Assembly (NCBI GenBank): GCA_946481095.1
Contig: CAMLML010000024.1
Coordinates: 1 to 56,377 of the forward strand
DNA: 56,377 nucleotides
Reading direction: 5' to 3'
Source: an uncultured Cellvibrio sp.
GTDB taxonomy: Bacteria; Pseudomonadota; Gammaproteobacteria; Pseudomonadales; Cellvibrionaceae
Shown: positions 1 to 56,377 of the stretch, piece by piece
Layout: every line of letters begins with the position of its first letter
Numbering within the stretch: position 1 is the first letter of the stretch
Notes under the pieces: model-generated
What the model saw: the letters and a program-made list of their open reading frames with translations, nothing else
What the model was told of the DNA's origin: nothing
Database searches by the model: none
Made by a program: the position numbers and the translations under genes

Positions 1-470
1 ATTCTGTTAAGTAGCTGATCTGCCATCGGAATATACGGATCACTGTCATTGGCGCTTTCCAGCAATTGCAATAGAATTGATCTGGCGTCTTCATATTGTT
101 GCAACTGGATATAAATATCCGCAGAATAGTACAAACCCTCAGAATAGGTCGGATTCAATTCCATGACTTTCCGCCAAATTTCCAAGGCTTTCTTTAAGTT
201 GCCAGTATCTTTTTCTACCATTCCAAGTTGAAATAGCTCAACGTAGGCATCCGGAACATGCTTTATGTACTCAGAAAAATAGAATCTTGCCCTTTCAAAT
301 AACTCAAGAGTAGCGTAAAGCTTACCTGCTAACGAAAACAACTCTACAGGTATTTTTTCCTCTTTTAGAATAAATTTTATTTTTCCCAATGCCTCAGAAA
401 ATTGCTGGGTTTTCATATCCTGTTTAATTAATGCAATTAATTCATCATGGTCAAACAACTCGTATTTCAT
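1..470 (-). CDS. TPR-repeat protein, C-terminus cut by window edge
   Basis: This gene reads leftward off the window, and 156 codons are visible. The start is ATG at 470, eight bases after the fliA stop, with GAGGA just upstream. The translation is helical with tetratricopeptide-like periodicity (for example ALEIWRKVMELNPTYSEGLY and ARSILLQLLESAN). There is no signal peptide or membrane segment. It follows fliA closely enough to share the flagellar transcript. TPR proteins are protein-binding scaffolds, so a chaperone or assembly role is possible but is inference. No specific family is recognised, and the C-terminal part is not in the window. Confidence 0.75.
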   Translation of the reverse strand, partial: MKYELFDHDELIALIKQDMKTQQFSEALGKIKFILKEEKIPVELFSLAGKLYATLELFERARFYFSEYIKHVPDAYVELFQLGMVEKDTGNLKKALEIWRKVMELNPTYSEGLYYSADIYIQLQQYEDARSILLQLLESANDSDPYIPMADQLLNR

Positions 471-477
471 ATTATCC

Positions 478-1158
478 TCAATTTGATTCATAGGTTTCTC
501 TAAGTTTTTTTAATGCAGCACGATGTAATTGCGAAACACGCGACCGGGATACACCTAACTGTTCTGCAATTTGGGTAAAGGTCAGATAATGATTATAATG
601 CGCGTTAATTACATATTGCAGGTCGGTAGTGAGCAATTCAACACTACGCATTACTTTTTCCTCTTCTGATATCGACATATAAACATCTAATGGATTGGCT
701 CCTATTTCTTTGAATTTATAAGACGCCATATCCAACATTTTACTGAATGCCAAATCAATAACAGAATCTACAAACGAATCAAATACATCTTCAGAGTTTT
801 CAGCCAACCGAATTTCATTCAAAAATTCGCGATCGGATTCACGAACTACACCGTGACGCTTATCTCGTTGAAAATGTGTTACACCATTAATAATGGCGCC
901 TTTGATTCTAGAATGCGCATATGCCTCAAATGGAATGCCTCGATCTATGTCAAAACGATCAATAGACTCAATTAATGCAACGGAGGCATTTTGCATACAA
1001 TCAGCCCAGTCAACCAGTTGCCCGCCATAACGTAAAAACTGTACAGATGTGATCTTGCGTATCCATTCAGAATAATATTGGAATAAATGATTTCTATCCT
1101 CAATATATTTATTCTTTTTGTAACACTGCCATAGTGTAGTTAAATCCGTTGCGTCCAT
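478..1158 (-). CDS. fliA: Flagellar sigma factor FliA (sigma-28 family)
   Basis: This is a 226-aa RNA polymerase sigma factor of the FliA/WhiG group, which normally transcribes late flagellar genes. Region 2 is visible around residues 45-85 (ALIESIDRFDIDRGIPFEAY, then SRIKGAIING). The region 4 helix-turn-helix is at the C-terminus (LTFTQIAEQLGVSRSRVSQL). ATG at 1158 (MDATDLTTLW) is chosen because it follows the fliP stop by 14 bases, whereas longer frames run into fliP. It is the second-last visible gene of the operon. A FliA gene implies FliA-dependent promoters elsewhere. None was recognised here, and no FlgM anti-sigma gene is visible. Confidence 0.93.
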   Translation of the reverse strand: MDATDLTTLWQCYKKNKYIEDRNHLFQYYSEWIRKITSVQFLRYGGQLVDWADCMQNASVALIESIDRFDIDRGIPFEAYAHSRIKGAIINGVTHFQRDKRHGVVRESDREFLNEIRLAENSEDVFDSFVDSVIDLAFSKMLDMASYKFKEIGANPLDVYMSISEEEKVMRSVELLTTDLQYVINAHYNHYLTFTQIAEQLGVSRSRVSQLHRAALKKLRETYESN

Positions 1159-1172
1159 ATTCTGTGATTTTT

Positions 1173-1832
1173 CTAGGTGACCACACCGGATACTAAAACC
1201 TGGGTAATCAGCTCCCATCCATCAATTACCACAAACAACATGATCTTTATGGGCAATGAGATGGTAATAGGCGGTACCATAATCATACCAAGAGAAGTCA
1301 ACATTGCCGCAATGACCAAGTCAATCAATAAAAACGGCATAAATATAACGAAGCCAATTTTAAATGCGAGCTTCAATTCACTCAACATAAAAGCGGGAAT
1401 AAGGTATTGCGGCTCAACAGCATCAATTTTTTCCGGTAAGTCTTGTTTTGACATTTTATAAATAAACGCAATGTCTTTTTCATGTGTTTGCCTAACCATA
1501 AATTCTCTTAGTGGTTTCCAGGATTCATTTATCGCTGTTTCGAAGTTTATCTTCTGATCCTGAAATGGCTTTATTCCTTGCTGGTATGATTGGGTAAAAA
1601 TCGGAAACATAGTAAAAACTGTAATGATAAGAGACAAAACAATAATAACGATATTGGGTGGGCTTTGCTGCAGGCCCAATGCATGCCTTAAAAAGGAGAA
1701 AACAATAATGTTTCGAGTAAATGTGGTCATCGAAATGAGAATAACAGGTATCAAAGACAGCAAAGTCATTAACACCAACAGGTTTACTTCACCTGAAAAA
1801 CTGGTCGATTTAATCAATGAATCCAACATCAT
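1173..1832 (-). CDS. fliP: Flagellar export gate protein FliP
   Basis: This 219-aa inner-membrane protein is a core subunit of the type III export gate, with FliQ and FliR. Conserved FliP stretches are TFTRNIIVFSFLRHALG and SPPN near residues 37-60. The C-terminal membrane hairpin includes LTSLGMIMVPP. At least four hydrophobic segments are visible. Unlike enterobacterial FliP, it begins directly at the first membrane helix and has no cleavable signal peptide. The start overlaps the fliO stop (ATGA). In the usual order fliNOPQR, fliP is followed by fliQ and fliR. Here those two are about 16 kb upstream at the head of the operon. Confidence 0.95.
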   Translation of the reverse strand: MMLDSLIKSTSFSGEVNLLVLMTLLSLIPVILISMTTFTRNIIVFSFLRHALGLQQSPPNIVIIVLSLIITVFTMFPIFTQSYQQGIKPFQDQKINFETAINESWKPLREFMVRQTHEKDIAFIYKMSKQDLPEKIDAVEPQYLIPAFMLSELKLAFKIGFVIFMPFLLIDLVIAAMLTSLGMIMVPPITISLPIKIMLFVVIDGWELITQVLVSGVVT

Positions 1833-2152
1833 AAACTCTTAGTGTCAGGTTGTTCTGTATCAGCTGTTGCACTTTTCTGTAAAGGCACAATACTGATGCC
1901 TGCTTTTGCCTGAACCACAACAAACTGCTCGTTATTGACGGAGATAATAAAAACCTGACCCAGATATGGAATATGCCGCTTTTCAATCAATTCAATTTTT
2001 TGATGCGGCATATGCTTATCAATCCGTCGTAAAATTCCGGGCCGTATTTTCTTTAAAAGGAGATAGGTAATCAAAAGTAATATTGCAGTGACAGTCAGAA
2101 TACCGAACAAATCCGTTAAAGATATTATTTCTTCGCTTCTGAATTCACTCAT
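1829..2152 (-). CDS. fliO: Flagellar export accessory protein FliO
   Basis: This 107-aa single-pass membrane protein has one helix at about residues 14-33 (LFGILTVTAILLLITYLLL). A basic stretch follows, then a small cytoplasmic beta domain with IELIEKRHIPYLGQVFIISV, the FliO pattern. FliO stabilises FliP while the export gate assembles. Its place between fliN and fliP supports the call, since sequence conservation in this family is low. The tail after residue 90 is polar and probably disordered. Confidence 0.82.
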   Translation of the reverse strand: MSEFRSEEIISLTDLFGILTVTAILLLITYLLLKKIRPGILRRIDKHMPHQKIELIEKRHIPYLGQVFIISVNNEQFVVVQAKAGISIVPLQKSATADTEQPDTKSL

Positions 2153-2183
2153 AATATTGTTCGTTTTTTAGTTACGTTTAATC

Positions 2184-2486
2184 TTAATTATCTTTTACTT
2201 CTATTACTTCAAACCCGAAGTGATCACCTGAAACCACTAATTTTCCCATTGCTATAGGCTTTCCATTTAGAACCAAAGTAATGGCTGAATCTATCGACTG
2301 TTGAGTTTCAATAACGCTGCCTTTTTTTAAAGCAAATAATTCTTCAAGGGTGATTTCGACTCTAGCCAAAACTACCTCTGCAGAAGTTTTTATATGTCCA
2401 CATACGGCAAGATCCTTTTTACTAAAGATACTGTCTTTAGTTTCTTGCAAATTATCCAATTCTGCCAATTCAATATTTTCTATCAT
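2184..2486 (-). CDS. fliN: Flagellar C-ring protein FliN
   Basis: This 100-aa protein is a single SpoA domain. Features include VVLARVEITLEELFALKKGS, VLNGKPIAMGKLVVSGDHFG and the closing FEVIEV. FliN forms the base of the C-ring and docks FliH-FliI. ATG at 2486 overlaps the stop of the preceding fliM-like gene (ATGA). The length is close to the minimal functional FliN, without a long N-terminal extension. Confidence 0.92.
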   Translation of the reverse strand: MIENIELAELDNLQETKDSIFSKKDLAVCGHIKTSAEVVLARVEITLEELFALKKGSVIETQQSIDSAITLVLNGKPIAMGKLVVSGDHFGFEVIEVKDN

Positions 2487-3217
2487 GCTGATTTACCGTT
2501 TAACAAGAAGGCTAAATGATCTGATTTTTTTCCCATAGAAGCTGTAGTTATATTTGTATCGCAAAGCGATACAGAAAATTTATTCTCTAACGGAAAAGTT
2601 GATACAAGTACATTTCCATTTTCTATTTTCAAAAAATTCTTAAATTGAATATCACCAAAATCCAGTGAAAAACTGACAGGGACTTTAATTGTTTTAATTG
2701 CAGATTCCTTGCTTTCCAAATTAATACTGGCTGATTTTGTTGTTTTCCCAATCATCAACGCAAAATACGAATGGCTGGCAAATACATCCAAACAACCTAT
2801 ATCGTCATTTTTAATACTAATCTGAACATAAGCATCTATTGCGGAAGGAAATAACTGCGGATTATTCTCTACTTCAAAATCAAGGTTATCAATATTTAAA
2901 ACTTCCTTTAAAAAACATTTCTTAATGTGCAGAAGTGAAGCATTAAATACAGTGTCCCGAGGGCATAGATACAAAAATTCGGAGAAAATTAAATTTTCCC
3001 ATTCAAACGCATTATCGCAATACTTAACAGCCAATCCATTTTCATTAACACTTAAAAAACCATTTTTTTGTAGAAAATTATCTCGTTTTATAGGAGAAAC
3101 ATCTATCTGTACACTCTGAGTAAAGGTGTAATCTTTAAGCCAATTCCCAATTGATAACTCCAAATGCTTTTTAAGCGTGTCAATATCCTTATCATTTAAA
3201 AATATCATTGAATACAT
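2483..3217 (-). CDS. Short, divergent FliM-like / SctQ-like C-ring protein
   Basis: This protein sits directly upstream of fliN, where fliM belongs. Its C-terminal part (about residues 165-240) has the SpoA-type rhythm of a surface-presentation domain. It is about 244 aa, against about 320-330 for typical FliM, and has no recognisable N-terminal EIDSLL-type CheY-binding motif. The middle CheC-like domain is hard to recognise. ATG at 3217 directly follows the flgE stop. A TTG in the same frame at 3253, inside flgE, is an alternative. Neither has a clear ribosome-binding site, so translation is probably coupled. It could equally be described as resembling SctQ of injectisomes. Confidence 0.6.
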   Translation of the reverse strand: MYSMIFLNDKDIDTLKKHLELSIGNWLKDYTFTQSVQIDVSPIKRDNFLQKNGFLSVNENGLAVKYCDNAFEWENLIFSEFLYLCPRDTVFNASLLHIKKCFLKEVLNIDNLDFEVENNPQLFPSAIDAYVQISIKNDDIGCLDVFASHSYFALMIGKTTKSASINLESKESAIKTIKVPVSFSLDFGDIQFKNFLKIENGNVLVSTFPLENKFSVSLCDTNITTASMGKKSDHLAFLLNGKSA

Positions 3218-3218
3218 A

Positions 3219-4388
3219 TTATCGACTACGTGTATTGTTATAAAGTTGCTCAAGCATGTCGTTAGAAACGCTCATGATACGTGAACTGGCTTGGTAGCCA
3301 CGCTGAATAATGAGTATGTCGGCAAATTCCTGTGTCAAATCAACATTTGATAATTCAATAGATTTTCCTTGTATAGCACCAAATAAATTTTGGTTGGGTT
3401 TCCCATAAGTCGGAGTATGGGTTGATTGCGTAGTAAAAAGTCCATTGCTGGATAAATGCAGCTTTGTTGGATCATTAAAATATGCAAGTGCTATTTGTAA
3501 TCCTGTTTCTTCTTCTCCATTAGCATATTTGAACTCCATTATTCCATCTTCTGAAAAACCAAATGAACGCAAACCCAGAGCATCATGACCATCGGTTACT
3601 GACGCCCCCAAGTTACTGGCTCCACTTAATTGTCTTGCTCCAGATAGAGACCCTGTATCACCAAAGTTGAAAGTAACGGCTTGAGCAACGCCATTAAATG
3701 TAAGATTTTGGGAGATTGAATTGAAACCCGTTGCGGGAGAACCATCAGTAGCAAACTGAAGCGCAAAAGTACCTATGGTTTGGTCAGAGGAATTTTTAAT
3801 AGTAACTTGCCATTCATTAGCAACCGTAGCGGATTTTACAAACTCCAACTCCACATCATTCTTTTTGCCTGTAGCATCAAAAATTCCAACGCCTTCGATA
3901 ATATAAGGAGCTGTTGTAGAGGTTGCCTCCAATGATAAAACACCCCTCATTTGAACATTCGCTGTAGCCACTGGAGGTAAAATTTTATTGTTGGTGATGT
4001 CCATTTCTCGCAATACACCAAATTCATCAATAGTCATTACCTTAAATCCGGATGCGCTATCGACTAGTTTATTATTTTCATCAAATTTAAATTGTCCTGC
4101 ACGAGTATAAAATAATTCACCGCTATCATTTTGCAAGACAAAATATCCATACCCGGTAATTGCCAAATCCAAATCATTTCCAGTTTGCCTTAAATCTCCA
4201 GCTTGCATTCTTGGTGAAGAATCCTCGAGTTGCGTGCCATAACCATTGTTACCGTCACCCAATGTTCGAACAAACACATCATTACCTTTGTAACCAGGCG
4301 TATTCATATTACTGATATTATTACTAACATTATCCAGGCTTTTGGAAAAATTAGTCATTCCATTTAAACCGTTATAAAAAGATTGCAT
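3219..4388 (-). CDS. flgE: Flagellar hook protein FlgE
   Basis: This 389-aa hook subunit has the N-terminal rod/hook motif NVSNNISNMNTPGYKG at about residues 20-35. The typical AITGYGYFVLQNDSGELFYTRAGQF block lies near residue 80. The C-terminus ends in NVDLTQEFADILIIQRGYQA. ATG at 4388 (MQSFYNGLNG) has TTGGAGAA seven bases upstream, which decides against the in-frame TTG at 4400. The length is close to that of enterobacterial FlgE. An intact hook gene means the operon goes beyond a bare export apparatus. Confidence 0.95.
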   Translation of the reverse strand: MQSFYNGLNGMTNFSKSLDNVSNNISNMNTPGYKGNDVFVRTLGDGNNGYGTQLEDSSPRMQAGDLRQTGNDLDLAITGYGYFVLQNDSGELFYTRAGQFKFDENNKLVDSASGFKVMTIDEFGVLREMDITNNKILPPVATANVQMRGVLSLEATSTTAPYIIEGVGIFDATGKKNDVELEFVKSATVANEWQVTIKNSSDQTIGTFALQFATDGSPATGFNSISQNLTFNGVAQAVTFNFGDTGSLSGARQLSGASNLGASVTDGHDALGLRSFGFSEDGIMEFKYANGEEETGLQIALAYFNDPTKLHLSSNGLFTTQSTHTPTYGKPNQNLFGAIQGKSIELSNVDLTQEFADILIIQRGYQASSRIMSVSNDMLEQLYNNTRSR

Positions 4389-4406
4389 AGTGTTCTCCAA
4401 TATTGA

Positions 4407-4811
4407 TTAACGAACCAAGGCTATTTGCGAAAGTTTCACATCAGTAAGAATGCCACCTGAAGTCAGCGTAACAGTTAATATTGAACCTTCCGGTGTAAAT
4501 CGAATTGCACTTACAGTACCAGTGTTAACACCAATATCATCATTCACTTCAACAAATTTCCCTAATAAGCTGACAGATTGTGATGTCGAATTTAATGTAA
4601 CCAGATCGTTAATTTTATCTCCTGTTTGCCTCGCTTGTTCAAGAGCAGAAAATTGCGCGATTTGCGCCAGAAACTCACGATTATCTACAGGTTCCATAGG
4701 ATCCTGAAAATTCAACTGAGTAAGAAATAATTTAATAAAATCTTCCTGATCAAGTGTCGAAGCACTACTAACATCTTGATTACCGGATAATATATTGCCT
4801 ATTGCATCCAT
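4407..4811 (-). CDS. flgD: Flagellar hook-cap protein FlgD (short form)
   Basis: This 134-aa protein has the FlgD signature DFIKLFLTQLNFQDPMEPVD (residues 24-43), followed by FLAQIAQFSALEQ. FlgD caps the growing hook. The protein is much shorter than the roughly 230-aa enterobacterial form and lacks most of the C-terminal Ig/tudor-like domain. Short FlgD proteins are known in other phyla. It sits in the usual fliK-flgD-flgE order, 18 bases upstream of flgE. Confidence 0.9.
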   Translation of the reverse strand: MDAIGNILSGNQDVSSASTLDQEDFIKLFLTQLNFQDPMEPVDNREFLAQIAQFSALEQARQTGDKINDLVTLNSTSQSVSLLGKFVEVNDDIGVNTGTVSAIRFTPEGSILTVTLTSGGILTDVKLSQIALVR

Positions 4812-4813
4812 AA

Positions 4814-5563
4814 TTATTTAACCACCTTACCATTTAATGCTATTTTAGAAATCGTGACTTTTGCCAGCTGCAATAAATTTTTTATATAACTCAAAACATC
4901 ACTTTTTTCAGCATGATAGTCACGGATAGCCAACATTGTACTTTCTTTATCTTTTAGAAAAGATATTTTTTTCTTCTCAATATCATGATCTATTTTTATG
5001 TGAGCTGATAAACCGGACAAATCTATTGCGCTTTTGTTTTTTATATTACGTTCACTCCGTCCTTGAACATTAGCTAATTCAGTCTTAAAAAAATGAATTT
5101 TTTCAGATATAACTACATTATCAATATCACCATTATCAATTTTTATATTTAGATTGGTGGGGTTGGCACTATTTGATATATGATTGTTACCTTGTTTTAT
5201 ATATTTATCAGAATCAATGTAAGACAATTTTCCGATAGAAAACCATTTTTGTTCATATAACTCATATTTTTGTTTATCAATCTGAACTGAAGATGACAAA
5301 TCAAGAGCCAAAATATCACCATATTGTGTGTTTACAGTAAACGACTGATTATTTCTATCTATACCCTGGCTTTTGTAAAAAAAATCATCGTGAGTTGACT
5401 GGTCAACGGAAGATTTAATCGAAGGCGATAACTTATTATTAACGACATTAACAGAGTCACTTTTAATCAAGCTTAAAAACAAGCTTTTTGATTCTGCATG
5501 GCTTTTTAATAAGGATTTATCATTAATAATAGCTTTTGGATTTTGATTAATAATTTGTTCCAT
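4814..5563 (-). CDS. Probable hook-length control protein FliK (divergent)
   Basis: This 249-aa protein is polar, rich in Lys, Asn and Ser, and has no membrane segment or signal peptide. The first 150 residues look disordered. The last 75 residues (DLSGLSAHIKIDHDIEKKKI, then an alternating helix near SYIKNLLQLAKVTISKIAL) weakly resemble the C-terminal FliK domain. The call rests mostly on its place between fliJ and flgD, which is the normal fliK position. FliK measures hook length and switches export specificity. It is short for a FliK (about 400 aa is common). Sequence alone would not identify it. Confidence 0.5.
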   Translation of the reverse strand: MEQIINQNPKAIINDKSLLKSHAESKSLFLSLIKSDSVNVVNNKLSPSIKSSVDQSTHDDFFYKSQGIDRNNQSFTVNTQYGDILALDLSSSVQIDKQKYELYEQKWFSIGKLSYIDSDKYIKQGNNHISNSANPTNLNIKIDNGDIDNVVISEKIHFFKTELANVQGRSERNIKNKSAIDLSGLSAHIKIDHDIEKKKISFLKDKESTMLAIRDYHAEKSDVLSYIKNLLQLAKVTISKIALNGKVVK

Positions 5564-5571
5564 ACATAATC

Positions 5572-5997
5572 CTATTGGTTATCCAATATAAATTGATCAT
5601 CAATTTTACGATTTAACTCGTTTTTTGTGACCTCTATTTTTTCATTAATTTTTTCTGCTTGTTTTAATATATTTTTTAATTGATTTTCCATATTGGAAAT
5701 ATGTGTTTCTGAAAAATTTAACTCAGCAATCAAATTTTGATGTTGTTGTTCAAGCCAACTGGCATAATTAAATTTCTGCTCTAAATTAAATACAGAAACA
5801 TCTTGTGATGCTGACACCAAAAATTGGCTATCAACTGCATTCATTTCTTGACAAACAAAATCCATCTTATTTTCTATTTCAACTAATGATTTTCGCTCTA
5901 AAGACAAACTCTGCATTTGTTTATGACATTCTGAGCTCTTAACTTTATTAAATAACTCTAGAATTTCAACTTTCTTTTGTAATCTAGTGATTGACAT
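5572..5997 (-). CDS. fliJ: Flagellar export chaperone/ATPase stalk FliJ
   Basis: This 141-aa protein is almost wholly alpha-helical and coiled-coil, as FliJ is. FliJ sits in the centre of the FliI hexamer and links it to FlhA. ATG at 5997 (MSITRLQKKVEIL) has a strong GGAGGGAG two bases upstream and overlaps the fliI stop by 14 bases. A longer in-frame opening inside fliI has no support. Similarity is structural (heptads) rather than motif-based, and the fliH-fliI-fliJ order gives most of the confidence. Confidence 0.8.
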   Translation of the reverse strand: MSITRLQKKVEILELFNKVKSSECHKQMQSLSLERKSLVEIENKMDFVCQEMNAVDSQFLVSASQDVSVFNLEQKFNYASWLEQQHQNLIAELNFSETHISNMENQLKNILKQAEKINEKIEVTKNELNRKIDDQFILDNQ

Positions 5998-7321
5998 GAC
6001 TCCCTCCAATAGCTTTTTGATAAAGCTTTTCAAGTTTGCTCCATGTGACAGATCTATCCGAAAGCTCATCATCAGGCTGTTTTAAAAATGCTGAAATTTC
6101 ATCTTTTAACGCAATCGCCATATCAATTTCCTTATTAGTATTTTTAACATAAAGACCCATTTCAATCATTTCCCTCGACTCTTCATAACAAGATATCAAT
6201 GATTTAATTTTAGAAGCTTTTTGTTGTTGTTCTTTAGTTTGTAAAAACTTGTTCAAACGACTGACACTTTGTAATACATCAATTGCTGGATATTGCGCGC
6301 GTGAAACCAATACTCGATCCAGCATAATATGACCATCCAAAATAGACCGCATACTATCGGATATCGGCTCATTAAAATCATCTCCCTCAACGAGAACTGT
6401 ATAAACAGCACTTATTGAACCCTGATCATATAGATTACCTGCACGTTCAATGAGAGGAGGTAGTAATGCCAGAGAAGAAGAAGGATATCCTCGAGCTCCC
6501 ATAGGTTCCCCTATCGAAATTGCGATTTCCCTTTGAGCCATTACAAAACGCGTGATGGAATCCATAATCAACAATACATTTTTATTTTGTGACCGAAACC
6601 ATTCAGCAACAGTCGTTGCAGTAAATGCTGCTTGTCGCCGCATAACGGCTGGTTCTGCCGCAGTTGCAATCACCAAAACAGATCTCTGCAGCCCCTTCTC
6701 ACCAAGATTTTGCCGAATAAAATCACCAACCTCACGCCCCCGCTCTCCGATTAATGCAATTACAATTACGTCAGCTTTGCTGTACTTGGCAATCATTCCA
6801 AGCAAAGTACTTTTTCCGACACCACTACCAGAAAAAATTCCCATGCGCTGCCCTTTTCCAATTGGAGTAAATACATCGATAGCCTTAACACCCGTTATCA
6901 AAGGCTCCGTAATTGGCTCTCTGGATAAAGGGTTGATGCGGACACCATGGGAGTTCAAATAATCATTTGTATCCACAATCCCTTTACCATCAATTGGTTC
7001 CCCCAGAGGGTTTATTACACGCCCTAACAACTCATCACCTACCGGAACAGAAAAAACATCTCCCGTTGGAGTAACCGTACTATCCAAACATAAACCTTCA
7101 ATATCACCATACGGCATTAAGTACATTGTATGTTCCTTCAAACCTATGACCTCGGCGAGGCTTATCTTCCCTGTACGCGAATGTTTAATTTCAACAAGCT
7201 CTCCATGCTGCACTTTACAACCTGATGCTTCCAGCACAACGCCATTAATCGCCGTCAACCTACCCAATTGGGGGGTTAATTGTAATTTGTCCAACATCAG
7301 TCGATATCGATTAGCTTGCAT
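5984..7321 (-). CDS. fliI: Flagellum-specific export ATPase FliI
   Basis: This 445-aa F1-beta-like ATPase powers type III export. The Walker A region is GIFSGSGVGKSTLLGMIAK. Walker B follows in VLLIMDSITRFVMAQREIA, and the family motif IGEPMGARGYPSSSLALLP is intact. The start is ATG at 7321 (MQANRYRLMLDKLQL), overlapping fliH by 11 bases with GAGAG upstream. The protein is of normal length with all catalytic motifs present, so the export motor should work. The gene lies between fliH and fliJ as usual. Confidence 0.97.
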   Translation of the reverse strand: MQANRYRLMLDKLQLTPQLGRLTAINGVVLEASGCKVQHGELVEIKHSRTGKISLAEVIGLKEHTMYLMPYGDIEGLCLDSTVTPTGDVFSVPVGDELLGRVINPLGEPIDGKGIVDTNDYLNSHGVRINPLSREPITEPLITGVKAIDVFTPIGKGQRMGIFSGSGVGKSTLLGMIAKYSKADVIVIALIGERGREVGDFIRQNLGEKGLQRSVLVIATAAEPAVMRRQAAFTATTVAEWFRSQNKNVLLIMDSITRFVMAQREIAISIGEPMGARGYPSSSLALLPPLIERAGNLYDQGSISAVYTVLVEGDDFNEPISDSMRSILDGHIMLDRVLVSRAQYPAIDVLQSVSRLNKFLQTKEQQQKASKIKSLISCYEESREMIEMGLYVKNTNKEIDMAIALKDEISAFLKQPDDELSDRSVTWSKLEKLYQKAIGGSHVNH

Positions 7322-7997
7322 GCTGCTCTCGTAAAAGCTTGATAAATGCTGCACGCAAAACATCCAGCTGATTAACAAAACCTATTTCATAAAGGGAAGC
7401 TATTCCATCATCCAGAACCATCTCACCATCCGTTAACTTCTCATCCACCCTCAAGCAATTTATCCAAGTTGAATCTACAAAATTCTTTTTCAAAAACCTC
7501 ATTTCATTTTCAGAAACTTTTATTAAAACCCTGGAATCTGCAGATTTTTTCTCCAGTACCTCATGAATATTTTTGTCAATAACTTCCTTATAAATAGATG
7601 CATCGCCAATTATTTTGTAAAGACTTTGCATAGTTAGTTCAATCACCAGCTCATCTAACATGCTGATATCTTCAGATATTTTATCTTGATAAGATTTTTT
7701 AATCGTTGTTACCAAAGCATCAAGTTTTGATTTTTCATTATTTAAAACGTCCATATTTTCATTAAAAATTTTTTCCAATTTATTCTTTTGTAAATCAAAC
7801 TCGACTTCAAGTTCCTGTTGAACGCGTTTTTTCAGGCTATTTTTTTCATCTTCGATAATTGAAGCAATTTCATCTTCAAATAATTTTCGCAACTCTGATT
7901 TTTTAATATCTGCATTGTTCTCAGTTCTATCAACGTCATTCGTCGAATGAGCATCCGATTTCAAATCGAGCCGACGACTAATTCTGGAAGAATTCAT
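7311..7997 (-). CDS. fliH: Flagellar export regulator FliH
   Basis: This 228-aa protein has a long charged coiled coil (about residues 30-110) and a globular C-terminus (about 115-228) of the FliH/SctL/V-ATPase-E type. Features include LDELVIELTMQSLYKIIGD and the end LDVLRAAFIKLL. FliH binds FliI and anchors it to FliN. ATG at 7997 has AGAGGGG upstream. The start is nine bases after the stop of the unknown 102-aa gene and the end overlaps fliI. Confidence 0.88.
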   Translation of the reverse strand: MNSSRISRRLDLKSDAHSTNDVDRTENNADIKKSELRKLFEDEIASIIEDEKNSLKKRVQQELEVEFDLQKNKLEKIFNENMDVLNNEKSKLDALVTTIKKSYQDKISEDISMLDELVIELTMQSLYKIIGDASIYKEVIDKNIHEVLEKKSADSRVLIKVSENEMRFLKKNFVDSTWINCLRVDEKLTDGEMVLDDGIASLYEIGFVNQLDVLRAAFIKLLREQHAS

Positions 7998-8005
7998 AAA
8001 CCCCT

Positions 8006-8314
8006 CTATTCAAACAAAACAGCATACAATTTGGAAGGATAAGCCAAATTGTCCTGCCTCATCAAATCAATTTTTTCGCGAAGACCTTCCCATTCATTTT
8101 TGTCGGCAGACTGCATAACTTCACTGAAAATATATTGTCGTTGAGTTAGCGTTAACTTCTTTAACGATGGAAATTTTACATCAAGCTCATCAATATATTT
8201 CTGTAATGCTGCAGGCAATGCATTCATATCGGCTGAAATATATCGCCGCTGTTTAGAGTTCAAAAAATATACCTTTAAAGCCAATTGCTTTAGTTCAGTA
8301 TTCTTATCTTTCAT
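8006..8314 (-). CDS. Unknown 102-aa protein in the fliG position, with a twofold internal repeat
   Basis: The family is not recognised. The gene overlaps the fliF stop (ATGA) and precedes fliH, exactly where the roughly 330-aa fliG normally lies. The protein is soluble, helical and basic. Two related segments occur about 35 residues apart: FLNSKQRRYISADMNALPAA (about residues 18-37) and KLTLTQRQYIFSEVMQSADK (about 54-73). They share L-x-(S/T)-x-Q-R-x-Y-I-x-x-x-M. There is no FliG torque helix and no ARM repeat that I can see. It may cap or bind the cytoplasmic tail of FliF. That is inference from position. Confidence 0.75.
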   Translation of the reverse strand: MKDKNTELKQLALKVYFLNSKQRRYISADMNALPAALQKYIDELDVKFPSLKKLTLTQRQYIFSEVMQSADKNEWEGLREKIDLMRQDNLAYPSKLYAVLFE

Positions 8315-9630
8315 GATCCATGCATCCAGTCTCTTATCTCCTGAGACAAATTATTTAACTCTACTTGACTTATCTCTGACTTATTTTTTCTAGCTAAACT
8401 CATGAAGATAAATAGAAAAGATATAAAAATTAACCCCAGTAAACCAACCAAAATCCAATGAATATTTTCATTGAGATGACTTGTTGAAGTATTGGACACC
8501 TCTGGCTTCCTGGAGGTTGAAAGGTCAGCCAATACTGGATCATCGGAGGGGTACAGCTTACTACTAACAAACAACGAAATTTTGTCACCTCTGGATTCAA
8601 TCATCCCCAAACTATTAAATATCAACTTTGAAATATTTTCTTTATCAACATCTGATAAAGATTTATTAATTACGACCCCCACTGTTACTTTTACAATATC
8701 ACCCATAGGGTAAATAATTTCCGATCGTTCCTTTGAAAAAACAAACTCTTCTTCGTTAGTTTTATTCATTTGTGGAGTAGCCGAAACACCTGTTTCAACT
8801 ACAGTTTTTTCTGAATTTTGCCTTTTGATCAAAAATCCTTTACCTGTATTCATATCAGGATAATAATTTTCTTCCACCGTAACCTTTTTCTTATTATCAA
8901 GGATCACATTTACTGAAACTTTATATTCATTCTCATCAAGAATACCCGCCAATAAATAGGCAATTTGTTGGGTATATTTTTCTTCTATACCATAAGCATC
9001 TTTTTGGGGAGTGTCTGCGCTATTGGATGAAAGCACTACGCCGGTGTCCGTTACTATTACCACTTGCTGAGGCTCCAAATTAGGTACAGCTGCCGCAACA
9101 ATTTCCTGAATACCGCGCACATTCACTGAATTTAGTGTTTGCCCGTTGTGAGGAGTTATCACAACTGATGCTTTAGGAGGTTGTTTACGATCTTCAAACA
9201 AAGAATCTTTTTTAATAGTTAAGTGCACTCTGACATCTTTAATTCCTTTTAACTTTTTGACTGTTCTTGCAAGCTCTTCTTCCATACCACGTTGATAATT
9301 AATATTTTGTGCAAACTCCGAAAGTCCATAATCACTGGAATTAAAGATTTCCAGGCCAGCAGATTGCTCTTCAGGTTGTCCATTTTCAGCCAACATTATC
9401 TGTGCTTTCTTAATATCTGTCGATTTTACCAAAATAGCATTTTTGGTAGAGTCCAACTTATATTCAATATTCTTTTGATTAAGTAGTAAGAGAATACTTT
9501 GTTGGGATGATTCAGACACCGGGTTCGGAAATAACAGAACCCATGCAGGTGACATTAACCACCAAATAATTGCAACAAAGCACAAAATAACTGCAAAACT
9601 TCCTGCCAAAATAATAGATTTGTTGTTCAT
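8311..9630 (-). CDS. fliF: Flagellar MS-ring protein FliF
   Basis: This protein is 439 aa from ATG at 9630 (MNNKSIILAGSFAVILC). It has an N-terminal membrane helix, then ring-building motifs: YKLDSTKNAILVKSTDI, LARTVKKLKGIKDVRVHLTI and PPKASVVITP. A second membrane helix is at about residues 388-408. It is short against about 550 aa for enterobacterial FliF, mostly because the region after the last helix is only about 30 residues. The tail ends SQEIRDWMHGS, resembling the FliG-binding tail of FliF. That is notable because no fliG is present. An in-frame TTG at 9681 inside fliE is a less likely start. Confidence 0.94.
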   Translation of the reverse strand: MNNKSIILAGSFAVILCFVAIIWWLMSPAWVLLFPNPVSESSQQSILLLLNQKNIEYKLDSTKNAILVKSTDIKKAQIMLAENGQPEEQSAGLEIFNSSDYGLSEFAQNINYQRGMEEELARTVKKLKGIKDVRVHLTIKKDSLFEDRKQPPKASVVITPHNGQTLNSVNVRGIQEIVAAAVPNLEPQQVVIVTDTGVVLSSNSADTPQKDAYGIEEKYTQQIAYLLAGILDENEYKVSVNVILDNKKKVTVEENYYPDMNTGKGFLIKRQNSEKTVVETGVSATPQMNKTNEEEFVFSKERSEIIYPMGDIVKVTVGVVINKSLSDVDKENISKLIFNSLGMIESRGDKISLFVSSKLYPSDDPVLADLSTSRKPEVSNTSTSHLNENIHWILVGLLGLIFISFLFIFMSLARKNKSEISQVELNNLSQEIRDWMHGS

Positions 9631-9643
9631 GATATCTCTGGCT

Positions 9644-9955
9644 TCACAATTGAATACGTGTAATTTCTTGATAGGATTCAAGCAACTTATTTCTGATTTC
9701 TACTGCCAACTGAATTTCTGTTTTTGCTTTACCCAATGCAATCATAATTTCATGCACAGGAATATTTTCACCTTTTATGTAAGCCTGCATCAGGCCATCG
9801 GATTCTTTAACAGAGTGATCAATACTATGTAGTTTTTCACTTATCATGTTGAAAAATGAAGAGGGTTGATCCGCCTGCGAAACATTGCTTCCCATTTCAA
9901 TGAAGCTTGATGATTGCGCAACAGAACTAATGGGCGCTAAAGATTCTATTGTCAT
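9644..9955 (-). CDS. fliE: MS-ring/rod adaptor FliE
   Basis: This 103-aa protein joins the MS-ring to the proximal rod. It carries the FliE pattern SSFFNMISEKLHSID near residue 35. The closing block is HEIMIALGKAKTEIQLAVEI then LESYQEI. The ATG at 9955 overlaps the flgC stop (TGATG). A GTG one codon upstream is possible. The flgB-flgC-fliE-fliF order is the standard one. Confidence 0.93.
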   Translation of the reverse strand: MTIESLAPISSVAQSSSFIEMGSNVSQADQPSSFFNMISEKLHSIDHSVKESDGLMQAYIKGENIPVHEIMIALGKAKTEIQLAVEIRNKLLESYQEITRIQL

Positions 9956-10332
9956 CACTTACTCCCTATTTCTAAAGCAGCTTTGTTCATTTGACTATTC
10001 ACATTATAAGCTCGTACATTTGCTTCATAAGCTCGTGTTGCAGATACTAGACTCGCCATTTCATGTGTAGGATCTATATCAAACTTATAAACATAACCGG
10101 ATTCATCTGCTTTTGGATTTTGTTTATCCAATAACGATTTTATTTTTAAACTATCCTCGTCTTGTAGAATTTCAGTTTTATCCACTCGCATGGAATTCGC
10201 AAAAGCTTCTGCTTCAAGCAAAGATGAAAAACTAATATTTGCCAGCGAAATTTTCAATGCTGCCAGCTCCAGCCTGCCGCGTTCGAAATCCATACCCTGA
10301 GTAGCGATTGCAGAGATAGATTGATTAGTCAT
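9955..10332 (-). CDS. flgC: Proximal rod protein FlgC
   Basis: This 125-aa rod subunit has an N-terminal helix with LAALKISLANISFSS in place of the common NIANxxT motif. The conserved C-terminus is SLVSATRAYEANVRAYNVNS. The length is near the FlgC norm (about 135). It overlaps flgB (ATGA) and fliE. The drifted N-terminal motif is a further sign that this flagellar set diverges from the canonical one. Confidence 0.92.
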   Translation of the reverse strand: MTNQSISAIATQGMDFERGRLELAALKISLANISFSSLLEAEAFANSMRVDKTEILQDEDSLKIKSLLDKQNPKADESGYVYKFDIDPTHEMASLVSATRAYEANVRAYNVNSQMNKAALEIGSK

Positions 10333-10694
10333 TTATTTTTCCCCCCGATAACCAGATCCATTAAACCAAATTTCTTTTGTATCGTTTGCGCTATAGTTTG
10401 GTAGCGCAATTCTGCATCCGTCATACGAGCAACCTCCTGATCAAGGTTAATTTCGCCACTAATTTTATCATCGACAATTGAATTCTTATCGATAGTAAAT
10501 TGGGTTTTTAATTCGTCTGTACTACTTCTTTCGGCGATTTCCATTTCTGCCAATAATTTTTCGAAATTAACTTCTTTACCCTGAAATTGAGGATTATGTA
10601 TGTTGGCTATGTTAAATCCTGACACCTCAACTTTTGCCCTTTCTGCCATTAGGCCAATTTTGGCTATATCAATGATTGAAAATAAGTTGTCCAT
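10329..10694 (-). CDS. flgB: Proximal rod protein FlgB
   Basis: This 121-aa rod subunit has VSGFNIANIHNPQFQGKEVN at residues 24-43, a variant of the NxANxxTPxY motif. The family end is DAELRYQTIAQTIQKKFGLM. It is the first gene of the flgBC-fliEF block, and its ATG at 10694 lies five bases after the flgI stop. Length is close to the usual 130-138 aa. Confidence 0.92.
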   Translation of the reverse strand: MDNLFSIIDIAKIGLMAERAKVEVSGFNIANIHNPQFQGKEVNFEKLLAEMEIAERSSTDELKTQFTIDKNSIVDDKISGEINLDQEVARMTDAELRYQTIAQTIQKKFGLMDLVIGGKNK

Positions 10695-10699
10695 AATTA

Positions 10700-11806
10700 T
10701 TACTCTATGACTAAATCTGCATGTAACGCACCAGCTGTTTTTACCGATTGCAAAATCGTAATTATGTCGCGTGTGCTTAAATTAATTTTGTTTAGCGCAA
10801 CAACCAAATCAGATACCGTCGTTCCTTCCGGTAAGCTTAATGGCTTGCCATTATCTTCCTCCACCGTTAAATCCACTTCCGGAATAATAACGGATTGCAC
10901 ACCCGAACCACTGAAAAATCCATTAGTAGGCTGTGATGCGGTATAGCGGGTTTTAATTTCTATTTTTAAATTTCCGTGCGCAATACTGACCGCCCCAAGA
11001 ACAACATTACTACCCGCTACAATAGTGCCTGTTCTTTCATTTATAACCACTTTTCCTGATGCATCAGGTTGCACCACGACACTTTCCAGCTTTGAAATAA
11101 ATTCGACTTTATTTATTCCCTCCGGAACTTCAAGCGCCAATTTACCGGGATGAACAGCAGATATGCCTCCGTTAAGACCCTGCGCTTTAATAGCTGATAC
11201 AACTTTTGTTGCAGTTGTATAGTCTGGTTCATTCAACACCACATGAATTTCTCGAGACAAACCGGTTAGATCGGCGATTGATCTTTCCATTGTCGCGCCC
11301 TTGACAACTTTACCAACAGTTGTGTGATTTTTGCGGTAAGCATTATTATCCTGCTCAAAGTTATAACCACCAACGCTCAACTGCCCCTGGGCAAAGCCAT
11401 AAATTTTTTGATCCACACCATAGAGTGGCATTAACATTAAAGTGCCACCACTCAAGCTTTTGGCATCACCTATTGATGAAACTGCAATGTCAAACTGGTC
11501 GCCACGTTCAGCAAAAGACGAAATTTTAGCTGTCACCATGACTGCAGCCACATTTCGACTGATAATATCTTTTTCATCCAACATCAATCCAAAATTACTC
11601 AAGGTATTTTTCAATGATTGAATTGTCATTTTGTTACGCGTTGAATCACCTGTTCCACTTAACCCTATCACCAATCCATATCCTATAAGAGACAGATCTT
11701 TTTCATCTTGAATTCGTGCAATATCTTTTAGTCGAACACCATTTGCGTGAACTGTAGAGCACAAACTAATAAAAAATACTGATGCTATCGTTAAAAATAT
11801 TTTCAC
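10700..11806 (-). CDS. flgI: Flagellar P-ring protein FlgI
   Basis: This 368-aa periplasmic protein forms the P-ring in the peptidoglycan layer. Family motifs are RLKDIARIQDEKDLSLIGYG, GLVIGLSGTGDS and RNVAAVMVTAKI. The end contains RDIITILQSVKTAGALHADL. The chosen start is GTG at 11806 (KIFLTIASVFFISLCSTVHA follows), giving a clean Sec signal peptide. The GTGA overlaps the flgH stop. A TTG at 11821 would add five residues before the signal peptide. In most operons flgI follows flgH, as here. Confidence 0.95.
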   Translation of the reverse strand: MKIFLTIASVFFISLCSTVHANGVRLKDIARIQDEKDLSLIGYGLVIGLSGTGDSTRNKMTIQSLKNTLSNFGLMLDEKDIISRNVAAVMVTAKISSFAERGDQFDIAVSSIGDAKSLSGGTLMLMPLYGVDQKIYGFAQGQLSVGGYNFEQDNNAYRKNHTTVGKVVKGATMERSIADLTGLSREIHVVLNEPDYTTATKVVSAIKAQGLNGGISAVHPGKLALEVPEGINKVEFISKLESVVVQPDASGKVVINERTGTIVAGSNVVLGAVSIAHGNLKIEIKTRYTASQPTNGFFSGSGVQSVIIPEVDLTVEEDNGKPLSLPEGTTVSDLVVALNKINLSTRDIITILQSVKTAGALHADLVIE

Positions 11807-12372
11807 AATAAACCCAACCAATTAAAGAATCTGAAAATAATATTTTGTTTTTGAGCTTCACTAATAGAACCATCGCCGGCAACTTCAAGTTCAACATTAG
11901 CAATTTGATAAGAAAATATGCTGTTATTTTTCGAAATATCACTTGCACGAATAATTCCACTCACCACAATACGCTGCTTTTCACCGTTAATAGTTAAATC
12001 TTGAGTACCCTTAATTTTCAACATTGAATTTGGCAAAATTTCTATAATGGTTGCACTCAATTGCGTCGTCATTCTTCCCCGGCGGCTGGTTTTGCCTTCG
12101 CCCTGATTATTTGAGTCCACACTCATGCCCACAGATTTCGCATCAGCATTTTCATTAATACCTGCGGATATGCCCGTGTTTTTCTCTACCCCAGTACCTG
12201 CAGCCGCCTCAGCAGTTGTTGATTCCACAACTATGACGATTACAGGCTCACCTAGTGAATACGATTTAACATCACTAACTAATGCTTGATAGTTATCAAG
12301 ATCCAGATTTTGTGCGCTGGCATAAATACCAAAAAAGATGAATACGAAAAAACTAAATTTGAACATAGACAT
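11803..12372 (-). CDS. flgH: L-ring protein FlgH without a lipobox cysteine
   Basis: This protein is 189 aa, against about 230 for enterobacterial FlgH. The L-ring core is present: YSLGEPVIVIVVESTTAEAA, LSATIIEILPNSMLKIKG and SGIIRASDISKNNSI. The hydrophobic N-terminus (FKFSFFVFIFFGIYASAQ) looks like a Sec signal peptide cut after ASA. It has no cysteine, so it should not become an outer-membrane lipoprotein as FlgH normally does. ATG at 12372 has AAGGA upstream and overlaps flgA. The absence of the lipid anchor is seen directly. Its effect on L-ring placement is inference. Confidence 0.92.
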   Translation of the reverse strand: MSMFKFSFFVFIFFGIYASAQNLDLDNYQALVSDVKSYSLGEPVIVIVVESTTAEAAAGTGVEKNTGISAGINENADAKSVGMSVDSNNQGEGKTSRRGRMTTQLSATIIEILPNSMLKIKGTQDLTINGEKQRIVVSGIIRASDISKNNSIFSYQIANVELEVAGDGSISEAQKQNIIFRFFNWLGLL

Positions 12373-13024
12373 TTTCTTTTCCTTTCACTACACCCGTAAG
12401 AATTGCACCTGTTTCAATAACCCTCACCTTAATGACATCTCCCTCTTTATCAGCAGACTCCATCGCCTGACCTTTTGCTTTTATCTGTAAATCTCCCGAT
12501 ATAATCAACAAATCAATCGTTTGTCTTTGAACAATTAACTTTTTTGATTCCAAATAATCCAAAAAAACTATTTCATTTTTTTTGATCGTCCTGTTTAGCA
12601 CCTGATGCCCCATGGGCTCTTGTAAAAACTCTTTCAACCCAATAAACGGAGCCACATTCATTTTTTTTAATGTCAATTCGTCATTACTTATAGCTTCACC
12701 TTTATATATTTTATTTTTAGCAACCCATACATATCGAGTTGCATCCACAGAAAATAAATAACAGCTTTTCATTAAGCGATTATCGTCTGTTATATCTACC
12801 CTTAATCGTCCAGCCATAATATTGCCAACAACAACTGGTTGTATTTCAGATGTAGCCTCAACCGATTGACGATTTAGTCTAATTGCTGTAAGTCGAAGAT
12901 CATCAAAATCCGATTGCACTTGATCACAGACTTCCGACTGCCATAAATCATTATCCGATTGCAAAGATAAGTTTTTACAATCGATGACCAGACTTAACAC
13001 GCCAACCAAATAAATCGAGTTCAT
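12353..13024 (-). CDS. flgA: P-ring assembly chaperone FlgA
   Basis: This 223-aa protein carries the C-terminal SAF/ChapFlgA domain that helps FlgI assemble. Visible marks are KIYKGEAISNDELTLKKMNV, then QVLNRTIKKNEIVFLDYL. The end is DVIKVRVIETGAILTGVVKG. A short hydrophobic N-terminus (MNSIYLVGVLSLVID) may serve for export but is a weak signal peptide. It lies between flgG and flgH, an order found in several lateral-type flagellar sets. Confidence 0.87.
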   Translation of the reverse strand: MNSIYLVGVLSLVIDCKNLSLQSDNDLWQSEVCDQVQSDFDDLRLTAIRLNRQSVEATSEIQPVVVGNIMAGRLRVDITDDNRLMKSCYLFSVDATRYVWVAKNKIYKGEAISNDELTLKKMNVAPFIGLKEFLQEPMGHQVLNRTIKKNEIVFLDYLESKKLIVQRQTIDLLIISGDLQIKAKGQAMESADKEGDVIKVRVIETGAILTGVVKGKENVYVQI

Positions 13025-13025
13025 G

Positions 13026-13781
13026 TTATCTTCTGAGATTATTAATGGTTTCTAATATTTGATCTGCAGTCTGAATTAATCGTGCATTCAATTGATATGC
13101 TCTTTGCGCCATCATCAAATCACTCATCTCATCAATTAAGTCAACATTCGACATTTCCAAATAACCCTGCATAAATCCTTGATCAGGTTGATCAATAAGC
13201 TGTTCTGGCTGTCCACTTTTTTCTGTTACGATATACCGCTCACTTCCAATCGCATGTAAAAATTCCGGCGCTGAAAAGTTTACCAAGGTTAACTGTCCCA
13301 ACTCGATGGTTTCATCAGTACCTATATTTGCGGTAACCATACCTGTTTGCCCAATCAAAATATTTTTTGTTCCTGAGGGAATATTGATATCACTGGACAA
13401 CAAAAGGCCATCGTGAGTCGTAAGACGACCATCTTGATTAACAGTTAATCTGCCTACTCGTGTATAAGCATAATCTCCGTTTTCAAGTTCCACCTCCAAA
13501 AAACCATTACCGGTGATTGCAATATCCAATGATCTACCTGTCGCTTTTATATCGCCCATTCGGGCATCAATCATGTTGGATTCAACCGTAACACCCATAC
13601 CTTGAAAGTTGCCTGGTTGTCCATTTTGGGGAATAACGGACGATGTTACTAACTCACCAAAATTTAAAGACGTTTTCTTGTATCCTGGCGTTTGAATGTT
13701 GGATACGTTATGCGAAATCGTATTCAACCATTCCTGATTAGTTCGCAAACCATTTTCCGATATTTGTAGAATTTCCAGCAT
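13026..13781 (-). CDS. flgG: Distal rod protein FlgG
   Basis: This 251-aa distal rod subunit has the N-terminal motif ISHNVSNIQTPGYKKTSLNF at about residues 22-41. The mid block ITGNGFLEVELENGDYAYTR contains the FlgG/FlgE pattern, and the C-terminus ends MSDLMMAQRAYQLNARLIQ. Length is typical (about 260). It is one base from the flgA start and two bases after the flgF stop. Confidence 0.94.
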   Translation of the reverse strand: MLEILQISENGLRTNQEWLNTISHNVSNIQTPGYKKTSLNFGELVTSSVIPQNGQPGNFQGMGVTVESNMIDARMGDIKATGRSLDIAITGNGFLEVELENGDYAYTRVGRLTVNQDGRLTTHDGLLLSSDINIPSGTKNILIGQTGMVTANIGTDETIELGQLTLVNFSAPEFLHAIGSERYIVTEKSGQPEQLIDQPDQGFMQGYLEMSNVDLIDEMSDLMMAQRAYQLNARLIQTADQILETINNLRR

Positions 13782-13783
13782 GA

Positions 13784-14479
13784 TTATTTTCCTAATTGGT
13801 TAATGCCTGTATCTAACATGTCGTCATAAGCCGACATAGCCCTTTGCAGCATTTCAACATGCCGCGTGATTTCAATCATTTTTGTCATATCTGTTTCGAG
13901 ATTTACATTAGAACCGGTTATTGCACCTTGCACTACTTTTGGCTGATCCGAATTTTTTAACTCACCATTAACTAAATAAACACCATTACCAAGGGATTTT
14001 AATAGCTGGGTTTTATCAATCGAAACCAACTTCAGCTTATCAACAAATTTGTTATCCATAAAAATGGATCCATCCGAACGAATCGCTATAGAACCATCAA
14101 TGTTGGAAATAGGGCCTGACTCACCCATCACTTTATGATTATTTAATTGCAAAAAACCATCAGGGGAAATTGAAAATCGACCATTACGCGTAATTATGTT
14201 ATCCAGCCCTTCAAGAACAAACCAATCATCTGACACCATTCCAACATCTGTATTACGATTGGTAATGTTCAAGCTGCCCAATTCACGACTGTGCAATACT
14301 TCTGCAGACGTGCGATCAGTATCTGATGTCAATAAAGATAAAAAATCATTTGTTGATGTAACAGCTGCTTGCTGTAAATAACCCACACTATTGGTATTAC
14401 TGGCATTTTGTGCAACAGCATCCAGACGATCTATTTGCGCACGCATAACAGATGCATAAGACATTATAGGATCAGTCAT
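13784..14479 (-). CDS. flgF: Proximal rod protein FlgF
   Basis: This 231-aa rod protein is related to FlgG. Its N-terminal motif is eroded (AVAQNASNTNSVGYLQQAAV instead of NxANxxTxGYK). It keeps the central WFVLEGLDNIITRNGRFSIS block and the C-terminal EMLQRAMSAYDDML. It overlaps the flhA stop (ATGA). A second in-frame ATG five codons in is possible. Position next to flgG supports FlgF over another rod protein. Confidence 0.88.
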   Translation of the reverse strand: MTDPIMSYASVMRAQIDRLDAVAQNASNTNSVGYLQQAAVTSTNDFLSLLTSDTDRTSAEVLHSRELGSLNITNRNTDVGMVSDDWFVLEGLDNIITRNGRFSISPDGFLQLNNHKVMGESGPISNIDGSIAIRSDGSIFMDNKFVDKLKLVSIDKTQLLKSLGNGVYLVNGELKNSDQPKVVQGAITGSNVNLETDMTKMIEITRHVEMLQRAMSAYDDMLDTGINQLGK

Positions 14480-16542
14480 TTTTCCTCCTGCAGATCAAAT
14501 TCAATAATACCTGCTGAAACCACATTCGCTTTTTCATCAATTTCGTTGATAGATATTATTTTTAATAACGGCAATGACCGTTTAATCATCTTACGCAAAT
14601 ATTTTCGAATGGGCGCAGCGCACAGCACAACAGGATTAATATTGGCTTTAAGCAATCGCTCAGTCTCTTTTGCAATTTTTGAAATTAGATAATCAATTTC
14701 TTTGGGAGTCAGCATGTATCCAGACTGGTCCTTAGTTACCAAGGAGTTGAGCAATTTCCGTTCAAGTCCAGGATAAAGGGTGATGACATGCAATTTCCCC
14801 TCCTGATCCATCAAGGAATCACAAATTGCTCCTTTTAATTTTTCGCGGCATTTTTCAACAAGTTCTTCCGGATCTTTAACACTTCTCGCTGTGTCGGCCA
14901 CCACATCGAATATTGCGCCAATATTTTTAATAGACACTTGCTCATTAAGCAATCCTTGTAATACACGCTGTAAATCAGAATAAGTCAGTAGATTCGGAAT
15001 CACATCATCAACCAATTTTCCGAGTTCACCTTTTCGTAATTCAATAATTTTTTCGACTTCATTACGAGTAATAAAGTGACTAGCGAATCTTTTACAGGTT
15101 TCCTGTAAGTGAGTCAAAAACACTGTATCAGGCTCAATTATCGTAAAGCCAACACTGGCCGCATGATTTCTTATCTCAGGGCTAATCCATTTCGCAGGTA
15201 ACCCATATGTAGGCTCTCTGGTATCCTCACCTTCTATTTCTGCTCGCTCACCGCGCGTATTAATAGCCAATAAGCAATTAATATTTAACATTCCAGATGC
15301 GATTGATTCACCCTGAATATAAATTTTGTATTCGTTATTCTTTAATTTTGAATCTTTCTTAAAAACTAACGTCGGTAGAACAACTCCCAAATCTGCTGCA
15401 AGGTTTTTACGCAGTACATTAACCCTACGCTCTATTTCATGCTCTTCATTGACAAAATATTCATGCAAGGATTGTGGTAATTTTACTTCAAACGGTGCTG
15501 TCACCATTTCTTGATAATACTGGCTCGCGTCAAGTAGAGAGTCTTCCTTTTCTAAGGCCGCAGTAACATCATCAAGCAATTTAGTTTTATTTTTATATAA
15601 AATCCAAGCCACTATGCCAAAAACAGCAATCAGTATTACCACAGGTGTTAAAGGAATACCTGGAATCATAGCTGCTACCAATAATACAAAAATAACAATC
15701 ATGATTGTTTTGGGGTGAGAACCAAATTGTTTTATAACCTCTACACCGAGACGGGAATCAGTTGCTGCACGGGTTATAATAATTCCTGATGCAACCGCAA
15801 TAATCAGAGATGGAATTTGTGTGACTATGCCATCTCCCACAGTTAGCAATGTATATTTATGAAGTGCGTCACTCCAGCTCATATCATACTGGAAGATTCC
15901 AATCGAAAGCCCTCCAATTATGTTGATAATAATAATTATAATACCTGCAATTGCATCGCCTTTAACAAACTTCGATGCACCATCCATTGCGCCATAAAAA
16001 TTGGATTCACGCTCCAATAATCCACGGCGATGTTTCGCTTCCTCGTTATCGATCAATCCCATATTAAGATCAGCATCAATACTCATTTGTTTGCCAGGTA
16101 AAGAATCCAGTGTAAATCTGGCAGCCACTTCTGCAACTCTTTGCGCGCCATTGGTAACTACTATGTATTGCACAACAATCAAAATAAAGAATATCACCAG
16201 ACCAATAACATAATTGCCAGCAACAACGTGAGTACCAATAGCATCGATTACCTCCCCGGCATCACCTTGCTGCAAAATCAATCGCGTTGTTGACACATTA
16301 AGAGCCAAACGAAACAAGGTTGTCATCAGCAATAAAGATGGAAATGTGGAAAACTCCAACGGTTTTTCCGTATAAAAAGTAATTAGCAATATCAACAGTG
16401 CAATCGAAATATTTGTTAACAACAAAAAATCGAGAGCAGTAGTAGAAATAGGCACGAAAAGAATTAATAAAATCCCAATCATACCTAAAATCAGCACCAG
16501 ATCTTGAGCACCTGTAGTGGCAAAACGAAATAAATCACGCAT
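14476..16542 (-). CDS. flhA: Flagellar export gate protein FlhA
   Basis: This 688-aa export gate protein has about eight membrane helices in residues 15-320 and a long cytoplasmic domain after that. The FHIPEP-family signature is present: LDSLPGKQMSIDADLNMGLI, then DNEEAKHRRG. Full length and intact motifs imply a working proton-driven gate. The cytoplasmic part, which docks FliJ and chaperones, is of normal size. It overlaps the end of flhB and the start of flgF. Confidence 0.97.
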   Translation of the reverse strand: MRDLFRFATTGAQDLVLILGMIGILLILFVPISTTALDFLLLTNISIALLILLITFYTEKPLEFSTFPSLLLMTTLFRLALNVSTTRLILQQGDAGEVIDAIGTHVVAGNYVIGLVIFFILIVVQYIVVTNGAQRVAEVAARFTLDSLPGKQMSIDADLNMGLIDNEEAKHRRGLLERESNFYGAMDGASKFVKGDAIAGIIIIIINIIGGLSIGIFQYDMSWSDALHKYTLLTVGDGIVTQIPSLIIAVASGIIITRAATDSRLGVEVIKQFGSHPKTIMIVIFVLLVAAMIPGIPLTPVVILIAVFGIVAWILYKNKTKLLDDVTAALEKEDSLLDASQYYQEMVTAPFEVKLPQSLHEYFVNEEHEIERRVNVLRKNLAADLGVVLPTLVFKKDSKLKNNEYKIYIQGESIASGMLNINCLLAINTRGERAEIEGEDTREPTYGLPAKWISPEIRNHAASVGFTIIEPDTVFLTHLQETCKRFASHFITRNEVEKIIELRKGELGKLVDDVIPNLLTYSDLQRVLQGLLNEQVSIKNIGAIFDVVADTARSVKDPEELVEKCREKLKGAICDSLMDQEGKLHVITLYPGLERKLLNSLVTKDQSGYMLTPKEIDYLISKIAKETERLLKANINPVVLCAAPIRKYLRKMIKRSLPLLKIISINEIDEKANVVSAGIIEFDLQEEK

Positions 16543-17611
16543 TACTAAACACCTTGCTTCCTGGCATTTTGATTAATTCACGATAAATTTTGGCAACATT
16601 AAGTTGTTGATCCAAGGGTATAGGATCATTGACTTCACATTCTTTGTATAGCGCACGGGCCAATGCCGGTACACGGACGATAGAAATGGATAGTCCAGCA
16701 GCGCGATGCATAATAATTTTCGCAAGAAATCCTTTTCCTTTTACCAACACTTTAGGCAATGCCATGGAATCAGACCTGTACTGTAATGCAACGGCAACAT
16801 GCGTGGGGTTGGTAACGATAACATCAGCATTTCTCAATTGTGATAACCCCATAACATTGCGCATTAATTTTTGTATGCCTCTTTTACGCTTATGTTTTAT
16901 TTCAGGATCTCCTTCACGGCGCTTATATTCATCTTTAATATCACGAGTACTCATACGCATTTGTTTGGCAAAATCACGCTTGCTATACCAAAGATCCAAA
17001 ATGGCAAACACAACAAAGACAGCCAAAAACGTTACAACAACTAAAGTTAACGCTGACTTCCATTCCAGTAATACATTATTAATTGTAAGATTTTGAGTAA
17101 ATAACAATCTGTTATTTAATTGATTCCAAACAAAGACAAATGCACCCGCAAAAAACACTAACTTCAATATCAATTTGATAATTTCAAATAAAGATTTTCG
17201 TGAAAATATTCTTTTAAGACCATTAGCAGGATTCAGTTTCGAAAAATCAAATTTTAATGGGAAAAGTGAGAATACAGGCCCAGCATGAATCAAGCTGGAT
17301 ATTATTGCTGCCATTATGCCAACTAAAATAACCACTCCCAATGTACCCAATATATCGCTTAAAAAATGTTTAAGAAATCCGCTCATCATAGCTGTCGATT
17401 GCACTAACTGATTGGTATTCGATAACCACAACCGGGTATTAGCAACCAACACCTGACCCAAAACTGGCAAGACAATAACAAATGCCGCCAACATTGCAAT
17501 CAAGCTGACAATAGAAACAAACTCGACACTCTTTCCGACTTGACCTTTTTTTCTCGCTTCAGCTAATTTATAAGGCGTAGCTTCTTGCGATTTATCTGCT
17601 TGATTCTCCAT
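16535..17611 (-). CDS. flhB: Export specificity switch protein FlhB
   Basis: This protein is 358 aa from ATG at 17611 (MENQADKSQEATPYKLAEAR). It has four membrane helices and the self-cleavage motif NPTH within VIVTNPTHVAVALQYRSD. It keeps the basic linker RREGDPEIKHKRK ahead of the cleavage site. FlhB switches export from rod-hook to filament substrates. An intact NPTH implies that this switch still operates, so late substrates should exist somewhere. The start lies two bases past the fliR stop. Confidence 0.97.
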   Translation of the reverse strand: MENQADKSQEATPYKLAEARKKGQVGKSVEFVSIVSLIAMLAAFVIVLPVLGQVLVANTRLWLSNTNQLVQSTAMMSGFLKHFLSDILGTLGVVILVGIMAAIISSLIHAGPVFSLFPLKFDFSKLNPANGLKRIFSRKSLFEIIKLILKLVFFAGAFVFVWNQLNNRLLFTQNLTINNVLLEWKSALTLVVVTFLAVFVVFAILDLWYSKRDFAKQMRMSTRDIKDEYKRREGDPEIKHKRKRGIQKLMRNVMGLSQLRNADVIVTNPTHVAVALQYRSDSMALPKVLVKGKGFLAKIIMHRAAGLSISIVRVPALARALYKECEVNDPIPLDQQLNVAKIYRELIKMPGSKVFSNA

Positions 17612-17613
17612 TA

Positions 17614-18348
17614 TTAATACTTCCGCAAATGATCCCAAGGCGTTGTAGCCTGTGATAACAAATAATACAGACTATGACCGGACAATTTAATAACCAACGC
17701 CAATACTATTATTCCAATCATAATTTTTAATGGAATAGCCACAAAATATATTTGTGCTTGAGGCATGGAACGGGAAATTAAAGCCAGAATGACATCAACC
17801 AAAAACAATACAATAATAACCGGGCTTGCAACAATAAATCCTAAAATAAAAATGCCCGAAATGGATTTAAAAAAATCGGCATCAACTTGATAAAAAGCCA
17901 TAGGCGGTGCATAACGAAGCAACTCACTAAAAAAGTACAAAAACTCGTAGTGCAAATTGGTCCCAAAAAAAGTAGCTACCAGTATTAGACTCAGTAATGT
18001 TCCAACGGGACTGGTAGTTTGAAAATTGACAGGATCGAAAGTGGCGCCAGCCGATATTCCCATCTGCACATCAATCAGCTGTGCAACCATATGCAGCGAA
18101 GCATTAGCAGCATGGAATCCAAGAGATAAAACAATACCGAGAAAAAACTCAGGGATTAAATAAAACCAATGAAAATTTTCTGGCAAGACGACAGATGCTC
18201 CCAAACTGAAAGCAATAATTACAGACCAGGAAACAGTTAGTAAGGTGCGCACCAAGAAGGGAATATGCGAAAAAAATATTACCGGGGCTATCAGTGTGAT
18301 CGGGGACAAGCGGCAAAATATACATGCAATTGAATAAAACAGATCCAT
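17614..18348 (-). CDS. fliR: Flagellar export gate protein FliR
   Basis: This protein is 244 aa from ATG at 18348 (MDLFYSIACIFCRLSPI), directly after the fliQ stop. A longer frame inside fliQ is not needed. It has about six hydrophobic segments. Family patterns are FLGIVLSLGFHAANASLHMV, AQLIDVQMGISAGATFDP and PQAQIYFVAIPLKIMIGI. It forms the gate with FliP and FliQ. fliR-flhB-flhA is a common order. Confidence 0.95.
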   Translation of the reverse strand: MDLFYSIACIFCRLSPITLIAPVIFFSHIPFLVRTLLTVSWSVIIAFSLGASVVLPENFHWFYLIPEFFLGIVLSLGFHAANASLHMVAQLIDVQMGISAGATFDPVNFQTTSPVGTLLSLILVATFFGTNLHYEFLYFFSELLRYAPPMAFYQVDADFFKSISGIFILGFIVASPVIIVLFLVDVILALISRSMPQAQIYFVAIPLKIMIGIIVLALVIKLSGHSLYYLLSQATTPWDHLRKY

Positions 18349-18349
18349 C

Positions 18350-18610
18350 TCATCCAGCCGCCTGAAGAATTGTACTCCGCGCATACTCAACCAATTCTGC
18401 CATCATCCATGATCCCAACACCAAAAGGGTTATCACTGCCGCAATAATTTTGGGAATGAATGTTAAGGTCATTTCTTGAATTTGAGTTGCGACCTGAATA
18501 ATACTAACCAGCAAGCCCACGACCAAGCACACCAAAAGAAACGGAGCCGCAATTTTTGCAGCTGTCAATAACATGTGGTTGACTAATTCCAAAGCAACAT
18601 CTTGGTTCAT
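18350..18610 (-). CDS. fliQ: Flagellar export gate protein FliQ, first gene of the operon
   Basis: This 86-aa protein has two membrane helices flanking the conserved loop. VSIIQVATQIQEMTLTFIPK (about residues 29-48) is the FliQ signature. ATG at 18610 has AGGTAGGA just upstream. It is the first gene of the minus-strand flagellar operon. The 211 bp before it hold no convincing sigma-28 or sigma-54 promoter, so what drives the operon is unresolved. Confidence 0.95.
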   Translation of the reverse strand: MNQDVALELVNHMLLTAAKIAAPFLLVCLVVGLLVSIIQVATQIQEMTLTFIPKIIAAVITLLVLGSWMMAELVEYARSTILQAAG

Positions 18611-18724
18611 AGTCCTACCTGCATTTTGGGTTCCATATACTCCATTTCCACAAACATCAACAATTTTTATAATTAATAATCAGGCACATAACTTTGCTGT
18701 ACCCACGCGGCACTTTTTACCAGA

Positions 18725-18740
18725 GCTAATTTCGATTAGC
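18725..18740. promoter_or_regulatory. Inverted repeat upstream of the flagellar operon
   Basis: A perfect 6-bp inverted repeat, GCTAAT-TTCG-ATTAGC, lies 115 bp upstream of fliQ in the only non-coding gap before the operon. It could be an operator. It could also be the end of the glycosyltransferase transcript, but no T-run follows it on the minus strand. No -10/-35 pair nearby is convincing, so no promoter is called. Confidence 0.3.
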
Positions 18741-18821
18741 AATAACAAAAAAATCAAACTTCACACAAGGTACTTGAAATAGTAACCATAACCCACTGTT
18801 ACATATCGTAAATTTGTAAAA

Positions 18822-19811
18822 TTAAATTATTTTTTCTTCAATTAAAACTTTTAAATGGAAATCGATAGATTTTGCCAAGCCAATCTGGCAGAGGGAGTCT
18901 ATATCCGACTGTTTAAGTATAAAATTTGCGAGGTAGAAACTCTTTAAATCAGAGCCATGCTGTGCCAGAAAGAAATCTCTTGCCTCAAGATGTAGCGGGT
19001 CTATGAACTCTCCAGCTCGCGGGTGCCCCAACCAATCATCCGAAAAATTACCCAACCTTTGATATTTTTTAACAAAATCACTTAAGCGGGCACAAGGAAA
19101 ATGCAAAATAATCGGATCTGAATGCCTACCCATTCTACGATGGCCGTCTCCTATAATGGAGTGTACATCATAAAACTCAATTTTATTGCTATACGTACTT
19201 ACACAAGATTTACCGTTTTGGTAATACAAAAAATACTTTTCTTTCATCCATTTATTTTTCATAAAAAATTCTTTTTGATCGTCGGTATAAAACCAATAAC
19301 GATTTTTAAAATGATTTATTTTAAAATAAGAAGAAGATGCATAAATATTAATTGATTCAATATTCGTTGAAATGGATTCATAATTAAGATAAGTGACTGA
19401 TCGAATACAATTGATCTGCAAATCTGCAAAATATGTAAAAACATCATGACCATTTGGATAAAATAATTCGTCCAGATCAATATGTAAAACCCAATCAACA
19501 CCTTGGGCCTTTGCGAGATAAAAACCTACATAAAAATTTAACTCCTGACGAACCATAACTTCCCTATCAAGCAACTTCTGTTTTTCGCTTCCCAATTCGA
19601 AAAAATATTTATCCCATAATTTCCTCAAATTTTCATCTTTTAAAAAAACATTAACCTCAGGATGTTTTTTGATCCGATTAAATGTTTCCAGACTATTATC
19701 ATCTACAAAAATATAAAAATACTTAAATCCAATTGCCTGATGATAACGAATAAACGCATCAATAGAGTCTTGAGCATCTGCAATTGTAGTTATTATACCC
19801 AACTTTAACAT
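18822..19811 (-). CDS. Glycosyltransferase, GT2/GT92-like
   Basis: This 329-aa soluble protein begins with a Rossmann-like strand (MLKLGIITTI) and AFIRYHQAIGFKYFYIFVDD. The metal-binding DxD site is HIDLDELF near residue 120. DVHSIIGDGHRRMGRHSDPI and HFPCAR follow, as in the family that transfers sugars to glycans (Glyco_tranf_2_4/GT92). ATG at 19811 has GGGAGG five bases upstream. The acceptor is unknown. It lies between the eCIS-linked TPR gene and the flagellar operon, both on the same strand. Modification of a surface or exported protein is possible but not shown. Confidence 0.8.
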   Translation of the reverse strand: MLKLGIITTIADAQDSIDAFIRYHQAIGFKYFYIFVDDNSLETFNRIKKHPEVNVFLKDENLRKLWDKYFFELGSEKQKLLDREVMVRQELNFYVGFYLAKAQGVDWVLHIDLDELFYPNGHDVFTYFADLQINCIRSVTYLNYESISTNIESINIYASSSYFKINHFKNRYWFYTDDQKEFFMKNKWMKEKYFLYYQNGKSCVSTYSNKIEFYDVHSIIGDGHRRMGRHSDPIILHFPCARLSDFVKKYQRLGNFSDDWLGHPRAGEFIDPLHLEARDFFLAQHGSDLKSFYLANFILKQSDIDSLCQIGLAKSIDFHLKVLIEEKII

Positions 19812-19877
19812 ACAGCCTCCCAATATCGAGAGGCGCACTATAGCGAAAACAATTAATAAATCAAACCCGCCAAACGA

Positions 19878-20771
19878 TTATACCAACCTGACAATCTTCT
19901 CCAATTCTTGATCTATCACTACCAAATAATGTATCAACCTTGCCGAAGGTTGCTCAATTTTTACTAAAATATCCCTTTCTTTCTTTAATAAATCAAATTC
20001 TTTTAGATCCAACATAATAAGTGCATAGTCAAGTCTGGATGCATGATCATCCGAAAATAGTTTGAGTAATTTTTGTAAATAAGATGCCGCCATTTTTTTA
20101 TCGCCCAGGCTAAGCTCAACCAGAGATAGGTGACGTAATACCGAAGAATCCTGCTGATTGATCACATAAGCATTTAATAATGCGTTTTTTGCATTGCCAT
20201 AGTTTTTCATCAACAACCAGCAAATTCCCAGTTGTAATAATGCGTTGAAATTTCGAGGATCGGCATTCAATACTGCCTGATAAATTTTCTCTGCCTCAGT
20301 AAAACGATGCTGCGCCGCTATAGCAATACCGAGATTTACCGAAAACTGTGTATTTTTTGGTTGCAGATTATGTGCACGCCACCATGCGTATTCAGCCTGT
20401 TGATACTTGCCAATCAGCAAATTGATGCGTGCCAGATTATGCCAATTTTGTGGATCCTGTTGATCTACCTGAACAGCTTTTTCCAACAATTCAATTCCTT
20501 TGGTTTGTTCACCTATTGAAAAATAAATTTGCCCCAGATTGGACATTGCAGTGGCATAGTCAGGTTTCAATTGGGTCGCTGTTTGCAAATGGTCAATTGC
20601 ATTTTGCCATTCACCTTTTTGTCCATACACGAAACCTAAATTATTATGTGCAGTAGCGTGATTGGCATTTAAACTCAATACCGCTTTGTATGCACTTTCT
20701 GCCGCCGATAAATTTCCACGTACATGAGCTTGTACTGCGGCAGTGAGTTGTTCATCAATCAGCATGTCCAT
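19878..20771 (-). CDS. TPR-repeat protein at the end of the eCIS operon
   Basis: This 297-aa protein is built from about seven tetratricopeptide repeats. Examples are ATAHNNLGFVYGQKGEWQNA, ATAMSNLGQIYFSIGEQTKG and NALLQLGICWLLMKNYGNAK. There is no signal peptide or membrane segment. The ATG overlaps the stop of the DUF4157 gene by one base, with GAGAGGA upstream, so the two are translationally coupled. TPR proteins can act as chaperones or glycosyltransferase partners. Either the cargo-like gene before it or the glycosyltransferase after it could be the partner. Confidence 0.85.
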   Translation of the reverse strand: MDMLIDEQLTAAVQAHVRGNLSAAESAYKAVLSLNANHATAHNNLGFVYGQKGEWQNAIDHLQTATQLKPDYATAMSNLGQIYFSIGEQTKGIELLEKAVQVDQQDPQNWHNLARINLLIGKYQQAEYAWWRAHNLQPKNTQFSVNLGIAIAAQHRFTEAEKIYQAVLNADPRNFNALLQLGICWLLMKNYGNAKNALLNAYVINQQDSSVLRHLSLVELSLGDKKMAASYLQKLLKLFSDDHASRLDYALIMLDLKEFDLLKKERDILVKIEQPSARLIHYLVVIDQELEKIVRLV

Positions 20772-23700
20772 CAGGCAATCCTCTCGATTAAACCACTTAA
20801 TAATTGATCTGTATCTATATCAGGCACTTCAAATACTATGTCGTCCGTTGAAATATCAAAGGGTTCGCCTTCGTGATAATGAATCGGTAAACGAATGCCG
20901 AATCGATAATCAGAACCAAACGTATAAGATGCAAATTCCCAACGATTATCGTAAACCTCAAAACCAAGTGCACGCACACTGACATATCCACCAATATCAA
21001 AAGTGAAACTGGGTTGTGCATGCACAGCAAGCTCTGCCGTGATATCCAAACCGGTTGCCGGTGTCCAATCAACATGCACACCCGCTTCTGCTGCCCCTTC
21101 AATTCCGAGTGTACCGCCAATATCCAAACCACCGGTTGCACTGGCACCGGTAATACCCAAACCGATTCCCGCACGAACCGATAATCGCAAACCAGCATTC
21201 GCGGGAATATTTAGATGTGCATCACCCGTAATGTGTGTGTCTTCTTCATGTGCGGGGTTATATTCAATTTGCAAAGTCAATTGATCAATTACACCAGGAC
21301 CAATACCCGCCGTCGCACTTAAACCACCACCAACTTCTGCAACAATGCCGGGAAAAATCGGGGCTTGTACTGCGATATTAAAAATCGAACGATTAATTTC
21401 CCGACGCGCAAAAATTTCCAATTCATCAGGCAATCCAATTCGACCAATTACGGTAATCTCTCCATTGGGAGAAAAACGAACACCCGCTGTACCTTGCAAC
21501 CATGGAGCAATTTGTATTGTTAATTCACCATCACCAAACACCACCAATTCATTATTTTCAGATGCAGTTTCTGCAAGTGTTCCATCTTCATTGACTGTAC
21601 GATTGGTAACACCCGCATGAATTTGCCCTGACAACATTCCTCGCGAATAATCAGCAGTGACTTCTGCGGTGAAAGCACCATCGTTGTAATCCACAATTAA
21701 ATTGGAATTAATTCCGGGAATATCCGGTTGCGCTTCACCGTGTGCTGAAACTGCATAACCGGAACCATCCGGTTTTTCTTGTACACGTGCACTGATTTGT
21801 CCGCCGCGAATTCCGCGGCCTGCACGGAGATTGAATTCACCTGCGATGATCATTCCTTCTTCTTCGTTATGTGTAATATCAATGGTTCCATTTTCGACAC
21901 CAGGAACACTGAGCGTGGCTTCACCGTGCGCACGAAAACCTTCTTCGTCAGAATAAGATAAATTTACTGTTGCAGATTCAATACCACTAATTTTTCCACT
22001 CGGGATAACTACTTGACCTCCTACACTCCAATGTCCATGATCATTTTCGTCGAAAATATTTTGCCTATAAAATGAAGCCTCTACACTTGCGTCTATGCCA
22101 TTAAAAAGTCCTTCCTCGAAATTGAAACGACCAGAAAGTCGCAAGCCATTCCCAGTTGATAAACTTGCTTCAATATCGCATTTTCCAATATTTTCAATTT
22201 CTATACCTAAATCACCTTCAATTCCCAATCCATTTTGTGAACTTGCAAATAGTGTTACTGATGCATGATTAACGACAAATGGACTAGGAACATTTATTTC
22301 TGAAGTAGAAAAAGTTTTTTGAACTCTAATGTCAGCTCCTTCCACAATGACATCAATATCGGCTCGATCGAACAGTGGCACACTAGGTAATAGTTTTCCC
22401 CTAGCAATAAAACCTCGCTCAGGATGTAAATCTACGTCTAAAACTCGAATTGGACTTAGCCCAGGTAAAGAGAGTGAATTAAAAGCTGCTGAAGTAGCTC
22501 TGGTAACTGTATCGCGCCTCTTAATACGAAATAAATTATTTCCCAGACCTGGAATACCTACTGGTAACTTTTGGAAATATAAAAATAAATTGGGGTACTC
22601 AGCATGTGGTGTTGTGTCTCTGCTAGAACCTGCGCTATAACCATTTACTTCAAGGCTCGCTGTATCTCCTGTGATCTGTAACGGACCAATTGGTGTAACT
22701 CTAGGAAAAATATCTTCAAATGGACCAGCTCCTTCGGGAGCATTTTTGGGTACCCCCCCGGTTTCAGATAGGAACAATTTTGGTGCATAGGACTCTGGCG
22801 CAAGTCTCGCCAAATCGTCTGGTGACAGCTCTCGAAAACCATTTAAATGCTCACCATTACTAATAGCTGCAAATGACCAAAAAATATTTTCGTTAGGTAC
22901 AGGCCTTGAATCTGAAATAGTATTAGTAAACGCGACACTATAGTTACTTCTTATTTCCCGATAATCAGACAAAATGCCTTTGTCATTAAAAAGCTGGATG
23001 GCCACTCTGAGACGCTCATTAATATATCGATCAACTAACCCTCCAGACGTTCCATTTGCACCTCGTTCTAAAAGTTCATAATTCCTTTGAGGATCTTCAA
23101 TCATCGCTTTTTGAGAACCATCGCTTTCAGCTCCTAACTGGTCTTCCAAACGATGATCAACTTGAAATGTTGCACCTGAATCGTCTACATCATCCTCGGA
23201 TTCAGCTACTGCTGTATCTGCAGGTATCGCAGAAGCAGCACCAGCAAGAGGAGGTATAGCTACTGTATGTCTGGAGTCCCAAAACGGTAATACAAATTTT
23301 TTAGTTAAATCTCTTTTGTTTCCAAATAAAAAGAAATTAGTTACCCTCGTAGATTGTAAGACATGAAATTCAGTTGGATTAGAATCAATAGTATTGTTTT
23401 GAATTCTCGATATCGGAACAGGGGTCGCCCGAAAATAACGGTTCCAATTTCTAACTTGAACAGTATTACGCTCTTGCCGACGAACATATAGAGGTTCACT
23501 TTCCGTCGCTTCATACAAATCTCTATGCCGATCCATTTTAAAATCCGGTACTCTAACACTTGAAATTTTCAATTTCTTAGGGCCGGGAGATTCATTGGAA
23601 TTAAATTCGTAGCTAATACCATTATCAGATCCAACAAATATTCCCGAGCCGGCTGAAGTTTCTGTAACCTCCCGCATAATCTTCCTCGTCACCCCACTCC

Positions 23701-24409
23701 CCTGCTGCACCACATGTGTCAACTCATGCGCTAACAATCGTTTACCTTCTGTAGTATTGGGGGCATATTCACCAGACGCAAAAAATATATCGCTGCCAAC
23801 AGTAAACGCACGCGCACTTAATTGTTTGCAAAGTGCATCGGCGGCAGCATCGTTGTGAATACAAACGGAAGCAAAATCGTGACTGAATTGGGTCTCCATT
23901 TCACTGCGCACATCTTCCGGTAATTGAGTGCCCTGACCTTTTAAAGATTCGATTTGTTGTTCAACTTCAGCGCTCACACCGTTTTCATTTTCTGGATTTG
24001 CAGTTTCTGGCGCGGATGATTCTGTTGTAGCATCACTCGCAACATTGTGCATTTTTGCTATGGATTCATCCGGTAAACGTGAAATTTTTGTTTGCAGGGA
24101 TTGTGTGTTACCCAAGGTTTTTTCCGGCTGACTATTTCCGGGATTTACGGTTTCACAGGGCGTTGAATTATTGGCTGGTGAGCGACTGACGACCTCATCC
24201 GCAACACGATCAGCTTCCTGTTCATGTGTATCGCCCGGAGTACTAACACTTAATTTTGTTTGCAAATACGGCGCTGGCTGTAAGGTATTTTGTTCAGATG
24301 ATTTTTTCGCAACTTTTTTTGATGCCTGAGTAGAATCCTCAGCTACTTTTGAGCGATGAACATTATTATCAGATGAGGCTTTTTTACTTAATGGTTTCAC
24401 TGCAGACAT
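20771..24409 (-). CDS. DUF4157 protein with HELTH motif and long beta-repeat C-terminus, candidate eCIS cargo
   Basis: This 1212-aa protein has a disordered, charged N-terminus of about 160 residues containing LSVSTPGDTHEQEADRVADE, a stretch typical of eCIS-linked DUF4157 proteins. The DUF4157 domain follows at about residues 160-240, ending RLLAHELTHVVQQG with His228, Glu229 and His232 forming an HExxH zinc site. Residues 250-600 are not recognised. Residues about 620-1212 are a run of short beta-rich units with Gly-Asp/Asn turns (such as GFRAHGEATLSVPG). A very glycine-rich tract lies near residues 1090-1150. The gene follows the AAA+ ATPase, the common slot for eCIS-loaded proteins. Cargo status and peptidase activity are inferred. 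Confidence 0.85.
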   Translation of the reverse strand: MSAVKPLSKKASSDNNVHRSKVAEDSTQASKKVAKKSSEQNTLQPAPYLQTKLSVSTPGDTHEQEADRVADEVVSRSPANNSTPCETVNPGNSQPEKTLGNTQSLQTKISRLPDESIAKMHNVASDATTESSAPETANPENENGVSAEVEQQIESLKGQGTQLPEDVRSEMETQFSHDFASVCIHNDAAADALCKQLSARAFTVGSDIFFASGEYAPNTTEGKRLLAHELTHVVQQGSGVTRKIMREVTETSAGSGIFVGSDNGISYEFNSNESPGPKKLKISSVRVPDFKMDRHRDLYEATESEPLYVRRQERNTVQVRNWNRYFRATPVPISRIQNNTIDSNPTEFHVLQSTRVTNFFLFGNKRDLTKKFVLPFWDSRHTVAIPPLAGAASAIPADTAVAESEDDVDDSGATFQVDHRLEDQLGAESDGSQKAMIEDPQRNYELLERGANGTSGGLVDRYINERLRVAIQLFNDKGILSDYREIRSNYSVAFTNTISDSRPVPNENIFWSFAAISNGEHLNGFRELSPDDLARLAPESYAPKLFLSETGGVPKNAPEGAGPFEDIFPRVTPIGPLQITGDTASLEVNGYSAGSSRDTTPHAEYPNLFLYFQKLPVGIPGLGNNLFRIKRRDTVTRATSAAFNSLSLPGLSPIRVLDVDLHPERGFIARGKLLPSVPLFDRADIDVIVEGADIRVQKTFSTSEINVPSPFVVNHASVTLFASSQNGLGIEGDLGIEIENIGKCDIEASLSTGNGLRLSGRFNFEEGLFNGIDASVEASFYRQNIFDENDHGHWSVGGQVVIPSGKISGIESATVNLSYSDEEGFRAHGEATLSVPGVENGTIDITHNEEEGMIIAGEFNLRAGRGIRGGQISARVQEKPDGSGYAVSAHGEAQPDIPGINSNLIVDYNDGAFTAEVTADYSRGMLSGQIHAGVTNRTVNEDGTLAETASENNELVVFGDGELTIQIAPWLQGTAGVRFSPNGEITVIGRIGLPDELEIFARREINRSIFNIAVQAPIFPGIVAEVGGGLSATAGIGPGVIDQLTLQIEYNPAHEEDTHITGDAHLNIPANAGLRLSVRAGIGLGITGASATGGLDIGGTLGIEGAAEAGVHVDWTPATGLDITAELAVHAQPSFTFDIGGYVSVRALGFEVYDNRWEFASYTFGSDYRFGIRLPIHYHEGEPFDISTDDIVFEVPDIDTDQLLSGLIERIA

Positions 24410-24425
24410 AATGATCCCCGCTTAA

Positions 24426-26477
24426 TCACAAGGTCGCTGTAATTTGCGCTGCCAATTTGGGTGGAATAGGTTTTCCGGATTTACGATATTCAGTGGCCAA
24501 TGTACGCAGCAATAATGCGTAAGGCAGTGCAGAATCTTTTGCATAAGGTAAATCTGCTGCTGCTGCCAAAACCGCATTGCGAATATAACCGCCGGTTAAA
24601 TCACACAAGCTGGCCAATTGACGGCAATATTGCTCTCCTGGACTGCGATTGCCCAAATGCGATTGCCAAATGCGTGTACGTTCTTCCAGTTCCGGAGAAT
24701 TGAATTCGATAATCATATCGAGGCGACGCATAAATGCTGAATCAATTCTCCCCATACCATTGGTTGTCAGCAACACAATCCCTGAATATTGCTCAATACG
24801 CGACAGCAAATAATTGGTCAGCATATTGGCAAAACGCTCACCACCGGAACCTATATCATCTGTACGTTTTCCAAAAAGTGCATCAGCTTCGTCAATTAAA
24901 ATAATGAAATCCTGATTGCAGGCTTCATCCATAACCCGGGTAATATTTTTTTCTGTTTCGCCTATGTATTTATTCAAAACAGATCCCAAATCCAATCGAT
25001 AAAGTGGAATGCCCAATTGCGATGCAATATAGGATGCAGCCAATGTTTTACCTGTACCACTTTCTCCGGAAAACAGGGCTTTGACGCCATTATGCTGATT
25101 CGCAGAAGTTGAATGGCCTAACGCCGTAAAAATATCATCGCGATTACGACAACGCTGCAATAATCTATTCAATTCTTCATCAATTAATTTCGGAAAAACA
25201 ACTGCTTTATGATGAATCTTTTGTGGTAAATGAATTGCAAGATCACACAGGGACTCAGGCGCAATATCCAATCTTGCTTGTAATATTATATTTTCCAGTG
25301 ATTCATTATTCAGCTGTCTCGATAAATTGACCTGTTTCATAATTACAGGAATCATCGATGAACTCATCAACCAACGCTTTGCCAGCTTATCAGCCAAATC
25401 AGCGTCCACCCAATTTGACCAGACAGAAAATCGTTCAACATAATCCTCTTTGATAATTTTATATTCTGCTATATGAGTGGAATCCATTGAGGAAATAATT
25501 GATGAGCTGGATTTTTTATGGGCTGCGATAACAACCGAACGAACATTGATAGTGTCTGGTATCAGTGAATCATCCGATAACAAAATGGGTAACCAATCAA
25601 ATGCACGACTAAACCAAAACAGTTTTTTGGGCTGTTCACACAACTTCCGATCAAGTATGACAGGAAGCAAATCCAACATTTCCGCTATCTGACAAGCAAA
25701 AGCTATAGCTTGATGAACAGGCGCATAAAGATTCAATCGGATAATTTTTTTTAATCGAAATTCCAATGAAAAAAAATCCAGTGCTGTTTTATGTTTTTCC
25801 AAATTGCGTAAAGGTTGGATATGAATCGATCCATCAAATTCAAGTATTGTGCAGAAATTACTGGTTTTTTCTGCCATGACATCTGTCGACATACAAAATT
25901 GATCGTTCACAACAACTCGACGAATATGCTGATGACTTACTTTTGGCTCCAGTAGCTCCAGCCAAATATCTTTATTTACTTGTACCGATGCCAAAGCAAG
26001 CGGCCCATCTGACTGAATTAATAATAGTTCTTCACGAACAAAAAAATGCTGGCAGATATCCGATGGGCTTAATCGAACAGAAAATAATAGCGACAATAAC
26101 TCACAAATTAAATGAACTTTAGGATAGGTATTATCCTGTGGCCCCTGTAATTCCTGTATAGCTAAATTTAACCAGTAATTATTTTCAATTTCCACACATA
26201 AAAACAATAAAAACAAATCCTGCCTGGTGATAGATAACCCGTGTAATGCCTTGCCAAGATTCACAGGAATATCCAGAGACTCTATAGTCACTTTTGAAAA
26301 TTCATGAGCAAGATTATTGATAGAAGAATTTAATTGTTCAGACAGCTGCTGATCAAAATTAGCAGATTTAAATAGAACAGAATCAGGCACATGTGTTTTA
26401 CCAAACCAACAAATGGCTCCCAATATCCACAATTCACAACTCAAGGTTTTGATTGACAAAGGCCATTGTGCATTCAT
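24426..26477 (-). CDS. AAA+ ATPase of the eCIS (Afp15/Pvc15-like)
   Basis: This 683-aa protein has a poorly conserved N-terminal two-thirds and a C-terminal AAA+ domain. Walker A is FSGESGTGKTLAASYIASQL (about residue 470). Walker B is IILIDEADALFGKR (about residue 527). A sensor-1 region LLTTNGMGRIDSAF and an arginine finger in FMRRLD are present. The family is found in nearly all eCIS operons and acts in assembly or cargo loading in the cytoplasm. It overlaps the preceding gene (ATGA) and lies 16 bases before the DUF4157 gene. Confidence 0.93.
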   Translation of the reverse strand: MNAQWPLSIKTLSCELWILGAICWFGKTHVPDSVLFKSANFDQQLSEQLNSSINNLAHEFSKVTIESLDIPVNLGKALHGLSITRQDLFLLFLCVEIENNYWLNLAIQELQGPQDNTYPKVHLICELLSLLFSVRLSPSDICQHFFVREELLLIQSDGPLALASVQVNKDIWLELLEPKVSHQHIRRVVVNDQFCMSTDVMAEKTSNFCTILEFDGSIHIQPLRNLEKHKTALDFFSLEFRLKKIIRLNLYAPVHQAIAFACQIAEMLDLLPVILDRKLCEQPKKLFWFSRAFDWLPILLSDDSLIPDTINVRSVVIAAHKKSSSSIISSMDSTHIAEYKIIKEDYVERFSVWSNWVDADLADKLAKRWLMSSSMIPVIMKQVNLSRQLNNESLENIILQARLDIAPESLCDLAIHLPQKIHHKAVVFPKLIDEELNRLLQRCRNRDDIFTALGHSTSANQHNGVKALFSGESGTGKTLAASYIASQLGIPLYRLDLGSVLNKYIGETEKNITRVMDEACNQDFIILIDEADALFGKRTDDIGSGGERFANMLTNYLLSRIEQYSGIVLLTTNGMGRIDSAFMRRLDMIIEFNSPELEERTRIWQSHLGNRSPGEQYCRQLASLCDLTGGYIRNAVLAAAADLPYAKDSALPYALLLRTLATEYRKSGKPIPPKLAAQITATL

Positions 26478-27928
26478 GGTTTTGCTCCTGAAACCCTGAG
26501 TTCAGGATAGACTCCATAATGGAAACGAATCACTCTGCCCAACCATGGAACCCAATCAGGATTAACATCCAGTCCTGCCATACGTAAATCCAATCGCACG
26601 GTTGAGTTATCCAAATATAAATGCACATAAGCACCGTCCACTTCAACACGTGCATCAAGTAACATCCAATCCAACTGCCAGAGATTCATTCGCTGAAGTT
26701 TTTGTTTCAATTGTTCATAAATATCAGCGGCTATAAAATGAGGGTTACGGGATTGCTGATGAAATTCATCCGGGCTTAGCGCAGATATTTTTATCAATAA
26801 TTCCTGCATTGATGATTCAATAGAAAATGAAAACTCATCTGCTATTTTTTGAAAAAGTTGATAAAGAATAACCCAGGAATTTAATGGGTCTTCAAATTCT
26901 TTGCTTCCTCGCAAGGGGAAAGAGAAAGGAATTGTTTTCAATAAATTAATTAAAAACAATAATCCTGCTTGATGAATTAAAAACTCCGGGAGCTCTTCAC
27001 TCCCTCCTAACCTCCCCCTTGGCAAGGGGGAGGAACTGTTGTCCCCGCTTCTTGCATCGCCTTCCGATAAGGGAAGTATCTTATCCCCTTCCCTTACAAA
27101 GGGGCGGGTTAGAGTGGGGCTTGATTGACCTTGCTCACTCCTGCGCCCTGCTGCAATAGGATAAAAACTCTCACGATATAATTGAGTAACCTGATTTCGC
27201 CAGACACGAAAACCTTCAGCGTCACCTAATAAATGGGGCGAAAATCGCCATACACTCAAACAGCTGCCAATTGATAATACAAGGTCAATTTCTTTTTCAG
27301 AAATTTTTGACAAAAACACATCTTTAAAATAATTCTTTATCCATAGCTCAGCAGATTTAGGTAAACTCCATTTTATGGGATGCAAAATATCACCAAAAGG
27401 AGCAGGCTCCAGTAAAGCTAATGCTGGATTTAACCTTGCCAATTCATACTGCAACTTCTGCAAATCATTCAAATGTAAACCAAGAAATAAATTGGATAAA
27501 AATGTACCGGACTCCGATTTTATTTCTTGCAGATGATCCAATATAGAAGGAATTTCATGTAACTTATGTAGCAATATAGCGACAGGTTCAGCAGGTAACT
27601 GTTCCTGCTGCAACCAGGATTCAAGATACCAGGGCTTATTTCCGGATAAGAGTTCAACAATAAATTCGGCAGCCATCTGAGCATAATGATCAAATGCAAT
27701 TTGATCATTCTCATACGAATTACGAGCCGTCCATTGGTTGCTTTCCTGCACAATTTTGCCAGCCAATTCCCACCACTGACCTTTAACGCTTATTTTTTTA
27801 ATAAAAATGATTTTTTGTGAGTTTTCACCAATCCAGCTTTGATTATCCAATGAATGCATAAAGGCATTTTTTTGACTGAGATCGCCTGTTAAATGCATTC
27901 TATGAATCATCACGCCGGCCTGATTCAT
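26474..27928 (-). CDS. eCIS protein in the tape-measure (Afp14) position, with an in-frame repeat insertion
   Basis: This 484-aa protein directly precedes the ATPase gene, the place of Afp14 tape-measure proteins. It begins IHRMHLTGDLSQKNAF and keeps HQAGLLFLINLLKTIPFSF, which resembles the NAGLxLLxPFL pattern of the CIS tape-measure family. It ends with a beta segment (ARVEVDGAYVHLYLDNSTVR, then MAGLDVNPDWVPWLGRV). About residues 268-310 (from SSPTLTRPFVREG to PRGRLGGSE) are encoded by a palindromic repeat and look foreign to the protein. The family assignment is tentative, and 484 aa is short for a tape measure. The gene overlaps both neighbours (ATGA). Confidence 0.7.
   Translation of the reverse strand: MNQAGVMIHRMHLTGDLSQKNAFMHSLDNQSWIGENSQKIIFIKKISVKGQWWELAGKIVQESNQWTARNSYENDQIAFDHYAQMAAEFIVELLSGNKPWYLESWLQQEQLPAEPVAILLHKLHEIPSILDHLQEIKSESGTFLSNLFLGLHLNDLQKLQYELARLNPALALLEPAPFGDILHPIKWSLPKSAELWIKNYFKDVFLSKISEKEIDLVLSIGSCLSVWRFSPHLLGDAEGFRVWRNQVTQLYRESFYPIAAGRRSEQGQSSPTLTRPFVREGDKILPLSEGDARSGDNSSSPLPRGRLGGSEELPEFLIHQAGLLFLINLLKTIPFSFPLRGSKEFEDPLNSWVILYQLFQKIADEFSFSIESSMQELLIKISALSPDEFHQQSRNPHFIAADIYEQLKQKLQRMNLWQLDWMLLDARVEVDGAYVHLYLDNSTVRLDLRMAGLDVNPDWVPWLGRVIRFHYGVYPELRVSGAKP
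26999..27122. repeat. Composite palindromic repeat inside a coding region
   Basis: The left half has a perfect 10-bp hairpin, CCTCCCCCTT-GGC-AAGGGGGAGG (27011-27033), preceded by TCCCTCCTAA. The right half is a degenerate inverted copy: CTAACCCGCCCCTTTGTAAG when read on the minus strand, with a CCCTT-ACA-AAGGG hairpin at 27091-27103. Together they form an element of about 124 bp with long imperfect terminal inverted repeats, in MITE or bacterial-interspersed-element style. It is read through without a stop by the gene at 26474-27928. A second related copy is at 43626-43725. Boundaries are approximate. Confidence 0.75.
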
Positions 27929-29847
27929 ACAAAACTCCGACCTGTGGTTTTTATACCTATCACCGAAAATTGCGATGTCGATTCTATTTTTTCCTGATGC
28001 AATACCTGAGCAACGGATACCACAGTTCCATTTTCGTCGGCATCTTCCACTCGCAATTTGCCGATCAGTTGATTGTTTCCATTCACCAATTGTAAAAATG
28101 TTCCTATGGGTGCATGACGATTCAATTTTGCACGCAACAAATCACCTGCTCTGAATTGTCCAGGAATCACTTGCAAATAACCGTGGATCATTTCTTTTGG
28201 ATCATCGCCCACTGCAACCATCAACGCAGCCCGCAATAAATTCCGAACAGATGTGACACTGGCACTGCTGGCATTATCATTGAGTTGACGCCACCACCAA
28301 TTGACTAATTCAATCATGGATCTGACATTACCAATATCTTCCTGCTGTTCATCTTTCAAACCAGGCCATGAATAAGGATCACGTAAATCCAACTGATCAA
28401 ACTCAGCGCGGGTTGCCCACTCAAGACGAATACCGGGTTTGATATTGTGTAGTTTTGTTAACAATGCATGAATCGCCTGATCTAATTGATTGCGAAAAGC
28501 TTGTGCCTTACCACGCAACTGATGCGGTGTTCCTGTTAACAAATCTTCCAGGGATATAACGTTCACTGCGCGCTGATAAAAAGCTTGCAGTGAAGCCTCG
28601 TGTAAAAATTCAAACCTGGCGTAATCTTGTAATATCGCTTGATGAATCTGCAACATGGGTACAAATTTGGAAGAGGAAGCTTTGCGAGTTTTTTGACTGA
28701 GATAAGTCAATCGCAATTTACGCTGCTCCATCAATTTTATTATGGTATTACGCGATGGCAGATAATTCCAGGATCCATTAAAATTTTTCCAATTAGCAAT
28801 TGGAATATCAACAATAGTTTCAATGTAATCTTCAAGATCTTCCGGTAATTCGTCCTGACTGATCGCCGTTGCAGGTACCAAATCTTCAATGCGCCCGTAA
28901 CGCAGATCACGGTCAACCAAAGAAGTACGAGCATAAGGCGTTTCCATAACACGTACAAAATAAAGACCACTGTGATTAGTCAAAATTCTTTCACGCCGGG
29001 CATATTCCTGATTAACTCTTTGCCAATCTTCAGCCACCAAAGCCAACACCATTTGGTATTCGCCCTGAGCCTTGATCCTCTCTTGATTGAGATTGGCAAG
29101 ATTACGCTGCAACACGGGAATCTCTGCATCCAACTTTACCAACTGATTCTTTTTCCTGATCAGCGCATGTGACAGCTGGTTTTGTAAATTCATCAATTGA
29201 TTGTGTAATTGATCAATCTCACGAATTTCTTTTTTATAATTATTAGCCGTGGAAAACAATGCTGTTGAATAAACAGACGAAATATGATTGGAATCATCAT
29301 CCAGATTCTCCAGTTTAGTAATTTTTGAACGCTTCTCTATTTTTTTCTGGGTTCCTTCCATGACTTCAAATTCATAATCTATCGAAAATAGTAAAGCATT
29401 AGTTTTATTGTAGTTACGCCAACGTAACGGATCCAGTTGATCATCAAATATTCCCAATGCTTCATTTTTATTTTTTTCTTTTATTTCAGAAAAAAGATCA
29501 TCAACCTTATTGGCAATATTTCCTACACCGATCAATTGCTCTCTAAGATTCGAGATTGATTTAATGGCATCAAATAAAAATACCCGACTTGGATCAATAT
29601 GTCCCAGCACACCAAATTGTGGTGGTGTCACATTAACTGCAGGATTATTCGTAAATGTTTCACGATTGTTATACAAATTCTCCATGACTTCATCGGGTTT
29701 GTATAAGAATTCACTTCTAAATCCGGCAACCACATTGACTGCGCCCATGGTTGAAATACCATTATTGGTAGTAGTATTTGCCATTAACTGTTTATTTACA
29801 GCTTTGGTCGATGCCTCCATGATTTCCATCATATTCTTAGTTGCCAT
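27925..29847 (-). CDS. eCIS-operon protein of unknown function with coiled coil
   Basis: This 640-aa protein is not assigned to a family. The start is ATG at 29847 (MATKNMMEIMEASTK), two bases past the previous stop, with GGAGG upstream. Residues about 205-280 form a long coiled coil (LHNQLMNLQNQLSHALIRKK and following). The C-terminal 100 residues look like a small beta domain (PIGTFLQLVNGNNQLIGKLR). There is no signal peptide or membrane segment. It lies between the third YxxGR-type protein and the tape-measure candidate, so a baseplate, fibre or length-control role is plausible but unproven. Confidence 0.75.
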   Translation of the reverse strand: MATKNMMEIMEASTKAVNKQLMANTTTNNGISTMGAVNVVAGFRSEFLYKPDEVMENLYNNRETFTNNPAVNVTPPQFGVLGHIDPSRVFLFDAIKSISNLREQLIGVGNIANKVDDLFSEIKEKNKNEALGIFDDQLDPLRWRNYNKTNALLFSIDYEFEVMEGTQKKIEKRSKITKLENLDDDSNHISSVYSTALFSTANNYKKEIREIDQLHNQLMNLQNQLSHALIRKKNQLVKLDAEIPVLQRNLANLNQERIKAQGEYQMVLALVAEDWQRVNQEYARRERILTNHSGLYFVRVMETPYARTSLVDRDLRYGRIEDLVPATAISQDELPEDLEDYIETIVDIPIANWKNFNGSWNYLPSRNTIIKLMEQRKLRLTYLSQKTRKASSSKFVPMLQIHQAILQDYARFEFLHEASLQAFYQRAVNVISLEDLLTGTPHQLRGKAQAFRNQLDQAIHALLTKLHNIKPGIRLEWATRAEFDQLDLRDPYSWPGLKDEQQEDIGNVRSMIELVNWWWRQLNDNASSASVTSVRNLLRAALMVAVGDDPKEMIHGYLQVIPGQFRAGDLLRAKLNRHAPIGTFLQLVNGNNQLIGKLRVEDADENGTVVSVAQVLHQEKIESTSQFSVIGIKTTGRSFV

Positions 29848-29848
29848 A

Positions 29849-31576
29849 TCAACCTCCACCGGGAGTGGTTACGATTTTATTCATCAATGTCAGTTTGTCT
29901 GACCAACGCATTAGTTTGAGACCTGTACCATCACCCGGTATACCGCCAGCAATACTTGAAAAACCGACAGTCATAGAATCCAGTTGTTGCCGTTGCAAAC
30001 TCAAATAATCACGAACTTCATCTATGAGTTGATTGGTTTTTAATAAAAGATCCTCCAGTATTTCTATATCATCCCTGGTATCAATTCGTTCATGCACTTT
30101 TCCAGCGACATCCACTCTGTCTTCAATAGGGTCATTATCCTTAACAGCTGCAAGAATTTTCGTAATTAAACTATATGGCCTATCTGTTTTACCATTTGCC
30201 AACATTCTCAGACTTTCATGAACTCGTAGCGGTTTATTGGTATCAACCTCTGGAATCCGCAGTAATTTTTTATGATCAGCTGATGTATTTGAAAACGCAA
30301 CTTTAGTTACGTTGGTTAAATAAATAGATGAGAAATTTTCAATTGTTTTTTTCTTGTCTTGATCATTACCAAGATTAATACTATTTTCCAACCCACCATA
30401 CAGATCGTAATATGCTTTTTCCCATTTTTTATAAGCTTCCGCTGCTTCTTTTTGCTTGCTAACCAAATAGTTTTTTATTAGTTCCATATCAATCTCTGGC
30501 AAATCCATTAACTTTGGATGGTAATCATTTTGATTAACTGCAATCAAAATTCTTAATCTGTCACATGCACCTGAAGATAAATCAACAACACCACGACTCA
30601 ATTCATTTTGTAATATTCCCTGTACTGAATTTTCAGGGATAGGTAACATCTCGATCTGCAATCCATCAGCTTTGAATTTTAATTCCGGGCGCGACCACAA
30701 AACGGGATTTGTTGCCTGCCTACCTGCCAAATGACCAATCAGTTCTGCAGGAAATTTTCCCGCAGCAGGCAAATAATTTATATCCAACAATTGATTTAAA
30801 TTGTGAGCCGTATTGATTTCAGCAGCATCACCATCCAAACGAAACCGTGATTTCGAATTGAGAATGCTATGCCAATAATCCATAAGCGTGAAATGAACCG
30901 GGTTTTCACGAGCAAGAAACCGTCCGGCAATTGTGTCCATCCACTCAGGCTTATTGTCTTTTATTTTGACCAATGCCAATTTTATTTCATCAGGATAATC
31001 ACCAAAGGATTCCATCTCGATTATTTGCTGCAGTATGGTGACAGCAATTCGTTGGCGACTTGCATTAATCTGATCTTCAGGAAACCACACTGGCTGCAAT
31101 GTCACTTGCGCCAGAGTTTCCAATCGGGTATCTCGTAATGGGTTTAATTCTGTGCGGGTGTGGGGATCTTGCTTTTGTGCCTCTTCAAATATCAGGATAG
31201 TGCGACGCAAGCTAAGAAAATAAATACCGTCATCAATTTTTTGCAATAAGGATTGTTCAGCTAAATATTGTTCATACAAATCTTGCCAGTAAAAACGAAT
31301 CGGCAAACGATTGGTAATCGCCTTTCCGGAAAAACTGATTCCGATTCCTGGATTAATTTGTATAGCTTCTTTGCTTATGTTTTCGGGCAACACCAAATCA
31401 AGCCCCTGAACAATACCTGGCGTTCGTCCAACCAATAAATCTTCGCATCGCTCATCAACATAAACTTGCATCAAATCAAATTCCTGTTCCGATAAAGTTC
31501 GGCCAGGAATGTAATTAAGACGATTGGTATTGTTATCGGCAATTACGGGTGAAATGGTGATGTATGATTTACTCAT
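29849..31576 (-). CDS. eCIS baseplate/fibre-associated protein, third YxxGR-type paralogue
   Basis: This protein is 575 aa from ATG at 31576 (MSKSYITISPVIADNN), with AGGGG upstream. Its N-terminus repeats the pattern of the two genes before it: LNYIPGRTLSEQEFDLMQVY, then TPGIVQGLDLVL, then INPGIGISFSGKAI. This suggests a shared fold that inserts into the same structure. The remaining 450 residues have no recognised domain but are largely helical with a coiled region near the C-terminus (EILEDLLLKTNQLIDEVRDY). I infer a structural role on the baseplate. A fibre or cargo-linked role cannot be excluded. Confidence 0.75.
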   Translation of the reverse strand: MSKSYITISPVIADNNTNRLNYIPGRTLSEQEFDLMQVYVDERCEDLLVGRTPGIVQGLDLVLPENISKEAIQINPGIGISFSGKAITNRLPIRFYWQDLYEQYLAEQSLLQKIDDGIYFLSLRRTILIFEEAQKQDPHTRTELNPLRDTRLETLAQVTLQPVWFPEDQINASRQRIAVTILQQIIEMESFGDYPDEIKLALVKIKDNKPEWMDTIAGRFLARENPVHFTLMDYWHSILNSKSRFRLDGDAAEINTAHNLNQLLDINYLPAAGKFPAELIGHLAGRQATNPVLWSRPELKFKADGLQIEMLPIPENSVQGILQNELSRGVVDLSSGACDRLRILIAVNQNDYHPKLMDLPEIDMELIKNYLVSKQKEAAEAYKKWEKAYYDLYGGLENSINLGNDQDKKKTIENFSSIYLTNVTKVAFSNTSADHKKLLRIPEVDTNKPLRVHESLRMLANGKTDRPYSLITKILAAVKDNDPIEDRVDVAGKVHERIDTRDDIEILEDLLLKTNQLIDEVRDYLSLQRQQLDSMTVGFSSIAGGIPGDGTGLKLMRWSDKLTLMNKIVTTPGGG

Positions 31577-31590
31577 AATGATGCCCCTGC

Positions 31591-34155
31591 TCAAAGCTGC
31601 AAATCAATTTCAGCCCATTCATTGCGCAGGGCGACGGAAATTTTGAAACGATTATTGGTAGAGGCAACACCCAATCCCAAGGGAAGATTTTTTTCCACAA
31701 GCTTCAGAACAAATTCAAGAAACTCAGGTAATTTTTCACTTTCAATAATTCCGGGTAAGGTTGCCCATAAAAGCGGTTGATAATCTTCGCCGACAACTGC
31801 TTTCAACTGACTTAATGGTTTTAATAAACCCGAATCAGCTGACACCGCATTTTTGATTGCAGCGCGATGCTCATCGGCAATATCCAGGCTAGCTGGTAGC
31901 AGCTGGGTTATTTTCAACACTTTTATCTGGTTTATTGCAGCAGGCGAGAAGCGCAAAATCCGTGATTTTTCAGACATTTTTTGCCAGGCTTCACGTAACT
32001 CATCCGGAAGTTCCAATTCTTTTACCAGAACCAACATGGATTCCAGATAACCACTGTCCCGATTTTTTATAAGGATTTCTATCGCTTTATCCTGCATTTT
32101 ATTATTGAAAATAAAATTCAGACTTAACCAGTTAAGATCATCAAATTGCGGATGCATCAACGACAAGAGTTGTATTAATTGTGGCTGCCAATCAGGATTT
32201 TGCTCAACTTCTTTGATAACCATTTGTTGGCTATCCAATGCCTTATCGTCACTGGTACCGCGCAATTTGGATAAAACCGACAGTTTTTCCAGCCTGATTT
32301 CCTGTGAATTCCATAAACCGGAAATAAATTCCTGCAAACCCACCAGCTGATTTTGCAGTGAAGTTAATTGCTGTTTCAATTGTTCAGCATCCGTATCCGG
32401 CACTGCACCGCCAGACTCCAGCTCTTTTATTTTTTTCTTTAATTCATCCACTTCTGTTTTCAATGCTTTCTGCACATCCAGCAACTTCTTGTTTTCAGTA
32501 ATCGCTGCTGCCAATTCCTCTTTGGCTTTTTTCAATTCATCGCCTTTTAATAGATTCAGCTCCGTTGTTAACTGAATAATATCTTCCTGCAGATTTTTCG
32601 ATTTTTTATCCAATTCTTCATTAAGCTTTTCAAAGGCACCAACAGTTGCTTCAACTGTTTCACTGGCTTTTTGCACCAGTTCTTTTTCTTCTTCAAGATG
32701 ACTGTTATTACCCTTCTTCAAATCGTCTATTTGAGCCAAGAGCTCTTTAATTTTTTCATTAAATTCATTTTCTTTTTTTCTGCTTTTTAATTCTGAATCG
32801 CGCAAGCGTCTTGTAAAAATGTTGATATCAAAGCTAGCCGTCGTACTCAAAACCGGCAAACTCTCATAATCACCCGAAGCCAGCACTACAGCACTCACCT
32901 GGGTTTCAGCTGCTCTGACAGGTCTGCGCAAATAGATAATTTTTTGTGCTGAATCCCAGACTTTTTGCCAGATATTCACTTCATCCTGTGGCTTTTGTTG
33001 TTTATAGGGACTCAATAGAGTTTCATCCAGATGCGGCAGAAGTGCATCGCCCCTGTGCTCCAATCTTCTGGCAATTACTGAAAAATTCAGATCATCCAAT
33101 ACAACTGCAATCAAAATATCGACATCTTTATCTGTTTGCAGATCAATGGGTTCCAATTCCAAACTTTGCTGAATCAAAGATGGCAAATCATCTGCACGTA
33201 CTGGCGAAATACTGACTTCAAATTGTTCCGGAAAATAATGTTGGTAGGCGTTGATGGGATCAATTGCTAACTTGGGTAATGAACCCACAGGCGGTAACAC
33301 AAAAAAATAACGCGATGCCAAAAACTTATCCTGATTCGCTGTGGAATTGCGCAACGATAAAATATCAGCAAATAATTCTTCATAGTGCGCATATAAATCC
33401 TGTTGCACATAATTCAATGCTTGCACACTGCGGAAAGGACGACGCAATAACCCTTTGTCAAACCATTGCGCTATGCCGTATTCAACTCCCAATACCCCCA
33501 GCGCAACGGCATCTTCACCTATAACCTGAGGCTGACCCACAGTGCCTAACAATAATTGTCGAACCAGTAATGCGCGAATGTAAACCGAAACTTCTTGTGC
33601 AGAAACTCTCTGGATTTTTTCCAGTGGTAAATTGATTGGTAATTTAACCAGTGCAAATTGCACACCCTCGGCGTAAGCATTGAAATGTAAACCCCGTTCG
33701 GCTTCCAGATCGCGTGGGTAAATTTCTGCAGAACCTGTACCTTTTTCTGCATAACGAACCACAACAACATATAAACCCGGTTCAAGTGAACGAAACCCCG
33801 GGTTCATTCCATGAATCAGAGCAGCGTCGGTTAAATTCAATTCCAATTTTTTCGATTCCAATTCCAACACCCGACCCGATGGGGTAACAGCTAGACCACC
33901 CGATATTTCAAGATGACGATTGGCTTTAAGCGTGACATCAAATCCACGCACAATTCCCTGTCCCAATGCTCGCCCGACCTCACGCAAACGTTCATCCAAA
34001 TAAAATTGATCGCGTGTTAAATCAGATGCACGTAACAAACGTCCATCGTAATAATGCGTACGCGATAATTTGGGATCAAGACTGGAAACACTGCTGATAG
34101 TTTTCTGCGTGTCGTATGTTGCCATTGGGCTAAAAGGATTTTCCGATAAACTCAT
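31591..34155 (-). CDS. eCIS baseplate/fibre-associated protein, second YxxGR-type paralogue with coiled coil
   Basis: This 854-aa protein has the N-terminal module THYYDGRLLRASDLTRDQFY, then LGQGIVRGFDV and ISGGLAVTPSGRVLEL (residues 30-110). Residues about 455-600 are a strongly charged coiled coil (KENEFNEKIKELLAQIDDLK onward). The C-terminal 230 residues are helical. Length and long coil suit a rod or fibre attached to the particle. The gene overlaps the preceding gene (ATGA). The family is common in eCIS operons, but its exact function is not known to me. Confidence 0.78.
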   Translation of the reverse strand: MSLSENPFSPMATYDTQKTISSVSSLDPKLSRTHYYDGRLLRASDLTRDQFYLDERLREVGRALGQGIVRGFDVTLKANRHLEISGGLAVTPSGRVLELESKKLELNLTDAALIHGMNPGFRSLEPGLYVVVVRYAEKGTGSAEIYPRDLEAERGLHFNAYAEGVQFALVKLPINLPLEKIQRVSAQEVSVYIRALLVRQLLLGTVGQPQVIGEDAVALGVLGVEYGIAQWFDKGLLRRPFRSVQALNYVQQDLYAHYEELFADILSLRNSTANQDKFLASRYFFVLPPVGSLPKLAIDPINAYQHYFPEQFEVSISPVRADDLPSLIQQSLELEPIDLQTDKDVDILIAVVLDDLNFSVIARRLEHRGDALLPHLDETLLSPYKQQKPQDEVNIWQKVWDSAQKIIYLRRPVRAAETQVSAVVLASGDYESLPVLSTTASFDINIFTRRLRDSELKSRKKENEFNEKIKELLAQIDDLKKGNNSHLEEEKELVQKASETVEATVGAFEKLNEELDKKSKNLQEDIIQLTTELNLLKGDELKKAKEELAAAITENKKLLDVQKALKTEVDELKKKIKELESGGAVPDTDAEQLKQQLTSLQNQLVGLQEFISGLWNSQEIRLEKLSVLSKLRGTSDDKALDSQQMVIKEVEQNPDWQPQLIQLLSLMHPQFDDLNWLSLNFIFNNKMQDKAIEILIKNRDSGYLESMLVLVKELELPDELREAWQKMSEKSRILRFSPAAINQIKVLKITQLLPASLDIADEHRAAIKNAVSADSGLLKPLSQLKAVVGEDYQPLLWATLPGIIESEKLPEFLEFVLKLVEKNLPLGLGVASTNNRFKISVALRNEWAEIDLQL

Positions 34156-35087
34156 GATGGCATCTCCTCCTGGGCAAGCCAGGCCAATTGATCGGGAGTA
34201 GTAATGAAAGGACGAATCAAATTATTGAGCGTTATTTTTTCAGGATTGAGCATCAATTGAATGGATTCCGTGCCATCACCGGCAGTTACCACTTCAGCAG
34301 GAATTTCTATGCTGGCCAATAGCACTCTGGCTAACTCGTCGTAAGCACCTTTTAATTCCAACGCGCCAACTTCATTGGTTAATCCATACAACAATTGTGA
34401 TTGCAGTACTTTTAATTGTCGCTTCTTGCCGGTTTGTGCTTCGACATATTTTTTTTCATCTTCAGTTAAAAAACCCAATTCGTCATCTTCATCAACTGGC
34501 TTCATTTTTAAACCGGCACGATAAAACGAATCCGGCAGTTGGTCAGGTGCACCGGCAATAATCTCTAATAAAATTCCATCGCGTGCGCGACTGGGTTGAA
34601 CCGCATCAATACCCGCATTCACTTTACGTGTCATTACCGGTTGCAATCCTGATGAAGCGGCTTGATAACGAGCTGTAATACAAAGCTGAACCGATTTTTT
34701 TCCATCGACTTCATGCAAACCGGAATTGAGAAAACTATTGTTTTGCAACTGCAACCAATCACGTAAATTGACACAATAAGGTTCGTAACTCAGCAGCTCA
34801 CGCCCCAAACCATCTATAGCGATACCCGGTGTAACCACCAGACGAATACTTTGATTATTTTCATCGCTAAACACATTGGGCGGAATCATTTTTACCAAAA
34901 GCCCGAGTAATGTTCCGGCACCCTGAAACCAATATTGCAAACGATTCACACGTTGGCGGTGATAGGACTGCTCTGCACGGGTCGCTTCAAGCCCCAACAA
35001 CATACCGGCTTCATAATTCACGCGTTCCAGAGGTTTATGCATTTCCAAATCTATTTCCGGATTTTCAGCAAGTTTCGCGTTACTCAT
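34152..35087 (-). CDS. eCIS baseplate-associated protein, first YxxGR-type paralogue
   Basis: This 311-aa protein has the same N-terminal layout as the next two genes in a shorter, variant form: ERVNYEAGMLLGLEATRAEQ, then SYHRQRVNRLQYWFQGAG, then VTPGIAIDGLGRELL. The rest includes a beta-rich portion (SVQLCITARYQ) and helices. The ATG overlaps the preceding stop and has AGGAGG upstream. It is the smallest member of the trio and may be the core baseplate version. That is inference. Confidence 0.75.
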   Translation of the reverse strand: MSNAKLAENPEIDLEMHKPLERVNYEAGMLLGLEATRAEQSYHRQRVNRLQYWFQGAGTLLGLLVKMIPPNVFSDENNQSIRLVVTPGIAIDGLGRELLSYEPYCVNLRDWLQLQNNSFLNSGLHEVDGKKSVQLCITARYQAASSGLQPVMTRKVNAGIDAVQPSRARDGILLEIIAGAPDQLPDSFYRAGLKMKPVDEDDELGFLTEDEKKYVEAQTGKKRQLKVLQSQLLYGLTNEVGALELKGAYDELARVLLASIEIPAEVVTAGDGTESIQLMLNPEKITLNNLIRPFITTPDQLAWLAQEEMPS

Positions 35088-37549
35088 AGATTGCCTCCTG
35101 TTATGTGTTCACCAAAAATGTGATGCATGGGTGAAAAGCTGGCTTGATTTCGCATAATGCCTTCACGTCCCAACCAGGTATCATCCAACACAATTTGTCT
35201 TGCTGCTTCTGCAACTTGCAAATAAGTGTCAATGCCCAATAAAGGTGAAAGACCGAGAATAAAAGGTTTATCCGTTTTAATCAGTTTGCACTCAAGTGAC
35301 ACAGGCACATAATCAATCACTATTTGATTGATGCCCGTTATGTGTGGAAATGCATCTTCATGAACCACAATACTGATGCGATTGGCATAGTGATCCAAAA
35401 ATTTTTCTTCGATCAAACGATCACTTGCTGACGACAATTCCGGTGCAAGCAGCGTCATAAATTCACGCGATGTATCATCGCTTAAAAATAAACTGTCACC
35501 GACTATGCTGTTGCCACTTTGTCGTGTGCCTAATGTAAGAGGGTGATCCGCATCATCCATATCAACACCCAGAATAGTGGCGAAGGTTCGTCGCATTAAA
35601 TAATTTTCGACTGGCACTATTTGTCCCCGTCCGACAGCACCATCTGTGGCTATATCCAACGCCAAACATAAACCTGCGTAAGAACCTTTCCATTTTTGTA
35701 ATTCACTTAAACAAGACAGCCAGACACGTTGACGATGTTCGGGCCAATGCGCAGGCAAACCGGAACCCAGTAATGATGACAAGAGTGGCAAATGCTGTCG
35801 GGGCGATGACTGCGGTAAAAACCAGGATTCTGCTGCTGCGATACGTTTTTCCAAAGGACTGAACATCCCATCGAATACTGACAAAACTCTTTCGCGAACA
35901 TCAGCACCATTGGCAGGAATCTCTATCGGTTTTTTTGTCACATCATCGATAATTTTTTCTCGTGACACATCATCTTGCTGATGAAATAAAGGTGGCAAAA
36001 AATTTTCTTGCCAGGAAATACGCGGGTAAGTTACACGCAAACAATCAATAGTTGGCGTGTGACGACCATCGCCGGTCATTTGTATTTCAATTTGCAAATA
36101 ACGACCGCGAATATCACGTACCACTCCATTGCTGCGCTGCAACAGTATTTCATACAAACCCTGGTGGCTGGTTTGATGATCATAACGGCTACTATAAAAA
36201 GGCAATTCACTGGCAATGGGTAATTTGCATGGCGCAACTTGCAATTGCCAATCATCCGGTGCATTCACATAATCATCGTAAGCCTGTACACGAATGAGCA
36301 ACTGGCAACCAACAGGAATACTCGCATCAAGATAAATTCGATCCCACCAGGTATCCGGATTACCGGAATCCAACACACGATTTAATGTAGCTTCACCGCG
36401 ATTGACATAACGTGCTTGCGGTAACGGAATAATTTGTTTCGGACCATCCGAAGATAAATAACGAATTGTTTGATCATCGCCACTGACAAAACGTACATCC
36501 AATTGACTGTGCATGGGATAACGGCGTTTTTCGATACGACACTTATCCTGATCCAATAACAAACAGGCAAAATCACAATGTTTGGCTTCGGAGTTGTCGG
36601 CATAAAATTGCAAAAACACTCTGTCTTCAGCTATGGACGCTATATCCGTTGCCAGAGGTAATGTGGCCAGTTGTATCTGACGCAACTGAAAAGATAAATC
36701 CGGATCAAGATGCGTGCTGATTAATTCCTGTGTTTGATCATCACTCATCAACATCAATAAATAGACTTGTGTTTGATTGGTACACAGTGCCATTAATTGG
36801 CGTTCAGGCGGTAAATCAATTTCGCAAATAATACGCAAAGGTGTCGGGTTGATATACAAAGGTTCAAAACGATCCAACTGAGGTTGATACGCATGAGGCA
36901 AAGGCTCGCCTGCAAAAATTTTTATTTTATTGTCAGAGGCAACCCAAACACGATTATGCTGATCCACGCGGCAACGCTTTGGTTTGAAACTATCCTGATC
37001 TGTATCTTGCCAATCAAAACTTAATTGCCAACGTCGTTGCAAATGCACCAAACGCAAGCTGTGTTTATTGTTGCCATCGGATTCAATCAAAGCTACGCGA
37101 CCATCACCGCCCAAATGCAAATCAATAAATTGCGAATCCGGTTTTGCGCCTACAGGGGCAACCGACAAAGATTCCGCTGAATCGCCATAAGGTGCCTCAC
37201 TACTTGCCAATACCGGGCCAGCAACGGCGGGATTTTTTAACAAGCTTTTTTCATAAAGAGAGAGATTTTTTTCCTGGTCAAACTGTTTTTTATGTTGCCA
37301 ATTCAATGCATACAAAAGTTGCTTGCGATCATCGGATAAAAACCCCAATTGTTGGTATTGATCCATTACCAAAGGTGTTGACGACTGCCATTTTGCATAA
37401 GCCTGTTGCTGTTCTTTTTCAGGAAAGCGCAATTGGTGGTTCATCGCCAAATGAAATAAATGATCACGTGTATTCCAGACACAATCACCTACATTGCGCG
37501 TGCGAAAATCATCAAGACTATTAAGAACAAAATACGCAGGTCGTTGCAT
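35084..37549 (-). CDS. eCIS phage-tail-type wedge protein (Afp12-like)
   Basis: This protein is about 821 aa, with the chosen ATG at 37549 (MQRPAYFVLNSLDDFRTRN) after GAGAGGA. An ATG one codon upstream is equally possible. The N-terminal 550 residues are beta-rich and propeller-like. The C-terminal 250 residues carry the phage-tail-protein pattern: SVFDGMFSPLEKRIAAAESW, then LLSSLLGSGLPAHWPEHRQR and KGSYAGLCLALDI. This matches the TIGR02242-type tail proteins that follow baseplate J in eCIS and phage operons. It probably forms the baseplate wedge with the previous gene product. Confidence 0.85.
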   Translation of the reverse strand: MQRPAYFVLNSLDDFRTRNVGDCVWNTRDHLFHLAMNHQLRFPEKEQQQAYAKWQSSTPLVMDQYQQLGFLSDDRKQLLYALNWQHKKQFDQEKNLSLYEKSLLKNPAVAGPVLASSEAPYGDSAESLSVAPVGAKPDSQFIDLHLGGDGRVALIESDGNNKHSLRLVHLQRRWQLSFDWQDTDQDSFKPKRCRVDQHNRVWVASDNKIKIFAGEPLPHAYQPQLDRFEPLYINPTPLRIICEIDLPPERQLMALCTNQTQVYLLMLMSDDQTQELISTHLDPDLSFQLRQIQLATLPLATDIASIAEDRVFLQFYADNSEAKHCDFACLLLDQDKCRIEKRRYPMHSQLDVRFVSGDDQTIRYLSSDGPKQIIPLPQARYVNRGEATLNRVLDSGNPDTWWDRIYLDASIPVGCQLLIRVQAYDDYVNAPDDWQLQVAPCKLPIASELPFYSSRYDHQTSHQGLYEILLQRSNGVVRDIRGRYLQIEIQMTGDGRHTPTIDCLRVTYPRISWQENFLPPLFHQQDDVSREKIIDDVTKKPIEIPANGADVRERVLSVFDGMFSPLEKRIAAAESWFLPQSSPRQHLPLLSSLLGSGLPAHWPEHRQRVWLSCLSELQKWKGSYAGLCLALDIATDGAVGRGQIVPVENYLMRRTFATILGVDMDDADHPLTLGTRQSGNSIVGDSLFLSDDTSREFMTLLAPELSSASDRLIEEKFLDHYANRISIVVHEDAFPHITGINQIVIDYVPVSLECKLIKTDKPFILGLSPLLGIDTYLQVAEAARQIVLDDTWLGREGIMRNQASFSPMHHIFGEHITGGNL

Positions 37550-37560
37550 CATTCGTCCTC

Positions 37561-39708
37561 TCAACAGAAATCAGGAATGACGGGAACCGCCATGGCTGAT
37601 GTTGCGGGCACAGCTGTAATTAAATCCGGCGCTGATGGAATGTGTTTGCCCTCTTCAATATGAATCGCCATCAACTCGGGTAATTGGTAAAGCTGCAAAT
37701 CCAGTTTTGGTGTCTCAGCCCATCCACTATTTTGTTGGTGATACAAATGCACATGACTCACCGATAACACACCAGGCGTGCGCGCAGCCATGGTTTTTAA
37801 TTCATTGACTTCCAGTTCGCGTCCCATGGGCCAACCCTTGCCGGTAAAACCACCGGGGGCCAAAGCCCACAAGCCTCGCAATAAATTTTTTTCAACTGCC
37901 TGAAAAGTTTCAACCAATGTCATAGGGTCAAGTACTTCAACACTGATTGAAAGTGCAACCGGTACAAATTGTGGGCTCAATACATAAAGTTCAGTGCCCA
38001 ACATTTTTCGTGATTCCAGATAACCAAACACATCTGCCAATAAACCCGCCGTAGGTTTGGGAGCAGAACCCAATGCAGGTTCTGCAGGTGGCATGACAAA
38101 AACACTGACAACGCCCGGGACTTTTTCACGCACTGCAGCCAGTGAATTACCTGGCATTAAACCGGGAATCACTTCTGCACGCGCTACTGCAACAATCGGA
38201 TTATCTTCTGCGAGTTGAATAAAATCAGATTGAGTCACTGCGCGATTACGATGGGACAATTCAGCAGGAATTCTTTTTTCTGCTTGCTCAACCGTTTCGG
38301 CATCCACACCACCCGTAATGGGCCAATCCTGATGCACTTTTAATTCATTATGATTTGCCGACAAAATTTGCTTGATACTGCTTACAGGTAAATTACCCTG
38401 GGCACCACCACCTGCCCGATAATAAGCAACACGAATTCGACTTTGCGGTGCAGGGCGCATACCACGAATACCATCACCAAAAATAACACTGCCTGATGCC
38501 GGATCAAATTGATAAACGCGATCATTCACACCGCAACCGGAAAAATGACTCACTTGTCGCCAGGTGACATAAACGCCCTGTTCACTCACTTGAATAATTA
38601 ATGATTGGGGATCAACCTGACGCGCTTTAATCTGTGCAACCTGACCTGCGCGACCATCACCCATTGCAATTACCTGATCACGTCCGATTTGCTGCGCGGC
38701 AATTTCAACAGCGTTGATGCACATAAAACCCAATTCAAATTGGGGATCATCCGGCGCTGTTAAACACAACCAGCACATAACAGAATCCGGATCTACATCA
38801 GCCGGAGATTCCGGTGCAGTGTTATTCACACCGGCATATTTTGGATCACGAGTATATTCAGAAGCCAATGATTTGAAATTTTTCGGAATTTTCAAACGCA
38901 CCACACCGGTTTTTCTTGCGCCCAATGAACTGTCTGCAATGACTTCCAGTGGTGTCAGTTCTGCTGTTTGCGACTGTGCCGAGTCCTGCCACAACAAATG
39001 CCAACGTAATTGTCGCGGTGGTAATTCAAGGGCCATATCACCTGGCTGATCCACCACAGGGGCCAAACCAATATTCAGAATTTTCCCGGACAAATTCTCG
39101 CGAATGGCTTCGCGATGCTTGAATAAACTTTTATCAGCAAGATGCAGCAACAAATAAAATTTTTTATCCAGCGATTTACCCAAATCTGGAACATCCTGAC
39201 CCAAATTAAAACTGCGCGGGCGAAAAGGAATAGTATTGTGACTATAAATTTCCTGCAGCTGATTCAATGTAATATTCATAGCATTCAATTCTTCGGCTGT
39301 AACCTGCTCCTTGATCATCAGCCTTAACAACAAAGGAGTAGGCTGTACTTCACCCTCTGTTGTAAATAATTGATTCGCACCTGATAAATTGGATTCCGAC
39401 GTTAATAGCGGCGGCAAAGTCGGCGTTTTTTGCAAAGATTGAATCGATACCAATCCTCTTGCAGCAATGGCAGGTCGCATCGGAATTTGTAATAAATTTA
39501 AAAATGCCTGACGCTGCCGCTCCGGAATTAAATTCGCACGGTAAATAATCGTTTCTGTCATCCATGCCATTAAATCCGTCAAGGCATATAAGGGATCACC
39601 TTCAACCAATTGTTGTAAATCCGGCAATTGTGAGAGCAGACGTTGTCTGGCCTCTTTTGCCAAATCATCAAAACGGCGATCATCCAATAATGTAATAGGT
39701 AGTGGCAT
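37561..39708 (-). CDS. Baseplate J-like protein (Afp11-like)
   Basis: This 715-aa baseplate wedge protein has the N-terminal hallmark DPLYALTDLMAWMTETIIYR and NLIPERQRQAFLNLLQIPMR (residues 38-80). The central part has SGSVIFGDGIRGMRPAPQSR and VAYYRAGGGAQGNLPVSSI, typical of baseplate J. GVDAETVEQAEKRIPAELSH and the AVTQSDFIQLA motif follow. It lies directly after gp25, as in other contractile systems, and its partner wedge protein is encoded next. Confidence 0.94.
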   Translation of the reverse strand: MPLPITLLDDRRFDDLAKEARQRLLSQLPDLQQLVEGDPLYALTDLMAWMTETIIYRANLIPERQRQAFLNLLQIPMRPAIAARGLVSIQSLQKTPTLPPLLTSESNLSGANQLFTTEGEVQPTPLLLRLMIKEQVTAEELNAMNITLNQLQEIYSHNTIPFRPRSFNLGQDVPDLGKSLDKKFYLLLHLADKSLFKHREAIRENLSGKILNIGLAPVVDQPGDMALELPPRQLRWHLLWQDSAQSQTAELTPLEVIADSSLGARKTGVVRLKIPKNFKSLASEYTRDPKYAGVNNTAPESPADVDPDSVMCWLCLTAPDDPQFELGFMCINAVEIAAQQIGRDQVIAMGDGRAGQVAQIKARQVDPQSLIIQVSEQGVYVTWRQVSHFSGCGVNDRVYQFDPASGSVIFGDGIRGMRPAPQSRIRVAYYRAGGGAQGNLPVSSIKQILSANHNELKVHQDWPITGGVDAETVEQAEKRIPAELSHRNRAVTQSDFIQLAEDNPIVAVARAEVIPGLMPGNSLAAVREKVPGVVSVFVMPPAEPALGSAPKPTAGLLADVFGYLESRKMLGTELYVLSPQFVPVALSISVEVLDPMTLVETFQAVEKNLLRGLWALAPGGFTGKGWPMGRELEVNELKTMAARTPGVLSVSHVHLYHQQNSGWAETPKLDLQLYQLPELMAIHIEEGKHIPSAPDLITAVPATSAMAVPVIPDFC

Positions 39709-39711
39709 AAT

Positions 39712-40077
39712 TTAGATCTGCAATTGAAGTCCTAATTGAAGACTGTTTTGTTCACCTGTTTGTTTAATTTGATACAGCAAACGCAGTGTTACTTCATTTA
39801 ATGCCTGAGCTGTTTCAACACGCAAATTCTGCACAATAATTCTGGGTTCCCATCGTTGTATCGCTCGTAATGCCTGATCTGCAATTAATCGACGGGTAGT
39901 CTCATTATTGGGCTGATGGATAAATTGATTAAGCCCTGCACCAAATTCAGGACGCATCAAACGTTCACCTGGCGATGTCAACAAAATATTCCACAACACA
40001 TCACGCACACTGTCCTCGTCCCTGACCCACTCAAATCGGCCATTGGTAAAACCGGATAATGAAAAACTTGGCGCCAT
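39712..40077 (-). CDS. Baseplate wedge protein gp25-like (Afp9-like)
   Basis: This 121-aa protein has the gp25/GPW pattern DSVRDVLWNILLTSPGERLM followed by RPEFGAGLNQFI. In this family the EFGxGL motif caps the sheath start and nucleates its assembly. ATG at 40077 has AGAGG upstream. Size and position ahead of baseplate J are standard. Confidence 0.95.
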   Translation of the reverse strand: MAPSFSLSGFTNGRFEWVRDEDSVRDVLWNILLTSPGERLMRPEFGAGLNQFIHQPNNETTRRLIADQALRAIQRWEPRIIVQNLRVETAQALNEVTLRLLYQIKQTGEQNSLQLGLQLQI

Positions 40078-40088
40078 GACTAACCTCT

Positions 40089-41777
40089 TTATTTACACAA
40101 CCTGGGCAACACCATAATCGCGTAAGGAATCCAGCGAAAAATAATGTTTAAAATATTCAACACAATCATTAATAAAATCATCGCGCAAATCGTAATAATC
40201 GGAATGCTGAAGCTGATACTGAATCCCATACAGGCACTCAAAGGCGATTTGGCTGCATTTGGCTTCATCTCCATAGTAGGAGACACCTTCATCATCAAAT
40301 CACTGATCGATTTCGGCGTTAAAAATGTCACACCTTTGGGAAGACCTTTGGTGATATCCGATAATTCCGGCAATTGAATAACACTCGGCCGCATCGCTAT
40401 AGGATCAAATGGATTGGCAACCGTGAATTCCATGGATGCTTTACCCCATTGCAAATGTTCACAGCCACAGTCATCGCGATATCGAACAAATGGAACAATA
40501 AAATAACGCTCACCCGCAGCCTGGGTATAACGTGGCAAGGGTAAATCTATCTCAATTAATTGATTGGTTTTTTCAGCGCGGAACAACATGGCTTCACGAA
40601 TATCTTCCGCCATGGATTTAGTCAGGTAAACGAAATGAGAAAAATCTGGTAACGGATTCCATTCCCCGGGTCTAATCTTATTTTCATTTTCAAGATGCAA
40701 TTTTTCTTCTTCAAGATACCAATCCATAATCGAAGCATAATGCTGGCTGATGTAGTCCAATAAATTACCTTGTTGAATATTTTGCTTTTTAATCCAGGCA
40801 TCAAACTCTGCAGGCTGATGATTCATTAAATCCATTTCATCCGGATTCAAGCCCTTTGACAATAAAGGTATGGATTGCAACAAACTACGTAATTTTTCGT
40901 TATCGTTAATACTGACATCAAAAATTTGATAGCGATGAATTAGCATGATCAACCAATTGGCCATAGCACGTTTTGGACGACCTGCATTGGTTTGCAAATA
41001 TTCTTTTGCAGACCAGGTAAAATGATCACAGGGATTTTTCACCAGTTCTGCTATGGTTCCTGTGCAATTACAGGGAGGGTTTTCGAATGACTCACCATCC
41101 CAACTACCGAATGGCCATTCCAGTTCAGCCATATAACCTGCTGCTGAAATTTCAGCGTTACCGGATTTGGCAAGATCAACCGGAATTTCCTGTGCATCTA
41201 TTTTTCCATTAAGCGGTAAATAACCATACAGAAGTGTGCGAGGTTTATCAGACTGTTTGACTATGTGTGTATGTAATGGATATGTTTGTTCCCCAGTGAA
41301 GCCAAGTGACTGATTGTTTTCCGATGCAGATTTCAATTTGATAATTGAATTGAATACTTTGTGTTTGCTATGGTCAGGATCGAATTTTTCATCGATGCTA
41401 TTAATATCTTTCCATCCTATGGCTTCACCATCACGCAATTGCCAGGTTTGCACCCTGCTACCATTTTTTTTACGCACCACAAATCCGGATGAAACAATAC
41501 TGCGCGGTGAAAAGGCCGGTTTGAACGGCACATCACAAACCAGTTCGCTGGCTAATACATAAAAAGTTCGGTGTAATGGCAAACGTAATCTGGTGCAATC
41601 ACTGCCAAACTTATCTTCCTGAATCCAGTTTTGTGCTGAATAACTTTTTAATAAACCGCGTGCAGATTCTTTTTGAAAAGATTCAATGAAATCTTCTTTC
41701 ATGTAGCGATGCAATACAGTGTAATCCTGAGCATCGGCATACCAGGGTGCTACAAATTCCGGTTTATGATTTACCAT
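40089..41777 (-). CDS. eCIS-operon protein with a hydrophobic C-terminal segment
   Basis: This 562-aa protein overlaps the spike gene by seven bases. The first 500 residues are soluble, with two cysteine pairs (PPCNCTG near residue 238 and DDCGCEH near residue 435). The last 45 residues are strongly hydrophobic: SISFSIPIITICAMILLMIV, then LNILNIIF and a second patch WIPYAIMVLP, ending LCK. This looks like one long helix or a hairpin anchor. There is no signal peptide. It sits between spike and gp25. It could anchor the particle to a membrane, or be a spike-loaded protein that enters target membranes. No family function is recognised. Confidence 0.75.
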   Translation of the reverse strand: MVNHKPEFVAPWYADAQDYTVLHRYMKEDFIESFQKESARGLLKSYSAQNWIQEDKFGSDCTRLRLPLHRTFYVLASELVCDVPFKPAFSPRSIVSSGFVVRKKNGSRVQTWQLRDGEAIGWKDINSIDEKFDPDHSKHKVFNSIIKLKSASENNQSLGFTGEQTYPLHTHIVKQSDKPRTLLYGYLPLNGKIDAQEIPVDLAKSGNAEISAAGYMAELEWPFGSWDGESFENPPCNCTGTIAELVKNPCDHFTWSAKEYLQTNAGRPKRAMANWLIMLIHRYQIFDVSINDNEKLRSLLQSIPLLSKGLNPDEMDLMNHQPAEFDAWIKKQNIQQGNLLDYISQHYASIMDWYLEEEKLHLENENKIRPGEWNPLPDFSHFVYLTKSMAEDIREAMLFRAEKTNQLIEIDLPLPRYTQAAGERYFIVPFVRYRDDCGCEHLQWGKASMEFTVANPFDPIAMRPSVIQLPELSDITKGLPKGVTFLTPKSISDLMMKVSPTMEMKPNAAKSPLSACMGFSISFSIPIITICAMILLMIVLNILNIIFRWIPYAIMVLPRLCK

Positions 41778-42406
41778 ACGTTCCCCGCTCCCGGTGTATA
41801 ACTGGTACCTACAACTGACGTGGCAATTAAGGTGTCACACTTGACCACACCCGAAAACTGACTCATGCCTGCATCCACTTTTACCATGCCTGCACTCACA
41901 TCAACTTGAGACGCTTCAACTTTTACTTTCATTGAACTGGTGATGCTGATGCCATCTGCAGACAACTTCACCTGATCACCGCTACGATCAATCGTAATTT
42001 CACCTGCACCCGAATCATCAATGGTAATGGTGTGACCCGCCGGTGTTTCAATTGTCACTTTGGGTGAACTGCTTTCATCCATAATCAATTTGGTTCCTCC
42101 CGGTGTGACAATCGCATAAATATCTTCAACAGCCTGCGCATCAGTTGGATGACTGCTACTGCCACTCCAGACTGATCCCAACACAATTGCTTCATCCGCT
42201 CGCAAAAAAGCCACAACCACAATCTCATCTATGCGCGGTAAAAAACTGATGCCGTAATTCTGCCCCGCACTGTTGCTCATACAACTGGCCCAGATATCCA
42301 ACTGATTCACCATCAGTCGCACCTGAACCCTTCCTCTTCCCTGCGAGTCCTGGTTTTCCAGCACTTTTGCCAGATGTAAATTTTGCAAACCCAAACTGTG
42401 TTCCAT
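41771..42406 (-). CDS. Spike tip protein, gp5/gpV-like beta-helix
   Basis: This protein is 211 aa from ATG at 42406, which shares bases with the previous stop (TAATG). A TTG at 42421 is an unlikely alternative. The N-terminus is the OB-fold of phage gpV/VgrG: QGRGRVQVRLMVNQLDIWAS, FLPRIDEIVVVAFL and AIVLGSVWSGSSSHP. After residue 105 come short hydrophobic-polar repeats of a triple-stranded beta-helix (VTIETPAGHTITIDDSGAGE). No PAAR-type tip domain is visible in it, and no separate PAAR gene was found in the operon. Confidence 0.9.
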   Translation of the reverse strand: MEHSLGLQNLHLAKVLENQDSQGRGRVQVRLMVNQLDIWASCMSNSAGQNYGISFLPRIDEIVVVAFLRADEAIVLGSVWSGSSSHPTDAQAVEDIYAIVTPGGTKLIMDESSSPKVTIETPAGHTITIDDSGAGEITIDRSGDQVKLSADGISITSSMKVKVEASQVDVSAGMVKVDAGMSQFSGVVKCDTLIATSVVGTSYTPGAGNVW

Positions 42407-43491
42407 TAATTTTGATTCCAACTGCTGCGTGTAAATTTCAAACGGGTTTTAAAACCATTGCTGGTATCAAATAAATGTTGCGTGTGTACTATTTGATACT
42501 TGCCATTCAATCTTGCCGAAGCACCGGATACATTTATTTGTCCACCTGTATTTAAACCAGCATTACCACTGGTGATTAATTCGCCTGTTAAAAACTCACC
42601 GGATCTTTTTTGAAACTCCGCCCTTGCCCAACTATTGGCTTCAGATTGATTACGCGAAAAAGGATAAGCCAATAAATCTTCACTACCCCACCCGAGGTTA
42701 TTTAATAATTGTTTGGCATCCTGACCCGATTCACTTTGTGAATCTGCTTCGCTTGCATCTGTTTGTTCATCTGCTTCCAAATTAAAACCTTTAACCTGTG
42801 CAGATAAATATTGATGATTCAAATCAGCCGTAATGCGCAACAAACTCACACCACTTTGAGTATTAATATCGACAGCTTGTGCGCTCTGCTCTTCTGCTTT
42901 TATCCGAAGATTATTGGCGTGATTACGCACCGCAATTCCGTAAGGCCACAGAATCCGCTGTAAAAATGCCAGATTGGTTTCATTCAGTTGATGCCATACG
43001 CCTGTATCACTGCTCACTTGAATGTCTCCTGATAAATTGGCATCCGATAAAACCGTTTGCACCAGATCATTCACACTGACAGATTCAAACACACGACTCT
43101 TGCGTTGTTTGGCTAACTTATGTAATCCATCTTCCATCAACAACACCAACCGCGGTGCACCTTGTCCGTAGACTTCTTCTATCGCGGTAATATCGCCTGC
43201 AAAAATCAAACTATCACTGGCCAATATTTCAATTTGATCGCCATGTGCAATATCCTGAAATGCATAACCCGATTCACCTGACTCATCGGTGTTTCCCCAA
43301 TTCACCAAACGCAATTCAGCATGTGACATACCACTGAACGGTAAATTTACGCGCATAAAAATTACCGCCTGTTCCATATCCGCACGTTGATTTCCGTTAA
43401 TACGGATATGCGGTCTGGCACTGATTAAAATTGCATTTTCTTCAGTCAACTTCCAACCTCTTGCGTCTTTCTTCTGCCACTTCCAATTCAT
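42406..43491 (-). CDS. Spike hub protein, gpD/gp27-like
   Basis: This 361-aa hub protein resembles phage late-control protein D and the N-terminal part of VgrG. Features are AHGDQIEILASDSLIFAGDI, TAIEEVYGQGAPRLVLLMED, SVNDLVQTVLSDANLSG and LAFLQRILWPYGIAVR. In AFP/PVC the hub and spike are one polypeptide (Afp8). Here they are split over two genes that overlap at the stop-start. A 25-residue Ser/Asp/Glu-rich linker lies near residue 245. The start at 43491 lies inside the DUF5908 gene. Confidence 0.88.
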   Translation of the reverse strand: MNWKWQKKDARGWKLTEENAILISARPHIRINGNQRADMEQAVIFMRVNLPFSGMSHAELRLVNWGNTDESGESGYAFQDIAHGDQIEILASDSLIFAGDITAIEEVYGQGAPRLVLLMEDGLHKLAKQRKSRVFESVSVNDLVQTVLSDANLSGDIQVSSDTGVWHQLNETNLAFLQRILWPYGIAVRNHANNLRIKAEEQSAQAVDINTQSGVSLLRITADLNHQYLSAQVKGFNLEADEQTDASEADSQSESGQDAKQLLNNLGWGSEDLLAYPFSRNQSEANSWARAEFQKRSGEFLTGELITSGNAGLNTGGQINVSGASARLNGKYQIVHTQHLFDTSNGFKTRLKFTRSSWNQN

Positions 43492-43600
43492 GAATCATTT
43501 TTTGCAAATTCTCTTCCGGGTTAATTCCATAATCAGCAAACTGACCCGAACTTTCCGGAGCCTGAATATCAACCGTTAATTCGTTAATGATGATGGGCAT
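43442..43600 (-). CDS. DUF5908-type small eCIS protein (52 aa)
   Basis: This is a 52-codon gene starting ATG at 43600 and ending TGA at 43442. It overlaps the hub gene by 50 bases in another frame. The translation begins MPIIINELTVDIQAPESS and ends in a charged helix EELEVAEERRKR-like (actual: HELEVAEERRKRLEVD). The MPIxIxEL opening is characteristic of DUF5908 proteins found between tube-adaptor and spike genes of eCIS operons. Its role is not known to me. Its size, reading-frame integrity and position support it as a real gene. Confidence 0.8.
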   Translation of the reverse strand: MPIIINELTVDIQAPESSGQFADYGINPEENLQKMIHELEVAEERRKRLEVD

Positions 43601-43625
43601 TTTTTTGTACCATCAGCGATTCTTT

Positions 43626-43725
43626 ACCCCCTCCTAACCTCCCCCCTGGCAGGGGGAGGAACTGGAAATCACTCCGCAAAAAGCAGGGAGTAAAATTTTC
43701 TATCAGGTTAGGCCGGGATAAAGTT
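43626..43725. repeat. Second copy of the composite palindromic repeat, intergenic
   Basis: The 129-bp gap between the adaptor gene and the DUF5908 gene holds CCCCTCCTAACCTCCCCCC, with an 8-bp hairpin CCTCCCCC/GGGGGAGG (43638-43659), then GAACTGG. Further right is ACTCC-gcaaaaagca-GGGAGT and an inverted CCTAACCT near 43713. The left half matches the element at 26999-27122 nearly base for base, but the right half differs. Within the transcript it would fold strongly and could change the ratio of downstream to upstream gene expression. Boundaries are approximate. Confidence 0.7.
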
Positions 43726-43729
43726 CTTC

Positions 43730-44578
43730 TCATTTCCACTTAAATGCTCCCGGAATGCTGGACCCCAAAGATGCCGATGCTCCCACACCAAAACCAATTT
43801 CCGGTGAACCGACTCGGGATGACATTTTTTCCAATTCCAGATTGGGAACTGAAATGGCTTGTCGGCCAATTGCACGCACATCTTCAATGCCATTAAATAA
43901 AGCTATGTCGCGCCAATTTTTGGGATTTTTTCCATTAGCAGATGCAGCTTGTGCAGCACTGGTTGATGCATTGGCCGATGAAAATGTCGGAATATTCCGC
44001 TGACTCGCTTGAATGTTTTCATCGCGTAAAAATTGATAGGCATCTTCTTTCAGAGTCAAAGCAACAGTTGCACGTAAAGGAATTCCTTCGGGTGAAAAAA
44101 AATCCAGTGTTTCGTTGTAACTGCTCACCATGCCTTTGAAAATAAAAGAACCCCACTCAAACTGGCAGCGTTTGGGAACTTTGTGACCATTGGAATCCGG
44201 TGCCAATTCAGGATTCATAAATGCATCAGCGATTTTTTTAGTCAGTAATCGAACATCACTATTGGCTTGATGATTACGTGCGGTGTGTGCGCCTGCAGAA
44301 TTGTTTTCTGTTCCGCCATTACTGGAATTGGCAACCAATTCACCCGCAATGCTGGTATCGAAAAAAAGTTGTACTGATAAAGAGGATTCACTTTTATCAA
44401 TATACTGCGGTGCCGGTGAAGGTGCAGTGCCAGTCGATCGTTCAGCCGCCATGGTGTTGGAATAGGTAATACGCAAACTGTTGGGATTAAATTGCACCGG
44501 AATCCAATCCGCTTCCGGTGAACGATCTTCACCATTCATGGGTACCAGTCTTGCGCGGGTAATTTGAATATCACTCAT
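43730..44578 (-). CDS. Tube-baseplate adaptor with LysM-like end (Afp7-like)
   Basis: This 282-aa protein has the N-terminal pattern WIPVQFNPNSLRITYSNTMA, then SLSVQLFFDTS and FEWGSFIFKGMVSSYNETLD with FFSPEGIPLRATVALTLKED. This is the CIS tube/adaptor family represented by Afp7. Near residue 215-245, NPKNWRDIALFNGIEDVRAI is the remnant of a LysM motif. The family joins tube and spike hub in the baseplate. It overlaps tube 2 (ATGA) and precedes the repeat-bearing gap. The last 35 residues are Gly/Ser-rich. Confidence 0.9.
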   Translation of the reverse strand: MSDIQITRARLVPMNGEDRSPEADWIPVQFNPNSLRITYSNTMAAERSTGTAPSPAPQYIDKSESSLSVQLFFDTSIAGELVANSSNGGTENNSAGAHTARNHQANSDVRLLTKKIADAFMNPELAPDSNGHKVPKRCQFEWGSFIFKGMVSSYNETLDFFSPEGIPLRATVALTLKEDAYQFLRDENIQASQRNIPTFSSANASTSAAQAASANGKNPKNWRDIALFNGIEDVRAIGRQAISVPNLELEKMSSRVGSPEIGFGVGASASLGSSIPGAFKWK

Positions 44579-45066
44579 GGTGTATTCTCCTCAATTACCA
44601 ACACCAATCCTTCATGCATTAATTGCAATTCTTCAATCGCTATTTGACTGGAAGTTGCAGACAAATCCGGCCCCTTGAATTTAGTTGCCATGGCTTTGAT
44701 TATTTGCCAACGTAATACCGGTTTTACTGCGGTGTTATCAACATAAGCCTGATCATAGATATCGATAAAACCCGTCATACGAAATGCATAATTAGCCTGG
44801 CGGGTACTGACATCAAACCATTTATATAAATCATTCACGCGTGTTATTCCACGCTTTAAAGTAATTGCAGAAAATTTTGTATTACCTGCCAACTGCACTT
44901 CGCCCCAGTTACGACCACCTTCCTGTAATGATTTGGGAGTCATGGTAAATTCAAATCCGGATACTTCACTAAAAGCACCTGAACAAATGGGAGATTGACT
45001 GGCACCACTTTCCGGATACAAAGTCACCACAAAACGAAAAGGGACAAATTCAGCAGCATCAGCCAT
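44575..45066 (-). CDS. Inner tube protein 2 (Afp5/gp19-like)
   Basis: This 163-aa protein of the phage T4 gp19 tube family has FRFVVTLYPESG, CSGAFSEVSGFEFTMTPKS, AITLKRGITRVNDLYKWFD and the closing IAIEELQLMHEGL. It differs clearly from tube 1. In other eCIS a second tube type forms the tube initiator next to the baseplate. Its place beside the Afp7-like adaptor fits that. The start overlaps the sheath-like gene by eight bases. Confidence 0.93.
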   Translation of the reverse strand: MADAAEFVPFRFVVTLYPESGASQSPICSGAFSEVSGFEFTMTPKSLQEGGRNWGEVQLAGNTKFSAITLKRGITRVNDLYKWFDVSTRQANYAFRMTGFIDIYDQAYVDNTAVKPVLRWQIIKAMATKFKGPDLSATSSQIAIEELQLMHEGLVLVIEENTP

Positions 45067-46537
45067 TTTTTATCTCTCCCGTCTTAATACTTCCATTTTC
45101 CAAACGGAAATTTAAAATTAACTGATCAATCGGTAACGCAGGCGCAATTTCAATATCCACTATCACACCGGATTCACCCTGCAATCTACTTTTTACACTA
45201 AAAGCGTCTTCTATTTTTTTACCACGCAGTGCACCCGCTTCATAAAGTCTGCCAAAAAAATTACGCAGCAATATTTCACTTTTTAATACATCCGATTGCG
45301 ATTCAAACACCAGATTTAAGCCCAACTTTTCCAACGAACGAATCAGCCATCCCATAAAACGTGCCAATTCGCCGGAATTGGTTGCAGTCTGGTCATCAAA
45401 GTAAGCAACACTTAATCGCTCATCATCCAGTTGCATATGATTGGTCTGCTGATTAATAACAGCCAAGCCCAAATCATCACGCAGACTGTTGACCCGTTTA
45501 ATCGACAGATTGGGAAAAGGTCTTTTTAATGAAGGTAAATCAATACCGGCAATTGAACGCCAACTGCCATTATTGGTGGATGAGGACAACATTTTTCCAG
45601 CCAGAATCCCACAAGGCGAACTCAATTTATTTTTTGAGTCTTGCAAATAGGGATAGATGAGTTGTACATGACGCAATAATTGACGGTCTGATTGTTGCCG
45701 CCACTGTTTTAATTGATCTTCGCCTTTAACGGATGTTCGAGGTAACTCACCATCCATTTTTTGATCGTAAGGAAATGCGACTAACAAATTAATATCGCGA
45801 CGGTATTTTGCAATCAGCATTAATATTCTTTTTAAATGCGCAATAAAATGTACGGATTGATCAGGTTTTTCTTTAATAACACTGGATCGTTCTGCGGTAC
45901 CATCATCGCCACTGGTGCCACAGGGTAAAAAAGCAGGCAATGGATTTGCCACTCGCAGTAATGGAATATGTTTCAATGATTGGGATATGTGCAGACGTTC
46001 AAAATCCGGCAAACAAATTAACCCCGCATCAGGTAAAGCCAATGCACGCAACAATGCATGGTTTTCTTCTATTGCAGGGGCAATATCCGATGTTAAAAAA
46101 GCATCGACACCCTGATCTTCATCCACAGCAATTACCCACAGGCGTCGTGGAGTTTGCATCGCATCGGTTTGAAAAAAATCGGCAATTGCTAAAGACAACC
46201 AGGTGTAATCGCCACCTAACTTACTTTTGTATCTATCCTGCGGTATTTCTTTTGGCCTGGAAAACAGTTGTTCAAATTCATCAAAACTACGGATAGGAAC
46301 AGGCAAATTGTAAAGCGCATCCTGTTGTTTGGTTTTTTCTGTTAAATTTTTTTTTAATTCATCCAGTATCACGCCATAACCTGCAATATACATATCACGC
46401 AACATCGATGTGTTGGCAAACAATTCGGCGAGGTCAGCATCTTTATCGGTGTGACCGATAAACACAACATCAAACACAGGTTCTCTGTGAACCCGTGTTT
46501 CAGGCATGAGTTTGATTCTGCCAAATTGCATTTTCAT
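45059..46537 (-). CDS. Sheath-like protein (second, divergent)
   Basis: This 492-aa protein lies between the two tube genes. Its last 85 residues match the sheath C-terminal arm: LLRNFFGRLYEAGALRGKKI, then DAFSVKSRLQGESGVIVDIE and APALPIDQLILNFRLENGS. The first 400 residues do not show the usual sheath N-terminus (PGVYVEE) or the AGxYARTDxxRGV motif. It may therefore contribute a C-terminal arm to the sheath without being a full subunit, for example in the first ring above the baseplate. The start is ATG at 46537, just after the tube 1 stop. Assignment to the sheath family is by its C-terminus only. Confidence 0.75.
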   Translation of the reverse strand: MKMQFGRIKLMPETRVHREPVFDVVFIGHTDKDADLAELFANTSMLRDMYIAGYGVILDELKKNLTEKTKQQDALYNLPVPIRSFDEFEQLFSRPKEIPQDRYKSKLGGDYTWLSLAIADFFQTDAMQTPRRLWVIAVDEDQGVDAFLTSDIAPAIEENHALLRALALPDAGLICLPDFERLHISQSLKHIPLLRVANPLPAFLPCGTSGDDGTAERSSVIKEKPDQSVHFIAHLKRILMLIAKYRRDINLLVAFPYDQKMDGELPRTSVKGEDQLKQWRQQSDRQLLRHVQLIYPYLQDSKNKLSSPCGILAGKMLSSSTNNGSWRSIAGIDLPSLKRPFPNLSIKRVNSLRDDLGLAVINQQTNHMQLDDERLSVAYFDDQTATNSGELARFMGWLIRSLEKLGLNLVFESQSDVLKSEILLRNFFGRLYEAGALRGKKIEDAFSVKSRLQGESGVIVDIEIAPALPIDQLILNFRLENGSIKTGEIKNG

Positions 46538-46539
46538 AT

Positions 46540-47001
46540 TCAGGACTGCTCAATGTATTCGACAGAAAGCACCAGCTCTTCCATAGCAACATCACCACCA
46601 CCTTTTGCGGTCAAACTGGGGCCCGTCCATTTAATGGGTGTGACGCCTTTTAATGTCCAGGTTACTACCGGTTCTGCATCGCGCTGTTCATTTAATAATT
46701 TCACTGTGACTGAATCTTTTTTCGCTTTCAGATCACCGGCGCGCGCTGCATTTAACCAGTCAAAAACATTTTGTGTGCCAATCACACCACGCTTCAAAGT
46801 GACATCGCCACTTTTGTTGATGCCCAATACTTTGGTGACATAATTCACCTTGGCATTGCCTGCACGATATTCCGCTATAGTGACTTCAGCATTCAATCCG
46901 GAGACTTCGGAAAAACCACCGACAACATCTTCTTCATCAATACCTTCAATACCAATTAAAAAATTAAACGCTGAGTAGGGTGTTGCACGTTGAGTTGCCA
47001 T
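46540..47001 (-). CDS. Inner tube protein 1 (Afp1-like)
   Basis: This 153-aa gp19-family tube subunit has YSAFNFLIGIEGIDEEDVVG, GFSEVSGLNAEVTIAEYRAG, DVTLKRGVIGTQNVFDWLNA and the end AMEELVLSVEYIE. It is probably the main tube protein because it follows the sheath gene and has its own strong GGAGAA ribosome-binding site, unlike the coupled neighbours. Length is typical. Confidence 0.96.
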   Translation of the reverse strand: MATQRATPYSAFNFLIGIEGIDEEDVVGGFSEVSGLNAEVTIAEYRAGNAKVNYVTKVLGINKSGDVTLKRGVIGTQNVFDWLNAARAGDLKAKKDSVTVKLLNEQRDAEPVVTWTLKGVTPIKWTGPSLTAKGGGDVAMEELVLSVEYIEQS

Positions 47002-47018
47002 AAACTTTTCTCCGTTAA

Positions 47019-49517
47019 TCAGGCATCAGCTGTTTTTTGACCAATTCTGAAAATAACAAACTCCGCAGGTGTCAGTGGTGCCACGCCCACTTCACAAACC
47101 AGGCGTCCATTATCCAAATCGTTTTGACTCATAGTAGTTCTATCACAGCGAACAAAATAAGCTGCTGAAGTTTTGCTACCTAAAAGCCGACCATTCTTCC
47201 ATTCGTTAAATAAAAAACTTTCTATAGTCGTCACTACATTGGCCCACAACCTTTCTCCGTTAGGTTCAAACACGGCCCACTGCGTACCTTTTTCGATAGA
47301 GCGTTCCAGATATAAAAAATAGCGACGCACATTGACATATTTCCATTCAGGATCACTGGATAAAGTTCTGCCACCCCACACCTGATGCCCACGACCACTG
47401 AATGATCGCAAACAATTAATGCCGCGTGGATTTAATAATTCCTGCTGGAATTTGTTGATGTTTTGTGTAAAACGCAAAGCGCCAAAAACCGGTGTATTCG
47501 CTGGCGCTTTATGCACACCGCGCTCAACATCCGTGCGTGCGTAAATACCTGCCATAAAACCGGAAGCGGGCAAATTAATGGTTTCTTTTTCACCGGTTGG
47601 ATCAGACGTGACAACCCAGGGTGCATAAAGTGCGAGACGTGAATTATCAAAATTGTTACGGAAATTTTGAATTTCCGATAAAGACATATCTTCACGCGTA
47701 TCGATCAATCCAAAACGATAACGCATTTTCACGCAGTGCTTTTCCAATTCCACTGCAATCGCCTGATGACGGTTTGCATCAATAACAGCTGAGGGTGTTG
47801 CCACAATTGAAACATCTTCAACACTTTCCAATGCAGAAAAACCGGTTGCACCTTTATCATCGATTTCACCGGCATAATCTATTGCGGCGGGGAAATCACC
47901 GTCTGTACCACCCGCAAGCAAAATGACATGTCGGGGATCATCCAGTCTGGTGTCGGGGTTCAATATTTTTTTAAGCGATTCTCCTTGCCCCACTTCATCT
48001 ATAAAAAGTTTATACAGATCGTCCAATAATTGTGATGGGGTGGCATCATCCACAATACAAACAATAGGAATGGTTAAACGATCCAATGTTTTTTCGAGAT
48101 TTCTATCAAGAACTTTGCCAATAAAGTTGGGTTGATTTTTATCTAGCGATAGAACTTGTGTAATAAATACCGGTTCGCCAACACCAGGAGTTCCTTCAGT
48201 ATCTATTTTTGTTTTTTTACGACGGATTGCCTGCAAGGAAAAATTGCGCTGTAACTTCACACTTTTCACTGCACCAGGAAAAGCACTGAATACCGCCAGA
48301 GGGATAACTTCTGTTTCAGGTAAAAGCGTAATATTAATTTCCCAAGTGTTATCACCCAAAGCATAAACAAATTTATCTTTTGCTCTGGCATTAATAACGG
48401 CGGGCGCATCGTATTTCAAATCGTACAAATCATCCGGCGTCAACACCTGCCCATCTGTAACATCTACACCGTTCAAGGTAATTTTTCCTGCTGCAGGTAA
48501 ATCCGATACTGTGACACTGCCAGCCGGTCGCACAGGAATACTGCGTGCTATAGCAAGATCTTCAACACCCTTGCTGACAATGATCAGACTCGGTTTTACA
48601 ACAGGTGTAGTATTGATTTTCGTAAACTCACTGCCTGCTGCATTGAGGGTTCCGCGAAATCGTGTCAATGAATCTGTTTCTGTAATGAGATGAGACGTAA
48701 GATCCAAATCTGTGTTCAATACCAACTCAGCACTGGTATTGTCAGCCAAACTTCCCGTTACCGGTTTAATCACTGATGATTGTTTAAATTCAAACGGCAG
48801 GGCAGCAAAGGTAGCCGCTGCTATTCCGGTACCAAAAGCGCTGACATTCACTTTGTTTTCAACAGTGTCATTTGCATTAACAACACTGGCTTTTGTTGCT
48901 GCTAAAAATACAAACCCATCCGATGTTTTCTTCGCCAATATCTGAATTTTTTTCAGTGGAAATTTGGTACCTTCATGCGAAACAACTCCGGTAAATGTGT
49001 TTGGCATGTTGGTAATAGTCAATAAACCTTCTGCGTTGTTGCTGATATCAGACAGTTTATTAAAGCTGCCCGAGCGAAATAAACTTTCCTGATCCTGCCA
49101 GATAACAGACAAATCAAGATTGCCGCCTGATCCGGGATATCGCGCAAGAAAATCTATTTTTCCTGTAGTGTTAGTCGCCGCCACTCCTGCACTACCACCA
49201 GAACCATATTGATCCGTATCATTACCACCGGAAATAATACGTGTCATATAAAGCTGTTTGCCGCCATTTTCAAAAAATGCGCGTGCAGCCAAGGCCGTAT
49301 AATTCAATCGTGACTCACTCCCGAATGTTAATGATTGGGGATCACCAAATATTTTTTCAAACTCACCATAACTGGTAAGTACTTCCGGTGTACCCCTTAT
49401 GGGACCAAATCGTGTTGGCCCCACCATGCCACACACACTTGTGCCTACCCCTTCTATGGATTTTGATCGAAAACTCACTTCTTCAACAAAAACACCGGGT
49501 GCTAGATATTCAGACAT
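47019..49517 (-). CDS. Contractile sheath protein (Afp2-4-like), enlarged
   Basis: This 832-aa sheath subunit begins EYLAPGVFVEEVSFRSKSIE and VGTSVCGMVGPTRFGP. The C-terminal half has GFMAGIYARTDVERGVHKAP, LNPRGINCLRSFSGRGHQVW and YLERSIEKGTQWAVFEPNG. It ends AEFVIFRIG, the strand exchanged between subunits. Afp sheath proteins are about 350-450 aa, so an insert of roughly 350 residues (about 150-490) decorates this one. There is one full sheath gene here instead of the three in AFP. AAGGAG lies upstream of ATG 49517. Confidence 0.97.
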   Translation of the reverse strand: MSEYLAPGVFVEEVSFRSKSIEGVGTSVCGMVGPTRFGPIRGTPEVLTSYGEFEKIFGDPQSLTFGSESRLNYTALAARAFFENGGKQLYMTRIISGGNDTDQYGSGGSAGVAATNTTGKIDFLARYPGSGGNLDLSVIWQDQESLFRSGSFNKLSDISNNAEGLLTITNMPNTFTGVVSHEGTKFPLKKIQILAKKTSDGFVFLAATKASVVNANDTVENKVNVSAFGTGIAAATFAALPFEFKQSSVIKPVTGSLADNTSAELVLNTDLDLTSHLITETDSLTRFRGTLNAAGSEFTKINTTPVVKPSLIIVSKGVEDLAIARSIPVRPAGSVTVSDLPAAGKITLNGVDVTDGQVLTPDDLYDLKYDAPAVINARAKDKFVYALGDNTWEINITLLPETEVIPLAVFSAFPGAVKSVKLQRNFSLQAIRRKKTKIDTEGTPGVGEPVFITQVLSLDKNQPNFIGKVLDRNLEKTLDRLTIPIVCIVDDATPSQLLDDLYKLFIDEVGQGESLKKILNPDTRLDDPRHVILLAGGTDGDFPAAIDYAGEIDDKGATGFSALESVEDVSIVATPSAVIDANRHQAIAVELEKHCVKMRYRFGLIDTREDMSLSEIQNFRNNFDNSRLALYAPWVVTSDPTGEKETINLPASGFMAGIYARTDVERGVHKAPANTPVFGALRFTQNINKFQQELLNPRGINCLRSFSGRGHQVWGGRTLSSDPEWKYVNVRRYFLYLERSIEKGTQWAVFEPNGERLWANVVTTIESFLFNEWKNGRLLGSKTSAAYFVRCDRTTMSQNDLDNGRLVCEVGVAPLTPAEFVIFRIGQKTADA

Positions 49518-49554
49518 TTAATGGCTCCTTTTTGGAGTGAAGGAAAAATAATAT

Positions 49555-50424
49555 TTAAAGTTTCACAATAATCGACTGACTGCCAGCAGTTTTTATAACG
49601 GGGTTATCGCCCGGTTTTATTTGAAAACTGATCGAGTTGTGAAAATCATTACCACCGGCAATATCTTTAATTGTGACGCCACTCAAGCTATCCGGGTCAG
49701 GTAACTTGTTTTTGATCGCACAGTTTTTTATAAGCAAACTGGCTGCAAAATTTTCTACTAATGGATCTGCATCCAATGCTGGGAATTCATTTAATGGAAT
49801 TAAAAAATCACCAAATTTATTCGCTTGTGCACGAAATTCCAAAACTTTGGGTGGACTACCACCATCAGCAGGAATTTCAATCGTCAGAATCAGTATTGCC
49901 CATGGCAAATTCGCTCCTGATTCCAATTCAAGATGACCTCTCAAACTACCGGCAGTGGTGACTCTGGTGGCACCAATACTTTTATAAAGAGAAATAGAAT
50001 TTATTTTCGGATTGTCGACATTTAATGGCTGCAAATTTAAATCGAACCATCTTGCGTTGTAATGTCGGGAACTATCTTCCAGCATGCCTTCAATGCTATT
50101 TATTGCAGACGGCGGACGTTCTAAATCAATATCAGTAACGGCAAGATTTTCTTCGTTAATTTCGATACCAGGATTATCAATACGCATCTGATCTTTTGAT
50201 TTTTGCCGATTAAATTGCAAATGATCAGGCAACAAAATCGCAATGCGGTTACCTTTATTTAATATTTGATATGATTGCTTGGGCGTTACTGTGGTAACAG
50301 TCAACTGCAAATGTTTCTCTATACCCGGCTTTTCATCCCATCCCTGCCCCGTAGCGTCATAAAGCCATACAAAATTACCGGCATGAAACCAACAGGTTTC
50401 GACTAATTGTTTTTTAACTTCCAT
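49555..50424 (-). CDS. Unrecognised eCIS-operon protein, beta-rich
   Basis: This 289-aa protein overlaps the cap gene by 11 bases. Residues about 165-230 (TAGSLRGHLELESGANLPWA, then FRAQANKFGDFLIPLNEFPA) resemble a carboxypeptidase-regulatory-like beta sandwich. The N-terminal part (ETCWFHAGNFVWLYDATG) is not recognised. There is no signal peptide or membrane segment. Its place between cap and sheath suggests a tail-terminator or sheath-tip role. That is inference from gene order. Confidence 0.75.
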   Translation of the reverse strand: MEVKKQLVETCWFHAGNFVWLYDATGQGWDEKPGIEKHLQLTVTTVTPKQSYQILNKGNRIAILLPDHLQFNRQKSKDQMRIDNPGIEINEENLAVTDIDLERPPSAINSIEGMLEDSSRHYNARWFDLNLQPLNVDNPKINSISLYKSIGATRVTTAGSLRGHLELESGANLPWAILILTIEIPADGGSPPKVLEFRAQANKFGDFLIPLNEFPALDADPLVENFAASLLIKNCAIKNKLPDPDSLSGVTIKDIAGGNDFHNSISFQIKPGDNPVIKTAGSQSIIVKL

Positions 50425-51049
50425 TTTTCAACTCTCCATAATTGAAATAAGGAAGCACTACACTGGACACTAATTTTCCAGGTTCAATTTCCGGTACAGG
50501 TAACATGCGAATGGTTTTTACTATATAAGGAACGGATAAAATGTAGTTGCCCGGTAGCGAATCCCATATGCGTAACAAATCTTCTGTACTCATTTCTTCA
50601 GGTTGAATTTGTACCACTTCGTCAACTGTCCAATGTGGATCGTAGGTTTTTAAATGTGAAAACCCCAATTCCAATGCTGACCCTATTTGTTGCAATGCCC
50701 AAGCAGTCAACACAGCTTCACTTTCACCATTGGATGTCCAGGCCAATAAAAAAATATGCAAGTTGACAGGCAGCTCAGGCTGCGGCGGTTTATTTGATGA
50801 ACGCGAAGGCAAATAACGATTTCGACCAAAAGGATCGACTGAAACACGGTGCAAATAAATTCCAATGCTATTGGTTTTAACCGAACCATTACCAACAGAC
50901 AAACTGGGCGGAGATTTCAATTCAACAGTGCCCAAAATACTGACATCCGGCTGATCCAAAACCAGATCAAGCTGATCATTCTTCATGCCCAGGATTAAAA
51001 AATCCTTTAGCGCATGCAGAACACCTCGCACTGCTTTGTATGATGCCAA
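50414..51049 (-). CDS. eCIS cap/terminator protein (DUF4255, Afp16/Pvc16-like), TTG start
   Basis: This 211-aa DUF4255 protein is the first gene of the eCIS operon. Features are VDPFGRNRYLPSRSSNKPPQ, ELPVNLHIFLLAWTSNGESE and QIGSALELG. The end is VPYIVKTIRMLPVP. The family terminates tube and sheath growth. The start codon is TTG at 51049, set by AGGAG seven bases upstream (AGGAGATTTCTC then TTG). No in-frame ATG fits. In AFP and PVC the cap gene is last, whereas here it is first. Confidence 0.92.
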   Translation of the reverse strand: MASYKAVRGVLHALKDFLILGMKNDQLDLVLDQPDVSILGTVELKSPPSLSVGNGSVKTNSIGIYLHRVSVDPFGRNRYLPSRSSNKPPQPELPVNLHIFLLAWTSNGESEAVLTAWALQQIGSALELGFSHLKTYDPHWTVDEVVQIQPEEMSTEDLLRIWDSLPGNYILSVPYIVKTIRMLPVPEIEPGKLVSSVVLPYFNYGELKNGS

Positions 51050-51083
51050 GAGAAATCTCCTGAAAGATTATGCGAACTTGTAC

Positions 51084-51101
51084 AAAGCAATGCTTATGCC
51101 A
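51084..51101 (-). promoter_or_regulatory. Sigma-54 (-24/-12) promoter of the eCIS operon
   Basis: On the minus strand the sequence reads TGGCATA-AGCA-TTGCTTT. The GG (51100-51099) and GC (51088-51087) are exactly ten bases apart, as sigma-54 requires. It lies about 40 bp upstream of the TTG start of the cap gene and downstream of a sigma-54 activator gene. Predicted transcription start is near 51075. Confidence 0.85.
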
Positions 51102-51220
51102 GTAAAAAAATTAATCTGAAAATTAATTCATAGACCGTCAGGATCTTGGTAAAAACAAATAAAGTCTGGATATAAATTTATGCGCGATTTAATGAACAAT
51201 GAATATTGTTCCAATTCGAT

Positions 51221-51236
51221 GGGTAACAATTTACCC
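51221..51236. promoter_or_regulatory. Palindrome GGGTA-N6-TACCC, putative activator site 1
   Basis: The sequence is GGGTAACAATTTACCC, a perfect inverted repeat about 129 bp upstream of the -24 element. Its twin is 41 bp further upstream, about four helical turns, so both lie on the same DNA face. This spacing and distance suit enhancer sites for the adjacent sigma-54 activator. No footprint evidence is available. Confidence 0.65.
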
Positions 51237-51260
51237 GGCGGGTTAGAAAAATGTGACAGG

Positions 51261-51278
51261 CGGGTAAAAATATACCCG
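51261..51278. promoter_or_regulatory. Palindrome GGGTA-N6-TACCC, putative activator site 2
   Basis: The sequence is CGGGTAAAAATATACCCG, the same half-sites and 6-base spacer as site 1, about 170 bp upstream of the eCIS -24 element. An overlapping GGTAAATACC follows (51278-51287). It lies 20 bp beyond the activator gene stop. It could alternatively be a weak terminator hairpin for that gene, but no T-run follows the stem directly. Confidence 0.6.
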
Positions 51279-51297
51279 GTAAATACCAGTATCCAAC

Positions 51298-52779
51298 TTA
51301 CTGGCGATATTGGCATTTATCAATTTGATATTTTTGTAATAGTTTTCCCAGCGCTCGCCTTTCCTTGCCTGCTATTTTTGCAGCCAGCGTGACATTACCT
51401 TGTGTGGCTTTCATCACCTGCGTTAAGTAATTTTTTTCGAATGATTCAATTGCTATGGCTTTTGCGTCTTGAAAACTGGGTGGGCTATCCATGCTTTCAA
51501 TATCCGGTACATTTGGCATATTGTTCAACGAATCAATATGACTTGCATTGTCAAAATGCATATCCAGATACTTGCCTGTTGACAACAAAAAGGATCGCAA
51601 CAAAGTATTTTCAAATTCACGAACATTACCGGGCCATGATTGTTGTTGTAAATAATGCAAACTTTGTTGCGAAAGCAATTTGATTGGCAAGTCATAATCT
51701 TTGGCAAAACGCTGCATTAAACTTTCTGCAATTATTGGTATATCCGGTTTTCTATCGCGTAATGGCGGCATAGTGAGGCCTAATACATTTAAACGAAAAA
51801 AAAGATCTTCCCTGAATATTTTTTTGTTAGATAAACATTTCAAATCGGCATTGGTGGCTGCAATAATCCTGACATTTGCTCGTAACATTTTCTTCGAACC
51901 AACAGGCCGATACTCTTGCGTTTGTAAAAAACGTAACAACGCCGCCTGCGCTTTCGTGCTCAAGCTATCCACTTCATCAAGAAACAAACTTCCGCCATTG
52001 GCGACTTCTACCAAACCTTCCTTGTTTTGTTTAGCATCGGTAAATGCGCCTTTTTCGTGGCCAAAAAGTTCACTTTCCAATAAGTCATCCGGAATGGTAG
52101 CGCAGTTAATAGGTACAAACGGACAAGCCGCACGGCTGCCCAAATAGTGAATTGCACGCGCCGCATTTTCTTTGCCAGTACCGGTTTCTCCTTGAATTAA
52201 TACAGTCGCTTGATGCCTAGCTATTTTTTCAATCAAACATAAAACCTGCATAAAATTGTCAGAGGTTCCACTTAAATTTAATGCTGAAAATCTGGAAATC
52301 AATTCTGTTTTTTGCAGATCCGTATCAAACACCGCGTCTGTTTTTATATAAGACTGTAGACGCATGGATAATTCACTGGATGAACAAGGCCAGCAAATGA
52401 AATCGTCAAACAATTTAATTAGATCTAACCCTTCACAAGCGGAAGATGCAGGAATCAGACACAGATTGATTTTTTCAGGAAATTTTTGTAGATGCTGCAA
52501 GAATGCAGATTTGAATCGGGGATCCAGTAATGATTCCCGGTTACAGACAAAAATTACCAGCTGCGAAGTGTCAGGTATTACAGGTTGAATAAACCTTTCT
52601 CGAGACAATTGTTGAATAGACAAAGTCATCTTTTTCAAACAATTAATAATTCGCCTGTCTTCAATAAAATCAGGCTTGATGGTGCCGGGTTGAATAGCCG
52701 CATACCCTCGTGTTTCAAGACTACGCCGCTCTACAGAAAGACAAGGCAATGGAATATCAACAAGTGTGATTTGTTTCAT
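51298..52779 (-). CDS. Sigma-54-dependent activator (NtrC family) for the eCIS locus
   Basis: This 493-aa enhancer-binding protein has an N-terminal part (1-150) ending in a receiver-like DDFICWPCSSSELSMRLQSY. The AAA+ domain has Walker A GETGTGKE (about residue 200), LFLDEVDSLSTKAQAALLRF and RLNVLGLTMPPLRDRKPDI. The sigma-54-contacting loop is GAFTDA rather than the canonical GAFTGA. The C-terminus is a Fis-type helix-turn-helix (QGNVTLAAKIAGKERRALGK). ATG at 52779 has AAGGACAG upstream. It lies between two -24/-12 promoters facing away from each other. Control of both is the natural inference. Confidence 0.93.
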   Translation of the reverse strand: MKQITLVDIPLPCLSVERRSLETRGYAAIQPGTIKPDFIEDRRIINCLKKMTLSIQQLSRERFIQPVIPDTSQLVIFVCNRESLLDPRFKSAFLQHLQKFPEKINLCLIPASSACEGLDLIKLFDDFICWPCSSSELSMRLQSYIKTDAVFDTDLQKTELISRFSALNLSGTSDNFMQVLCLIEKIARHQATVLIQGETGTGKENAARAIHYLGSRAACPFVPINCATIPDDLLESELFGHEKGAFTDAKQNKEGLVEVANGGSLFLDEVDSLSTKAQAALLRFLQTQEYRPVGSKKMLRANVRIIAATNADLKCLSNKKIFREDLFFRLNVLGLTMPPLRDRKPDIPIIAESLMQRFAKDYDLPIKLLSQQSLHYLQQQSWPGNVREFENTLLRSFLLSTGKYLDMHFDNASHIDSLNNMPNVPDIESMDSPPSFQDAKAIAIESFEKNYLTQVMKATQGNVTLAAKIAGKERRALGKLLQKYQIDKCQYRQ

Positions 52780-52825
52780 ATCAACTGTCCTTTTACAACA
52801 ACGTTTTTGTTATGTACTAACCAAA

Positions 52826-52837
52826 GGGTAACTACCC
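52826..52837. promoter_or_regulatory. Palindrome GGGTAACTACCC, putative activator or autoregulatory site
   Basis: The same GGGTA/TACCC half-sites as upstream of the eCIS operon occur here with a 2-base spacer. It is 47 bp upstream of the activator gene start and about 195 bp upstream of the plus-strand -24/-12 promoter. It could serve either direction. The shorter spacer makes it less certain than the two N6 sites. Confidence 0.4.
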
Positions 52838-53027
52838 ATCGCCACTAATCCTCCATTCCCTTAACCACTTTCAATTAGCGGGTTGTCTCACGAAAGCTAT
52901 CATATGTTTATTTTAAGTGATACGAAATTTAAAAAATAATTCTAAATATTAATAATATTGTGAATTTTATGGACATATTTATTGGCACTTGAATATTCAA
53001 GCGCCATATTTAAATGAATGCTCATTT

Positions 53028-53045
53028 TGGCTTATCTATTGCTTC
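53028..53045 (+). promoter_or_regulatory. Sigma-54 (-24/-12) promoter of the divergent peptidase operon
   Basis: The sequence is TGGCTTA-TCTA-TTGCTTC, with GG (53029-53030) and GC (53041-53042) ten bases apart. The -12 half TTGCTT is identical to that of the eCIS promoter. Predicted start near 53054 leaves about 30 bases before the GTG at 53084 but only nine before the ATG at 53063, which favours the GTG as start codon. Confidence 0.75.
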
Positions 53046-53083
53046 ACTGTACCGATTAATTCATGACAAAAAGGACATCACCG

Positions 53084-53359
53084 GTGGCAGAAGATCCCCT
53101 ATCAGAAAATAATATTAAAGCTATTGCCAATGAAATCACCCACTACCTGAATCAGCATCAGTTTGCTGCTGATACAGTTGAGGGCATCTGCCATTGGTGG
53201 ATCAGCAAACAGAGAATTGAAGAAGAACAAAAACGCGTATTGGCAGCATTGGATTATTTATTGCAAAAAGAATTAATTAGTAAAAGACAATTACCTGATG
53301 GCTCTTTGTTGTATTCATCACAAGCCATTCAACAAGATGATGAGGCGCCAACACACTGA
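53084..53359 (+). CDS. Small unknown protein ahead of the cysteine peptidase
   Basis: This protein is 91 aa from GTG at 53084 (MAEDPLSENNIKAIANEITH), with AAGGA eight bases upstream. ATG at 53063 would add seven residues but lacks a site and leaves almost no leader. It is helical and acidic. The layout of residues 20-85 (HWWISKQRIEEEQKRVLAAL, then DYLLQKELISKRQLPDGSLL) resembles a small winged-helix with a beta hairpin. There is no signal peptide. It is 38 bases from the peptidase gene, so it is probably co-transcribed. It could be an adaptor or inhibitor of it. No family is recognised. Confidence 0.75.
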   Translation: MAEDPLSENNIKAIANEITHYLNQHQFAADTVEGICHWWISKQRIEEEQKRVLAALDYLLQKELISKRQLPDGSLLYSSQAIQQDDEAPTH

Positions 53360-53397
53360 TTTAAATAATTATTTTTAAATAACGAAGGAGAAACAAA

Positions 53398-54252
53398 ATG
53401 GCAAATATTCATGGTTTTGGTTTGGGCTGGCACCGCGATTTACCGGACATACGGGACAGCTCTCAAGAATCAGATGAAGTGTGTAATATTTTGGTGAAAT
53501 CCAATCGGGTAAAAGCGGTCAAGAAAAAACTGCCAAAAAAAATTGATTTACGTGCATGGTGCTCACCGATTGAGGATCAGGGTGCTCTTGGTTCATGTAC
53601 TGCACATGCAGGTGTTGGCATGATGGAGTATTACGAACGTCGCACCTCGGGCAAACACCTGGATGCTTCACGTTTATTTTTGTACAAAGTCACACGGCAA
53701 TTATTAGGTTTCAAAGGTGATGATGGAGCTTACTTGCGGTCCACTATGAAAGCCATGGTGTTGTTTGGTGTTCCACCTGAAAAATATTGGCCCTACAAGC
53801 CGGATAAATTTAATGATGATCCAGACAGTTTTTGTTTTGCATTTGCGCAGAGTTATAAATCCATCAAATATTATCGACTGGATCCAGCCGGGCGTACTCC
53901 GGAAAACATTCTGTCAGAGGTGAAAAAAAGTTTGGCGGCCGAATTACCTGCCATGTTTGGTTTTTCTGTTTACAGTTCCATACCCGCCATAGGTGAAGGC
54001 ACTGGCGACGTACCTTACCCCAAACGAGGCGATAGACTCGAAGGTGGGCATGCAGTACTGGCTGTAGGTTATGACGATGATAAAAAAATCGATGGTGAAA
54101 CAGGTGCTATCTTAATCCGCAACTCATGGGGAACCCGCTGGGGCGATAAAGGCTATGGCTGGCTGCCTTATAAATATGTTTTAAATGGATTGGCAGATGA
54201 TTTCTGGTCTTTGGTCAGAGCAGATTTTGTAAACACGGATTTATTCAATTAA
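53398..54252 (+). CDS. Papain-family (C1) cysteine peptidase
   Basis: This 284-aa peptidase has all four catalytic positions: Gln61 and Cys67 in IEDQGALGSCTAHAG, His218 in LEGGHAVLAVGY, and Asn242 in ILIRNSWGTRWGDKGYGW. There is no signal peptide and only a short prosegment (first about 45 residues, with HRDLPDIRD), so it is made in the cytoplasm. AAGGAG lies upstream of ATG 53398. It is the second gene after the divergent sigma-54 promoter. C1 peptidases of this type occur near eCIS loci. Cargo status here is inferred from shared regulation and could instead be a processing role. Confidence 0.93.
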   Translation: MANIHGFGLGWHRDLPDIRDSSQESDEVCNILVKSNRVKAVKKKLPKKIDLRAWCSPIEDQGALGSCTAHAGVGMMEYYERRTSGKHLDASRLFLYKVTRQLLGFKGDDGAYLRSTMKAMVLFGVPPEKYWPYKPDKFNDDPDSFCFAFAQSYKSIKYYRLDPAGRTPENILSEVKKSLAAELPAMFGFSVYSSIPAIGEGTGDVPYPKRGDRLEGGHAVLAVGYDDDKKIDGETGAILIRNSWGTRWGDKGYGWLPYKYVLNGLADDFWSLVRADFVNTDLFN

Positions 54253-54391
54253 CTCAAACACACAGGGATGTGATTCAGGTTATAAAAGTAAAATTTTCAG
54301 ATCATAGAAATGCTGGCACCCAAAGTTGTTCTTTCCTATACTTCACGAGTAAGGAATTTATCTGCTGACTTTTGGCTACCGGAACAGCACT

Positions 54392-56377
54392 ATGGCTATC
54401 CACAATCCATTCAGGCTACATCGTCGCCGGGCAACAGACCGCAATCTTTCAATAGAGCTACAACTCTTATCCCTTGCTTATAAAAATTTACCGGCCATGT
54501 TAATTGTTAATATCACGGCAACTTTGGGAGCAGGATATGTACTACATGCTGATGGCGTTAACTATATAAGCTACTGGGTTTCAGCTGTACTTTTTCTCAG
54601 TTTACTTCGCTTTGTATCATGGATTGGATTTACAAGATTCCTCGCACTTGATCAAATTGATAATTTTAAAAATCTGCAATGGTGGAAAACGGGATTTGCC
54701 GCAGGATTATTTTCGGCTGCAATTCTGTGGGTAGCGGTCGTATTTATTGCCTTTGATTTAGCGCATTACAATTCAAAATTTACACTCATTATCATTATTT
54801 CTGCACTGGCAGGTGGTGCAACCGGAATAACGGCTCCGCTCAAGTATATTGGCCGAATCTACATCACCTTATTATTATTTCCAACCTCGATTATTTTATA
54901 TTTAATTTCAAAAGATGATCTGGTCATAGCATTATTAGGTTTAATTTTCTGGTTGGCTATGATTATCAGTCATCGCAATAATCACGGTGTATTGCGTCAA
55001 AGTTTGACCTTACAACAAGAAAATACCCAGCTGATTAATAATTTGCAGGAATTCAATAATCATCTGGAGAATCGTGTTGCCGAACGCACTGAGGCATTAC
55101 GACGAATTGCACATTACGATGTGCTCACTGGATTACCCAATCGCCGTGGATTAATTGAATGGATGGAAACAGGATTAAACGAGAACAGCAAACAAGAAGC
55201 TGCAATTCTTTTTCTGGATTTGGACAGATTCAAACAAATCAATGACGCATTAGGCCATGATATTGGTGATAAAGTTTTACAAACCATTGCTTATCGATTT
55301 AAAGAATTATGCCCGGATAACGCGATCCTCGGTCGCTGGGGTGGCGATGAATTTTTAATTATCACAGCACAAGAAGAAAACGCTCGTGCGAATGCAGAAA
55401 AGTTGGCAAAAAAATTAATCGAAACAGCCACTGCTCCGCTGCAAATGAATAATGAAATTCTGGGTTTGGGCTTAAGCGTTGGCATTGCCTATTTCCCAAC
55501 TGACGCCAATAATTACAAAGACGTGATCCATGCCGCTGACTTGACTGTTGCAGAAGTCAAACGCAGTGGTCGGGGTCAAACATTAACTTATAACGAAACT
55601 TACGTTGAAACCCAACGCCGTCGATTTGATTTAAGCCGCGCGCTATCTGACGCAATAACACAAAATAAATTACTGCTGGTTTATCATCCCATAATAGACT
55701 CACATTCTGGAAACGTAACAACATTGGAAGCTTTGGTTCGTTGGCGCCATCCCGTATTGGGAGAAATCAATCCTGAAGAATTTATTCATCTCGCCGAAGA
55801 CACAGACAAAATTATCGCTTTGGGAGATTGGGTATTAAATACTGCTTGCAGTGCAGTTACATCATGGAAATCATCAAATCCCCTTATCAAAATCGCCATT
55901 AATATTTCACTGAAACAATTATTGGTTAACGATTTTCCATCAAAAGTTAATCGAATACTGCAACAACATGATTTAAAACCCGATGATTTAATTCTGGAAG
56001 TCACTGAATCATTATTCGGCATTGAATATCACGATTCCACACTGGCAACAGCCAAAGAACTCAGACAAAGAGGCATTGAAATACAAATTGATGATTTCGG
56101 TATAGGTTATTCATCACTATCCCGTTTACATGAATTCCCGGTAACCGCTATCAAAATTGATCGTTCCTTCATTCACCAGTTGGAGAAGCAAGGTGCTGTG
56201 ATTATTGAAAGCGCGATCATGATAGCCAAACGAATGAACATGAAAGTCATAGCGGAGGGAGTGGAAACCCTTGAACAGGCAAAAATTCTCGCTGGGCTGG
56301 GCGTTGACAGTTTACAAGGCTTTTATTTTTCAGAACCTGTTACCAATCCAAATCTGAAATCGTTCAAAACTGATTGG
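54392..56377 (+). CDS. Membrane GGDEF-EAL protein, C-terminus cut by window edge
   Basis: 662 codons are visible. The N-terminal 190 residues hold about five or six membrane helices (for example FAAGLFSAAILWVAVVFIAF). A coiled linker ends NHLENRVAERTEALRRIAHY. The GGDEF domain is intact (FLDLDRFKQINDALGHDIGD, then GRWGGDEFLI). No RxxD inhibitory site precedes it. The EAL domain has TLEALVRWRHP, LEVTESLF, IDDFGIGYSS, KIDRSFI, AEGVET and QGFYFS, so both synthesis and breakdown of cyclic di-GMP are possible. ATG at 54392 has only a weak ribosome-binding site. No link to the eCIS is shown beyond proximity. Confidence 0.92.
   Translation, partial: MAIHNPFRLHRRRATDRNLSIELQLLSLAYKNLPAMLIVNITATLGAGYVLHADGVNYISYWVSAVLFLSLLRFVSWIGFTRFLALDQIDNFKNLQWWKTGFAAGLFSAAILWVAVVFIAFDLAHYNSKFTLIIIISALAGGATGITAPLKYIGRIYITLLLFPTSIILYLISKDDLVIALLGLIFWLAMIISHRNNHGVLRQSLTLQQENTQLINNLQEFNNHLENRVAERTEALRRIAHYDVLTGLPNRRGLIEWMETGLNENSKQEAAILFLDLDRFKQINDALGHDIGDKVLQTIAYRFKELCPDNAILGRWGGDEFLIITAQEENARANAEKLAKKLIETATAPLQMNNEILGLGLSVGIAYFPTDANNYKDVIHAADLTVAEVKRSGRGQTLTYNETYVETQRRRFDLSRALSDAITQNKLLLVYHPIIDSHSGNVTTLEALVRWRHPVLGEINPEEFIHLAEDTDKIIALGDWVLNTACSAVTSWKSSNPLIKIAINISLKQLLVNDFPSKVNRILQQHDLKPDDLILEVTESLFGIEYHDSTLATAKELRQRGIEIQIDDFGIGYSSLSRLHEFPVTAIKIDRSFIHQLEKQGAVIIESAIMIAKRMNMKVIAEGVETLEQAKILAGLGVDSLQGFYFSEPVTNPNLKSFKTDW

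Follow-up and report, generated by a model that had tools for sequence, protein, structure and literature searches.

We wanted to understand how the operon for an extracellular contractile injection system (eCIS) is switched on in an uncultured Cellvibrio sp. To our knowledge, the timing and mode of eCIS particle production in bacteria are largely unknown. The stretch of DNA analysed here (56,377 bp, further called the window) carries the following genes of such a system:

50414..51049, minus strand: cap protein with a Pvc16_N domain (E 1.8e-24), opening the eCIS operon; TTG start, AGGAG upstream
47019..49517, minus strand: eCIS sheath protein (PF04984, PF17482)
46540..47001, minus strand: eCIS tube protein (PF06841)
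44575..45066, minus strand: second tube protein (PF06841)
43730..44578, minus strand: CIS_tube family protein (PF19266)
42406..43491, minus strand: baseplate hub, GPD (PF05954)
41771..42421, minus strand: Phage_base_V protein with an OB domain, likely the spike (PF04717)
39712..40077, minus strand: gp25 baseplate wedge protein (PF04965)
37561..39708, minus strand: Baseplate_J protein (PF04865)
24426..26477, minus strand: AAA ATPase (PF00004), presumably resembling Pvc15
20771..24409, minus strand: protein with an eCIS_core domain (PF13699, E 4.8e-31)

Genes for sheath, tube, hub, spike, baseplate, cap and AAA ATPase stand in one cluster, and these domains bear out the first-pass annotation, which had called the locus an eCIS operon. 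The TTG start of the cap gene behind a GGAG-type ribosome-binding site is common to the window and to two related loci, L001 and L055 (by eye in L055).

Upstream of the cap gene there is an interval of 248 bp (51050-51297), which runs exactly from the stop of an activator gene to the start of the cap gene. In and beside it we located:

51298..52779, minus strand: sigma-54 activator (bEBP) of 493 aa, with a receiver-like part (residues ~1-145), an AAA+ domain with GAFTDA and a Fis-type HTH (GKERRALGKLLQKYQID)
51101..51086, minus strand: TGGCATAAGCATTGCT, predicted -24/-12 sigma-54 promoter of the eCIS operon, with GG-N10-GC and counterparts in relatives
51221-51236, no strand: GGGTAACAATTTACCC, promoter-proximal candidate activator site, starting 135 bp upstream of the -24 element
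51262-51277, no strand: GGGTAAAAATATACCC, distal candidate activator site, 176 bp upstream of the -24 element

The -24/-12 consensus of sigma-54 promoters is TGGCACG-N4-TTGCW. TGGCATAAGCATTGCT has the exact GG-N10-GC spacing that had been claimed for it, agrees with 10/12 consensus positions and lies 36 bp before the start codon (TTG) of the Pvc16-type cap gene. It was joint best among 257 GG-N10-GC occurrences on both strands of the window; the two others with 10/12 (37220, minus strand, and 20572, plus strand) were both inside open reading frames. A looser -24/-12 pattern gave 43 matches in the window with 36.6 expected, so the promoter taken by itself tells little. Two GGGTA-N6-TACCC palindromes, described earlier as lying 41 bp or about four turns apart, were exact at both places, with 41 bp from centre to centre (3.9 turns). 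They are the sole exact copies in the 56,377 bp, and 100 dinucleotide shuffles contained none. When up to two mismatches were allowed, we obtained 13 matches against 8.9 expected; therefore, solely the exact pair is remarkable. Their upstream placing had been described correctly, but the distances of 129 and 170 bp needed a small revision, as we measured the centres at ~127 and ~168 bp upstream of the 5' end of TGGCATAAGCATTGCT.

Judging from this arrangement and its recurrence in other genomes, we consider it very probable that these 248 bp truly form a sigma-54 enhancer-promoter region. The adjacent activator would bind the palindromes (core GGGT-N8-ACCC) 100-200 bp upstream of the start and, once bound, form an AAA+ ring. 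Looping of the DNA would then lead to an open complex at the -24/-12 promoter, and the eCIS operon would be switched on from the cap gene onward.

The recurrence was first assessed with the cap protein. Scanning genome contigs yielded 27 loci, of which L001 (Cellvibrio sp. UBA8526, 72%) is nearest, and viral contigs gave two cap relatives (46 and 44%). L001 has the same activator-cap order and carries CCGGGTATTTTTTTACCCGG and the promoter TGGCATAAGGCTTGCT; promoter counterparts were also observed in L055, L056 and others. In the family of the window (Cellvibrionaceae), 18/144 genomes had a cap match, and we scanned L001 together with the fetched stretches of the other 17. An activator relative adjoined the cap gene in 11/18. 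All 11 of these loci have a -24/-12 element scoring at least 9/12, and exact GGGT-N8-ACCC stands upstream of the promoter in 10 of them, while the eleventh (L062) has it with a mismatch. The palindromes proposed in the first-pass annotation are thus present in close relatives. The fetched stretches of the other six loci lacked an activator relative, and an exact palindrome was likewise absent within 500 bp of their cap genes; one of these loci (L068) has a promoter-like match. For control we used 30 eCIS regions without a nearby activator (24 contig loci and 6 family loci; L019 and L026 were excluded for too little upstream DNA). A -24/-12 element scoring at least 9 was present in three of them and an exact palindrome in one (L002, with both elements and no activator within 10 kb). 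PF04552 (sigma-54) was detected in 11/11 related genomes tested.

The motif itself had to be shortened. The motif does recur in relatives, but the core conserved in their upstream regions is GGGT-N8-ACCC. Tried as a general motif, the GGGTA form misses most relatives, and by itself it tells nothing, as in 7/10 genomes it was not commoner than its reversed control.

L056 (genome G032) has a site and a promoter at its eCIS cap gene, but its 19.8-kb stretch contains no activator relative. The cap gene of this genome lies at 0.88 Mb, and the best activator relative at 4.06 Mb, together with a small gene and a site-promoter pair of its own. A second GAFTDA activator, L133, lies at 0.98 Mb, ~100 kb from the eCIS. 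Either the 4.06-Mb relative or L133 may serve this eCIS.

In 9/11 activator-cap loci of Cellvibrionaceae, the activator gene is divergent from an operon whose first gene encodes a protein of ~90 aa and whose next gene is the cap gene. The small gene is instead divergent in the window, L001 and L055, where it has its own -24/-12-like site. The corresponding features of the window are:

53063..53356, plus strand: predicted winged-helix protein of 98 aa, the module partner, which precedes the cap gene or a type VI secretion (T6SS) cluster in many relatives
53028..53043, plus strand: TGGCTTATCTATTGCT, second -24/-12-like site, preceding the divergent small gene and like-placed in L001 and L055
52826..52837, no strand: GGGTAACTACCC, short palindrome upstream of the activator, with a spacing unlike the conserved motif
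53398..54252, plus strand: papain-like C1 protease, encoded behind the small gene, with 82% identity to its L001 counterpart

The -24/-12-like site of the small gene scored 9 in the window, 9 in L001 and 10 in L055 (of 12). We tried GGGTAACTACCC as an enhancer for this divergent gene; a search allowing two mismatches found no counterpart in L001 or L055. The protease gene may share the sigma-54 control; tblastn did not find it in L055. The small protein matched no Pfam or NCBIfam family. Its AlphaFold model (mean pLDDT 74) has the winged-helix order of elements. Structure comparison gave weak matches, the best with E 0.038 and none reaching 0.001; winged-helix proteins were numerous among the first 50. 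Judged by its gene neighbourhoods, the predicted winged-helix protein of ~90 aa is part of the sigma-54 module, a member that the first-pass annotation did not have.

We also performed a search in which the small protein was the query and no DNA motif was used. Matches were found in 8/390 genomes of the order and 13/369 of the class, which gave 7 and 12 loci without G001. A -24/-12 element scoring at least 9 was present in 12/12 class loci, and exact GGGT-N8-ACCC in 8/12. By tblastn, nine of the 12 were recognised as eCIS loci through their cap or sheath and one as a T6SS locus (L105), with L111 and L113 assigned to neither. The fetched stretch contained an activator relative in 8/12 and none in L105, L110, L112 and L113; three of these four genomes (G829, G885 and G871) have a relative elsewhere.

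We then combined 31 regions, namely 8 small-gene loci of Cellvibrionaceae, the 7 order and 12 class loci, and the cap promoters of the window, L001, L055 and L056. L066, a near copy of L065, was excluded, and L086, a weak match with neither element, was retained. The -24/-12 element was present in 29 regions (not at score 9 in L081 and L086), exact GGGT-N8-ACCC in 24 (not in L062, L080, L086, L103, L105, L106 and L108) and both in 23. In 200 rounds of dinucleotide shuffling the means were 2.8 promoters, 0.15 palindromes and 0.03 regions with both (maxima 7, 2 and 1); the 31-region counts are not to be read as probabilities, as the loci are related and the window itself is included. GGGT-N8-ACCC ranked top of 5,376 (256 x 21) gapped 4-mer palindromes with its 24 regions, and the next palindrome, shifted forms of it aside, reached 7.

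The geometry was also similar. Of the 25 loci that have a promoter and a site (at most one mismatch), 19 have their nearest site beginning 68-94 bp before the -24 element. A second site is often present at 154-186 bp. The usual place at ~80 bp is not kept in the window (135 and 176 bp), L001 (208 bp) and L055 (204-245 bp), where the gene order is changed as well. The palindromes are conserved dyad sites roughly 100-200 bp upstream, as is required of a UAS.

The small gene adjoins the sites in most regions, and for 19/31 regions it was itself the search query. Given also its modelled winged-helix fold, the palindromes might be operators of the small protein, acting as repressor or co-activator, and not sites of the sigma-54 activator. 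We regard this as unlikely. Positions of ~-100 and ~-180 fit enhancers of an activator better than a blocking operator. Moreover, at L140 (genome G028) a related activator lies beside a pair of GGGTAAAAAATTACCC and promoter, and a tblastn search of the 16 kb detected no small gene. The HTH of the activator also differs in L103, L106 and L108, where the repeat is GGG-N8-CCC, although this co-change counts for little because it concerns three G+C-rich loci and GGG-N8-CCC occurs in 7/31 regions. Binding by the activator is the reading that we prefer.

The site and -24/-12 element at L140 stand before an operon of 453, 219, 402 and 362 aa, whose proteins had no match to the eCIS or T6SS queries. 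The three loci with the altered HTH belong to an eCIS clade with GAYTDA activators, and their upstream repeats, 2 bp shorter, are a weak observation in G+C-rich DNA.

A composite pattern of site and promoter gave 12 matches in 10/143 family genomes, and the reversed pattern gave none. Seven matches were at eCIS loci and one at the split activator-small locus of G032, which makes 8/12 at genes of the module, and one was at L140. The remaining three were inside an open reading frame (G078) and before porin- and transporter-like genes (the pair G096:C2/G108). These three matches without explanation, and the 3/30 control regions with a -24/-12 element, are what one can say for the idea that the promoter and palindromes of the window are chance matches, or that they serve the activator's own regulation alone. 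Against it stand the zero of the reversed pattern in 143 genomes and the joint recurrence of both elements, with similar geometry, in many genomes and before two types of machine. Furthermore, two of the three control matches (L002 and L027) come from genomes in which the small protein has a match (G002, where an in-frame stop interrupts it, and G010). We find chance, or a purely autoregulatory role, highly improbable, and we retain the enhancer-promoter region.

L002 (a Tepidiphilus MAG) has its site and promoter at the cap gene, and its activator relatives and the interrupted small-protein match lie on other contigs. In L027 (a Rhodospirillales MAG) the small gene stands directly before the cap gene (by eye), with a 12/12 promoter. 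In the class of G010, 2/385 genomes had a small-protein match, one being the known locus and one marginal (E 5.5e-4).

The adjacent activator had been described as NtrC-type. This holds only in the broad sense, because the usual phospho-acceptor is lacking from the receiver-like domain. The protein has the domains Sigma54_activat (PF00158, E 3.4e-63) and HTH_8 (PF02954, E 8e-7). The AAA+ domain has the Walker A motif of bEBPs, GETGTGK, and the Fis-type HTH has GKERR..GK, both invariant in 13 aligned rows. The sigma-54 contact loop is the variant GAFTDA (for GAFTGA) in 13/13 rows, and in farther module activators the loops GAYTDA or GAYTGA and, in the HTH, GKDRR were also seen. The activator was below every NCBIfam cut-off among the 25 families listed, and in the plasmid collection 17 records each matched merely 70-222 bp of its gene.

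In the structure model, residues 1-145 follow the beta-alpha order known from receivers (confidence being low for residues 12-39), and the first structure matches of the whole model were NtrX, NtrC1-like, NtrC4, FleQ and LuxO. Such a fold would suit classical two-component control, in which a histidine kinase phosphorylates the receiver. However, the acceptor place after beta-3 is occupied by Cys79 in the window activator and in its three nearest metagenome relatives, and Trp-Pro-Cys replaces the receiver Lys-Pro in 10/11 rows (Trp130-Pro-Cys in the window), as far as these places can be matched through the model. The acceptor Asp and conserved Lys of an NtrC response regulator are both missing from the window activator. 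An Asp is kept at the acceptor place in 1/11 domain-bearing rows (L060) and occurs one residue on in two, and the activators of L001 and L055 have no receiver-like domain. In NorR, the same loop change (G266D) frees the protein from its regulatory domain, as stated in the available text (PMC2941729). The window activator is unlikely to be of the phosphorylation type, because key receiver residues are missing, the domain is absent in close relatives and the loop has this NorR-freeing change. The Asp of L060 and the second activator L133 made us slightly less confident in the enhancer-promoter reading and somewhat more willing to consider a kinase, which we still find quite improbable.

In the preferred reading, the switch would be set by the level of the activator or by the small winged-helix protein as its partner, and probably not by phosphorylation, because the receiver-like domain has no usual phospho-acceptor and the loop is GAFTDA. 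This is the less certain part of the proposal. A Desulfovibrio survey, in its available part, lists GAFTDA among natural variants that are expected to keep activity (PMC4641369). DVU2106 from that work, a single-component bEBP, likewise has GAFTDA, but its reported targets are different, namely cell division operons (PMC4641369). The window activator resembles NtrC, NtrX and NtrC1 in fold and in the layout of receiver-like part, AAA+ and Fis-type HTH, and it differs from them in the absent receiver residues, in the loss of the domain in close relatives and in the GAFTDA loop.

Beyond what had been annotated, the predicted sigma-54 module is also placed before type VI secretion clusters. In L080, L082, L083, L084, L085 and L105 the small gene stands before genes for a TssB-TssC fusion, Hcp, TssF and TssG. 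This assignment comes from Pfam on single proteins of L085 (TssB-TssC fusion), L080 (Hcp) and L083 (TssF, TssG), from tblastn for L105, from the translations of L082 and from ORF sizes alone for L084. The promoter was present in 6/6 of these loci and the exact palindrome in 4/6. L082 and L083 have an activator relative directly beside the small gene; in G458, G480 (in-frame stop), G871 (loop GAYTGA) and G274 the relatives lie 15 to 43 kb off on the same contig. A tree of 33 activator rows placed the module activators from eCIS and T6SS loci together in one group of 28 (100/100), with five other activators of the same genomes outside it. L133 and L140, beforehand labelled 'other', were inside. 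The tree was rooted at midpoint, several long branches were flagged, and L127 and L139 were omitted. The sigma-54 enhancer-promoter layout proposed at the outset is thus supported by relatives, with the small winged-helix gene and the T6SS clusters as likely amendments.

These data suggest a wider scheme, in which one portable cassette (GAFTDA activator, GGGT-N8-ACCC pair, -24/-12 promoter and small winged-helix partner) would govern both eCIS and TssB-TssC-fusion T6SS in different Proteobacteria, phosphorylation having been given up and the winged-helix protein setting the switch. We put this forward tentatively and lean slightly against it as a whole; it lost ground because one relative (L060) retains the acceptor Asp.

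Control of T6SS by sigma-54 and a bEBP is known from VasH. In P. aeruginosa, Sfa2 and RpoN control the H2-T6SS (PMC8855297). The likeness is that a contractile injection machine is switched on by sigma-54 and an activator linked to its cluster; the predicted system described here additionally involves an extracellular CIS, a defined palindrome, which is not mentioned in the available part of that paper (PMC8855297), and a winged-helix partner. The regulators reported for eCIS are GerE/LuxR-type, BTAD and RfaH (PMC8213781). Their genes likewise lie beside eCIS operons, but they are not sigma-54 activators, and the word 'sigma' has no occurrence in the main text of that survey (PMC8213781). Sigma-54 control is thus already known for T6SS, and for eCIS we found no study of it in the titles and abstract openings of the open-licence literature searched. 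A defined cis code with its activator in many genomes predicts that eCIS expression depends on rpoN. The site-promoter code may further serve as a search pattern for more operons under the same control, and the shared module would connect the regulation of the two machines, eCIS and T6SS.

A cluster of flagellar/export genes adjoins the eCIS cluster at 478-18390 of the window. It contains genes for FliP, FlhA, FlhB, FliR, FlgE/F/G types, FlgH, FlgI, FlgA, FliF, an ATPase and a sigma-70-family factor.
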